The notes under the pieces are model-generated. The model did no database searches and was not told where the DNA came from. It worked only from the letters and a program-made list of their open reading frames with translations. A DNA stretch of 41,199 bases from an uncultured Eubacterium sp. (GTDB lineage Bacteria > Bacillota > Clostridia > Lachnospirales > Lachnospiraceae). The DNA is taken from assembly GCA_949959185.1 (NCBI GenBank), contig CATLIX010000029.1:1-41199 (forward strand). The letters are read 5' to 3'. A program made the translations under genes and the position numbers. This document shows, one piece after another, positions 1 through 41,199 of this stretch (its first letter is position 1; the number at the start of each line of letters is the position of its first letter).

Positions 1-402
1 ATCAATGCAGGTAATGTTCTGCATCATATTTTTTCAAAAATACACACAACAGAAGATATTGAAATAGCATTAGAGAATTTGGAAATAGATGGGATACTTA
101 ATTCATTTACCAAAAGTGATATTAGAAAAATGTTAAATGAAAGACTTGAAAATAAAAAAATAGCTGATTGGTTCTCTGGGAAATGGGATATACATAACGA
201 ATGCGCCATATTATATAAAGACAAGACAAACGGCTCTGTCCAAATACGCAGACCTGATAGAGTTATGACTGACGGCAACAAAATGATCATAGTTGATTTT
301 AAATTCGGTATTCCTCGTGCTCGCTGTCGTCCCTGTCGTTGTCGTTTTTGTCGTTTTTGTCGTTTTTGTCCGGCTTTTTGTTATTGTCAGAAGGAAGATT
401 GA
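1..402 (+). CDS. C-terminal nuclease-domain fragment of a Bacteroidota-type UvrD/RecB-like protein (partial, chimeric 3' end)
   Basis: The frame is open from base 1, so the gene begins outside the window. Residues 1-105 resemble the end of Bacteroidales UvrD-helicase proteins that carry a RecB-type PD-(D/E)XK domain. A GNVLHHIFSKI helix, an ADWFSGKW motif, RPDRVM (active-site Asp) and VDFKFG (a V-D-F-K form of the E-x-K strand) are all visible. Such enzymes process DNA ends for recombination. Homology stops after about base 318. The remaining residues, to the stop at 400-402, are Cys/Arg-rich antisense of the neighbouring penicillin-binding protein tail and are not real protein sequence. The segment is clearly more AT-rich than the rest. 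I am confident of the family and unsure whether the junction exists in a living genome. Confidence 0.7.
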   Translation: MNAGNVLHHIFSKIHTTEDIEIALENLEIDGILNSFTKSDIRKMLNERLENKKIADWFSGKWDIHNECAILYKDKTNGSVQIRRPDRVMTDGNKMIIVDFKFGIPRARCRPCRCRFCRFCRFCPAFCYCQKED

Positions 403-2935
403 TTTCCGGAATTTCAGGAATTACAGAGGCTGCTGTGTGGATGGTACAGTAATTTTCCTGACTCAGGGAATCGGACAGCAGGTAAGGGCCGTCGTCCGTA
501 TCCGGGGAACCTCCAACGATATAGATACCGCTCTGCCGGTTTTCTTCCGGACAGAATTCATTTGCAAGCATACCGGAGGCCGTACAGATGGTGGCGCTTA
601 CATGATGGTCGCAGTACTCGTTGGGAACGGTTCCTGCGGCAAAAAGTTCTGTTTCCACCATGCTGCCCCGCGGGTCCATGTCACACAGGCCTTCTACCGC
701 CAGTTTCCCGGATTTTTTGCAGACGTCGGCTGTCACGATGCCTTCCGGCCGGGTAAATTCCTTATACTCCAGATTTTCATGAAGGCGGCCCATAATATTT
801 TTCCAGAGTGTTTTGGGATTGGCTGTAAGGGCGCCCTCCTGGGGGCTGTTGTCATCATAGCCGCACCATACCGTACAGGTATAATAGGGAGTAAAGCCTG
901 CAAACAGCACGTCCCGGTTCTTTGTGGTGGTTCCTGTTTTTCCTGCAATGGGCATGTTGCCGAAGTTGACGGCCCCTCCTGTTCCCACATTGACCACATC
1001 CTCCATGGCGGAAGTCAGCAGATAAGCGGTACTTTCCTTTAATACGGTATGGGTTTCCGGGCTGTTGTCAATCAGCACGTTGCCGTTGTGGTCCAGAATC
1101 CTGTTATAAAATCTGGGTTTAATATAAGTGCCTCCATCGGCAATGGTGGCGTAGGCGCCGGTCAGTTCCAGATTGGTCACACCCTGAGTAATGCCGCCCA
1201 GAGCCAGGGATTCCACAATGTCTTCCTCCTTCAGGGTGGTGAAGCCAAAATTTTTCAGATAATCATAACCGGTCTGGGGGGAGATATCTGCCAGTGTTTT
1301 TACTGTCACCACGTTGATGGATTTGGTGATGGCGTAACGGATGGTGGTGAATCCCCGGTAACTGTCGTCATAGTTGCGCAGGGAAGTTCCGTTGGAATAG
1401 GAAAAAGGTGCGTCATCCTGCACGGTGGCAAGGGTCATGCCGGCAGTGTCAAGAGCCGGTGCGTAGGCTGCCAGTACCTTAAAGGTGGAGCCGGGCTGTC
1501 TGGAGGTATCGGTGGCCCGGTTCAGGGTCCGGCTTCCGGTCTTGTCTCCCCGGCCGCCCACGATGGCTTTCACATCCCCGGTATACTGGTCTATGATGGT
1601 AACAGCCGCCTGGGGCTGCAGAGTGAATACCACAGATTCCCCTCCTTCCGGAATGGTGTCCCCGCTTTCCATAATTTCGGCTTTGTAGGCGTCGATGGCG
1701 GCCTGAGCTTCTTCCTGGCTGGAGAAATTCAGAGAATAGTCCGGGGAGGCGGCGCTGTAATAGGAAATCATGGTCTGGTCGCTGTAATTCTTCATGGTAC
1801 CGTCTTTTTTTTCCACGGTAAGCCGGTAGGAAAAGGAATATTTTGCGGCGGTGGAGTAATTATCCGGATTATTGACTTCCTCGTCGCAGACCTGCTGAAT
1901 GGCCATGTCCTGGGTGGATTCAATGGTAAGGCCGCTGTTGTAAATGGCCTTGTATGCCTGAGTATCCGTGTAGCCTTTCTTTTCCACCAGGTCCTGTACC
2001 ACCTGGTCAATCACCGCGTCCACGAAATAAGAATTGGGATTTTCTTCTGCATATTCAATATTTACCTGCTGAATCCGGGAATAAACGTCGTCTTTCAGGG
2101 CTTCTTCGTACTGCTCATCTGAAATATAGTTCTGATCCCGCATATTTTTCAGCACCTGTTTCTGGCGCTTCTTATTTTCTTCCGGATGGCTGACGGGATT
2201 GTAGGCGGAAGGATTCTTGGTAATCCCTGCGATGACCGCTCCCTCGGAAAGGGTCAGCTCGGAAACGTCTTTTCCAAAATAGCGGCGGGAGGCGGACTGG
2301 ACGCCCAGAGTATTCTGCCCAAGGTTGATGGTATTCAGATAATTTTCCAGTACCCAGTCTTTGGATTTGATTTTGCTCAGCTCTACGGCAAGGTACTGCT
2401 CCTGGATTTTACGTTTGACCTTTTCAATGCCGGACTGGTTGGTCCAGCCTTCAAATACATTGTTTTTCAGGAGCTGCTGGGTAATGGTGCTGGCCCCCTG
2501 GCTGAAGTGGAATCCGTTGCTGATGCCTTTAAAGCCTGCCCGGATAATCCCTTTTAAATCAATGCCGTTGTGCTCATAGAACCGTTCGTCCTCAATGGCC
2601 ACAAAAGCATGTTGCACGTCTTTCGGAATTTCATCCAGAGTGACGTAGACCCGGTTGGAGCCGGATGCTACCAGTTTGGCCGTCTGCTTCCCCTGATTGT
2701 CCAGTACCACGGACAGATAGCCTGTGGGGGTGGGGTCAATGTCTGAAATATCGGGTGCCGAATCAATAATGCCTTTGAAGATGCCGATACCTGCGCAGCC
2801 GCCGATGACAACTGCGGCCAGAAAGCAGATAAGCAGTGTTTTAAAGAAAATGACTGAAAATTTTTTGCGTACCAGTGTTGCAGTGGAAGTAATCTGTTTT
2901 TCCTTCCGGGATACGCCTTTCTTTCCATAATTCAT
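299..2935 (-). CDS. Class A penicillin-binding protein (PBP1A-type, transglycosylase/transpeptidase)
   Basis: Bifunctional peptidoglycan synthase anchored in the membrane, polymerising glycan strands and cross-linking peptides outside the cell. A short basic N-terminus precedes one membrane helix (about residues 30-52). The GT51 domain follows, with EDERFYEHNGID near residue 120 and QGASTITQQLLKN. The transpeptidase domain has SRQPGSTFK with catalytic S483, the SIN motif, and KTGTT with K666. The C-terminus is a low-complexity D/N/K tail (repeated N-D-K units). The stop, TTA read in reverse at 299-301, lies at or beyond the junction with foreign DNA, so the true C-terminus may be cut off. The start has AAGGAGG at a good distance upstream. 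A small palindromic repeat sits in its leader. Transcribed alone, away from the alcohol dehydrogenase gene. Confidence 0.93.
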   Translation of the reverse strand: MNYGKKGVSRKEKQITSTATLVRKKFSVIFFKTLLICFLAAVVIGGCAGIGIFKGIIDSAPDISDIDPTPTGYLSVVLDNQGKQTAKLVASGSNRVYVTLDEIPKDVQHAFVAIEDERFYEHNGIDLKGIIRAGFKGISNGFHFSQGASTITQQLLKNNVFEGWTNQSGIEKVKRKIQEQYLAVELSKIKSKDWVLENYLNTINLGQNTLGVQSASRRYFGKDVSELTLSEGAVIAGITKNPSAYNPVSHPEENKKRQKQVLKNMRDQNYISDEQYEEALKDDVYSRIQQVNIEYAEENPNSYFVDAVIDQVVQDLVEKKGYTDTQAYKAIYNSGLTIESTQDMAIQQVCDEEVNNPDNYSTAAKYSFSYRLTVEKKDGTMKNYSDQTMISYYSAASPDYSLNFSSQEEAQAAIDAYKAEIMESGDTIPEGGESVVFTLQPQAAVTIIDQYTGDVKAIVGGRGDKTGSRTLNRATDTSRQPGSTFKVLAAYAPALDTAGMTLATVQDDAPFSYSNGTSLRNYDDSYRGFTTIRYAITKSINVVTVKTLADISPQTGYDYLKNFGFTTLKEEDIVESLALGGITQGVTNLELTGAYATIADGGTYIKPRFYNRILDHNGNVLIDNSPETHTVLKESTAYLLTSAMEDVVNVGTGGAVNFGNMPIAGKTGTTTKNRDVLFAGFTPYYTCTVWCGYDDNSPQEGALTANPKTLWKNIMGRLHENLEYKEFTRPEGIVTADVCKKSGKLAVEGLCDMDPRGSMVETELFAAGTVPNEYCDHHVSATICTASGMLANEFCPEENRQSGIYIVGGSPDTDDGPYLLSDSLSQENYCTIHTAASVIPEIPEINLPSDNNKKPDKNDKNDKNDNDRDDSEHEEYRI

Positions 2936-2986
2936 ATAGTAAGCCTCCTTAAATCAGGTCAGTTATGATACCGTATGGGACATTTG

Positions 2987-3024
2987 CAGTTACCGGAACA
3001 CCCGTAGGGTGTGAACAGTAACTG
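2987..3024. repeat. 34-nt palindromic repeat, copy 1 (in the PBP leader)
   Basis: The outer arms CAGTTAC (2987-2993) and GTAACTG (3018-3024) enclose inner arms ACACCC (2998-3003) and GGGTGT (3007-3012). A near-identical unit lies at 31967-32000. It sits between the probable promoter and the ribosome site of the PBP gene, so it would fold in that transcript's 5' leader. Confidence 0.7.
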
Positions 3025-3043
3025 GTTCTTAATTTATCACAGT

Positions 3044-3072
3044 ATTATAACAAAAAAGGACTGGTAAATAAA
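3044..3072 (-). promoter_or_regulatory. Probable sigma-A promoter for the PBP gene
   Basis: Read on the minus strand, TATAAT (3049-3044) lies 17 nt downstream of a weak -35 TTTATT (3072-3067). The -10 match is perfect and the -35 poor, so the call is moderate. Transcription would start near 3037 and leave a leader of about 100 nt holding the palindromic repeat. Confidence 0.5.
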
Positions 3073-3164
3073 GCAAAAATATCGTAAAATGTAAATAAGG
3101 CATAACGGCTCGGTTTATGTATGGCCGGGCCGCTGCATAAAAATAAGAAAAGGAGAAGAATACT

Positions 3165-4346
3165 ATGGCAAGATTTACGTTACCAAGGGATGTCTATCAC
3201 GGACCGGGGTGTCTGGAGGAGCTTAAGAACCTGAAAGGAAAAAAAGCAATCCTTGTAGTGGGCGGCGGTTCCATGAAACGCCAGGGATTTCTGGATAAGG
3301 CAGTTGGCTATCTGAAAGAGGCCGGCATGGAAGTGGAGCTTTTTGAAGGCGTGGAGCCCGACCCCTCTGTGGAGACAGTAATGAAGGGTGCGGAGGCAAT
3401 GCGCAAATTTGAGCCGGACTGGATTGTTTCCATGGGTGGCGGCTCTCCCATTGATGCTGCCAAGGCAATGTGGGCGTTTTATGAATATCCGGACACCACA
3501 TTTGAAGATTTATGCATTCCCTTTAATTTCCCGGAACTGAGACAGAAAGCAAAATTCTGTGCAATTCCCACAACTTCCGGAACTGCAACGGAGGTTACGG
3601 CTTTTTCTGTAATTACCAATTATCAGACAGGCGTAAAATATCCGCTGGCTGATTTCAATATCACACCGGATGTGGCAATTGTGGACCCGGATTTAGTGGC
3701 AGGACTTCCGCCGAAGCAGGTGGCTTACACCGGTATGGACGCCCTGACCCATGCTATTGAGGCTTATGTGTCCACACTGAACTGTTCCTTTACAGATCCT
3801 CTTGCACTGCAGGCAATTGAGATGGTTCTGGATTATCTTCCGGCTTCCTATAACTGCAATATGGCTGCAAGAGAGCAGATGCATTATGCTCAGTGCCTGG
3901 CCGGCATGGCATTTTCCAATGCCCTTCTGGGAATTGTACATTCCATGGCTCATAAGACAGGCGCCGCATTCTCTACAGGACATATTCCCCATGGATGTGC
4001 AAATGCCATTTATCTGCCTTATGTAATCAAATACAATGCAAAAGATCCTGTTGCGGCAGGCCGTTACGCTGAGATTGCACGCAGAATGGGACTGGACGGA
4101 ACCTCAGAGAAAGCTCTGATTAACAGCCTCTGTGCAAAAATCGACGACTTCAATGTACGACTCAATATACCGAAGACCCTGAAAGAATTCGGTATCAACG
4201 AGGACGAGTTTAAAGAAAAAGTTTCCGGTATTGCAGAGCGGGCAGTAGGCGATGCATGTACGGGCTCCAATCCAAGGGAAATTGACCCGGCCACCATGGA
4301 AAAACTGTTTACCTGTACATATTATGGGACAGAAGTTGATTTTTAA
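3165..4346 (+). CDS. Iron-containing (group III) alcohol dehydrogenase
   Basis: 393 aa, the usual length for the family. It is an NAD(P)H-dependent cytoplasmic oxidoreductase interconverting aldehydes or ketones and alcohols, often in fermentation. The N-terminal nucleotide-binding half shows VVGGGSMK and the GGGSPIDAAKAMW motif near residue 96. The C-terminal half carries the metal ligands D192, H196, H259 and H273 with the spacing seen in FucO-like enzymes. AGGAGA lies 9 nt before ATG. It is a single gene, with no cofactor or aldehyde dehydrogenase partner beside it. Substrate cannot be read from sequence; butanol dehydrogenase-like or 1,2-propanediol-type activity are both possible. Confidence 0.93.
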   Translation: MARFTLPRDVYHGPGCLEELKNLKGKKAILVVGGGSMKRQGFLDKAVGYLKEAGMEVELFEGVEPDPSVETVMKGAEAMRKFEPDWIVSMGGGSPIDAAKAMWAFYEYPDTTFEDLCIPFNFPELRQKAKFCAIPTTSGTATEVTAFSVITNYQTGVKYPLADFNITPDVAIVDPDLVAGLPPKQVAYTGMDALTHAIEAYVSTLNCSFTDPLALQAIEMVLDYLPASYNCNMAAREQMHYAQCLAGMAFSNALLGIVHSMAHKTGAAFSTGHIPHGCANAIYLPYVIKYNAKDPVAAGRYAEIARRMGLDGTSEKALINSLCAKIDDFNVRLNIPKTLKEFGINEDEFKEKVSGIAERAVGDACTGSNPREIDPATMEKLFTCTYYGTEVDF

Positions 4347-4427
4347 TTCTGTTCCGAAAGTATCTTTTTGTAAATGAAGACCCGCCTGCTGCGGTCGTAT
4401 GGCCGTCGTATGCGGGAATAAAAAGAG

Positions 4428-4464
4428 AACCGGGAACCGGCTGCCCAGGACGGTGTTCCCGGTT
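4428..4464 (+). terminator. Possible terminator hairpin after the alcohol dehydrogenase gene
   Basis: AACCGGGAAC (4428-4437) pairs perfectly with GTTCCCGGTT (4455-4464). The loop is 17 nt and the following T-run is weak (TTTCCTC), so it may be an attenuating hairpin in front of the YigZ-family gene instead of a strong terminator. A second GC-rich inverted pair, CCCGC/GCGGG, lies at 4381-4415. Confidence 0.45.
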
Positions 4465-4481
4465 TCCTCAAAAGGTGGATT

Positions 4482-5126
4482 ATGTCTGTAAAAATATTAT
4501 ATCAGGGCGGAACGGGAGAAATTGTGGAGAAGAAATCCCGCTTCATTGCAAATCTGGAACCAGTTGGTACCGAGGAGGAGGCTCTGGCGTTTATCGGGAA
4601 AATGAAAAAACAGTACTGGGACGCCCGTCACAACTGTTATGCTTTTGTGGCCGGAAGCAGTCAGAATCTGCAGCGGTGCAGCGATGACGGAGAGCCGGGC
4701 GGGACTGCGGGACGCCCCATGCTGGATGTGCTTCTGAAAGAAGATATCCACAATGCGGCAGTGGTGGTAACCAGATATTTCGGCGGAACGCTGCTGGGAA
4801 CCGGGGGACTGGTGCGGGCTTACCAGAAAGCAGTGCAGGAAGGGCTGCGCAACAGCATTGTGATTGAAAAAATGACGGGAAGACCCCTTGTTATTGACAG
4901 TGATTATAGTGATATTGGGAAAATTCAGTATATTCTGGCACAGAATCAGATTACTGCCATGGATACCCGTTATACGGATAAAGTGACAACGGAAGTTATG
5001 GTGCCTCTGGAAAAACTGGAATTTCTGCAGCAGGAAATTACAGAAGGAACCAGCGGGAAGTCTTCCGTCCGGACGGGGGATTCCGCGGAATTTGCACTAA
5101 TTGACGGAAAAATAAAAATTTTTTAA
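4482..5126 (+). CDS. YigZ/IMPACT family protein
   Basis: 214 aa. The N-terminal UPF0029/Impact domain (residues 1-125) has the typical KKSRFIA, ARHNCYAF, SDDGEPGGTAGRPML and TRYFGGTLLGTGGLVRAY blocks. The C-terminal DUF1949 domain (about 135-212) has a ferredoxin-like pattern. Family members are linked to translation and stress responses through the eukaryotic IMPACT homologue, but the bacterial biochemical role is not established. The ATG at 4482 follows AAAGGTGG. The gene ends 56 nt before the tRNA, which has its own promoter. Confidence 0.93.
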   Translation: MSVKILYQGGTGEIVEKKSRFIANLEPVGTEEEALAFIGKMKKQYWDARHNCYAFVAGSSQNLQRCSDDGEPGGTAGRPMLDVLLKEDIHNAAVVVTRYFGGTLLGTGGLVRAYQKAVQEGLRNSIVIEKMTGRPLVIDSDYSDIGKIQYILAQNQITAMDTRYTDKVTTEVMVPLEKLEFLQQEITEGTSGKSSVRTGDSAEFALIDGKIKIF

Positions 5127-5134
5127 AAAAGTGC

Positions 5135-5163
5135 TTGCAATTCTTTCGGAACTCGTATATAAT
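5135..5163 (+). promoter_or_regulatory. Promoter of tRNA-Gln
   Basis: TTGCAA (5135-5140), a 17-nt spacer and TATAAT (5158-5163) form a strong sigma-A promoter. It begins 8 nt after the stop codon of the preceding gene and would start transcription about 10 nt before the tRNA. Confidence 0.85.
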
Positions 5164-5182
5164 ACATTTTGTTGAAAAACAA

Positions 5183-5254
5183 TGGCCCATCGCCAAACGG
5201 TAAGGCAACGGACTCTGACTCCGTCATTTCAAGGTTCGAATCCTTGTGGGCCAG
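5183..5254 (+). tRNA. tRNA-Gln (anticodon CTG)
   Basis: 72-nt cloverleaf. The acceptor arms TGGCCCA (5183-5189) and TGGGCCA (5247-5253) pair fully, with discriminator G5254. The anticodon stem ACGGA/TCCGT encloses the loop CTCTGAC, giving anticodon CTG for CAG codons. The T arm contains GGTTCGAATCC. CCA is not encoded. U1-A72 at the acceptor end fits bacterial tRNA-Gln. Confidence 0.95.
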
Positions 5255-5259
5255 TCTGA

Positions 5260-5287
5260 AAACCCATCACAGATGTGATGGGTTTTT
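5260..5287 (+). terminator. Terminator of tRNA-Gln
   Basis: AACCCATCAC pairs with GTGATGGGTT around a short AGAT-type loop and is followed by a T-run (GGTTTTTGTT). A classic Rho-independent terminator directly after the tRNA. Confidence 0.85.
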
Positions 5288-5296
5288 GTTCTTTAT

Positions 5297-5342
5297 ACAG
5301 GAAAGACCTTGTCACGCTAATGCGTGAAAGTGTCTTTCCTGT
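5297..5342. repeat. Palindromic repeat unit, copy 1 (complete hairpin)
   Basis: The outer stem ACAGGAAAGAC (5297-5307) pairs with GTCTTTCCTGT (5332-5342), and the inner stem CACGC (5313-5317) pairs with GCGTG (5322-5326). A second, partial copy is at 5482-5515. Between the two lies another small inverted pair, GCACAGC (5360-5366)/GCTGTGC (5387-5393). No open frame with a ribosome site was seen here. Confidence 0.65.
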
Positions 5343-5481
5343 AAAAGAACAATTAAGATGCACAGCTCGCGGAGATGAAATTTATTGCTGTGCAATCCGC
5401 TCGCGCGCGGCAAAGCGTCCGGCTCCCTCAAGATGGAGAGGGCAGGGGAGATGAAGTTGCTTTGTCCACTTTTTTATTCCA

Positions 5482-5515
5482 ACAGGAGAGACCTTGTCAC
5501 GCTAATGTGTGGAAG
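5482..5515. repeat. Palindromic repeat unit, copy 2 (left half only)
   Basis: It repeats the left part of the unit at 5297 with only a few changes (ACAGGAGAGACC, then TTGTCACGCTAATG). The right arm of the stem is missing, so this copy cannot form the full hairpin. It lies about 30 nt before the thioesterase start and is probably in that gene's leader. Confidence 0.6.
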
Positions 5516-5546
5516 AAATATGTTTTTATGGTTACAGGAGGAAAGC

Positions 5547-6257
5547 ATGTATAGTTTTGAAAGCAGAGTCCGCTACAGCGAGGTGGACAGTGAAGGAAAC
5601 ATTACGCTAAATGCCATATTGGATTATTTCCAGGACAGCAGCTCCTTCCATTCGGAGGAACTGGGCCTTGGACTGGAATACCTGATGAAACGGAATCTGG
5701 CCTGGGTTCTGTCCTGCTGGCAGGTGGAACTCAATTGCTATCCCGTATACGGGGAACGTATTACGGTAAGTACATGGCCCTATGATTTTAAAGGATTCCT
5801 GGGATATCGGAATTTTACCATGAAGGATGAAAGAAGCGAGATTCTGGCTTATGCCAATTCCGTGTGGGTGCTGCTGGACGTGGAGAAAGGAAGGCCTGCA
5901 AAAATCCTGCCGGAAATGTCGGAGGCATATGTATTTTCACCGAAATTCCCCATGGAATACAATTCCAGGAAAATTCAGCTTCCGGAGCAGATGGAGGCCC
6001 ATGAGACATTTCCGGTACACAAATATCACATTGATACGAACCGCCATGTAAACAACGGGAAATATGTCAGCATGGCTCAGGAATATCTGCCGCAGGGATT
6101 TAAAATCGGGAAAATGCGGACAGAGTACCGGAAAGCGGCGGTATACGGAGATATCATCCATCCCTTTACCATGGAAGAACCGGGCAAAACAGTGGTAAAT
6201 CTGGCGGATGAGCAGGGAAAGCCTTATGCAGTTGTAGAATTGGAGGAACGTACATGA
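5547..6257 (+). CDS. Acyl-ACP thioesterase
   Basis: 236 aa from the ATG preceded by AGGAGG (5536-5541); the open frame runs further upstream but lacks a ribosome site and family homology there. Two hot-dog domains are expected. The N-terminal half begins with the typical YSFESRVRYSEVDSEG, and the C-terminal half carries D163-x-N165-x-H167 followed by VNNGKYV, matching the catalytic Asn/His region of FatA/FatB-type enzymes. The enzyme releases free fatty acid from acyl carrier protein in the cytoplasm. Its stop overlaps the next start (ATGA), so translation is likely coupled to the CvfB-like gene. Confidence 0.92.
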   Translation: MYSFESRVRYSEVDSEGNITLNAILDYFQDSSSFHSEELGLGLEYLMKRNLAWVLSCWQVELNCYPVYGERITVSTWPYDFKGFLGYRNFTMKDERSEILAYANSVWVLLDVEKGRPAKILPEMSEAYVFSPKFPMEYNSRKIQLPEQMEAHETFPVHKYHIDTNRHVNNGKYVSMAQEYLPQGFKIGKMRTEYRKAAVYGDIIHPFTMEEPGKTVVNLADEQGKPYAVVELEERT

Positions 6258-7123
6258 TACGGTTAGGAGAGAAACAGGAGCTTGTAATTGTAAAAACAGT
6301 GGATTTCGGCGTATATCTGGCGGAAAGAACGGAAGATGAAAGAAAGGTTCTGCTTCCGGCAAAACAGGTGCCCCAGGGAGCGGAACCCGGAGACCGGGTG
6401 GAGGTTTTTGTGTATCGGGATTCCAAAGACCGGATGATTTCCACCACCCAGGAGCCGAAGCTGAAAATGGGGGAGGTTCGGGCACTGAAAGTAGTGTCCG
6501 TTCAGAAAATCGGCGCATTCCTGGACTGGGGGCTGGAGAAGGACCTGTTCCTTCCCTATAAGGAACAGACCCTGAAAGTCCGGGAGAATGATGAGATTCT
6601 GGTCAGGCTCTACCTGGATAAAAGCAGCCGCCTCTGCGCCAGCATGAGAGAACTCTATGAAATGCTGGAAACGGATTCTCCTTACCAAATCGGCGACATG
6701 GTACAGGGCCGGGTGTATGAGTTCAGCGATAATTTCGGCGCTTTTCTTGCAGTGGATGACCGTTATTCCGCGTTGATTCCCCGGCACGAGGACCACAGCT
6801 CCCTGCGGATTGGAGACCGTGTGGAAGCCAGAGTAACGGGAGTGAAACCGGATGGCAAGCTGGATCTGACCCTGCGGGAAAAGGCTTATGTCCAGATGAA
6901 CCAGGACGCGGAAAGGGTACTGGAGATTCTGGAAGAATACGGAGGCGTACTGCCCTTCAATGACAAGGCTTCACCTGAAATCATTATGCGGGAGACAAAA
7001 ATGAGCAAAAATGCCTTCAAACGCGCGGTGGGGCATTTGTACAAGGAGAGAAAAATAGAAATCACAGAAAAGAGCATTCGTAAAGTACAGGAGGATACTG
7101 CATGTCTGAGAACAAAAGCGTAA
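6254..7123 (+). CDS. CvfB-like S1 RNA-binding protein
   Basis: 289 aa. Two N-terminal S1-like modules (about 1-60 and 65-135) include GVYLAER and GAFLDWGLEKDLFLP. A canonical S1 domain (about 145-210) has GDMVQGRVYEFSDNFGAFL. The C-terminal winged helix (about 215-280) contains KMSKNAFKRAVGHLYKERKI. This is the layout of CvfB/YitL, a cytoplasmic RNA-binding regulator linked to virulence-factor expression in staphylococci and streptococci; its RNA targets here are unknown. It overlaps the thioesterase gene by 4 nt and the protease gene by 22 nt, which indicates one transcript. Confidence 0.92.
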   Translation: MIRLGEKQELVIVKTVDFGVYLAERTEDERKVLLPAKQVPQGAEPGDRVEVFVYRDSKDRMISTTQEPKLKMGEVRALKVVSVQKIGAFLDWGLEKDLFLPYKEQTLKVRENDEILVRLYLDKSSRLCASMRELYEMLETDSPYQIGDMVQGRVYEFSDNFGAFLAVDDRYSALIPRHEDHSSLRIGDRVEARVTGVKPDGKLDLTLREKAYVQMNQDAERVLEILEEYGGVLPFNDKASPEIIMRETKMSKNAFKRAVGHLYKERKIEITEKSIRKVQEDTACLRTKA

Positions 7124-8064
7124 ACCGGCTGTTTCTGGCCGTAGTGGTAATTTATCTGAGTGTGAGCCTGGGATTTTCCATGCTGACAGCATGGATTCCG
7201 GCTTTGCAGGGAATGTCTGTGTATGTCTCCATACTGCTGTCCCAGTCCCTGATATTCGTGCCCTGTTTTCTTTACTGTAAGCTGAAAAAGATAAACATCC
7301 GGGAACTGGTACCTTATCGGAAAATAAACTTTGCCACCATTTTGCTGGTGGTAGTGTGCACGTATCTGATGTATCCGCTGGTGGTGGTGCTGAACGCCAT
7401 TTCCATGCTGTTTTCCACAGGCGGAAGCGCGTCGGTGGCAGAGATGATTATGGAAGGCCAGTCTCTGGCGGCGAATCTGGTCTGCGTGGCTCTGGTACCT
7501 GCCTGCGTGGAAGAATTCATGTTCCGGGGCCTGCTGTTTCAGACTTACCGGAAAAGCAGAATACTGCCGGCAATTCTTCTGAGTGCTTTTCTCTTTGGAT
7601 GTATGCACATGAACCTGAATCAGTTTGTCTATGCGTTTGCCCTTGGCGTGTATCTGGCCTTTCTGGTGGAGGCCACCGGAAGTATTTTCAGTTCCATGAT
7701 TGCCCACTTTACCCTGAATGCCACCGGTGTGGTGTTATCCTGGCTGCTGCCCATGCTGTATCAGGCCGCCGGGGTGGAGCAGATGACCCAGATTCCCCAG
7801 GGCGGGTATGCCGCTAATATGGAAGGGGCGGAATTAATCGTATTTCTGATGGGAATTGCAGTCTGGGGAATCATAGCCATTGGCACAACCTGCGGAGCTG
7901 TGGGGGTTTACATCGCCATCTGTAAAATCAATCACAGGTGGGATTATGTGAAGCATATGTTCTCCCAGGGAACCAGAGAAAGGCTGTTTACGGTTTCGCT
8001 GGTGCCGGGTATGCTGATTGCGTTTGCTTATATGGGATTTTCCATTTATCTGGAGCGGATGTAA
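7102..8064 (+). CDS. CPBP-family intramembrane glutamic endopeptidase
   Basis: 320 aa polytopic membrane protein with about eight hydrophobic segments. The signature EExxxR is E137-E138-F-M-F-R142, followed by the second conserved block FGCMHMNLNQFVYAF, whose His is catalytic in Rce1-like enzymes, and a third block with HFTLNATG. Family members cleave membrane substrates or prenylated peptides, and some mature bacteriocins or regulate sigma factors; no substrate is evident here. The ATG lies inside the end of the CvfB gene after an AGGAGG-like site (AGGAGGATACTGC). Last gene of the thioesterase operon. Confidence 0.9.
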   Translation: MSENKSVNRLFLAVVVIYLSVSLGFSMLTAWIPALQGMSVYVSILLSQSLIFVPCFLYCKLKKINIRELVPYRKINFATILLVVVCTYLMYPLVVVLNAISMLFSTGGSASVAEMIMEGQSLAANLVCVALVPACVEEFMFRGLLFQTYRKSRILPAILLSAFLFGCMHMNLNQFVYAFALGVYLAFLVEATGSIFSSMIAHFTLNATGVVLSWLLPMLYQAAGVEQMTQIPQGGYAANMEGAELIVFLMGIAVWGIIAIGTTCGAVGVYIAICKINHRWDYVKHMFSQGTRERLFTVSLVPGMLIAFAYMGFSIYLERM

Positions 8065-8080
8065 GGGAATTCTGCAGAAT

Positions 8081-8123
8081 AAAAAAGCAGATTCTTTACA
8101 GACTAAGTAAGAAAGAATCTGCT
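8081..8123 (-). terminator. Terminator of the YjfB gene
   Basis: Read on the minus strand, AGCAGATTCTTT (8123-8112) pairs with AAAGAATCTGCT (8097-8086) and runs into TTTTT. The T-run is only on this side, so it serves the minus-strand gene, though the hairpin also lies just past the end of the plus-strand protease gene. Confidence 0.75.
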
Positions 8124-8146
8124 CATAAAGTATGACAGCGGCGGGA

Positions 8147-8323
8147 TTATACGGAGATGTCAATATTTCCTCCCAGATGGGGGTTCACAGACTGTTCCAT
8201 GAGCTTAATCATGGAATCTCCCATATCCTCTACGGTGTCAAGCTGTTTGCTCAGCATGAGAACGCCGAAATCATTCTGTACGTTGGCCATGCTGAGGGAA
8301 GTTGATAAGGAAGCAATATCCAT
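8147..8323 (-). CDS. YjfB-family small protein (putative motility protein)
   Basis: 58 aa, the usual family size. It starts MDIASLSTSLS and ends in NPHLGGNIDISV, both typical of YjfB. The ATG at 8323 follows AGGAGG at the right distance; a longer frame upstream is hydrophobic and has no ribosome site. Family members occur in flagellated Firmicutes and some are under motility regulation, but the function is unknown. It is a single gene between its own terminator and the divergent trxB. Together with two chemoreceptors in the window it suggests a motile or once-motile host. Confidence 0.85.
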   Translation of the reverse strand: MDIASLSTSLSMANVQNDFGVLMLSKQLDTVEDMGDSMIKLMEQSVNPHLGGNIDISV

Positions 8324-8422
8324 ATCAGATACCTCCTTTCCTGTAACATGAATATACAGTATTATTATTGCATGGAGAGAAGGAAAAATCAATAAGAAAG
8401 TCATAGAATAAGGAGGGTTTTT

Positions 8423-9331
8423 ATGTGTTATGATGTGATTATCCTGGGGAGCGGGCCGGCAGGATTAAGCGCGGCCATATATGCGAAAAGGGCCAGACTG
8501 CATACGTTGATTATAGAAGAAAAGCCGCTGAGCGGCGGCCAGATTCTGGATACTTATGAGGTGGACAATTATCCGGGGCTTCCGGGCATTACCGGGTTTG
8601 AACTGGGACAGAAGTTCCGTGAACATGTGGATAAATTCGAGGCGGAAATTGTCAACAGCCCGGTAAAGAGTATTGATGTAACGGGGGACAGGAAAACCGT
8701 TGTCACGGAAAAGGGCACCTATGAGGCCAGGACCCTGATTCTGGCAATGGGAGCCAGACACAGGAAGCTGGGAATTCCGGGAGAGGAGAGACTTCTGGGT
8801 ATGGGTGTGTCATACTGCGCCACCTGCGACGGAGCGTTTTTCAGAGGAAAAACCGTTGCGGTGGCAGGAGGCGGAGACGTGGCCCTGGAGGATGCGCTGT
8901 TTCTGGCCAGAGGGTGTGAAAAGGTATATCTGATTCACCGGAGAGAGGAATTCCGGGGCGTGCGGATTCTTCAGGAGAAAGTGAAAGAGACGACCAATAT
9001 TGAACTTGTGTTAAACTGCAATGTAACGGAAATCCGGGGAGAGAACCAGGTGTCCTCCATTCTGGTGCATGATAAGAAGACAGATTCGGACCGGGAACTG
9101 GAAGTGCAGGGCATATTCATTGCGGTGGGTACGGAGCCCAATATTGCAGCGGTAAAGGGGATGGTGGAACAGGATGAGCAGGGATATATTCTGGCCGGAG
9201 AAGACACCAGAACCAGCGTGGAAGGCGTGTATGCGGCAGGAGATGTGAGAACCAAGCAGCTCCGGCAGGTAATCACTGCAGCAGCCGACGGAGCCAATGC
9301 AATTACTTCTATTGAAAGATATATCCGGTAA
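8423..9331 (+). CDS. trxB: Thioredoxin reductase (NADPH)
   Basis: 302 aa. FAD site GSGPAGLSAAIYAKRA at about residues 9-24. The redox-active pair C132-A-T-C135 is in the usual CATCDGAF context. The NADPH site is GGGDVALEDALFLA near residue 151, with HRREEFRG typical of NADPH preference. The C-terminal FAD block is GVYAAGDVR. The enzyme passes electrons from NADPH to thioredoxin in the cytoplasm. AAGGAGGG precedes the ATG. No thioredoxin gene is adjacent. A ferredoxin- or flavin-type variant is less likely because the HRRxxFR motif is intact. Confidence 0.95.
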   Translation: MCYDVIILGSGPAGLSAAIYAKRARLHTLIIEEKPLSGGQILDTYEVDNYPGLPGITGFELGQKFREHVDKFEAEIVNSPVKSIDVTGDRKTVVTEKGTYEARTLILAMGARHRKLGIPGEERLLGMGVSYCATCDGAFFRGKTVAVAGGGDVALEDALFLARGCEKVYLIHRREEFRGVRILQEKVKETTNIELVLNCNVTEIRGENQVSSILVHDKKTDSDRELEVQGIFIAVGTEPNIAAVKGMVEQDEQGYILAGEDTRTSVEGVYAAGDVRTKQLRQVITAAADGANAITSIERYIR

Positions 9332-9400
9332 ATGAAAAGGCAGTTTTAAATATTGACAGGATTCGAGGAAATATCGTAATAATTTTGTAAAAGTTTACAG

Positions 9401-9429
9401 TTGACAGAGACAGCCCTCCTTGCTATAAT
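9401..9429 (+). promoter_or_regulatory. Strong promoter for the SH3-NlpC/P60 gene
   Basis: Perfect TTGACA (9401-9406), a 17-nt spacer and perfect TATAAT (9424-9429). The start of transcription near 9436 leaves a leader of about 78 nt before the ATG at 9514. A consensus promoter like this suggests high constitutive expression. Confidence 0.9.
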
Positions 9430-9513
9430 AAATTTCGTAATAAGTTCGTAACAAATGAAGAATCCCGTAAGGACTTCATGTTCATAGAAAACAGATAGCA
9501 AATGGAGGGTATT

Positions 9514-10731
9514 ATGAACAGAAATTCAATCAGAAAAGCAACTACCTGTTGTTTAACCGCCGCAGTTGTATTTACAGGAAGCTCTTTTGTTTCTCATGCA
9601 GCAGTAAGCGCAGGTGCAGGAAATTTGATTTCAGCAGCACAGGAGACACAGATAGATAACAGTCAGGATACGAAGAAAGAGAATTCCGCAACAGCAGGTG
9701 TTACAGAGATTTTTGCAAATTCTCTTGCGCCGAGACAGGAAGCCATCGACACAAATGTGGATGTGGTTCAGAATGAAACCCCTGTTGTGAAAACAGAGTA
9801 CGATGATATTGCGATTGCTCAGGTTGACGATTATGTAAATGTACGCTCCATTGCAGGAGAGGATGGAGAGGTACTTGGAAAATTATATAACAATTCCGCA
9901 TGTACCGTACTGGGAGCCGAAGGAGACTGGTATAAAATCCACTCCGGTAATGTGGAAGGATACATAAAGGCAGAATTCCTGGTTCTGGGCGACGCAGACC
10001 TGGCAAAATCCGTTGGATACAGAGTGGCAGACGTAACCACTGACAATCTGAACGTACGGGCAGATTCCAGTACGGAATCTGATGTTCTGGGACAGGTTCC
10101 CCAGGGTGAGAAACTCAGCGTTGTGGAAGAAAAAGACGGTTGGGTAAAAGTGGCAATTGAAGAAGGAGACGGATGGGTATCCAGCGAATTCGTAGATTGC
10201 AGCACCAACTATGTGGTAGCTGAATCCAAAGAAGAAGAGGAAGCACGTCTTAAGAAAGAAGAAGAAGAGAGAAAGGCTGCTGAAGAAGCAGCAAGAAGAG
10301 CTACCAGATCTTCATCTTCTTCCAGTTCCTCAGGCTCCTCCGCACCGTCTTCCGGTGAGAGCAGAAGCTACAATCCGCCAAGCGGCGGAAGCGGACAGGC
10401 AGTTGCAGATTATGCATGTCAGTTCGTGGGCAACCCATATGTATATGGCGGGACAAGCCTGACAAACGGAGCTGACTGTTCCGGATTTGTAATGAGCGTA
10501 TACGCTGCATTTGGCGTAGGCCTTCCTCATTCCTCCAGCGCGCTGGCAGGTGTAGGATATGGTGTAAGCACAGACGCAATGCAGCCTGGTGATATCGTAT
10601 GCTACAGCGGACATGTTGGAATCTACATTGGCGGAGACACCATTGTACATGCCAGCACAGAAGCTACTGGCATCAAATATACTTCTCCCGCAGCTTACAG
10701 ACCGATTGTTGCAGTAAGAAGAATTTTCTAA
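9514..10731 (+). CDS. Secreted SH3b/NlpC-P60 peptidoglycan hydrolase
   Basis: 405 aa. A signal peptide with basic start and hydrophobic core ends near FVSHAA. Two bacterial SH3 domains (about 95-155 and 168-230) contain VNVRSIAGEDGEVLG and LNVRADSSTESDVLG. A charged K/E/A helix (about 243-265) and a Ser-rich linker follow, then the NlpC/P60 domain with catalytic C322 (GADCSGF), H367 (GHVGIYIG) and H379 (IVHAS). It probably cuts D-iGlu-diaminopimelate bonds in cell-wall peptides. The ATG at 9514 was preferred to one at 9502 because GGAGGG lies between them. Monocistronic, with its own promoter and terminator. Confidence 0.94.
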   Translation: MNRNSIRKATTCCLTAAVVFTGSSFVSHAAVSAGAGNLISAAQETQIDNSQDTKKENSATAGVTEIFANSLAPRQEAIDTNVDVVQNETPVVKTEYDDIAIAQVDDYVNVRSIAGEDGEVLGKLYNNSACTVLGAEGDWYKIHSGNVEGYIKAEFLVLGDADLAKSVGYRVADVTTDNLNVRADSSTESDVLGQVPQGEKLSVVEEKDGWVKVAIEEGDGWVSSEFVDCSTNYVVAESKEEEEARLKKEEEERKAAEEAARRATRSSSSSSSSGSSAPSSGESRSYNPPSGGSGQAVADYACQFVGNPYVYGGTSLTNGADCSGFVMSVYAAFGVGLPHSSSALAGVGYGVSTDAMQPGDIVCYSGHVGIYIGGDTIVHASTEATGIKYTSPAAYRPIVAVRRIF

Positions 10732-10748
10732 GAGCAGAATAAGATAAA

Positions 10749-10779
10749 AAGGAACCCCGGAGGCGGGGTTCCTTTTTTT
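10749..10779 (+). terminator. Terminator of the NlpC/P60 gene
   Basis: GGAACCCC (10751-10758) pairs with GGGGTTCC (10765-10772), extended by AA/TT, and runs into seven T. Strong Rho-independent terminator. Confidence 0.95.
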
Positions 10780-10826
10780 ATGCACAGCCCCGTGCAGCGG
10801 AAACATGCCGCTATGCGGCGCACGGG
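10775..10826. repeat. GC-rich hairpin repeat next to a terminator
   Basis: CCCGTGC (10789-10795) pairs with GCACGGG (10820-10826), with inner AGCGG/CCGCT. The 20 bases 10775-10794 (tttttatgcacagccccgtg) recur exactly at 19570-19589, again right after a terminator stem, where the hairpin half is lost. An ATGCACAGC core also occurs at 5358-5366. Confidence 0.6.
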
Positions 10827-11294
10827 ACGCGCGGCGAGCAGGGAAGATGGCTCTTCTCTGCTCGATTCTTACAGGACATACCGTAAATGCTAAATTGTTA
10901 CACAATTATTCCAGTTTTCTAACTTAAATTTATCAGAAAAAGGAAGGAATAAATTACCGGTTTCAGAATGGAAAAAAGTGCACAAAATTATAAAAACAGG
11001 GATAAATTTATCCAGAAGTTATCCACATGAAAATGACCTGGAAAATCCAAAAAAGTGAGTTATACACAGAGTTATACACATTATCCACAAAAAATCATGT
11101 GAATAAAGTGGTTTACATAGTAAAAAAAAGAAACATCTGTTTTGTGAAGTTGTGATAAATTTAAAGAATCCGTCAAAAAACAGAGAAAAGGATTGACTTT
11201 TTAAAAGACACAAAAAACATGATTTGCAGGGGAAATATCAGTCAATTTGTTACCGTTCACAGGTTATCAGTGAAAGTATCAGCCAAAAGGGGTG
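10827..11294. other. Long AT-rich intergenic region with a DnaA-box-like cluster
   Basis: There is no gene here. TTATCCACA is found at 11019-11027 and 11081-11089, TTATACACA at 11060-11068 and 11072-11080, and a weaker TTATCCAGA at 11008-11016; all point the same way. The last lies in the 14-bp palindrome GGATAAATTTATCC (11000-11013). A-rich tracts follow from 11090 to 11200. The match to the bacterial DnaA box is direct; any role in replication or regulation is inference. Genes on both sides mostly read rightward and dnaA/dnaN are absent, which argues against the main origin. Confidence 0.6.
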
Positions 11295-11323
11295 TTGAAA
11301 AAATTTTCCTCATTTGGTATACT
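11295..11323 (+). promoter_or_regulatory. Promoter of the WecG/TagA-YitT operon
   Basis: TTGAAA (11295-11300), a 17-nt spacer and TATACT (11318-11323), both one mismatch from consensus. It lies 52 nt before the chosen start at 11376. Confidence 0.75.
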
Positions 11324-11375
11324 TCTAAGGTACTTTCAATAGTTGAGGGATCAGGAAAGCGGAAACAGGTGTCAT

Positions 11376-12053
11376 ATGATTAAGAAAATAGAGATACTGG
11401 GAATGGAGCTGGATAATTATACCGTGCGGGAATCCATGGGGCAGATTGAGGGATTTCTGACAAATACCATAATGAACACGGTGGGAACCATTTCCATGGA
11501 TATACTGGTAAAGGCACAGGAAGACAGCAGACTGAAAAAATGTATAGAAAATCTGGATCTGGCAATTATCAGTGATAAGGAAATTTTAAAGGCAGCGGGA
11601 GTGACGGCTGAGCAGCGCATACAGGAGACGGTGGATAATGAGTTTCAGAAGGAATTTATGAAGCGGGCGGACCGGAACCGCAGGAGCGTGTATCTGCTGG
11701 GGGATACGGCCGAAAGCCTCGAAATTCTGCAGGAATTTCTGGAAGATAATTATGACAGAATCCATATAACGGGAGTTTATGCACTGGCAGACTGTACCGG
11801 GGATTACGATACGGTAGTCAATGAGATTAATATTGCGGAACCGGATATTGTCCTGTCTGTGGTTCCCGCCCCCGAACAGGAATATTTTCTGGAGGACAAC
11901 AGGGAAAAGCTGAATGCGAAAATCTGGTACGGCCTGGGTAAAAATTATACTTCCCGGAAAGGAGTATCAGAAGTGGCGGGATTTGCAAAAAAACTGATTC
12001 AGAAAAGCGTCATGCACAGTATGCTGGCGCGTTATAATAAGAAAGATGAATGA
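11376..12053 (+). CDS. WecG/TagA/CpsF family glycosyltransferase
   Basis: 225 aa, similar to usual family length. The N-terminal IEILGMELDNYTVRES, the NTVGTISMDILVKA strand, the SDKEIL segment and the YLLGDTAESLEIL block near residue 110 follow the GT26 pattern. Such enzymes transfer N-acetylmannosamine-type sugars to lipid-linked intermediates for teichoic acid or capsule precursors at the inner membrane face. The match is more divergent than TagA proper and no other wall-polymer genes are nearby, so the acceptor is unknown. ATG at 11376 was chosen; an in-frame TTG at 11343 would add 11 residues. It is followed after 9 nt by the YitT gene. Confidence 0.75.
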   Translation: MIKKIEILGMELDNYTVRESMGQIEGFLTNTIMNTVGTISMDILVKAQEDSRLKKCIENLDLAIISDKEILKAAGVTAEQRIQETVDNEFQKEFMKRADRNRRSVYLLGDTAESLEILQEFLEDNYDRIHITGVYALADCTGDYDTVVNEINIAEPDIVLSVVPAPEQEYFLEDNREKLNAKIWYGLGKNYTSRKGVSEVAGFAKKLIQKSVMHSMLARYNKKDE

Positions 12054-12062
12054 GGTGACAAA

Positions 12063-12944
12063 ATGAGCAGAATTTCTGACTACAGGCGGTCGCCTGTGTT
12101 TTTATATCTGATGATTACTGCGGGAACAGGTCTCCTGGCATTTGCCATTAAATGTATTTTTGACCCTGTGGGTCTTGTAACAGGAGGATTTACCGGAATT
12201 TCCATTCTGATGAAAAATATGACGGAAATTTTTCTGGACGGAGGGATTCCTCTGTGGTTTGCCAATCTGGCCCTGAATGTTCCGGTGTTTCTGATTGCCC
12301 TGAAAGTAAAGGGCAAACGGTTTATCGGCCGGACAGCCATAGCTACAGCGCTGCTTTCCGCCTGGCTTTATATTATACCGGAGCTTGATTTTGTAAGCGG
12401 GGATTATATTCTGGCGGCTCTGTTCGGCGGTGTGCTGGCAGGTGTGGCCATGGGTACCATTTTGTGGGCCAATGCCACCACAGGGGGAACGGAAATGGTG
12501 GCCATTCTGATTCAGTGTAAACTGAAGCATTATTCCGTGGCGCAGATTATGCAGGTGCTGGACGGTATGGTAGTACTGGCAGGTCTGTATGTGTTCGGTC
12601 TGCGGCCTTCCATGTATGCCATTGTTTCCATATTTATTACTTCCAGAGTGACGGATACGATTCTGGAAGGTATGAAATTCTCCAAAGCAGCCTATATTAT
12701 CACAGACCGGTATGAGGAGGCCGCCAGGCTTATTATGGAGACACTGGACCGGGGCGTGACCGGACTGGAAGCCAGAGGCATGTATTCCGGAGCCCGGAAA
12801 TGTATGCTCTACTGTGTGGTATCCAGGAAGGAAATCGTGCAGTTAAAAGAGATGATTCATCAGCTTGACCGGAATGCGTTTGTCATTGTGGGAGACGTCC
12901 GGGAGGTACTGGGCGAGGGATTTATGGAATACAAAAGCCATTGA
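12063..12944 (+). CDS. YitT family membrane protein (DUF161 + DUF2179)
   Basis: 293 aa. About six membrane helices fill residues 15-195, including the family signature DPVGLVTGGFTGISIL and a second GGTEMVAILI block. The cytoplasmic C-terminal DUF2179 domain (about 215-290) has RGVTGLEARGMYSG and AFVIVGDVREVLG. The family is widespread in Firmicutes and probably transports or senses a small molecule, but no substrate is established. AATGAGGTGACAAA precedes the ATG. Probably cotranscribed with the glycosyltransferase gene. A terminator follows. Confidence 0.9.
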   Translation: MSRISDYRRSPVFLYLMITAGTGLLAFAIKCIFDPVGLVTGGFTGISILMKNMTEIFLDGGIPLWFANLALNVPVFLIALKVKGKRFIGRTAIATALLSAWLYIIPELDFVSGDYILAALFGGVLAGVAMGTILWANATTGGTEMVAILIQCKLKHYSVAQIMQVLDGMVVLAGLYVFGLRPSMYAIVSIFITSRVTDTILEGMKFSKAAYIITDRYEEAARLIMETLDRGVTGLEARGMYSGARKCMLYCVVSRKEIVQLKEMIHQLDRNAFVIVGDVREVLGEGFMEYKSH

Positions 12945-13022
12945 AAAATTCCGCCTGAAGGGCTGCAAAAATTTTTGTATACTATGCCCATGGGGAAAAA
13001 AGCCATATTTTGAAAAAAAGTT

Positions 13023-13065
13023 GAGGAAATGCATAAAAAAATATGGATTTCCTCTTTCTTTTTTT
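13023..13065 (+). terminator. Terminator of the WecG/TagA-YitT operon
   Basis: GAGGAAAT (13023-13030) pairs with ATTTCCTC (13047-13054) around a 16-nt loop that can itself pair (CAT/ATG), followed by TTTCTTTTTTT. Confidence 0.85.
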
Positions 13066-13121
13066 GTGCTTTTGCATTAAAATACATAGTAAGTCCTGCA
13101 ATTTTTCAAAAACAGGGGTAA

Positions 13122-13127
13122 TATAAT
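13122..13127 (+). promoter_or_regulatory. Possible -10 box for the CdaR-like/ftsEX operon
   Basis: A perfect TATAAT lies 57 nt before the regulator's start. The best -35 candidate, TGCAAT (13097-13102), is poor and spaced 19 nt away, so the promoter may need an activator. Confidence 0.45.
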
Positions 13128-13183
13128 TGTGAAAGTTGTACAGGAATCTGTATAGATGAAGGCAGAGAAAAGGAGTGAAACAA

Positions 13184-14272
13184 ATGATTTCGAATCAGAT
13201 ACTTCAAAACACCATTGATGGGTTGAAGGGAATCACCAGAATTGATTTGTGTATTATTGATACGGAAGGAAAGGTACTGGCCACCACATTCCAGGATACG
13301 GACAGCTATGTGACTGCGGCTCTGGCATTTGTGGAATCTCCGGCAGACAGTCAGGTCTTTTTGGGGTGCCAGTTTTTTAAAGTATTTGACGAACATCAGC
13401 TGGAATATATTCTCCTTGCCAACGGGGACAGTGAAGATGTATATATGGTGGGTAAAATTGCCAGCTTCCAGATTCAGAATCTGCTGGTAGCTTATAAAGA
13501 GCGGTTTGACAAGGATAATTTTGTTAAGAATCTGCTGCTGGATAATCTGCTGCTGGTGGATATTTACAACCGTGCCAAGAAGCTGCATATTGATACGGAG
13601 GCCAGACGGGTGGTCTTTATTGTGGAGACGAACCGGGAGAAGGACGGCAATGAACTGGAAAAAGTCCGGGGGCTTCTGGGAAGCAAATCCAGAGATTTTA
13701 TTACAGCCGTAGATGAGAAGAATATTATCGTGGTAAAAGAGGCGATGGAAAACGAAGGTTATGAGGAGATGAATAAAACAGCCGAAGTAATCTTAAGCCT
13801 GTTCCATGCCGGCGACGAGACGGATATCCACATCGCCTACGGTACTATTGTCAATGAAATCAAAGAAGTTTCCCGCTCCTACAAGGAAGCCAGGATGGCG
13901 CTGGATGTGGGAAAGATTTTCTTTGAGGAACGCCATGTGATTGCCTATTCCACACTGGGAATCGGCCGGCTGATTTATCAGCTTCCCATCCCTCTGTGCA
14001 AAATGTTTATCAAGGAAATTTTTGACGGGAAATCCCCTGACGAATTCGACGAGGAGACCCTTACCACTATCAATAAATTTTTCGAAAACAGCCTGAATGT
14101 TTCGGAAACTTCCCGGCAGCTTTACATTCACCGGAATACGCTGGTATACCGGCTGGATAAGCTGCAGAAGAGTACCGGGCTGGATTTGCGGGTATTTGAG
14201 GACGCCATCACGTTTAAAATAGCATTGATGGTGGTAAAATATATGAAATATATGGAAACGCTGGACTATTAA
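13184..14272 (+). CDS. CdaR/PucR-type transcriptional regulator
   Basis: 362 aa. The N-terminal sensor (about 1-110), with a D-x-x-G pattern, resembles the sugar-diacid recognition domain of CdaR. The middle GGDEF-like segment (about 130-260) is typical of the family, and the C-terminal PucR helix-turn-helix (about 295-355) has NVSETSRQLYIHRNTLVYRLDKL. DNA-binding cytoplasmic regulator; ligand unknown. The ATG at 13184 follows AAAGGAG; a GTG nine bases earlier would overlap that site. It is 18 nt upstream of ftsE with no terminator, which is unusual company for a carbon-source regulator and hints that it may control this cell-division operon. Confidence 0.85.
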   Translation: MISNQILQNTIDGLKGITRIDLCIIDTEGKVLATTFQDTDSYVTAALAFVESPADSQVFLGCQFFKVFDEHQLEYILLANGDSEDVYMVGKIASFQIQNLLVAYKERFDKDNFVKNLLLDNLLLVDIYNRAKKLHIDTEARRVVFIVETNREKDGNELEKVRGLLGSKSRDFITAVDEKNIIVVKEAMENEGYEEMNKTAEVILSLFHAGDETDIHIAYGTIVNEIKEVSRSYKEARMALDVGKIFFEERHVIAYSTLGIGRLIYQLPIPLCKMFIKEIFDGKSPDEFDEETLTTINKFFENSLNVSETSRQLYIHRNTLVYRLDKLQKSTGLDLRVFEDAITFKIALMVVKYMKYMETLDY

Positions 14273-14290
14273 AGGATTCAGGAGGCTTAC

Positions 14291-14974
14291 ATGATAAAAC
14301 TTGAAAATGTCAGCAAAGCATATTCGGCAGGAATCCCTGCTTTAAATGATGTGAGTTTGTATATTGAACCGGGAGAGTTTGTGTTTGTGGTGGGGGACAG
14401 CGGTTCCGGAAAATCCACGTTAATCAAGCTGCTGCTGAAAGAACTGGAACCCACCAAAGGCAGTATCACCATCAACAACCAGAAACTTGGAAATATCCGT
14501 CACAGGGATATTCCCAGATTCCGCAGGAATATTGGGGTGGTGTTCCAGGATTTCCGTCTGCTGAAAGACAGGAATGTCTACGAAAATGTGGCCTTTGCCC
14601 AGCGGGCAATCGGAATGCCTGTAAAGACCATGCGCCGGAAGGTGCCGGCAGTCCTGTCCATGGTGGGGCTTGCCGCAAAATACAAATCTTATCCCAGAGA
14701 GATTTCCGGCGGGGAGCAGCAGAGAGTGGCCATAGCCAGAGCACTGGTAAATGAGCCTAAAATCCTTCTGGCAGACGAGCCCACGGGAAATCTGGACGCT
14801 CATAACGCCTGGGAAATTATGAAACTGCTGGAGGAAATCAATCAGAGGGGAACCACCGTTCTGGTGGTGACTCATAATCTGGACATTGTCAGGGCGATGA
14901 AAAAGCGTGTCATCACCATGCGGAAAGGCGTTGTCGTGGAAGACGAGCGAATGGGTGACCCATATGAGGATTAG
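14291..14974 (+). CDS. ftsE: Cell division ATP-binding protein FtsE
   Basis: 227 aa ABC ATPase. Walker A GDSGSGKST near residue 36, Q-loop VVFQDFRLL, signature ISGGEQQRVAIARAL near 140, Walker B ILLADEPTGNLD and a switch His in VVTHNLD. It works with FtsX at the membrane to activate peptidoglycan hydrolases at the septum or side wall. A GGAGG-like site precedes the ATG. Its end overlaps the ftsX start by 11 nt, giving translational coupling. Adjacency to ftsX makes the identification secure. Confidence 0.96.
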   Translation: MIKLENVSKAYSAGIPALNDVSLYIEPGEFVFVVGDSGSGKSTLIKLLLKELEPTKGSITINNQKLGNIRHRDIPRFRRNIGVVFQDFRLLKDRNVYENVAFAQRAIGMPVKTMRRKVPAVLSMVGLAAKYKSYPREISGGEQQRVAIARALVNEPKILLADEPTGNLDAHNAWEIMKLLEEINQRGTTVLVVTHNLDIVRAMKKRVITMRKGVVVEDERMGDPYED

Positions 14975-15872
14975 TACATTTTGGTATACATTACGGCAGG
15001 GAGCCAGAAATATCTGGAAGAATAAAATGTTTTCCCTGGCCTCCATCGCCACCATGTCCGCCTGCATTTTTCTGTTCGGAATCTTCTATTCGGTGGTGGT
15101 GAATTTTCAGAGCGTGGTACAGGAAGTGGAATCCGGGGTTGCTGTGACGGTATTTTTCAAAGATGACGCCACCCAGGAGCAGATAGATGAAATCGGCGTG
15201 CAGATTGGCAAGCGGGTGGAGGTATCGGAGAAGGTATTTGTGTCTGCCGAGCAGGCCTGGGATGAATTCCAGAAAGTATATTTCAAAGGCGCCGAGGACA
15301 TGGCAGCGGGATTTGCAGAAGACAATCCGCTGGCCAATTCCGCCCATTATGTGGTTTACATGAATGATATTTCCATGCAGCAGTCTCTGGTAACTTATAT
15401 CCAGTCTCTGGAGGGGGTAAAAGAGGTGAAAAGCTCCGATATGGCGGCAAATACTCTGACAGATTTTAACCGGTTAATCGGATATGTGTCGGCGGGAGTG
15501 ATTCTGATTCTTCTGTGCGTGGCAGTATTTCTGATCAGCAACACCGTTACCATTGGAATTGCAGTGCGCCGGGAGGAGATTGCCATTATGAAATTAATCG
15601 GCGCCACCGATTATTTTGTACGGGCTCCCTTTATTGTGGAAGGAATTCTCATCGGAATCATCGGTTCTCTGCTGCCGCTGCTAATCCTGTACCGGATGTA
15701 CCGGAGTATTATTTCCTATGTGGGAGAGAAGTTTCTGTGGCTGAGCGGAATGATGGAGTTTCTGCCGGTGGATAAGGTATTTTCCACACTGGTTCCGGTG
15801 GGGCTGGTGCTGGGCGTTGGTATTGGATTTCTGGGAAGCCGCCTGACAATCCGGAAGCATTTGAAGGTATAG
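14964..15872 (+). CDS. ftsX: Cell division protein FtsX
   Basis: 302 aa. The start at 14964 (MRISTFWYTLRQG) matches the usual FtsX N-terminus; longer frames upstream are within ftsE. One membrane helix lies at about 24-45, an extracellular domain of about 120 residues at 46-170, then three more helices (about 178-200, 225-250 and 275-297), as expected. FtsX has no transport role known here; it relays FtsE ATP hydrolysis to extracellular hydrolases such as coiled-coil NlpC/P60 or CHAP enzymes. The secreted NlpC/P60 protein at 9514 is a possible but unproven client. Confidence 0.95.
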   Translation: MRISTFWYTLRQGARNIWKNKMFSLASIATMSACIFLFGIFYSVVVNFQSVVQEVESGVAVTVFFKDDATQEQIDEIGVQIGKRVEVSEKVFVSAEQAWDEFQKVYFKGAEDMAAGFAEDNPLANSAHYVVYMNDISMQQSLVTYIQSLEGVKEVKSSDMAANTLTDFNRLIGYVSAGVILILLCVAVFLISNTVTIGIAVRREEIAIMKLIGATDYFVRAPFIVEGILIGIIGSLLPLLILYRMYRSIISYVGEKFLWLSGMMEFLPVDKVFSTLVPVGLVLGVGIGFLGSRLTIRKHLKV

Positions 15873-15915
15873 GACTGACTTGACAGATTAGTATAAATGG
15901 CAGGAGACGAATTAT

Positions 15916-17187
15916 ATGGACAATCAGGAATATTTTGAATCACCGGAGAGGAAGAAGAATTCCGGGTTTGGAAAGGGGCTGGCAGCAGGCGTAATCGGCA
16001 CACTGCTGGTTGTAACCCTTATTGCAGGAAATATCTGGCTTTTTGTTCTGCCCGGAATCAACAGGAGAAACCAGGGGGACAGTCAGGCACAGGAAAGCAG
16101 CAGAGATGCTGTTTTCGGAGCGCAGGTGGAAGACAAGGCAGGCCGGATTGCGGATATTATTGACCAGTATTATTATGACGAGATAGACCGGGACGCCATG
16201 GTGGAAGGCATGTATGCGGGAATGGTGGATGGTCTGGGAGACCGTTATTCTTCTTATTTTTCAGCAGAGGCATTTGCTTCCTATAACGATTCCACTGCGG
16301 GAGTTTATTATGGGATTGGCGCTGTGCTGAACCAGAATCTGAAGACCGGGGTTGTTACAATTCTTCATGTATATCCGGGAAGCCCTGCCGAGGAAGCAGG
16401 GGTGAGAGACGGAGATATCATTGTGAAAGTAGGAGATATTGAGGGGGACAGCATGGAGCTGTCAGAGCTGGTGACTCATATCAAGGGCGAGGAAGGAAGT
16501 ACGGTGCACCTGGAGCTTATGCGGGCAGGAGAGAGCGAACATATTCAGGTGGACGTGGTAAGGCGCCAGATTGAAGTGCCTACGGTGGAATATCAGATGC
16601 TGGAGGGCCAGGTTGGATTTCTTCAGGTTTCGGAATTCACGGAATCCACCAGCGAACAGTTTTCCGCTGCCATCAAAGATCTTCAGGGACAGGGTATGCA
16701 GTCCATGATTGTGGATTTGCGGGATAATCCGGGCGGTATCCTGCAGACTGTGTGCGCCATGCTGGATGAAATTCTGCCGGAAGGCCTTGTGGTGTATACG
16801 GAAGATAAATACGGACACCGTTCCGATTACAAGTCAGACGAATCCTGTCTGGAACTGCCCCTGGCGGTTCTGATTAATGAAAACAGCGCCAGCGCTTCGG
16901 AAATTTTTGCAGGAGCCATCAAGGATTATGAGTATGGAACCCTGATAGGAACCACCACCTTTGGAAAAGGGATTGTGCAGACGATTGTGCCGCTGGAGGA
17001 TGGAAGCGCAGTAAAAGTTACCATGGCAAAATATTTTACGCCGAAAGGAAATTACATCCATGATGTGGGAATTCAGCCGGATATAGAGCTGGAATACGAG
17101 TACCTGTCTCAGACGGACGAAACCTATAATCCCATGCATGACAATCAGGTGCTGAAAGCGCTGGAAACTTTACAGAATAAAGATTGA
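15916..17187 (+). CDS. S41 family C-terminal processing peptidase (CtpA/CtpB-like)
   Basis: 423 aa. An N-terminal membrane anchor (about 20-45) precedes the S41 N-terminal region (about 70-115) and a PDZ domain (about 125-205), with YYGIGAVL and EEAGVRDGDIIVKV. The protease domain has LRDNPGGIL, the Ser nucleophile at about S326 in NSASASEIF, and its Lys partner K351 in TFGKGIVQ. Acts outside the membrane, cutting proteins from the C-terminus inward. AGGAGA lies before the ATG. It follows ftsX after 43 nt, an order common in Firmicutes. Confidence 0.95.
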   Translation: MDNQEYFESPERKKNSGFGKGLAAGVIGTLLVVTLIAGNIWLFVLPGINRRNQGDSQAQESSRDAVFGAQVEDKAGRIADIIDQYYYDEIDRDAMVEGMYAGMVDGLGDRYSSYFSAEAFASYNDSTAGVYYGIGAVLNQNLKTGVVTILHVYPGSPAEEAGVRDGDIIVKVGDIEGDSMELSELVTHIKGEEGSTVHLELMRAGESEHIQVDVVRRQIEVPTVEYQMLEGQVGFLQVSEFTESTSEQFSAAIKDLQGQGMQSMIVDLRDNPGGILQTVCAMLDEILPEGLVVYTEDKYGHRSDYKSDESCLELPLAVLINENSASASEIFAGAIKDYEYGTLIGTTTFGKGIVQTIVPLEDGSAVKVTMAKYFTPKGNYIHDVGIQPDIELEYEYLSQTDETYNPMHDNQVLKALETLQNKD

Positions 17188-17244
17188 CCTTCTGTCCTGG
17201 ATAGGATAAGATAATGGTATATTACGGAAGAGAGGGATAATACA

Positions 17245-18300
17245 TTGAAACAGTTTTTTGGTATGAGCCAGAGCGGCGATTTGAAGGAAGCGGTTCGGGG
17301 CTTAAAAGGGCCCCAGTTCATTATGCTGATGTCCAATGATAAACAGTTTGAGGCCCATGTGCGTGAACTGGAGGAGCTTTATCCCGGTGTGCCAAGTATT
17401 GGCTGTATTGGAATGAGCTATGATACCAGAGTGGTGGAAAATGGTGTGGGAATTGCAGCATTTCAGGACGGAGTTGCAGCTGCCGCCAATGTTCTGGAAG
17501 AAGTGAATACCATGCCTGTGAAATATATCCGGCGCCTGGAACGTGATGTGGAGAAGGTAAAAGGCGCCGGCAATGATACCATATGCATTGATTTTTGCTC
17601 CGGTAATGACGCATGTGTGCTGACTACCATTTACAGTGTTCTGAAGAAAAAGGACATTTCCCTGGTGGGCGGAACCGGAGACGCAGGAAGAGTTTCTGCA
17701 AACGGCAGGGTTTATAAAGATGCGGTGGCCTATGCCATTGTGAAGAATCAGCATGGAAAAGTAAAGGCTTATAAGGAAAATATTTATCATCCTGTGTGGA
17801 AGTATCGTTTTATTGCCTCCAAAACAGATAAGGCAAAATATATCATCGGAGAACTGAACGGGAAATCTGCCCGTCAGGTATACCAGAGTATTCTGCATGT
17901 GTCGGAACAGCAGATTACAACCCAGACCTTTAAAAATCCCTTTGGAAGAATCAGCGGAGATGAAATCTGTATCATTTCCATTAAAGAAGTGGACGGGGAT
18001 GCCCTGGCATGTTTCCGTCAGGTAAACGATTCCGATGTGCTGATTCTGCTGGAACTGGGTGATTACAGGCGTATTGTACGGGAGACCATACAGACCATAC
18101 AGAAGGATTTTTCCAGAGTATCGGCGGTATTTTCCATCAACTGCCTGTTCCGGTATCTTTTGTTCAGCGACAACCATTATATGCAGGAATATTTACAGGA
18201 GATGAAAGCATTAGGCAGCCATGCGGGCCTCGTGGGATATGGAGAGCATTACAACAACCGTTTTGTCAACCAGTCCATGACGTGTGTGGTATTTGAGTAA
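17245..18300 (+). CDS. FIST-domain sensory protein
   Basis: 351 aa, soluble. The FIST N-terminal domain (about 20-200) shows PSIGCIGMSYD and LVGGTGDAGR, and the FIST C-terminal part (about 210-345) shows GDYRRIVRETI and GLVGYGEHYNN. FIST domains are thought to bind small ligands such as amino acids and occur with chemotaxis and signalling proteins. The start is TTG at 17245, after AGAGAGGG; an ATG six codons later is the alternative. The next gene, 12 nt on, is a cytosolic MCP, so the pair probably forms a sensor-receptor unit acting in trans. Confidence 0.85.
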   Translation: MKQFFGMSQSGDLKEAVRGLKGPQFIMLMSNDKQFEAHVRELEELYPGVPSIGCIGMSYDTRVVENGVGIAAFQDGVAAAANVLEEVNTMPVKYIRRLERDVEKVKGAGNDTICIDFCSGNDACVLTTIYSVLKKKDISLVGGTGDAGRVSANGRVYKDAVAYAIVKNQHGKVKAYKENIYHPVWKYRFIASKTDKAKYIIGELNGKSARQVYQSILHVSEQQITTQTFKNPFGRISGDEICIISIKEVDGDALACFRQVNDSDVLILLELGDYRRIVRETIQTIQKDFSRVSAVFSINCLFRYLLFSDNHYMQEYLQEMKALGSHAGLVGYGEHYNNRFVNQSMTCVVFE

Positions 18301-18312
18301 AGGGGGAAGAAC

Positions 18313-19251
18313 ATGGGATATTGGAAAAACGCCCGGATGCAGATGGAAAAAGAAGAGGAGCAGGAAAAGGGCCTTTATCCGGTGGGATATGTGATTGAGA
18401 ATCTGAAAGACTACCAGAAAGAACTGGTAGAGAAAGAAGTGGATTCTCTGAGAGAACTGAATAAAATTACATATTCTTTTAAAAAAGTGCTCAGTGAATC
18501 CGAGAATTTCCAGGAACAGCTTCAGGATTTCGGACAGAATTTCTCAAGTATCGGCCAGGTATCCGGTCAGTTTGAGACTGTGAAAGGCGAGATTGCCCAG
18601 TCTGTGACCCAGGCCCAGGGTGAAGTGGAAGAATTAAAGAACAGTTCCCGCCAGGTGGAAAATCACTTTAAGGATATGGAAAAAACCTTTGAAGATTTCC
18701 TGGAAGCGGTAAAGAAGATAAAAAAATGCACCGGTAATATTGTAACCATTGCAGACCAGACCAACATACTGGCCCTGAATGCTTCCATAGAAGCAGCCAG
18801 AGCCGGAGAGCAGGGCAAAGGATTTGCAGTGGTAGCTGTTGAGGTAAAGGAACTGGCGGATCAGATTAAGAAGCTGGTAGCAGAGGTAGACTCCAGTATT
18901 GTGGATGTGGAGGAGGGAACCGACAGCCTGAATACCAGTATCAACAACTCTCAGCAGGCGCTGAGCGAGAGTATCCGGAAAGTGGATGAGACCTATCAGT
19001 TGTTTGATAAGATTACGGAGGCGGCAGAAGGCGCAACCAATGTGCAGGAAGAAATTTCCAGAGTAATTGATGAGTCAGATACGGCGCTGCAGACATTGTG
19101 CGGATTCTTTGACCAGACGAAAGAAGAATATCAGGAGGTTATGGGACATATTGATTATGCCAGCAAGCTGGGCACTACCAAAAGCTCCATGTTTGAGGAT
19201 GTGGACAACATGCTGTCCCAGATTCCGCCGATTATTGATGAATATGAGTAA
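18313..19251 (+). CDS. Cytosolic methyl-accepting chemotaxis-like protein
   Basis: 312 aa with no signal peptide or membrane helix. A charged N-terminus (1-60) leads to a long coiled coil. The conserved MCP tip, [20 protein letters not shown], is at about residue 152, followed by [16 protein letters not shown]. The signalling domain is short, suggesting a small length class. It would bind CheW/CheA in the cytoplasm. AGGGGGAAG precedes the ATG. The stop TAA (19249-19251) lies within the left end of a mobile repeat, so the last residues may have been altered by insertion. No che genes are in the window. Confidence 0.88.
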
Positions 19252-19333
19252 CAGTTCCCCTCATCGCCGGCATTATGAACTCATTCATGCGAGCATGATT
19301 CGTCCATAATTTTGGCGCTGGCTGAACTGTTAC
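19248..19333. mobile_element. IS66-type MITE, copy 1 (86 nt, diverged)
   Basis: The ends GTAACAGTTC (19248-19257) and GAACTGTTAC (19324-19333) are exact inverted repeats; the last 14 bases equal those of the copy ending at 26526. Inside, CGCC/GGCG, ATTAT/ATAAT and TCATG/CATGA can pair. Flanks GAATATGA and AAATATAA match at 6 of 8 positions, as an old 8-bp target duplication would. Confidence 0.6.
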
Positions 19334-19362
19334 AAATATAAATCCCCATGGAAACGGACCGG

Positions 19363-19391
19363 TTGACAAATACGGTCAAATCAGATATGAT
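19363..19391 (+). promoter_or_regulatory. Promoter of the thiamine operon
   Basis: TTGACA (19363-19368), a 17-nt spacer and TATGAT (19386-19391). Transcription would start near 19398, just before the riboswitch aptamer. Confidence 0.85.
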
Positions 19392-19410
19392 GAACAAGAA
19401 TAAGAGAACG

Positions 19411-19527
19411 CAGAGGGACTGCGGGAATAAATTTGGAAAGGAATATCCGGTTCCGAATGTATTCCCCCGGTTGAGAAGGTTAAAACCTGACTCTTTGAAC
19501 CTGTCAGTTAATACTGTCGTAGGGAGC
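19411..19527 (+). ncRNA. TPP riboswitch (THI element)
   Basis: The conserved core is visible: GGTTGAGAAGG (a CUGAGA-type segment), then CTTTGAACCTG and finally GTCGTAGGGAG. The 5' strand is AGAGGGACTGCGGG and an extended P3-like arm GGGAATA...TATTCCC precedes the TGAGA. It binds thiamine pyrophosphate and lies between the promoter and a terminator ahead of thiC, so high TPP should stop transcription. Exact ends are approximate. Confidence 0.9.
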
Positions 19528-19547
19528 GGAAGATATGTGTAAATTCT

Positions 19548-19574
19548 GAGACGCTCTCCGGGCGTCTCTTTTTT
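19548..19574 (+). terminator. Riboswitch-controlled terminator before thiC
   Basis: GAGACGC (19548-19554) pairs with GCGTCTC (19562-19568), followed by six T. Position right after the TPP aptamer and before thiC points to regulated attenuation. Confidence 0.88.
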
Positions 19575-19618
19575 ATGCACAGCCCCGTGTAAGGAAATTT
19601 TGAATCAAGGAGGAAAAT

Positions 19619-20923
19619 ATGAGAGAATTTGCAACACAGATGGAAGCGGCCCGCAGGGGAATTGCAACCGAAGAATTGAAAAAGGTGGCTGAAAAAGAGC
19701 GGATGACCGCGGAAGAACTGATGCCTCTGGTGGCAGAGGGAAAAGTGGTAATCTGCGCCAACAGGAATCACACCTGTATTGACCCGGAAGGGGTAGGCTC
19801 CATGCTGCGCACCAAAATAAATGTAAATCTGGGCGTGTCACGGGACTGCAAGGACTATAATGTGGAAATGGAAAAAGTGATGGAGGCTGTACATATGGGC
19901 GCCCATGCCATTATGGATTTGTCTTCTCACGGCGATACCATTCCCTTCCGCAGAAAGCTCACTTCCGAATGTCCGGCTATGATTGGCACAGTACCGGTAT
20001 ACGATTCCGTCATTCACTATCAGCGCGACCTGGCCACTCTTACCGCAAAGGATTTTGTGGATGTGGTGAGGCTCCATGCGGAAGACGGGGTGGATTTTGT
20101 AACCCTGCACTGCGGAATTACCAGAAAGACCATTGAACAGATTAAGAAGCACAAACGGAAAATGAACATAGTATCCCGCGGCGGTTCCCTGGTATTTGCA
20201 TGGATGTGCATGACGGGAGAGGAAAATCCCTTTTATGAATACTACGATGAAATCCTGGATATCTGCCGGGAATATGACGTGACCATTTCTCTGGGAGACG
20301 CCTGCCGTCCCGGCTGCCTGGCAGACGGTTCCGACGTGTGCCAGATTGAGGAACTGGTACGTCTGGGAGAACTGACGAAACGGGCCTGGGAAAAAGACGT
20401 ACAGGTTATGGTGGAAGGGCCCGGACATATGCCCATGGACCAGATTGCAGCCAATATGAAAATGCAGCAGACGATTTGTATGGGAGCTCCTTTCTATGTG
20501 CTGGGGCCCATTGTGACCGATATTGCACCGGGTTACGACCATATCACCTCTGCCATCGGCGGAGCCATTGCGGCTCAGAACGGGGCGGCTTTTCTGTGCT
20601 ATGTGACGCCTGCGGAACATCTGGCCCTGCCCAACGTGGAAGATGTAAAACAGGGGATTATGGCCTCTAAAATTGCAGCCCATGCGGCAGATATTGCAAA
20701 AGGCGTCCGGGGAGCCAGAGAGATGGATGACCGGATGGCAGACGCCCGCAGAGCTCTGGACTGGGAGACTCAGTGGGCATGTGCCATGGACCCGGAAACT
20801 GCCCGGAAAATCCGGGAAGACCGGAAACCGGAACATGACGATACCTGCTCCATGTGCGGAAAATTCTGTGCCGTGCGGAGTATGAATAAAGCTCTGTCCG
20901 GAGAATACATTGATATTTTGTAA
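19619..20923 (+). CDS. thiC: Phosphomethylpyrimidine synthase ThiC
   Basis: 434 aa radical-SAM enzyme converting aminoimidazole ribotide into HMP phosphate, the pyrimidine half of thiamine. Typical ThiC blocks include [15 protein letters not shown], the [14 protein letters not shown] region and [11 protein letters not shown]. The C-terminal cluster motif CxxCxxxxC is C410, C413, C417 ([11 protein letters not shown] context). The length fits the short bacterial form without the long N-terminal extension. AAGGAGG lies 7 nt before the ATG. First gene of the TPP-controlled operon; thiW follows after 20 nt. Confidence 0.97.
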
Positions 20924-20943
20924 CATCACAGAGGAGGACGCAA

Positions 20944-21474
20944 ATGAAAGCAAACGTGAATGTAAATATAAAGAAACTGGCGGCGGCAGGAATGATGACA
21001 GCACTGGGCGTCTGCCTCTCTGCTTTTTCCATTCCCGTGGGCGCTTCCAGATGTTTTCCCATTCAGCACCTCCTGAACGTACTGGCAGGAATTTTTCTGG
21101 GGCCGGCCTATGGGGTGGGATTTACGTTTTCCACAGCCCTGATACGGAATCTTCTGGGCACCGGAAGCCTGCTGGCCTTTCCGGGCAGCATGGTGGGCGC
21201 ATTTCTTGGGGCGTTATTGTACCGGCAGACCGGAAAAATCTGGACTGCCTTTGCCGGAGAAATCCTGGGTACCGGGATTCTGGGAGGAATGCTCTGTTAT
21301 CCGGTGGCCGCATTTCTTCTTGGAAATAAAGAAGCCGCAGTGTTTACCTATGTGCTTCCGTTTCTGATTAGTACGGTAGGAGGATGTATGCTGGCGGCGG
21401 TTCTTCTGGGAGCTCTGTACAAATCCGGAGCCTTGCGGTACCTGCAGGGGATGCTGAAGGAAGTGCAGCCGTGA
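20944..21474 (+). CDS. thiW: ThiW, predicted thiazole-specific ECF transporter S component
   Basis: 176 aa with five to six membrane helices. The family-typical stretch GASRCFPIQHLLNVLAGI is near residue 33, with the GTGSLLAFPGSMVGAFLGA block after it. ThiW is predicted to bind hydroxyethylthiazole and use a shared ECF energising module, whose genes are not in this window. GAGGAGG precedes the ATG. Position between thiC and thiM supports thiazole import feeding the ThiM kinase. Confidence 0.92.
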   Translation: MKANVNVNIKKLAAAGMMTALGVCLSAFSIPVGASRCFPIQHLLNVLAGIFLGPAYGVGFTFSTALIRNLLGTGSLLAFPGSMVGAFLGALLYRQTGKIWTAFAGEILGTGILGGMLCYPVAAFLLGNKEAAVFTYVLPFLISTVGGCMLAAVLLGALYKSGALRYLQGMLKEVQP

Positions 21475-21500
21475 AACCCGGACAGGAGGAAAACAGATTC

Positions 21501-22340
21501 ATGGATGGAAAGCAGATAGCGGCGATATTCCAAAATATCAGACGGGGAAAATATCTGATACATATGATACCCAATACGGTTTCCGCCCCTTTGTGCGCCG
21601 ACGGTCTTGCGGCTCTGGGGGCCAGGCCTCTGATGGCAGTGGCGCCGGAAGAAATGGAAGAAATTGTCATGCAGGCCGATGGATGTGTGGTGAATCTGGG
21701 CCAGATGAACCGGGAGAAGCTGGCGGCGGCAGAGACTGCGCTGAAAACTGCGGCAAAAGAGGAGAAACCCACGGTGGTGGATCCGGTGGGCTGCGGAGCC
21801 TCTGTGTTCCGGCAGCAGGCAGTCCGGAAGCTGTTTCAGATTCCATGGAAAGGAATTGTCAAAGGCAACCGTTCAGAATTGTACAGTATTCAGCAGGGAA
21901 AGCTGACCGGAGAGGGTATAGATTCCCTGGAGAACCGACGTCTGACCGGAGATATCCGGCCCGGCAGTGTCTATCTGGCAACGGGAGAACCCGACTGCAT
22001 TTTATGGAAAACGGGCAGGATGGAAATCCCCCATAAGGGCAGGCTCCGTCAGAATATGGTGGGAAGCGGTTGCCTGGCGGGAGCAGTGGCCGGGGCCTGC
22101 AATACGGCAGTCCGCGGAATGAGAAAGGAACAGAATCAGGATGCCGCCGGGAGCGGGGAAGACAACCTGCTGCAGGAAATGATACTGGCGGCTGCAGCCG
22201 CTTCCCTCGGCATGGCATTTGCACTGGAATATGCGGGGCGGGCGGCAGGCTACGGAGCAGCCAGAACTGCCCTGTTAGACGGGATTGGAATGTTGTCGGA
22301 TTCCTGCTTTTCGGACTGGCTGAAAAGGAGAGATTTATGA
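21501..22340 (+). CDS. thiM: Hydroxyethylthiazole kinase ThiM
   Basis: 279 aa ribokinase-fold enzyme phosphorylating salvaged hydroxyethylthiazole. Seen: HMIPNTVSAPLCADGLAALGA at the N-terminus (usually CITNxVxxNxxANxxLAxGASP, here diverged), VVDPVGCGAS, IKGNRSEL-like VKGNRSELY, and GSGC with C191 at the catalytic loop. The start at 21501 follows AGGAGG; the frame is open further upstream inside thiW but has no support. Its stop overlaps the thiE start (ATGA). The N-terminal motif is less canonical than usual, but operon context is decisive. Confidence 0.93.
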   Translation: MDGKQIAAIFQNIRRGKYLIHMIPNTVSAPLCADGLAALGARPLMAVAPEEMEEIVMQADGCVVNLGQMNREKLAAAETALKTAAKEEKPTVVDPVGCGASVFRQQAVRKLFQIPWKGIVKGNRSELYSIQQGKLTGEGIDSLENRRLTGDIRPGSVYLATGEPDCILWKTGRMEIPHKGRLRQNMVGSGCLAGAVAGACNTAVRGMRKEQNQDAAGSGEDNLLQEMILAAAAASLGMAFALEYAGRAAGYGAARTALLDGIGMLSDSCFSDWLKRRDL

Positions 22341-22957
22341 AAAAATGGCTGTATCTGATTGCAGATTTTTCTTATGGAGAAGATAAAATAAAAGCGGCGC
22401 TGGAAGCCGGTGTGGATTATATCCAGCTCAGGGAGAAGCATATTTCCTCGGCGGAATATCTTCTGCGGGCAAAACGGCTGGCAGAATGGACGGCCTGTTA
22501 TCATACCAGGCTGATTATCAACGACAGAATGGACATTGCAGTATTAAGCGGCGCCCAGGGGGTTCACCTGGGGCAGGAGGATATTCCGGTCAGAGATGCA
22601 AGACGTTTTCTGGGAGCAGATAAAATCATCGGAGCCACTGCCAAAACAGGAGAACAGGCGAAACGGGCGCTGGAAGAAGGGGCGGACTACCTGGGAAGCG
22701 GCGCCTGGTTTCCTACGGATACCAAGAAAGACGCAGTTCCCATTTCAGAGGAGACTTACCGGGAAATTTTAAAAGCAGCTCCCATTCCCAATGTGGCTGT
22801 GGGCGGAATTACTCCGGAAAACTGCAGAAAGCCTCTGGATTGCGGAGCCCATGGACTGGCAATTTCCGCAGGAATTCTGAAATCTGACAATCCCGGAGCA
22901 GAGGTCAGAAAGATACGGAAGCTGCTGGAAGAAAGGGATGAAAAGCAGGAGGAATGA
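22337..22957 (+). CDS. thiE: Thiamine phosphate synthase ThiE
   Basis: 206 aa TIM-barrel enzyme joining HMP-PP and thiazole phosphate. Motifs: VDYIQLREKHIS (pyrophosphate binding), LIINDRMDIA, GAQGVHLGQEDIP, IIGATAKTGEQA (a serine in SxH is often present here; Ala/Thr in this copy), YLGSGAWFPTDTKKDA and VAVGGITPEN. GGAGAG lies before the ATG, which overlaps the thiM stop. thiD begins 1 nt after its stop codon, so translation of thiM, thiE and thiD is tightly linked. Confidence 0.95.
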   Translation: MKKWLYLIADFSYGEDKIKAALEAGVDYIQLREKHISSAEYLLRAKRLAEWTACYHTRLIINDRMDIAVLSGAQGVHLGQEDIPVRDARRFLGADKIIGATAKTGEQAKRALEEGADYLGSGAWFPTDTKKDAVPISEETYREILKAAPIPNVAVGGITPENCRKPLDCGAHGLAISAGILKSDNPGAEVRKIRKLLEERDEKQEE

Positions 22958-22958
22958 T

Positions 22959-23738
22959 ATGAAGGTTGTGCTTACCATAGCGGGAAGCGACTGCAGCGGC
23001 GGCGCCGGCATACAGGCGGATTTGAAAACCATAGCGGCCCACGGGCTGTACGGAGAAAGTGTCATCACTGCGCTGACGGCGCAGAATACCATGGGGGTAG
23101 CGGATATTGTACCGGTATCCCCTGCATTTTTGGAAAAGCAGCTGGAATGTGTCTTTACGGATATCGTGCCGGATGCGGTAAAAATCGGTATGGTGACGGG
23201 AATACCCCAGATGGAAGTGATTCGGAACTGTCTGCTTCGGTATCAGGCCAGACATGTGGTGATGGACACGGTGATGGTATCCACCAGCGGAAAACACCTG
23301 ATGGAGCCGGAAGCACTGACGTATTATAAAGAAAAACTGCTCCCGCTGGCGGAACTTTATACTCCGAATCTGCCGGAAGCAGAGGTTTTGTTAAAAAGAA
23401 CCATAAAAACAAAAGAAGAAAGGGTTGCGGCGGCAAGGGAGTTTGCGTTACAATACAAGGGTATTGTTTACTTAAAAGGCGGTCACGATGAGAATTCCGC
23501 AGATGACCTGCTGTTCTGGCAGGGGCATCCCATATGGATTTCCGGAAAACACATTGACAGCGGAAATACCCATGGAACCGGCTGTACCCTGTCTTCCGCC
23601 ATAGCCTGCGGGCTGGCTCAGGAACTGAGTCCGGAAGAGAGCGTGAGAAACGCGAAGGAGTATCTGACCGGGGCGATTCTGGACGGGATGAATCTGGGAA
23701 AGGGAAACGGGCCGCTGAACCATATGTACAAAATATAG
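22959..23738 (+). CDS. thiD: Hydroxymethylpyrimidine/phosphomethylpyrimidine kinase ThiD
   Basis: 259 aa ribokinase-fold kinase adding the second phosphate to HMP phosphate. It starts MKVVLTIAGSDCSGGAGIQA and shows SVITALTAQNTMGV, DAVKIGMV, VVMDTVMVSTSG, TPNLPEAE and the catalytic GTGCTLSSAIA block. The start at 22959 follows AGGAGG. With ThiC, ThiW, ThiM and ThiE it completes an HMP-de-novo plus thiazole-salvage route; thiG/thiS/thiH for thiazole synthesis are not in this operon. Confidence 0.96.
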   Translation: MKVVLTIAGSDCSGGAGIQADLKTIAAHGLYGESVITALTAQNTMGVADIVPVSPAFLEKQLECVFTDIVPDAVKIGMVTGIPQMEVIRNCLLRYQARHVVMDTVMVSTSGKHLMEPEALTYYKEKLLPLAELYTPNLPEAEVLLKRTIKTKEERVAAAREFALQYKGIVYLKGGHDENSADDLLFWQGHPIWISGKHIDSGNTHGTGCTLSSAIACGLAQELSPEESVRNAKEYLTGAILDGMNLGKGNGPLNHMYKI

Positions 23739-23757
23739 CGTAAAGGGGATTCTGCAG

Positions 23758-24657
23758 ATGAAGAAAAAAATACTTTTGCTTGGATTAGGGATATGTCTGT
23801 TGTTTGCTGCCTGTTCAGGAAAGAAGACAGCAGAGAAAGGGAATCAGCCCGATACAGAGCAGGAAGAGAAAAAGGAAGATACTTCCGAAAAAACAGAACG
23901 TAAGGATTCTGACAGCAAAGAGGAAAAAGAGAACAGTTCCGCCGGTGCGGAAGAACCGGGAAAGGAACTGAGCCAGCCGCCGGAGGTGACATTTACCGAC
24001 TATTCTCAGGATATTACCGATGAAGGAAGCGGCGCCATTCTGCTGTCTGTGATGGAGAACAGTCCGGTGGTTTCCATACCGGAAAATGAGGCGGCCGCTG
24101 AGAAGATAAATATGGCTTTTGAACAGAAACATACGGAAACACAGAAATATATTGAGGAAGATACGGAGCTGGCCCGCAGCGCTTATCAGGATCTTTCCGA
24201 TGAGGAGAAAGAGAGCTGGACAGGCTACGGCTATGGCTCTGTCTATAAAATGATGTATGCTTCCACCAGAATTCTGAGTATAGAAGCCGAAAGTTATCAG
24301 TGGCAGGGAACCCCTCATCCCAACACCTGGACTTTTTCCTACTGTTTTGACGCCACTACGGGAAAACTGCTGTCTCTGGCGGATATTTTCACCGATAAGG
24401 CAAAGGCCGGAGAAATTGTGGAAAAGCATATTCTTAAGACTATTACCGAAGATCCCTACAAGGAGTATCTGATGGAGGATTATGAGAGTTATGTCTCCGA
24501 TGTTCTTACGGAAGATGTGTTTTATCTGAATGAAAAAGGCCTGGTGGTTATCTGCAATCCTTATCTGGTCACCGCCTATGCCGGAGGTAAGATTGAAATA
24601 GAGGTGCCTTACCAGGAACTGGAAGAAGTGATGAACGAACTGTATGTTTTGAAATAA
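23758..24657 (+). CDS. DUF3298-type lipoprotein (RsiV-like extracellular domain)
   Basis: 299 aa. The signal peptide ends in the lipobox LFAAC (Cys at about residue 20), so it should be lipid-anchored outside the membrane. A highly charged Lys/Glu/Asp linker (about 22-75) follows, then a DUF4163/DUF3298-like domain (about 85-298). That domain has TPHPNTWTFSYCFDATTGKLLSL, typical of this fold, also found in the RsiV anti-sigma factor. Here there is no anti-sigma part, and the function is unknown. It starts 19 nt after thiD with no terminator between, so it may be read from the thi promoter at some level. Confidence 0.8.
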   Translation: MKKKILLLGLGICLLFAACSGKKTAEKGNQPDTEQEEKKEDTSEKTERKDSDSKEEKENSSAGAEEPGKELSQPPEVTFTDYSQDITDEGSGAILLSVMENSPVVSIPENEAAAEKINMAFEQKHTETQKYIEEDTELARSAYQDLSDEEKESWTGYGYGSVYKMMYASTRILSIEAESYQWQGTPHPNTWTFSYCFDATTGKLLSLADIFTDKAKAGEIVEKHILKTITEDPYKEYLMEDYESYVSDVLTEDVFYLNEKGLVVICNPYLVTAYAGGKIEIEVPYQELEEVMNELYVLK

Positions 24658-24690
24658 TGAACGGTATGTACGGAAAGAAAGAGGCAGCCA

Positions 24691-25722
24691 TTGAAAAAAT
24701 CAGCTTTGACAACACTTTGTTATATAGAACAGGACGATTGCTATCTGATGCTCCATCGGGTGAAAAAACAGGTGGATGTGAACAAAGATAAATGGATTGG
24801 AATCGGCGGACATTTCGAAGAAGGGGAAAGTCCGGAGGAGTGTCTGTTCCGGGAAGTAAAGGAAGAGACCGGTCTTATACTGACCGGCTTTTCTTTTCGG
24901 GGAATCGTGACCTTTTCGGCGGCAGGCTGGCCCACCGAGTATATGTGTCTTTATACAGCGGACAGCTTTGAGGGAATCCTGACCGACTGCGACGAAGGGA
25001 CGCTGGAATGGGTAGCGAAAAAAGATCTTATGTCTCTGAGTCTGTGGGAGGGGGATAAAATCTTTTTCCGTCTTCTTATGGAAAATATTCCCTTTTTCTC
25101 TCTGAAATTAAGTTATGACGGGGACCGTCTGACAGAAGCGGTGCTGAACGGAAAGCCCATGGAGCTTCTGGAGCTGCGCCGGGAGGACGGAAGCAGAACG
25201 GGAGTGATACGGGAACGCTCCCTGGTTCACGAACTGGGGGATTTGCACGGAACGTCCCATGTGTGGATTGTACGCCCCACAGAGACAGGAAGTTTTGAAG
25301 TCCTGCTGCAGAAACGAAGTTCCGGAAAAGATTCCTATCCGGGCTGTTATGACATCTCCTCCGCAGGACATGTACCTGCCGGAGGTAATTACCTGGACTC
25401 AGCGTTGCGGGAACTGGAGGAGGAGCTGGGAATCCGGGCATGTCCGGAGGATTTGCAGGAGCTCTTTCTTCACAGAGGTTACGCAGAATCAGAATTTTAT
25501 GGAAAACCCTTTAAAAATGCCGAAGTCACCATGGTGTATCTCTATAGCTGCCCGGTGAATCTGTCGGATTTAACGCTTCAGAAAGAAGAAGTGGAAGCAG
25601 TATGCTGGATGGAATATGAAACATTACTGGCAAAGGTACGGAAAGAAGCTGCACAGGGGAAAGCGGAGAATTACTGTATTTTCCTGGATGAACTGGAAAA
25701 GCTGGGAGAATATCTGAGATAA
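24691..25722 (+). CDS. Double-Nudix hydrolase fusion
   Basis: 343 aa with two Nudix domains. The first (about 1-130) is MutT/8-oxo-dGTPase-like with a perfect Nudix box, GHFEEGESPEECLFREV then KEETGL. The second (about 165-335) is of the IPP-isomerase/YfcD type: GHVPAGGNYLDSALREL then EEELGI, where the usual Glu after the first six residues is Gly. The first half probably cleans oxidised nucleotides; the second domain's substrate is unknown. The start is TTG at 24691, after an AGAGG site. The 3' end overlaps the convergent glycosylase gene by 52 nt. Confidence 0.85.
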   Translation: MKKSALTTLCYIEQDDCYLMLHRVKKQVDVNKDKWIGIGGHFEEGESPEECLFREVKEETGLILTGFSFRGIVTFSAAGWPTEYMCLYTADSFEGILTDCDEGTLEWVAKKDLMSLSLWEGDKIFFRLLMENIPFFSLKLSYDGDRLTEAVLNGKPMELLELRREDGSRTGVIRERSLVHELGDLHGTSHVWIVRPTETGSFEVLLQKRSSGKDSYPGCYDISSAGHVPAGGNYLDSALRELEEELGIRACPEDLQELFLHRGYAESEFYGKPFKNAEVTMVYLYSCPVNLSDLTLQKEEVEAVCWMEYETLLAKVRKEAAQGKAENYCIFLDELEKLGEYLR

Positions 25723-26252
25723 CTTCCGATTTCCTGCCTCCAGCAGTCCGTCAGACGTTCCAGGCTCCAGGCAGCGTTGGCGGGACTGGTGGAAGGAAGT
25801 TTGCGGATGGAACACAGCGATTCTGCCTCAGGTTTGCTGCCGGCATATGTGGAAAGGAGCAGAGGACGGGTGTATTTCTGAAAGAGTTCGCAGGCTTTTG
25901 CTCCGTTTCCGAAGACAGCGGTGACGGAGGTCTGCTCCAGCAGACCGGGGATATCGGCGGGAACCACATTTCGGATGCTGCTGTCAGAAGAACCGATGAT
26001 TTCACAGCTCTGAATTACGTCCCAGACAGCGATTTGATGGCTCAGCAGCAGGTGCTTTTTCTCCGGAATGGTGATGGGAACCGGTTCCTGTGTAACTGCA
26101 GCCAGAACTTTCCAGAAGCGGTTTTGGGGATGGCCGTAATAAAAATGCTGCGCTCTGGATTTGACGGAAGGGAAAGTGCCCAGAATCAGGATTCTGGAGT
26201 TACTGTCATATACAGGTTCAAATTCGTGAGTGTGCTGATGGTATTCTGCCAT
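25671..26252 (-). CDS. DNA-deoxyinosine glycosylase (UDG superfamily)
   Basis: 193 aa. The motif GTFPSVKSRA, followed by FYYGHPQNRFW, is the hallmark of this uracil-DNA-glycosylase-like group, which removes hypoxanthine (deaminated adenine) from DNA. AVWDVIQSCEI and LPSTSPANAAW supply the other conserved blocks. The ATG at 26252 follows AAAGGAA; an ATG nine codons upstream has no site. The last ~17 residues (Ser/Arg-rich) are antisense to the end of the Nudix gene and extend past the normal family end, as if the original stop had been lost. Confidence 0.88.
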   Translation of the reverse strand: MAEYHQHTHEFEPVYDSNSRILILGTFPSVKSRAQHFYYGHPQNRFWKVLAAVTQEPVPITIPEKKHLLLSHQIAVWDVIQSCEIIGSSDSSIRNVVPADIPGLLEQTSVTAVFGNGAKACELFQKYTRPLLLSTYAGSKPEAESLCSIRKLPSTSPANAAWSLERLTDCWRQEIGSYLRYSPSFSSSSRKIQ

Positions 26253-26384
26253 GGGAAATTCCTTTCTGTAGTGCTGCATGTAGTTTCATGTTTCCGGTGA
26301 TTCGGGTGTCGGAAAAGTTCTTCTGGTACCCTGATTATTATAAAGGATTTTTCCCGGAATTTCCAGCAAAATTATAATGGAGGG

Positions 26385-26526
26385 GAACAGTTCAGCCTGC
26401 GGCTTCCCTGTTACAGAATCCGGCCCATGTAAAGTTTGCTTTCAGCAAAGGGCCGGATTCTCTGGCTGTATTCACACATTTTTACGGACTTTGCAGCAGG
26501 TGCAAAGTCCTGGGCTGAACTGTTAC
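26385..26526. mobile_element. IS66-type MITE, copy 2 (142 nt, in the araC-type leader)
   Basis: The ends GAACAGTTCAGCC (26385-26397) and GGCTGAACTGTTAC (26513-26526) are inverted repeats. ATGGAGGG flanks both sides (26377-26384 and 26528-26535), a perfect 8-bp duplication. Inside are two strong hairpins, AGAATCCGGCCC/GGGCCGGATTCT and GGACTTTGCA/TGCAAAGTCC with loop GCAGG. No open frame. Confidence 0.8.
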
Positions 26527-26542
26527 GATGGAGGGACAATAT

Positions 26543-27430
26543 ATGGAAAACGCATATGTATTGCAGCTGACGGGAGCGAAATTTAAAGATTTGTATCTGT
26601 GCTTTTGCGGAATGTCTGACTGCGAGCCCAACCACAGCTTCGGCCCGGCGGTCCGGCCAAATTATATTATCCACTATATTCTGTGGGGAAAGGGCATATA
26701 CCAGGTGGGAGACCATAAGTATGAGCTGCAGCAGGGCCAGGGTTTTCTGATTGAGCCGGAAGCGGTGACTTTTTATAAAGCGGATGAGAAGAATCCCTGG
26801 TCTTATCTGTGGATTGGATTTGCCGGAGAACAGGCGGAGGAGTATCTGCAGGATTTGGGGCTGAACAGCAATCAGCTGGTGTTTCAGAGTGAACAGGGGA
26901 AGGATTTGAAGCGGATTGTGGCAAAAATGTTAAGCTACCATTCCGCCTCCGGAACAGACCAGTATTACCTCCAGAGTCTTCTGTATGAATTTTTTGCAGT
27001 GCTGACCAAAGACGCCAGACTTGCAGATGTGACAAAAGAGACGAAAGAAAGTATTTATGTGCAGAAATCCATCAATTTTATCCGGAATAATTATTCTGCC
27101 GGAATCGGGGTACAGGATATTGCGGATCATGTCTGTGTGAGCCGCAGTTATCTCTACAAGCTGTTTGAGGAAACCCTTCAGATGTCTCCCAAAGATTTTC
27201 TGACTCAGTTTCAGATTTCCAGATCCAAAGAACTCCTTGTGGTGACAGATTTGTCCATCGAAGGAGTTGCCATGTCCTGCGGGTACGGCGACGCTCTGGT
27301 GTATTCCAAAACATTTAAAAAGATTATGGGTATGCCGCCCAGCGTATACCGCAAAACCCACCGCAGGGAAGTTCGGGAGCACCTGGAATCTCAGGAACAG
27401 AAACTGGCGAAGCTGCTGGAAACATTTTGA
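26543..27430 (+). CDS. AraC-family regulator of the alpha-galactoside operon
   Basis: 295 aa. The N-terminal cupin-like AraC-binding domain (about 5-150) has IIHYILWGKGIYQVG and QGFLIEPEAVTFYKAD. Two C-terminal helix-turn-helix motifs (about 185-280) contain GIGVQDIADHVCVSRSYLYK and SIEGVAMSCGYGDALVYSKTFKK. This is the MsmR/RafR-like layout of sugar-responsive activators. The start at 26543 follows GGAGGG; that ribosome site is the right-hand copy of the mobile element's target duplication. It lies 126 nt upstream of the transporter gene, which it probably activates in response to melibiose or raffinose-type sugars. Confidence 0.9.
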   Translation: MENAYVLQLTGAKFKDLYLCFCGMSDCEPNHSFGPAVRPNYIIHYILWGKGIYQVGDHKYELQQGQGFLIEPEAVTFYKADEKNPWSYLWIGFAGEQAEEYLQDLGLNSNQLVFQSEQGKDLKRIVAKMLSYHSASGTDQYYLQSLLYEFFAVLTKDARLADVTKETKESIYVQKSINFIRNNYSAGIGVQDIADHVCVSRSYLYKLFEETLQMSPKDFLTQFQISRSKELLVVTDLSIEGVAMSCGYGDALVYSKTFKKIMGMPPSVYRKTHRREVREHLESQEQKLAKLLETF

Positions 27431-27471
27431 CTGATTTTCAAAACAAAACTTTCTAACGGGCCAGGGAAAAA

Positions 27472-27504
27472 TATACTATAATGAAATCATCTTAAGAAGA
27501 TGAT
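27472..27504 (+). promoter_or_regulatory. Candidate activator-dependent promoter and palindrome before the GPH transporter
   Basis: TATAAT (27477-27482) overlaps TATACT (27472-27477), but neither has a good -35 box, as expected for an AraC-activated promoter. Right after it, ATCATCTT (27486-27493) and AAGATGAT (27497-27504) form an inverted repeat that could be an operator or a transcript hairpin. The role is inferred from position only. Confidence 0.45.
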
Positions 27505-27556
27505 GTGCACAGCATTTTCAAGGGGAAATTCATTAAAATTACATTGGAGGTAAATT

Positions 27557-28966
27557 ATGAATATGCAGAGTGAAAATGTTGGAAAGACACAGTATAAACA
27601 TGTGTCTGCAAGGGAAAAGTATTGTTTCGGGATCGGTGCAATTGGAAAAGATGCAATCTGTAACTTGGTTGGAGCATTCCTGATGCTGTATTTTACGGAT
27701 ACCCTGTATCTGGCCCCGGCTTTTGTAGGCGTACTGTTCTTTGTGGCAAGAATATGGGATGCGGTAAACGACCCGGTCATGGGCATGATTGTGGATAATA
27801 CCCGTACGAAATACGGAAAATTCCGTATCTGGCTGATTATCGGAACACTGATAAACTCCGTCGTATTTGTACTTCTGTTCCACAGCTTTAACTTAAAGGG
27901 AACCGCACTGTATGTATACGTTTCCGTTATGTATATTCTGTATGGCATGACATATACCATCATGGACGTACCTTACTGGTCCTGGCTTCCGAACCTGACC
28001 AACGATCCTCGCGAACGTGAAAAGATTTCCGTTATCCCAAGATTTTTTGCAAGCCTTGCAGGATTCTCCGTAGCAACATTTGGACTGTATATTATCTTCG
28101 GTCTGAATGAGATGGCGGGAGAGACCAACAAATATGCAGAGACCGGTTATACCCTGTTTGCAGTTATCATCGCAGTTATTTTTATTATCGCTATCGGAAT
28201 TACCGTATTTAATGTAAAAGAAGAATCCACGCTGAATGCAAAGGTTCAGAAAACCAACTTAAAGCAGGCCCTTACCGTAATTGTGAAAAATGATCAGCTT
28301 GTGGCTTTTATCGGACTGCTGCTTACCTTTAACCTCTGTACGCAGATTGCAAAGAGCTTTGCGGTTTACTATTTCAAAAACGTGTGCGGCAACGAATATC
28401 TGTACTCCATTTTCGGAATGGCAATTATTGCAGAAATGCTGGGACTGGTATGCTTCCCCAGAATTGCCGCAAAAATGGGAAGGGAAAAAGTATACTTCTG
28501 TGCCTGCGTTATGCCGATTATCGGGCTGATTCTTCTTGGAGCTTCCGGTTACATTGCTCCCACCAATGCGGTGCTGGTAGTTATCTGCTGTGCCATCCTG
28601 TTTTTCGGCTCCGGCCTGTCACTGGGGGTAACCACCTGCTGTATGGCGGATGTTATCGACTATGGCGAAGTGAAATTCGGCGTCCGCAATGAAAGCGTTA
28701 CCTGTTCCGCCCAGACATTCCTGATGAAAGCAGCGATGGCTGCAGCAGGAGGCCTGACCGGTGTGGGACTTGAAATCGTGGGATATGAGGCAAAGGCAGA
28801 AGTACAGTCAGCAGGAACTGTTTTTGGGATTCGTATTCTGATGATTGTGATTCCCATCATTCTGGCAGCTCTGAGTTATTTCATCTACAGAAAATTCTAC
28901 ACTCTGAAAGGGGATAAAATGGAAGAAGTGGCTCTGAAACTGCAGGAAATGCACAAAAATGACTAA
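27557..28966 (+). CDS. GPH-family sugar:cation symporter (MelB-like)
   Basis: 469 aa with about twelve membrane helices. The family signatures are present: FGIGAIGKDAICNLVGAFLM in helix I, ARIWDAVNDPVMGMIVDNTRTKYGKFR in the first loop, and the TYTIMDVPYWSWLPNLT region. The loop between helices 6 and 7 is short and charged. It imports glycosides with Na+ or H+ across the inner membrane. Location between an AraC regulator and a GH36 alpha-galactosidase points to melibiose or related alpha-galactosides, which enter unmodified and are cut inside. TTGGAGG precedes the ATG at good spacing. Confidence 0.92.
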   Translation: MNMQSENVGKTQYKHVSAREKYCFGIGAIGKDAICNLVGAFLMLYFTDTLYLAPAFVGVLFFVARIWDAVNDPVMGMIVDNTRTKYGKFRIWLIIGTLINSVVFVLLFHSFNLKGTALYVYVSVMYILYGMTYTIMDVPYWSWLPNLTNDPREREKISVIPRFFASLAGFSVATFGLYIIFGLNEMAGETNKYAETGYTLFAVIIAVIFIIAIGITVFNVKEESTLNAKVQKTNLKQALTVIVKNDQLVAFIGLLLTFNLCTQIAKSFAVYYFKNVCGNEYLYSIFGMAIIAEMLGLVCFPRIAAKMGREKVYFCACVMPIIGLILLGASGYIAPTNAVLVVICCAILFFGSGLSLGVTTCCMADVIDYGEVKFGVRNESVTCSAQTFLMKAAMAAAGGLTGVGLEIVGYEAKAEVQSAGTVFGIRILMIVIPIILAALSYFIYRKFYTLKGDKMEEVALKLQEMHKND

Positions 28967-29003
28967 AGGCAGAAGATTTGCCATAACATCAGGGAGGTAG
29001 GCA

Positions 29004-31241
29004 ATGAGCATTATTTATCATGAAGAAACAAAGGTATTTCATTTACATAACGGCGAAATCAGTTATATTATGATGATTCTTCCCAACGGGCAGATGGGGC
29101 ACCTCTATTTCGGGAAAAAAATTCATGACAGGGAAAATTTCGGGGATTTGCTGGAAACAGCGCCCCGCCCCATGTCCTCCTGTACCTTTGAGGGAAATAA
29201 AGCATTTTCCCTGGAACATATCAAACAGGAGCTGCCCGTCTATGGAACCGGAGATTACAGAAGCCCGGCTGTGGAGGTAATCCAGGAAAACGGCAGCAGG
29301 ATTTCAGATTTTCAGTATCATTCCCATCATGTGGAAGCCGGAAAGCCGGAGCTTCCGGGGCTTCCGGCCACCTATGCGGAAGATTCCAAAGAGGCGGAAA
29401 CCCTTGTGCTGAATCTTTATGATTCTGTGACCGGAATCCGGGCGGAAATGTTTTATACCATTTTCGCTGGAAGGCCGGTGCTGGCCAGAAGTGTCCGTTA
29501 CATCAACAACGGAAACAGGCCGGTACAGCTTGGGAGAGCCATGAGCCTTTGCCTGGACCTTCCGGACTGTGCGTACGACTGGGTACAGTTTTCCGGCGCA
29601 TGGGCAAGGGAACGGCATGTGAAAACGCGCCGTCTTACCATGGGGGTGCAGTCTGTGGGCAGTATGCGGGGCAATTCTTCCCATGAGCACAATCCGTTCC
29701 TGATTTTAAAGCGTCCGGATACGGGGGAACAGCAGGGAGAGGCCATAGGGTTCAGTTTTGTATACAGCGGCAATTTCCTGATGCAGGCGGAGGTGGACGC
29801 CCATGACAATACCAGGGTGCTGGTGGGCATTCATCCCGATACCTTTGCATGGCATCTGGAGCCGGAAGAAAGTTTCCAGACCCCGGAGGCAGTGATGGTA
29901 TATACGGATTCCGGTTTGAACCATATGAGCCAGACGTTCCATCAGTTATTTCAGAAAAGACTGGCAAGGGGTTACTGGCGTGACCGTGTCCGTCCCATCT
30001 TAATCAATAACTGGGAAGCTACGTATTTTGATTTTACCGAAGATAAGCTGGTACATATTGCAAAAAAGGCAAAAGAGTGCGGCGTGGAGCTGTTTGTACT
30101 GGACGACGGATGGTTCGGCGCCAGAAGCAATGATTTTGCGGGCCTTGGCGACTGGGAGGCCAACAGAGAGCGCCTGGCCAACGGAATTACCGGGCTGGCA
30201 GAGCGGATGGAGCAGATTGGCATGAAGTTCGGCCTGTGGTTTGAGCCGGAAATGGTGAACAAAGATTCCGACTTATACCGGAGCCATCCCGACTGGATTC
30301 TGCAGGTTCCCGGCAGAGCCAATACCCATGGCAGAAACCAGTATGTGCTGGATTTCTCCAGAAAAGAAGTGGTGGACCGTATTTTTGAAATGATGGCAAA
30401 AATCCTGCGGGAAGCAAAAGTATCCTATATTAAATGGGATATGAACCGGAGCATTACGGAATGTTTCAGTCAGGCTTACAGCCCAGAGCGGCAGGGCGAG
30501 ATTTTCCATCGTTATATTCTGGGAGTATACGATTTGTATGACCGTCTGACCAGGGAATTTCCGGAGGTGTTGTTTGAGTCCTGCGCCAGCGGCGGCGGCC
30601 GGTTTGACCCAGGCATTCTCTATTATGCGCCCCAGGGCTGGGCCAGCGACAATTCCGATGCAGTGGAGCGTATGAAAATTCAGTATGGTACTTCCATGTG
30701 TTATCCTGTCAGCAGTATGGGCAGCCATGTGTCAGTGATACCAAACCATCAGGTGTTCCGCAATACGCCGCTGCACACCAGAGCAAATGTGGCATACTTC
30801 GGAACCTTCGGCTATGAGCTGGATTTGAATAAACTGACGGAAGAAGAAATTGAAGAAGTGAAAGAGCAGATTGCTTTTATGAAAGAATACCGCAGCCTCC
30901 TGCAGTTCGGCACCTTCTACCGGCTGAAAAGCCCCTTTGAGGGAAATGAAATGGCCTGGATGGCAGTCAGCGAGGATAAAAAAACAGCAGTGGTGGGCTG
31001 GTACCGGGTGCTGAATGTGGTAAATGACCGTTTTACACGGGTAAAACTGCAGGGTCTGAATGAAAATTTCTGTTATGAAAACAGCCGGGACGGTTCCAGA
31101 GTTTACGGAGATGAGCTGATGAATATGGGACTGAATACTTCAGACGCCACAGCAGGGCAGACGCCGGACGATCAGGCGCCCTGTACGGATTTTGAGTCGA
31201 GGATTTATATTCTGAAAGCAGTGGGACAGGTGGAAGCATGA
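29004..31241 (+). CDS. Alpha-galactosidase, GH36
   Basis: 745 aa, the usual size for bacterial GH36. The N-terminal beta-supersandwich domain (about 1-330) is followed by the TIM barrel (about 335-650), with LDDGWFGAR, GLWFEPEMV, the nucleophile D479 in YIKWDMNR, FESCASGGGRFD, and acid/base D549 in WASDNSDAVERM. A C-terminal beta domain closes the protein. It has no signal peptide, so it acts in the cytoplasm on imported melibiose or raffinose-family sugars, releasing galactose. AGGGAGG lies before the ATG. Its end overlaps the next start by 4 nt. Confidence 0.96.
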   Translation: MSIIYHEETKVFHLHNGEISYIMMILPNGQMGHLYFGKKIHDRENFGDLLETAPRPMSSCTFEGNKAFSLEHIKQELPVYGTGDYRSPAVEVIQENGSRISDFQYHSHHVEAGKPELPGLPATYAEDSKEAETLVLNLYDSVTGIRAEMFYTIFAGRPVLARSVRYINNGNRPVQLGRAMSLCLDLPDCAYDWVQFSGAWARERHVKTRRLTMGVQSVGSMRGNSSHEHNPFLILKRPDTGEQQGEAIGFSFVYSGNFLMQAEVDAHDNTRVLVGIHPDTFAWHLEPEESFQTPEAVMVYTDSGLNHMSQTFHQLFQKRLARGYWRDRVRPILINNWEATYFDFTEDKLVHIAKKAKECGVELFVLDDGWFGARSNDFAGLGDWEANRERLANGITGLAERMEQIGMKFGLWFEPEMVNKDSDLYRSHPDWILQVPGRANTHGRNQYVLDFSRKEVVDRIFEMMAKILREAKVSYIKWDMNRSITECFSQAYSPERQGEIFHRYILGVYDLYDRLTREFPEVLFESCASGGGRFDPGILYYAPQGWASDNSDAVERMKIQYGTSMCYPVSSMGSHVSVIPNHQVFRNTPLHTRANVAYFGTFGYELDLNKLTEEEIEEVKEQIAFMKEYRSLLQFGTFYRLKSPFEGNEMAWMAVSEDKKTAVVGWYRVLNVVNDRFTRVKLQGLNENFCYENSRDGSRVYGDELMNMGLNTSDATAGQTPDDQAPCTDFESRIYILKAVGQVEA

Positions 31242-31879
31242 GTGGAAAAGTGAAAAGATTTTGTTTTATGTTATTCGGAATTCTGCTAATCGGAATTTGC
31301 GTGGCAGCTTACCGGATGTCCGGATTCGGGGTGGACCCCTTTACCTGCATGAATCTGGGCATCAGCAAATTTATTCATATGCAGTTTGGAAACTGGCAGT
31401 TAATTGTGAATGTGGTTTTGCTGGTTCTGGTGTTTTTTACGGTCCGTCACTGCATCGGATTGGGAACCGTGGTGAATATGGTCTGTGTGGGCTATATCGC
31501 AGATTTCCTCTGCTGGGTCATGGAAGATGTGGTTCACCTGGAAATGAACTGGGGGCTTAAGATTCTGATGCTTGCCATCGGTCTGCTGTTCGCATCTTCA
31601 GGAGCGGCCATGTACATGGTGGCAGATATGGGAATTGCTCCCTATGACAGTGTGGCCTTTATCATTGAGAAATTCACTAATGGGAAAATCCCCTTTAAAT
31701 ATGGGCGAATCTGTTCCGACGTGGTGGTAATGCTGGTAGGTGTGGGATTCTGCGCGGCCTCCGGCAATTCCATCTGGATGGTGGTGGGACTGGGCACCCT
31801 GCTGAACTCCATGTTTAACGGACCGTTGATACAGTTTTTCCGCGGAAAATTTGAAAAAAGGCTTCCGAAAGAAAATTAA
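31238..31879 (+). CDS. YczE/YyaS-like integral membrane protein
   Basis: 213 aa, about five to six membrane helices, with the family blocks RMSGFGVDPFTCMNLGIS near residue 26 and ADMGIAPYDSVAFII near 130. The two halves look like internal repeats of the same G-x-D/A-P-(F/Y) motif, as in YitT-related proteins. Function unknown; homologues are often placed beside transport or regulatory genes. ATG overlaps the alpha-galactosidase stop (ATGA), so it is translated with that operon, though a direct part in sugar use is not established. A terminator follows. Confidence 0.85.
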   Translation: MSGKVKRFCFMLFGILLIGICVAAYRMSGFGVDPFTCMNLGISKFIHMQFGNWQLIVNVVLLVLVFFTVRHCIGLGTVVNMVCVGYIADFLCWVMEDVVHLEMNWGLKILMLAIGLLFASSGAAMYMVADMGIAPYDSVAFIIEKFTNGKIPFKYGRICSDVVVMLVGVGFCAASGNSIWMVVGLGTLLNSMFNGPLIQFFRGKFEKRLPKEN

Positions 31880-31894
31880 CTGACAGGTAATGTT

Positions 31895-31924
31895 CCCCCG
31901 CAGGGTGTTCTGCGGGGGAGTTTT
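31895..31924 (+). terminator. Terminator of the alpha-galactoside operon
   Basis: CCCCCGCA (31895-31902) pairs with TGCGGGGG (31911-31918) around an 8-nt loop, followed by AGTTTT. The T-run is short but the stem is very strong. Confidence 0.75.
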
Positions 31925-31966
31925 GCATGTAACAGGGCAACTTATCTGAACAGACACTGTTTTCAG

Positions 31967-32000
31967 GTTACTGGAACACCCGCAGGGTGTGAACAGTAAT
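31967..32000. repeat. 34-nt palindromic repeat, copy 2
   Basis: GTTACTG (31967-31973) and CAGTAAT (31994-32000) enclose ACACCC/GGGTGT around CGCA. It differs from the copy at 2987 at only about three positions. Just upstream, 31921-31941 is a reverse-complement match (20 of 21) to the inner left part of the mobile repeat at 33392, so this spot holds scrambled repeat fragments. Confidence 0.7.
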
Positions 32001-32101
32001 GTTTTCAGCAGCAGAACCGAAAACTTCCATGTAAATCTGGTTGTAAACAGCATATCATAGCTGTTATAATATGAAATAAAAAGGATGGGAGAATAATCAA
32101 T

Positions 32102-32521
32102 ATGATTGATTTACTGGATAAAAGCAACTGCCCCGCCATTGAAGAAATAAGCGAGTATGTGAAAAACCCTGTTTTTATGGAATTCTGTTCCGAAATCAGG
32201 AACACATATAACTGCAGGGAAAAAACAGAGTACAGTTCATGCAGCTGGAAAAAGGGATGGAATCTTAAATTTAAAAAAGCCGGAAAAACATTGTGCACCA
32301 TATATCCGGGGGAATATTATTTTACGGTTCTGATTGTGGTTGGCAAAAAAGAAAAAGAGTCTGTGGAGGCAATCCTGCCGGAATGTACTCCGGAACTGTC
32401 TGATATATACCATCGGACACAGGAAGGAAACGGGCAGAGATGGTTAATGATTGAGCTGGAAGACAGGAACGGTCTGTATCAGGATGTTCTGCGTCTGATT
32501 CAGATTTGCGGAAAGAAGTAA
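32102..32521 (+). CDS. DUF3788 family protein
   Basis: 139 aa, cytoplasmic. The pattern of CSWKKGWNLKFKKAGKTLCTIYP and the YYFTVLIVVGKKE strand matches DUF3788 proteins, which are common in Clostridia and sometimes called YdhG/YoaQ-like. Biochemical role unknown. AGGATGGGAG precedes the ATG at suitable distance. It stands alone, facing the SUKH gene, and has repeats on its left side. Its end is followed by 147 nt without a gene, containing only a weak GC hairpin (32623-32651) without T-run. Confidence 0.8.
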   Translation: MIDLLDKSNCPAIEEISEYVKNPVFMEFCSEIRNTYNCREKTEYSSCSWKKGWNLKFKKAGKTLCTIYPGEYYFTVLIVVGKKEKESVEAILPECTPELSDIYHRTQEGNGQRWLMIELEDRNGLYQDVLRLIQICGKK

Positions 32522-32668
32522 AAGAATATAATTATTATTTTCAATTTATCCTGACAAAGTATGGAACGGATGTTGAGAAGAATTTGCCGGATAAAAAATC
32601 AATGATTTTTGAAAGTTTGCATGGTGCCGGTTCCGTTTCCCGGTCGGCACCGCAATATGGTTGCCGAA

Positions 32669-33268
32669 TTAATCTTCCATATCCTCTTCTGATATAAAAT
32701 CATACCCGCGCTCCATCAGCATTTCCAGATATTCCTCAAAGCTGTCGGCAATGATTTCAATTTCATCCGGGTCATGGAGATACCGGGCAATCTGCCCCTT
32801 TTTTCCTTTGGAAGACGGAGAGAAATCAATAAATAACTGGGAGGTGCCGCCATTATTCATACAGTCGGAAAAATGCAGCCAGCACATCTTTTCAGAATCG
32901 TCCGTGATTTTCTCGTCAATGGAAACCTGGTCGAATTCCCGGTCGATATATTCTTCTATCCAGTCAGAATCATCTTTGTCCATCATCTGTTCTGCAGATA
33001 ACAGATAGTAAGGGTATTCTTCCAGGTCAGAGCCCAGAAAGAAAAAAGCGACGGTCTTTTCCCCATATGTTCTCCAGTATGTTCCGTCTGCAAACTCCAG
33101 CAGATGTACCAGACTGTCCGGAATATCCGGGTATAAAGCCCGCAGTTTTTCCAGATGTTCTCTGCTGACCCCATGTACTGTGTGCTCAAAGTCATCCCAT
33201 TGTTCCTGTCCGTGATTGTCATAATATGCCTTTTTGAGGCCTTCCGTATATTTTTGTGCGATATCCAT
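32669..33268 (-). CDS. SMI1/KNR4 (SUKH) family protein
   Basis: 199 aa, acidic. The SUKH-type core begins at about residue 33 with REHLEKLRALYPDIPDSLVHLLEFADG and continues through TVAFFFLGSDLEEYPYYLLSAE. Many bacterial SUKH proteins are immunity proteins that neutralise contact-dependent or polymorphic toxins, but others have different roles. No toxin gene is adjacent, so it would be an orphan. GGGAGG lies before the ATG on the minus strand. The surrounding repeats suggest an accessory patch. Confidence 0.8.
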   Translation of the reverse strand: MDIAQKYTEGLKKAYYDNHGQEQWDDFEHTVHGVSREHLEKLRALYPDIPDSLVHLLEFADGTYWRTYGEKTVAFFFLGSDLEEYPYYLLSAEQMMDKDDSDWIEEYIDREFDQVSIDEKITDDSEKMCWLHFSDCMNNGGTSQLFIDFSPSSKGKKGQIARYLHDPDEIEIIADSFEEYLEMLMERGYDFISEEDMED

Positions 33269-33391
33269 GGTTTCCTCCCTGTTCCGTATGCTTTTTATTC
33301 GTTCCGGCAGACTATAACTTATATTATACAGGGAATTCTCTCTGAAAACAAGTAACTTGCAAATACCGCCGAATCCCTTTATAATTTAATC

Positions 33392-33524
33392 GTAACAGTT
33401 CAGACAAGCTGCCCTGTTACATGCAAAAATCCATTTAAAATTGCTTCGCAATGGGATTTTTGCTCTCCTGAATCATATTCTCACGGTCAGCGCAGCAGGT
33501 GCGCAGACCTGTCTGAACTGTTAC
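33392..33524. mobile_element. IS66-type MITE, copy 3 (133 nt, intact)
   Basis: The 14-bp ends GTAACAGTTCAGAC (33392-33405) and GTCTGAACTGTTAC (33511-33524) are perfect inverted repeats. ATTTAATC flanks both sides (33384-33391 and 33525-33532), a perfect 8-bp duplication. Internal hairpins are GCAAAAATCC/GGATTTTTGC-like and GGTCAGCGCA/TGCGCAGACC with loop GCAGG. GTAA ends plus an 8-bp duplication are features of the IS66 family. No coding capacity. Confidence 0.85.
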
Positions 33525-33595
33525 ATTTAATCGTTACTGTTTGCAAATATGTCGTGAACGTAACCATGCTGCACAGAAATGGGCATTCTGATTAT

Positions 33596-33714
33596 CAGGT
33601 AATTGCGAAACTCAATAATTGTACCAGTTTCATGTGCAATTCGAAAAATATTTCATAGAAAGTGTAGAAATTGTACATGAAATTTTGATAATTTAATAGT
33701 TTCGCAATTGCCTG
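33596..33714. mobile_element. AT-rich palindromic element (119 nt), second MITE-like family
   Basis: The ends CAGGTAATTGCGAAACT (33596-33612) and AGTTTCGCAATTGCCTG (33698-33714) are inverted repeats with one mismatch. The interior is nearly palindromic too (TTTCATGTGCAATT against AATTGTACATGAAA). Flanks TTCTGATTAT and TTCTGCTTAC match at 8 of 10 positions, possibly a worn target duplication. A partial copy in reverse orientation starts at 41097. Confidence 0.7.
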
Positions 33715-33742
33715 TTCTGCTTACAACAGAAGGGAGAAATAC

Positions 33743-34417
33743 ATGACAGGGAACAGAGGAAAACGCCTGAACCGGTATGTGGAGGATTATGTGGTATTTG
33801 ATCTGGAGACCACAGGAGTCCGGCCGGGGCAGGACAGGATTATAGAAATATCGGCGTTAAAGGTCCGGGGCCATCAGGTGGAAGATCAGTATACGACGCT
33901 GGTGAATCCGGAAATGAGGATTCCCAGGGCTGCCACAGCAGTCAACGGAATTACCGATGAAATGGTAAAGGACGCGCCGGAGATGGAAGAAGCAGTCCGG
34001 GGCTTTCTGGATTTCGTGGGAAATGATATCCTGGTGGGCCATAATATACATACTTTTGATATGATTTTTATCTGTGATGCTGCAATGGAAACGCTGGGGG
34101 CAGATATTGGAAATGATTATATTGATACTCTGTATTTGGCCAGAAAATGCCTGCCGCAGCTTTCTCACTGCAGACTGACGGATGTGTCCGCATATTTCCG
34201 GATTAATACAGACGGAGCCCACCGGGCCCTAAATGACTGTGCGATGAATCAGAAATGCTATGAGGAACTGGGAAAGATTCTGGTAGAGATGCAGCAGAAT
34301 CAGCCGGAGATTCTCTGCCCCAGGTGCGGGAGTGAAATGGTAAAGCGCAGAGGAAAATACGGGGAATTTTACGGATGCAGCAATTATCCCGGCTGCCGGG
34401 GAACCAGAAAAATTTAA
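33743..34417 (+). CDS. DEDDh 3'-5' exonuclease with C-terminal topoisomerase-type zinc ribbon
   Basis: 224 aa. Residues 15-175 form a DnaQ/PolC-epsilon-type exonuclease: FDLETTGV (Exo I), the NGITDEMV block, HNIHTFDMIF (Exo II) and HRALNDC (Exo III, DEDDh His and Asp). Residues 190-224 are a C4 zinc ribbon, CPRCGSEM and then GCSNYPGC, as found at the ends of DNA topoisomerases. Probably acts on single-stranded or frayed DNA 3' ends. It lies upstream of topB, with a small gene between, all in the same direction. Confidence 0.88.
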   Translation: MTGNRGKRLNRYVEDYVVFDLETTGVRPGQDRIIEISALKVRGHQVEDQYTTLVNPEMRIPRAATAVNGITDEMVKDAPEMEEAVRGFLDFVGNDILVGHNIHTFDMIFICDAAMETLGADIGNDYIDTLYLARKCLPQLSHCRLTDVSAYFRINTDGAHRALNDCAMNQKCYEELGKILVEMQQNQPEILCPRCGSEMVKRRGKYGEFYGCSNYPGCRGTRKI

Positions 34418-34495
34418 AGAAACGCGGATGAAATCATTATTTTCCCAGGCAGGAATGATAAAAATGTGAGAGGACAGAAGGGATGGGAGGAAGTT

Positions 34496-34723
34496 ATGTT
34501 TGGACGAAAGCGGAAAAATCACGGGGCGGTTCAGCCTTATGATTCCTCAGCACAGATACCGGTGATTCGCGCCAGTATCTGCACCGGGGAGCAGGTGGCC
34601 GGATTTAAAGACAGAACATCCGGGAAATTTACGGAGGCCATGCTGATTCGGGGCCAGCAGGATTTGCAGGAATTCTGCACCCGGTATGAGGTAAATCAGG
34701 AAGATATTAAGAAAGAGTGGTAA
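34496..34723 (+). CDS. Small conserved protein between exonuclease and topB
   Basis: 75 aa. It starts MFGRKRKNHG and has a central VIRASICTGEQVAGFKD stretch, a predicted beta strand followed by a turn. No catalytic motif, signal peptide or membrane helix. I recognise similar short proteins from Lachnospiraceae but know no tested function. The ATG at 34496 follows GGGAGG; a GTG-type frame opens 30 nt earlier without a site. It ends 4 nt before the topB ATG, indicating one transcript and perhaps translational coupling. Confidence 0.75.
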   Translation: MFGRKRKNHGAVQPYDSSAQIPVIRASICTGEQVAGFKDRTSGKFTEAMLIRGQQDLQEFCTRYEVNQEDIKKEW

Positions 34724-34727
34724 ATAT

Positions 34728-36947
34728 ATGAAAGCATTAGTGATAGCGGAAAAGCCCGGTGTGGGCCGGGACATTGCCAGAGTCCTGAGCTGTACAAAGG
34801 GAGGCAATGGATTTCTGGAGGGAAAAGATTATGTGGTTACCTGGGCATTGGGCCATCTGGTGGAGCTTTCCGACCCGGAAAGCTATGGAGAGCAGTGGAA
34901 AACATGGAAAATGGAAACATTGCCCATGCTGCCGGAAACACTGGAAATACAGGTGATTAGGAAAACAGGGAAGCAGTATCAGACTGTAAAAACCCAGATG
35001 TACCGCAAAGATGTGGGAGAGATTATTATTGCCACAGATGCAGGCCGGGAGGGAGAGCTGGTGGCCCGTTGGATTATTCAGAAAGCCGGGGTCAGAAAGC
35101 CTATGAAGCGGCTGTGGATTTCCTCGGTAACGGATAAGGCTATCCGTCAGGGATTTGCGAATCTGAGAGACGCCAGGGAGTACCGGGACCTGTACGAGGC
35201 GGCAGTGGCAAGAGCGGAAGCAGACTGGCTGGTAGGCCTGAACGCCACCAGAGCGCTGACGGTAAAGCATAACGCACAGCTTTCCTGCGGCAGGGTGCAG
35301 ACGCCCACCCTTGCCATGATTGCGAAACGGGAAGCAGAGATTAAGAATTTTAAGCCCAGGTCTTATTACGGTCTGAAAGTAAAGGGGAACGACGTTGTCT
35401 GGAGCTGGAAATCCAAAGACAACAGCGTTACCACATTTTCTGAAGAAAAAATCCGGCAGATTCAGGAAAAAGTTACAAACAGTACCGGAACAGTGGAGGA
35501 AATCAGAGAGAAAAAGCAGAAATCCTTTGCACCTCAGCTTTACGATCTGACTTCTCTGCAGCAGGACGCCAATCGGATGTTTGGATTTTCCGCAAAACAG
35601 ACACTGGATTATATGCAGCGTCTTTACGAGCACCACAAGGTGGTGACTTATCCCAGAACGGATTCCAGATATCTTACGCAGGATATTGTGGAAACTCTGC
35701 CGGAGCGTGTCAGGGCCTGCCGGGGAGGAAGCTATAACGCGGTATGCGGAAAACTGCTGAAATCTCCCATACGGGGTAATAAATCCTTTGTGGATGATAA
35801 AAAAGTCTCCGACCATCATGCCATTATCCCCACGGAACAGGGAATCCGCCTGCATGAACTGGAATACGGAGAACGTAAAATATACGAACTGGTGGTTTCA
35901 CGTTTTCTTGCCGTTCTGCTTCCGCCCTGTGAGTACCGTCAGACCGAGGTGACAGTGGCATGTGCGGGAGAACGGTTCGCGGTAAAAGGAAAGATTATGG
36001 AACAGCCCGGATGGCGGGAAATCCGCCAAATCCAGGAGGAAGCCGGAATTCTGTCCGAAGAAGATACTGAGGAGAATGCGGAGAATTTCGCGCAGCTCAA
36101 AGAGACCGGAGGGAGTTTGCCGGAATTTGTGAAAGGGCAGAAAATCCTGTTCGGGGAAGGAAGTATCACGGAAGGAAAGACAAAACCGCCTCTGCCCTTT
36201 ACGGAGGCCACCCTCCTTGCAGCCATGGAACATCCGGCGAAATACATGGAGAATTCTGACCAGGAGCTGAAAAAGACACTGGGAGAGACCGGAGGGCTGG
36301 GAACCGTGGCCACCCGTGCGGATATTATCGAAAAGCTGTTTAACAGTTTTATGATTGAAAAGAAAGACCGGTATATCCATCTGACCTCCAAGGGCAGACA
36401 GGTGCTGGAGCTGGCTCCTCAGGGACTGACTTCTCCGGAACTTACTGCCAGATGGGAGCAGCAGCTTGCGGATATTGCAAAGGGAAAGGCCAAAAAGAAA
36501 GATTTTGAAGCGGAAATCCGAACGTATACGACGGATATTGTAAAAGACATCGCAGCTTCTTCCAAAACGTACCGCCATGACAATCTGACCGGGAAAAAAT
36601 GTCCCGACTGCGGAAAATTACTGCTGGAGGTCAACCACAAAAATGGACGGATGCTGGTATGTCAGGACCGGGAATGCGGCTACCGAAAAACGCTGTCCAG
36701 AGTGACCAACGCCCGCTGTCCCCAGTGCCATAAGAAAATGGAGCTGGTGGGAGATGGAGAAAATCAGCGGTTTACCTGCGTGTGCGGCTACCGGGAAAAA
36801 CTTTCTGCGTTTGAAAAACGTAAAAAAGACAGCGGCGGGGGCGTGTCAAAAAAAGATGTGTCCAGATATATGAATCAGTTAAAGCAGGAAGCCAGAGAGC
36901 CGGTGAACAACGCCTTTGCGGATGCTCTGGCGAAGCTGAAACTCTGA
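34728..36947 (+). CDS. topB: DNA topoisomerase III (type IA)
   Basis: 739 aa. The TOPRIM domain (1-140) has LVIAEKPGVGRDIARVL and ATDAGREGELVARW. The cleavage domain has the active Tyr, Y308, in VVTYPRTDSRYL. Later blocks include HHAIIPTEQG and GLGTVATRADIIEKL. Two C-terminal zinc-ribbon-like modules (about 623-700) use CPDCGK/CQDRECGY and CPQCHKK/CVCGY. It passes single strands through nicks in unwound DNA and helps resolve recombination intermediates. The size and ribbons fit the Firmicute chromosomal or plasmid-like TopB. AAGAGTGG precedes the ATG. Confidence 0.95.
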   Translation: MKALVIAEKPGVGRDIARVLSCTKGGNGFLEGKDYVVTWALGHLVELSDPESYGEQWKTWKMETLPMLPETLEIQVIRKTGKQYQTVKTQMYRKDVGEIIIATDAGREGELVARWIIQKAGVRKPMKRLWISSVTDKAIRQGFANLRDAREYRDLYEAAVARAEADWLVGLNATRALTVKHNAQLSCGRVQTPTLAMIAKREAEIKNFKPRSYYGLKVKGNDVVWSWKSKDNSVTTFSEEKIRQIQEKVTNSTGTVEEIREKKQKSFAPQLYDLTSLQQDANRMFGFSAKQTLDYMQRLYEHHKVVTYPRTDSRYLTQDIVETLPERVRACRGGSYNAVCGKLLKSPIRGNKSFVDDKKVSDHHAIIPTEQGIRLHELEYGERKIYELVVSRFLAVLLPPCEYRQTEVTVACAGERFAVKGKIMEQPGWREIRQIQEEAGILSEEDTEENAENFAQLKETGGSLPEFVKGQKILFGEGSITEGKTKPPLPFTEATLLAAMEHPAKYMENSDQELKKTLGETGGLGTVATRADIIEKLFNSFMIEKKDRYIHLTSKGRQVLELAPQGLTSPELTARWEQQLADIAKGKAKKKDFEAEIRTYTTDIVKDIAASSKTYRHDNLTGKKCPDCGKLLLEVNHKNGRMLVCQDRECGYRKTLSRVTNARCPQCHKKMELVGDGENQRFTCVCGYREKLSAFEKRKKDSGGGVSKKDVSRYMNQLKQEAREPVNNAFADALAKLKL

Positions 36948-36977
36948 GAACGGGCCTGTACAGGAATGAAAGAAAAA

Positions 36978-37016
36978 GGGCTGCTGCGGCAAACTTACTG
37001 TATGCTGCAGCAGCCC
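36978..37016 (-). terminator. Terminator of the minus-strand chemoreceptor gene
   Basis: GGGCTGCTGC (36978-36987) pairs with GCAGCAGCCC (37007-37016). Read on the minus strand it ends in CCCTTTTTCT, a proper T-run. On the plus strand the T-run is poor, so it would serve topB only weakly. Confidence 0.8.
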
Positions 37017-37022
37017 TGAATA

Positions 37023-39128
37023 TTATTCTTCCGGAGAAATTTCCTGCGGCTGTTCTTCAAAGAGTTCAAAATTCTGCGAAGATTTCTGCGGCTGTTCCTC
37101 ACAGAGTTCAAATTTCTGTACCATTTTATTCAGTATTTCAGCCTGGGAGGCCAGTTCCTCTGAAGTTGCAGAAGTTTCCTGAGAAGCTGCGGAATTATCC
37201 TGAATACCCTGGGCCATTTCTTCAATACCCAGACGGAGCTGTTCCATATTTTCCGCCTGAACAGCAGCATTTTCAGCGGTTTCCTGTATCATTTTATTTA
37301 CCTGGCTTACTGCGGAGACAGATTCTTTTAATGAATCCATAACACTGCCGGCAATGGTATTTCCTTTGTTGATTTCTTCCATCGAGATTTCAATCAGTTC
37401 CTTTGTGGTGTTGGCTGCTTCAGAGCTTTCCAGTGCCAGTTTTCCGATTTCATCGGCAACCACTGCAAAGCCTTTTCCTGCTTCGCCGGCACGGGCGGCT
37501 TCAATAGAAGCGTTCAGAGAAAGAAGATTTGTCTGTGAGGCAATATCTTCGATGGTCTGGATAATACCAACGACCTGCTGAGAGGTCTGCCTGATTTTCT
37601 CCATGGCGTCCGTCATCCGTGTCATGTTCTTCTGGTTCTGTTCAATGATTGCAGTGACCTGAGCGGTTGCTTTGGCTGAATTTTCTGCTTCTCTGCGGCT
37701 GTTTTCCACCTGTTCCGCCACAGTGGCGGTGGTAGCGGTAAGCTGTTCGATGGCTGCGGCCTGTTCTTCCGCCCCTTCTGCCAGAACCTGGGAGGCTGAG
37801 GCCAGTTCCATGGCTCCCACAGATACATGCTCTGAGCTTTCTGAGATTCCGGCCATCACCTGATTCATGGAATCGGAAATATTGAGCAGAGCAGTTTTTA
37901 TCTTCTGAAATTCACCTACATAATCATTTTTCAGATGAATACTCAGTTTTCCGTCGGCAACCTGAGCCAGTACGTCTGCAGTCTCATCAATGTATTCAAT
38001 GTATTCTTTCAGCCTGCTGACTGTTTTCCGGATAGATTCACCCAGTTCTCCGATTTCATCTTCGCTTGTAATCAGAAGATTCACATCCAGATCCCCGGCG
38101 GCAAGCTGCTGAGCCGTATGGTTCAGTTCCAGAATGGGTTTTGTCAGGCTGGCGGAGCTTTTCCGGATTCTGAATGCGATCAGTGTAATGCCGGCGGCGA
38201 AAATAACAATCAATGCCAGGACCATTGCTGTCAGTGTTGCATAATATTCTGACATGGGAAGGCTGCTGAGCACAATGTAGCCGGTATCGCCGGCATGTTG
38301 CAGAGAACCGTACTTTGTGACGCCGTCTGCCTTGTATTTCATAAATTCATCCTTTTGCGAGGTAATCGCATCCATTACATTCTGAGATGTGTTTATGTCT
38401 GTTACATGTTTCTGTATAATATCTTTCTGGGGATGATACAGGAACATACCGTTTTCTGACAGCAGCAGAACATATCCCTTTCGGCCGATTTTGTATCCGC
38501 TCATCACTTCGGTCATATGATCCAGGGCGATATCCATACCCACTGCGCCCAGAACCTCTCCGGTAGCGTCATCATAAACCGGGGCTGCGGCGCTTAAAAC
38601 CATCTTTCCGTTGGTGGAATCCACATAGGGCTCTGTAAGTATGGTCTGTTTGTGTTCAATACAGCCATACCATCCGCGGCCGGTGATATCCCATTCTTCT
38701 TCATTCGTGAGCCCGTCGGACTGGAGGAAGGAACTTGCATCCAGATCAGCAATCCATACGGCCATCACATTTTCGGAATCGTTTTCTGCAATGTGTGAGA
38801 GGTTGTCCAGAACTGTCTGCATTTTTTCCGCCTGGCTGATGTTGCCGCCGGCTTCTGTCTCCAGCATGATATGTTTGATTTCCGGATTGGCAGCAAGGAG
38901 TTCCACACCTTTGGTATACTGCTCCAGAAATCCGGTCAGCTGATTTGCGGCTGCATTGGATTCCTCGGTCAGCTCTGTCCTTTTTGACGTAATGCTCAGC
39001 CAGCCCACCATATAGATGGAGACAGCGGCTATCAGCAGAAGCACCAGGATAACGCTGCCGCCAATCTGGCGGAGGATTTCGTCTGCAATTTTTTTTCTGG
39101 AAGTTGTTCCGTTCGTCTTTTGTTTCAT
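37023..39128 (-). CDS. Transmembrane methyl-accepting chemotaxis protein (dCache type)
   Basis: 701 aa. Membrane helix at about 27-50; extracellular ligand-binding region (about 50-300) with the dCache pattern [22 protein letters not shown] and [12 protein letters not shown]. Second helix at about 302-325, HAMP at about 330-385, then the signalling coiled coil with tip [20 protein letters not shown] and [14 protein letters not shown]. It should control CheA in response to small molecules such as amino acids. The tail holds a tandem duplication of about 16 residues (FELCEEQPQ and FELFEEQPQ). AGGACATTT is a weak site before the ATG. Confidence 0.94.
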
Positions 39129-39181
39129 AAATGTCCTCTTTTCTCTTATTTCATAAATGGCTCCCGACAGTATTCTTTTTT

Positions 39182-39210
39182 ATTATAACTTCTTTTCTCA
39201 GTCAGCACAA
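39182..39210 (-). promoter_or_regulatory. Probable promoter of the chemoreceptor gene
   Basis: On the minus strand, TTGTGC (39210-39205), a 17-nt spacer and a perfect TATAAT (39187-39182), about 55 nt before the start codon. It looks like sigma-A, not a flagellar sigma-28 promoter. Confidence 0.55.
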
Positions 39211-39220
39211 TAAGAAGTTT

Positions 39221-39242
39221 GTACTGTTCCGTGAACTGTTAC
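39221..39242. repeat. Short palindrome resembling the mobile-element ends
   Basis: GTACTGTTCCGTGAACTGTTAC: the right half equals the GAACTGTTAC end of the MITE family and the left half is its near-complement. It may be a relic in which the interior was deleted, or chance. Confidence 0.35.
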
Positions 39243-39317
39243 GTGAAATGTGCCTGTAAGAAATTATTTACCGGTCTCTCAATGCCGGCCGGTACGCCGG
39301 ATTTTATGAACCACGGA

Positions 39318-39346
39318 TTGCAGATAGTTTGAGTATCGGGTATAAT
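39318..39346 (+). promoter_or_regulatory. Promoter of the AAA-ATPase gene
   Basis: TTGCAG (39318-39323), a 17-nt spacer and TATAAT (39341-39346). Transcription would start near 39353, just before GGAGGTGG and the ATG at 39368, which supports that start over an upstream in-frame ATG. Confidence 0.75.
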
Positions 39347-39367
39347 ATGGGAAATGGAGGTGGAGCC

Positions 39368-41080
39368 ATGAAGAAACCATTGCCGACAGGTGTTGATAAT
39401 TTTGAAGATATGATAAAGTCTGACTATTACTATGTAGATAAAACAATGCTCATAAAAGAATTACTGGACTTAAAAAGAAAAGTTAATTTATTCACCCGTC
39501 CCAGGCGTTTTGGAAAAACCCTTAATCTGAGCATGTTGCGATACTTTTTTGAAGATACGGGAGATGCCAGAAGGAACGGGGAACAGAAAGAACTGTTCCA
39601 GGGGATGAAAATTATGGACGCCGGGGAAAGTTATACAGGGCAGATGGGAAACTATCCGGTGTTTGAACTGACGCTGAAATCGGCGAAGCAGGAAGACTAT
39701 GATGTGGCTTATTACATGATACAGAACGCAGTCAGCACGGAATTTGAACGGCACAGAAGGCTGGTGGAAGCGGGGAAAGAATGTCTTTCTCTGAGAGAAT
39801 ATGAGCAGTATACTGCTGTTGCAGAAGGAAAGGCAGAAGAGAGGGCAGTAAGAAATGCACTGCAGTTATTCTGCCGGTGTATGTATAAGATTACCGGAAG
39901 GAATACGGTGATTCTGATTGGCGAGTACGACGTACCGCTGGAAAATGCATATTTCAGAGGTTTTTATGACAGGATGGTCAGTTTTATCCGCTCCCTGTTT
40001 GAATCTGCATTAAAAACCAATGATTATCTGCAGTTTGCTGTGATTACCGGGTGTCTGCGGATTTCAAAAGAAAGTATATTTACGGGATTGAACCATCTTA
40101 ATATTATCTCTGTACTGGACAGAAAATACAGTGAGCATTTTGGATTTACGGAACCGGAAGTTTTGCAGATGATGGAATATTATGAAGTGGGAAATCGTTT
40201 TCCGACCATGAAGGAATGGTATGACGGATATTTGTTTGGAGATACAGATGTTTATAACCCATGGAGTGTGATTAAGTTTCTGTATGATCTGTATTCCGAT
40301 GTAAATGCATTTCCGCGTCCCTATTGGATCAATACCAGTTCCAATGATATTATTAAAGATATGATTGCCAGGGCTGACCGGGAAATGAAAGGTCAGATTG
40401 AAATGCTTCTGGAAGGAGGTACCCTGGATATTCAGGTACATGAAGAAGTAACTTACGGAGATATGCACAGTAACAGTGAAAATCTCTGGAATTTCCTGTA
40501 TTTTACAGGATATCTGACAAAAGAAAGTGAATATTTTAAGGAACTGTCAGTCTTTTTGCGGGTGCGGGTTCCAAACACGGAAGTGAAGACCATTTATCAG
40601 AATACGGTTCTGAACTGGATGAAAGGTATGATAAAAAAAGAAGATTTTCATGATTTATACCGTGCCATGGAAGATGGAGATGCCCGGAAAATGACGGACA
40701 TATTAAACGGTCAGCTGTTTCGTACCATCAGTTTCTATGACAGTGCGGAAAATTTTTACCATGGGTTTCTGACGGGAATTTTAAGCCAGAGCGAGAATTA
40801 TCTGGTGAAGTCCAACCGGGAATCGGGAAATGGGCGTTCTGATATTATGGTGAAAAGCCCCTCACTGCGGGGCAGGTCGTTTGTTCTGGAAGTAAAGGTA
40901 TCGGATTCCATTGATGATCTGGAAAAGGATGCAAAAAGGGCTCTGAATCAGATTTATGAGAAAAGATATATGGAGGAACTGCGGACGGAGGGGTACAGAA
41001 GAACGGACTGTTATGGCATTTCCTTTTACCGGAAAGACTGTGAGGTATGTTTCGGAAAAGAAGATGGTAGAGGTATTTGA
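39368..41080 (+). CDS. AAA-ATPase-like protein with C-terminal PD-(D/E)XK domain (DUF1703)
   Basis: 570 aa, the usual length. It opens [15 protein letters not shown] and has a Walker A-like [14 protein letters not shown] near residue 43. The Walker B region reads VILIG185[10 protein letters not shown], where the family normally has Asp instead of Gly. [22 protein letters not shown] is the next family block, with [17 protein letters not shown] later. The C-terminal nuclease-like domain (about 470-560) has GRSDIMV and FVLEVKV (D and E-x-K). Family members are numerous in Clostridia and Bacteroidetes, and their role, possibly defence or mobile DNA, is unknown. It is a single gene with its own promoter. 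Confidence 0.88.
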
Positions 41081-41096
41081 TGAACAATATACGATA

Positions 41097-41167
41097 CAGG
41101 CAATTGCGAAACTATTAAATTCTCAAAATTTCATGTACAATTTCTACACTTTCTATGAAATATTTTC
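41097..41167. repeat. Partial copy of the 119-nt AT-rich element, inverted
   Basis: About 70 bases starting CAGGCAATTGCGAAACT match the reverse complement of 33714-33645 with about one mismatch, ending near CTATGAAATATTTT. After that the sequence diverges (CATCATACAAAAAGG), so the element is truncated or a different sequence was inserted. It begins 16 nt after the AAA-ATPase stop. Confidence 0.7.
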
Positions 41168-41199
41168 ATCATACAAAAAGGCCGAAATGCCGGACGCAC

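Follow-up and report, generated by a model that had tools for sequence, protein, structure and literature searches.

The stretch of DNA considered here (the window, 41,199 nucleotides from an uncultured Eubacterium sp. of the Lachnospiraceae) contains short sequences with similar inverted ends and hairpin interiors, which raises the question of what these sequences are, which transposase has moved them and why they keep a fold. The initial annotation read them as non-autonomous miniature transposable elements (MITEs) mobilised by an IS66 transposase, with a fold under selection, and knew of no description of such a family. MITEs are common, and structured bacterial ones such as ERIC, RUP and Correia/NEMIS are short, palindromic, intergenic and present in high copy number, and often fold as RNA. 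These differ from the window elements in their ends, hosts and transposases. We suggest from sequence comparisons that the window elements are very probably MITEs with ends of the ISBst12 type, and that the fold of one form, subtype C, resembles the Clostridiales-1 RNA and is kept for its own sake.

An A-type mini-element of 133 bp with two hairpins lies at 33392-33524 on the plus strand. Its 12-bp ends, GTAACAGTTCAG and CTGAACTGTTAC, are perfect, and the 8-bp target duplication reported for it holds at all 8 positions, with ATTTAATC on the left (33384-33391) and on the right (33525-33532). The B-type mini-element on the same strand is 143 bp long (26384-26526), with one change in its left end GGAACAGTTCAG and the right end CTGAACTGTTAC. 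This copy had been placed at 26385-26526 between perfect repeats. The element is real; the perfect repeat ATGGAGGG, however, requires a start at GAACAG and an end at TTACG, which is one base off register. In the family register the element reads GGAACAG...CTGTTAC, the T of GTAACAG being changed to G, and its flanks AATGGAGG (26376-26383) and GATGGAGG (26527-26534) agree at 7 of 8 positions. The predicted open reading frame 26528-27430 starts inside the right flank. Both long copies run, as described before, from the left end through CCTGTTAC, a first hairpin, a linker and a second hairpin with loop GCAGG to the right end. By eye, GTAACAGGGCAACTTATCTGAACAG at 31929-31953 (plus strand) compares with the A-type end and appears to be a decayed A-type piece.

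The third copy, 86 bp at 19248-19333, has the flanks GAATATGA (19240-19247) and AAATATAA (19334-19341), alike at 6 of 8 positions as previously noted. It had been taken for a shorter version of the long copies. A truncated A/B element is ruled out, since the copy groups with subtype C and is found by model R1; it is half of a C-type element, with hairpin 1 only, and lies on the minus strand according to the same model (59.4 bits against 23.2 for the plus strand). Its first plus-strand bases provide, within its own GTAACAG, the stop codon TAA of the open reading frame 18313-19251, which by the look of its sequence is methyl-accepting-chemotaxis-like; the same arrangement at the end of a gene is seen for several C-type copies elsewhere. 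The copy is absent from the end of the orthologous gene in the sister genome G009. G061, a second strain of the host species, carries the entire stretch 18900-34500 at 100% identity. The fold of each of the three window copies beats all 200 of its own dinucleotide shuffles (z -6.5, -8.4 and -5.6).

Two neighbouring features may be mentioned here. Directly downstream of the 19248 copy, at 19427-19542, a candidate TPP riboswitch scores 46.6 bits (Rfam cut-off 54.3, E 3.9e-8). The stretch 31959-32008 holds a 34-bp palindromic element, GTTACTGGAACACCCG...CAGTAAT, with GTTTTCAG on both flanks (8/8), and its start resembles the GTTACTG of an IS66-type element in G025:C15. The corresponding pattern GTTACYGGAACACCCG...CAGTAAY has 13 matches in G000 and 12 in G061, and most listed copies are preceded by GATGCC. 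We do not regard this 34-bp family as a proved MITE, as the window site at 31967 is the only one with an 8/8 flank among the 16 matches listed, which include repeats of the same site.

The host genome, 114 contigs totalling 3.40 Mb, is rich in the ends of the window elements. With at most one mismatch, GTAACAGTTCAG ends occur 147 times (84 + 63) against 8 times (4 + 4) for the reversed pattern. The window alone has 12 matches to CTGAACTGTTAC at up to two mismatches, where 1.9 are expected and none of 100 shuffles reaches 12. A search of 61 genomes, among them that of the window, found the exact end in 35. Within the genus the counts are 67 in the host, 124 in G011, 63 in G025 and 48 in G023; one other genus of the family has 37 (G030), and matched genomes outside the family have one or two. 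Some copies carry GTAACTATTCAGAG instead of GTAACAGTTCAG at their ends. With the best 100 candidates scored per genome, copies recognised by the C model turn up in 22 of the genus's 29 genomes, 30 of them in the host and 32 in G061.

For the target duplications, ends in the collected loci were paired by the ends alone (at most one mismatch each, nearest partner), which gave 68 pairs. The flanks are alike at 7-8 of 8 positions in 42 of them, 28 at 8/8 and 14 at 7/8; any of eight other offsets yields at most 2, and permutation of the right flanks yields a mean of 1.0 and a maximum of 4. Three of the 28 perfect pairs repeat an insertion that the host shares with strain G061. A and T make up most of the duplicated words (176 of 224 letters). 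Named GTDB records give duplications in 23 of 36 pairs (permuted mean 0.8, maximum 4) and in 8 of 14 pairs when one MAG that supplies 22 rows is removed. We also compared 125 joined flank pairs with the collected loci, and one clear empty site was found: TTTAATGT occurs once in G024, against TTTAATAT-element-TTTAATGT in G000 (C43:12256-12328). The elements thus have the features of MITEs, with a length of 25-229 bp in the host that is too short for a transposase, 12-bp inverted ends, a register-specific target duplication of fixed length, many copies and an empty site in a relative. The annotation is supported in that these elements are non-autonomous, have ends of the IS66 type and are flanked by 8-bp duplications, and many copies are indeed present in the host genome and in relatives. 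No title on such elements in these hosts was found in the open-licence literature, where the end words led to unrelated organisms only.

We grouped 131 collected elements with BLAST, in a collection that is partly ranked by flank match. Subtype AB has 35 members, with full copies of 133-147 bp, and subtype C has 29, with full copies of 163-180 bp. The 23 members of subtype D (67-701 bp) all come from G023 and are near-perfect palindromes with centre-deleted forms; among them (L118-L132) are palindromes that measure 700/701 bp and likewise end in GTAACAG, together with shorter derivatives that lack the centre. The other 44 elements are short or unplaced. Forms of 25-50 bp also exist, some with 8/8 flanks; C12:64820 and C65:9182, for example, read as an A or B left end up to the inner CCTGTTAC. 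Deletion between repeated CTGTTAC would be the simple reading of these forms. One copy is nested (C19:16427). Head-to-tail tandems of C copies occur twofold at G000:C2:23538-23886 and threefold at G061:C1:448177-448699, a difference in number that may be an assembly effect because the host assembly is fragmented. A related two-hairpin sequence without GTAAC ends at L284:3870-4003 (R1, 41 bits) perhaps represents a further end type.

Which transposase, then, recognises these ends? The annotation had suggested a comparison with resident IS66 elements. The host has two IS66 loci, C89 and C31, which look three-gene by their open reading frames and end in GTAAGCGCC, with GTAACCGCC at one C31 end. 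These ends do not match, being unlike GTAACAGTTCAG beyond the first 4-5 bases, and we reject the resident three-gene IS66 as source. The excerpt of PMC11946415 gives GTAAGCG as the classical IS66 end motif, and the window elements do not combine such ends with several genes. A search of 12 genomes for the transposase family found IS66 transposases in 5; G011 was without an IS66 match at E 0.001, and its mini-elements have possibly outlived their transposase.

Better candidates are found in sister species. In G025 a weak IS66 relative directly adjoins GTAACAGTTCAG, and its transposase (L199) served as query for the genus, with matches in 6 of 29 genomes and none in the host or in G061. Three 1813-bp copies in G026:C1 end in GTAACTGTTCAG and have 8/8 duplications (CTATTTTG, GATTTCAT and AATAACTA). 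Their transposase frame is open and free of stops in all three, and the 487-residue protein of one copy scores 162.5 bits with PF03050 and 261 bits with NF033517, above the cut-off of 180. A 1397-bp element in G018:C3 has a broken transposase, exact GTAACAGTTCAG at both ends and GGGAAATTG on both flanks, i.e. 9 bp rather than 8. G025:C153 is 936 bp long with its transposase in pieces, GTAACAGTTCAG on the left, one mismatch on the right and an 8/8 duplication AATTTTTT. G015 and G021 contain remnants beside an exact end. At G025:C15 and G025:C79, with the ends GTTACTGTTCAG and GTAACTGTTCAG, no flanking duplication was found.

Elements of the ISBst12 type have one transposase gene, the ends GTAAC[A/T]GTTCAG and an 8-bp target duplication. 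For one of this group, ISDge4, the excerpt of PMC12898284 gives GTGACTACTCAGCA/GTAACTGCTCAGCA as ends, a single gene and an 8-bp repeat, and reports that it transposes. Because the insertion sequences of the sister species and ISDge4 match in ends, gene number and repeat, we call the ends of the window elements ISBst12-type. The window elements share with this group, as far as the excerpt describes it, the GTAACTGCTCAGCA-like ends and the 8-bp direct repeat, and their full-length relatives share the single transposase gene; the GTAAC-type ends go with 8-bp duplications in several of the IS66-type elements seen, two others having no duplication and one having 9 bp. In contrast to the group, the window elements are gene-free with structured interiors. 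At 86-143 bp and without a transposase gene they are derivatives and not members of it. The annotation's reference to IS66 is supported in that matching ends do occur in this superfamily; the elements that carry them are of the one-gene ISBst12 type and reside in sister species. The first 24 bases of G025:C153 agree with B-type left ends at 22 positions (a G011 copy) and at 17 with the window copy at its best, and A, C and D left ends agree with any insertion sequence end at 16-18 of 24. Only in some B copies, therefore, does the likeness to the insertion sequences clearly extend past the 12-bp end.

The fold was analysed most closely for the C type, with a consensus of 18 divergent copies, hand-chosen from the collection, and 47 pairs. 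Both sides have changed in 24 of these pairs. Pairing holds in 94.5% of the cells; shuffling lowers this share to 81.0% and sliding to 25-37%, and none of 500 shuffles reaches any of five measures. In 17 of the 18 copies the given strand folds better than the opposite one. For the arms of hairpin 1, we used 44 of 48 copies of less than 85% identity, four being left out because their anchors could not be located or their arms lacked the length needed. The strand-symmetric alignment has 612 Watson-Crick pairs among 699 (87.6%), 36 GT, 18 AC and 33 others, GT and AC differing with p 0.02; arms dealt between copies are paired at 62.9%, at most 67.4%. The model-fitted counts are 69 GT and 31 AC, and we trust the strand-symmetric arm count more. 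Pairs that are predicted for both strands have 16 GT and 10 AC. The apical GAATCATGCTTGCATGAATGAGC, the linker and the ATGAGC/GCGAAT motif of hairpin 2 are retained while the stems vary; the apical likeness is built into the named records, because these were found by a 22-base apical pattern, and is not built into the copies from the G genomes. This pattern matches at least 119 stretches in the GTDB collection, and the 80 matches listed bear Lachnospiraceae names, names of genera usually placed there or nearby, or unplaced names.

We consider selection on the fold well shown for the C subtype, as judged from covariation, and the fold more likely acts as a single strand than as a duplex. For A and B the earlier remark that differing stems remain paired is true; in an alignment of 21 chosen copies the difference is one between 2 A and 19 B copies. 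Double changes are seen here in 7 of the 26 pairs, in most cases owing to the two A copies, and the stems are nearly perfect. The case for selection in the two long window copies, as argued in the annotation, therefore comes down to one A/B split. Most C-type copies (52 of 66) are free of heuristic open reading frames. As a test for the RNA strand, gene orientation gave no bias in the direction expected for the C type (11 same-strand, 24 both opposite, 15 mixed) and no support for the given strand among canonical RF01699 copies (9 same, 7 opposite).

The fold of the C subtype resembles an RNA that is already listed, Clostridiales-1 (Rfam RF01699), which qualifies the statement that no description was known. 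An Rfam search of the whole window at the gathering threshold returned tRNA only, an e-value search around 19248 returned the TPP riboswitch only, with no RF01699 at E up to 1, and four A and B copies (L133, L019, L042 and L045) had no match to RF01699. In e-value mode all four C loci of a first set match at full length on the expected strand (25.4-36.4 bits, cut-off 48). In a second set 7 of 10 loci do so (26.4-32.5 bits) and 3 have no match at E up to 1. Four host loci with 174-176-bp C copies or a half gave none at this threshold either, and these 174-176-bp copies differ in hairpin 2. Across the three sets, 11 of 18 loci thus match below the cut-off. The host's own 164-bp C copy at C2:22471 matches with 26.6 bits (E 0.08). 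At gathering, 1 of 16 loci reaches the cut-off (48.8 bits). The matches seen end within a few bases of the ends of the C elements, L101 excepted. MicroRNA matches on an 85-bp hairpin were taken as chance likeness.

Of 200 genomes sampled from the family, 111 have RF01699, 86 of them over the cut-off; none of 14 control genomes has it. Many family genomes have at least 13 scored copies. Across the order 36 of 196 genomes have it, 23 of the 36 belonging to other families. The host genome is negative at the stricter setting of these family and order surveys. We then sampled the thirty top canonical loci (L417-L446), one per genome. Most begin with TGATGCCAGGGTCAAAAGG or similar, and 24 of the 30 have a right end like GACCCCAACATC (at most 4 changes) after the end of the model. 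An identical 7-bp repeat in the register GATG...CATC is present in 13 of these 24, against 1.1 (maximum 5) after permutation. The arms of the GCTTGC loop have 22 GT and 2 AC in the 30 loci, a ratio that may be inflated because the loci were picked by a model scoring GU above AC. Two loci that are canonical by score, L433 and L446, have a C-like apical stretch around GCTTGC.

Those full C elements that match agree with the Clostridiales-1 model along its entire length and on the same strand, in most cases under the cut-off, and share with it the GCTTGC loop and the ATGAGC/GCGAAT motif. They differ in that canonical Clostridiales-1 has GATG...CATC ends and 7-bp repeats, whereas the C elements have GTAACAG ends and 8-bp repeats. 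Rfam types Clostridiales-1 as an sRNA gene. The open-licence literature, which leaves preprints outside and is in part represented by excerpts, yielded no text calling it a mobile element. A full-length element with GATG...GGGTCAAAAGG ends was not found, the pattern being present in 4 of 6 genomes. The one transposase-sized inverted pair seen, G154:C1:2817002-2818582, was rejected: it contains by look no transposase and has unlike flanks, and its 496-residue open reading frame resembles by look a MATE-type transporter. As the C fold is RF01699-like and canonical copies have other ends, mini-transposons with two or more kinds of ends seem to enclose this orphan RNA fold. One form of the short elements, C, appears to carry the Clostridiales-1 fold, so that the RNA seems to be what lies within mobile elements.

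How do other explanations fare? The stems could be complementary through template switching between palindrome arms, and the elements would then be plain foldback MITEs whose fold is not selected. The 700/701-bp palindromes of G023 and their centre-deleted versions fit such palindrome correction, and so do the nearly perfect stems of A and B. Yet C-type copies keep a similar apical GAATCATGCTTGCATGAATGAGC and a similar linker although the intervening stems change (the named records being pre-selected by the apical pattern), and symmetric copying does not predict the excess of GT over AC, which is 36:18 in the C type and 22:2 in canonical loci. We consider template switching unlikely as the source of the fold. 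It is very unlikely, in our view, that a classical three-gene IS66 residing in the host moves the elements. GTAA is common to both, GTAAC is found at one C31 end, and copies are at hand on C89 and C31; their ends GTAAGCGCC or GTAACCGCC, however, depart from GTAACAGTTCAG after 4-5 bases, and no IS66 match was found in G011 with its 124 ends.

Clostridiales-1 might further be an ordinary small-RNA gene whose match to the C type is a chance likeness of hairpins. It was rated as probably RNA and not cis-regulatory, with Clostridiales and human gut as taxa, in the excerpt of Weinberg 2010 (PMC2864571), which agrees with a gene, as does the fact that all C-type matches but one lie below the Rfam cut-off and several C copies have no match. 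The matches, however, span the full model, lie on the expected strand and stop near the element ends (all seen but L101). The canonical form reaches at least 13 copies per genome in many genomes, 13 of 24 loci have 7-bp repeats in register, and L433 and L446 are canonical yet C-like around GCTTGC. We therefore regard this explanation as highly improbable and prefer to see the elements as MITEs with ISBst12-type ends and a fold that is kept.

We suggest the following course of events. An ISBst12-type transposase acting in trans would have moved the elements, as is suggested by their ends and duplications. Insertion would occur at AT-rich 8-bp sites, and the elements would be retained at the ends of genes and between them. 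The copies of the host look stranded, since a search there found no such transposase, and internal deletion would then shorten the elements to as little as 25-50 bp. The fold is probably kept for its own sake and not for one transposase, because mini-elements that have quite other ends and 7-bp duplications contain it as well. The single-stranded fold is somewhat more probably RNA than single-stranded DNA. It is guesswork that a host factor could bind the GCTTGC loop and the ATGAGC/GCGAAT motif and help the element to persist. Tentatively, and with rather less than even confidence, we propose that Clostridiales-1 is a portable fold carried in mini-transposons of at least two transposases (one of the ISBst12 type with GTAACAG ends and another with GATG ends), which would be selected across the order for an effect on the host or on replication and not for recognition by one transposase. 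The fold would be a kind of structured 'licence' shared by parasites.

In summary, a conserved and covarying fold with fixed loops appears to recur in mini-elements whose ends differ, and this fold coincides with an RNA family that was listed in 2010 without a role. The role of Clostridiales-1 would become testable as a question on mobile elements. Such a reading would explain why Clostridiales-1 is scattered and present in multiple copies, and it is a caution against taking it for a single-gene sRNA. The gut Lachnospiraceae may thus offer a simple system for the question why some transposons carry selected folds.
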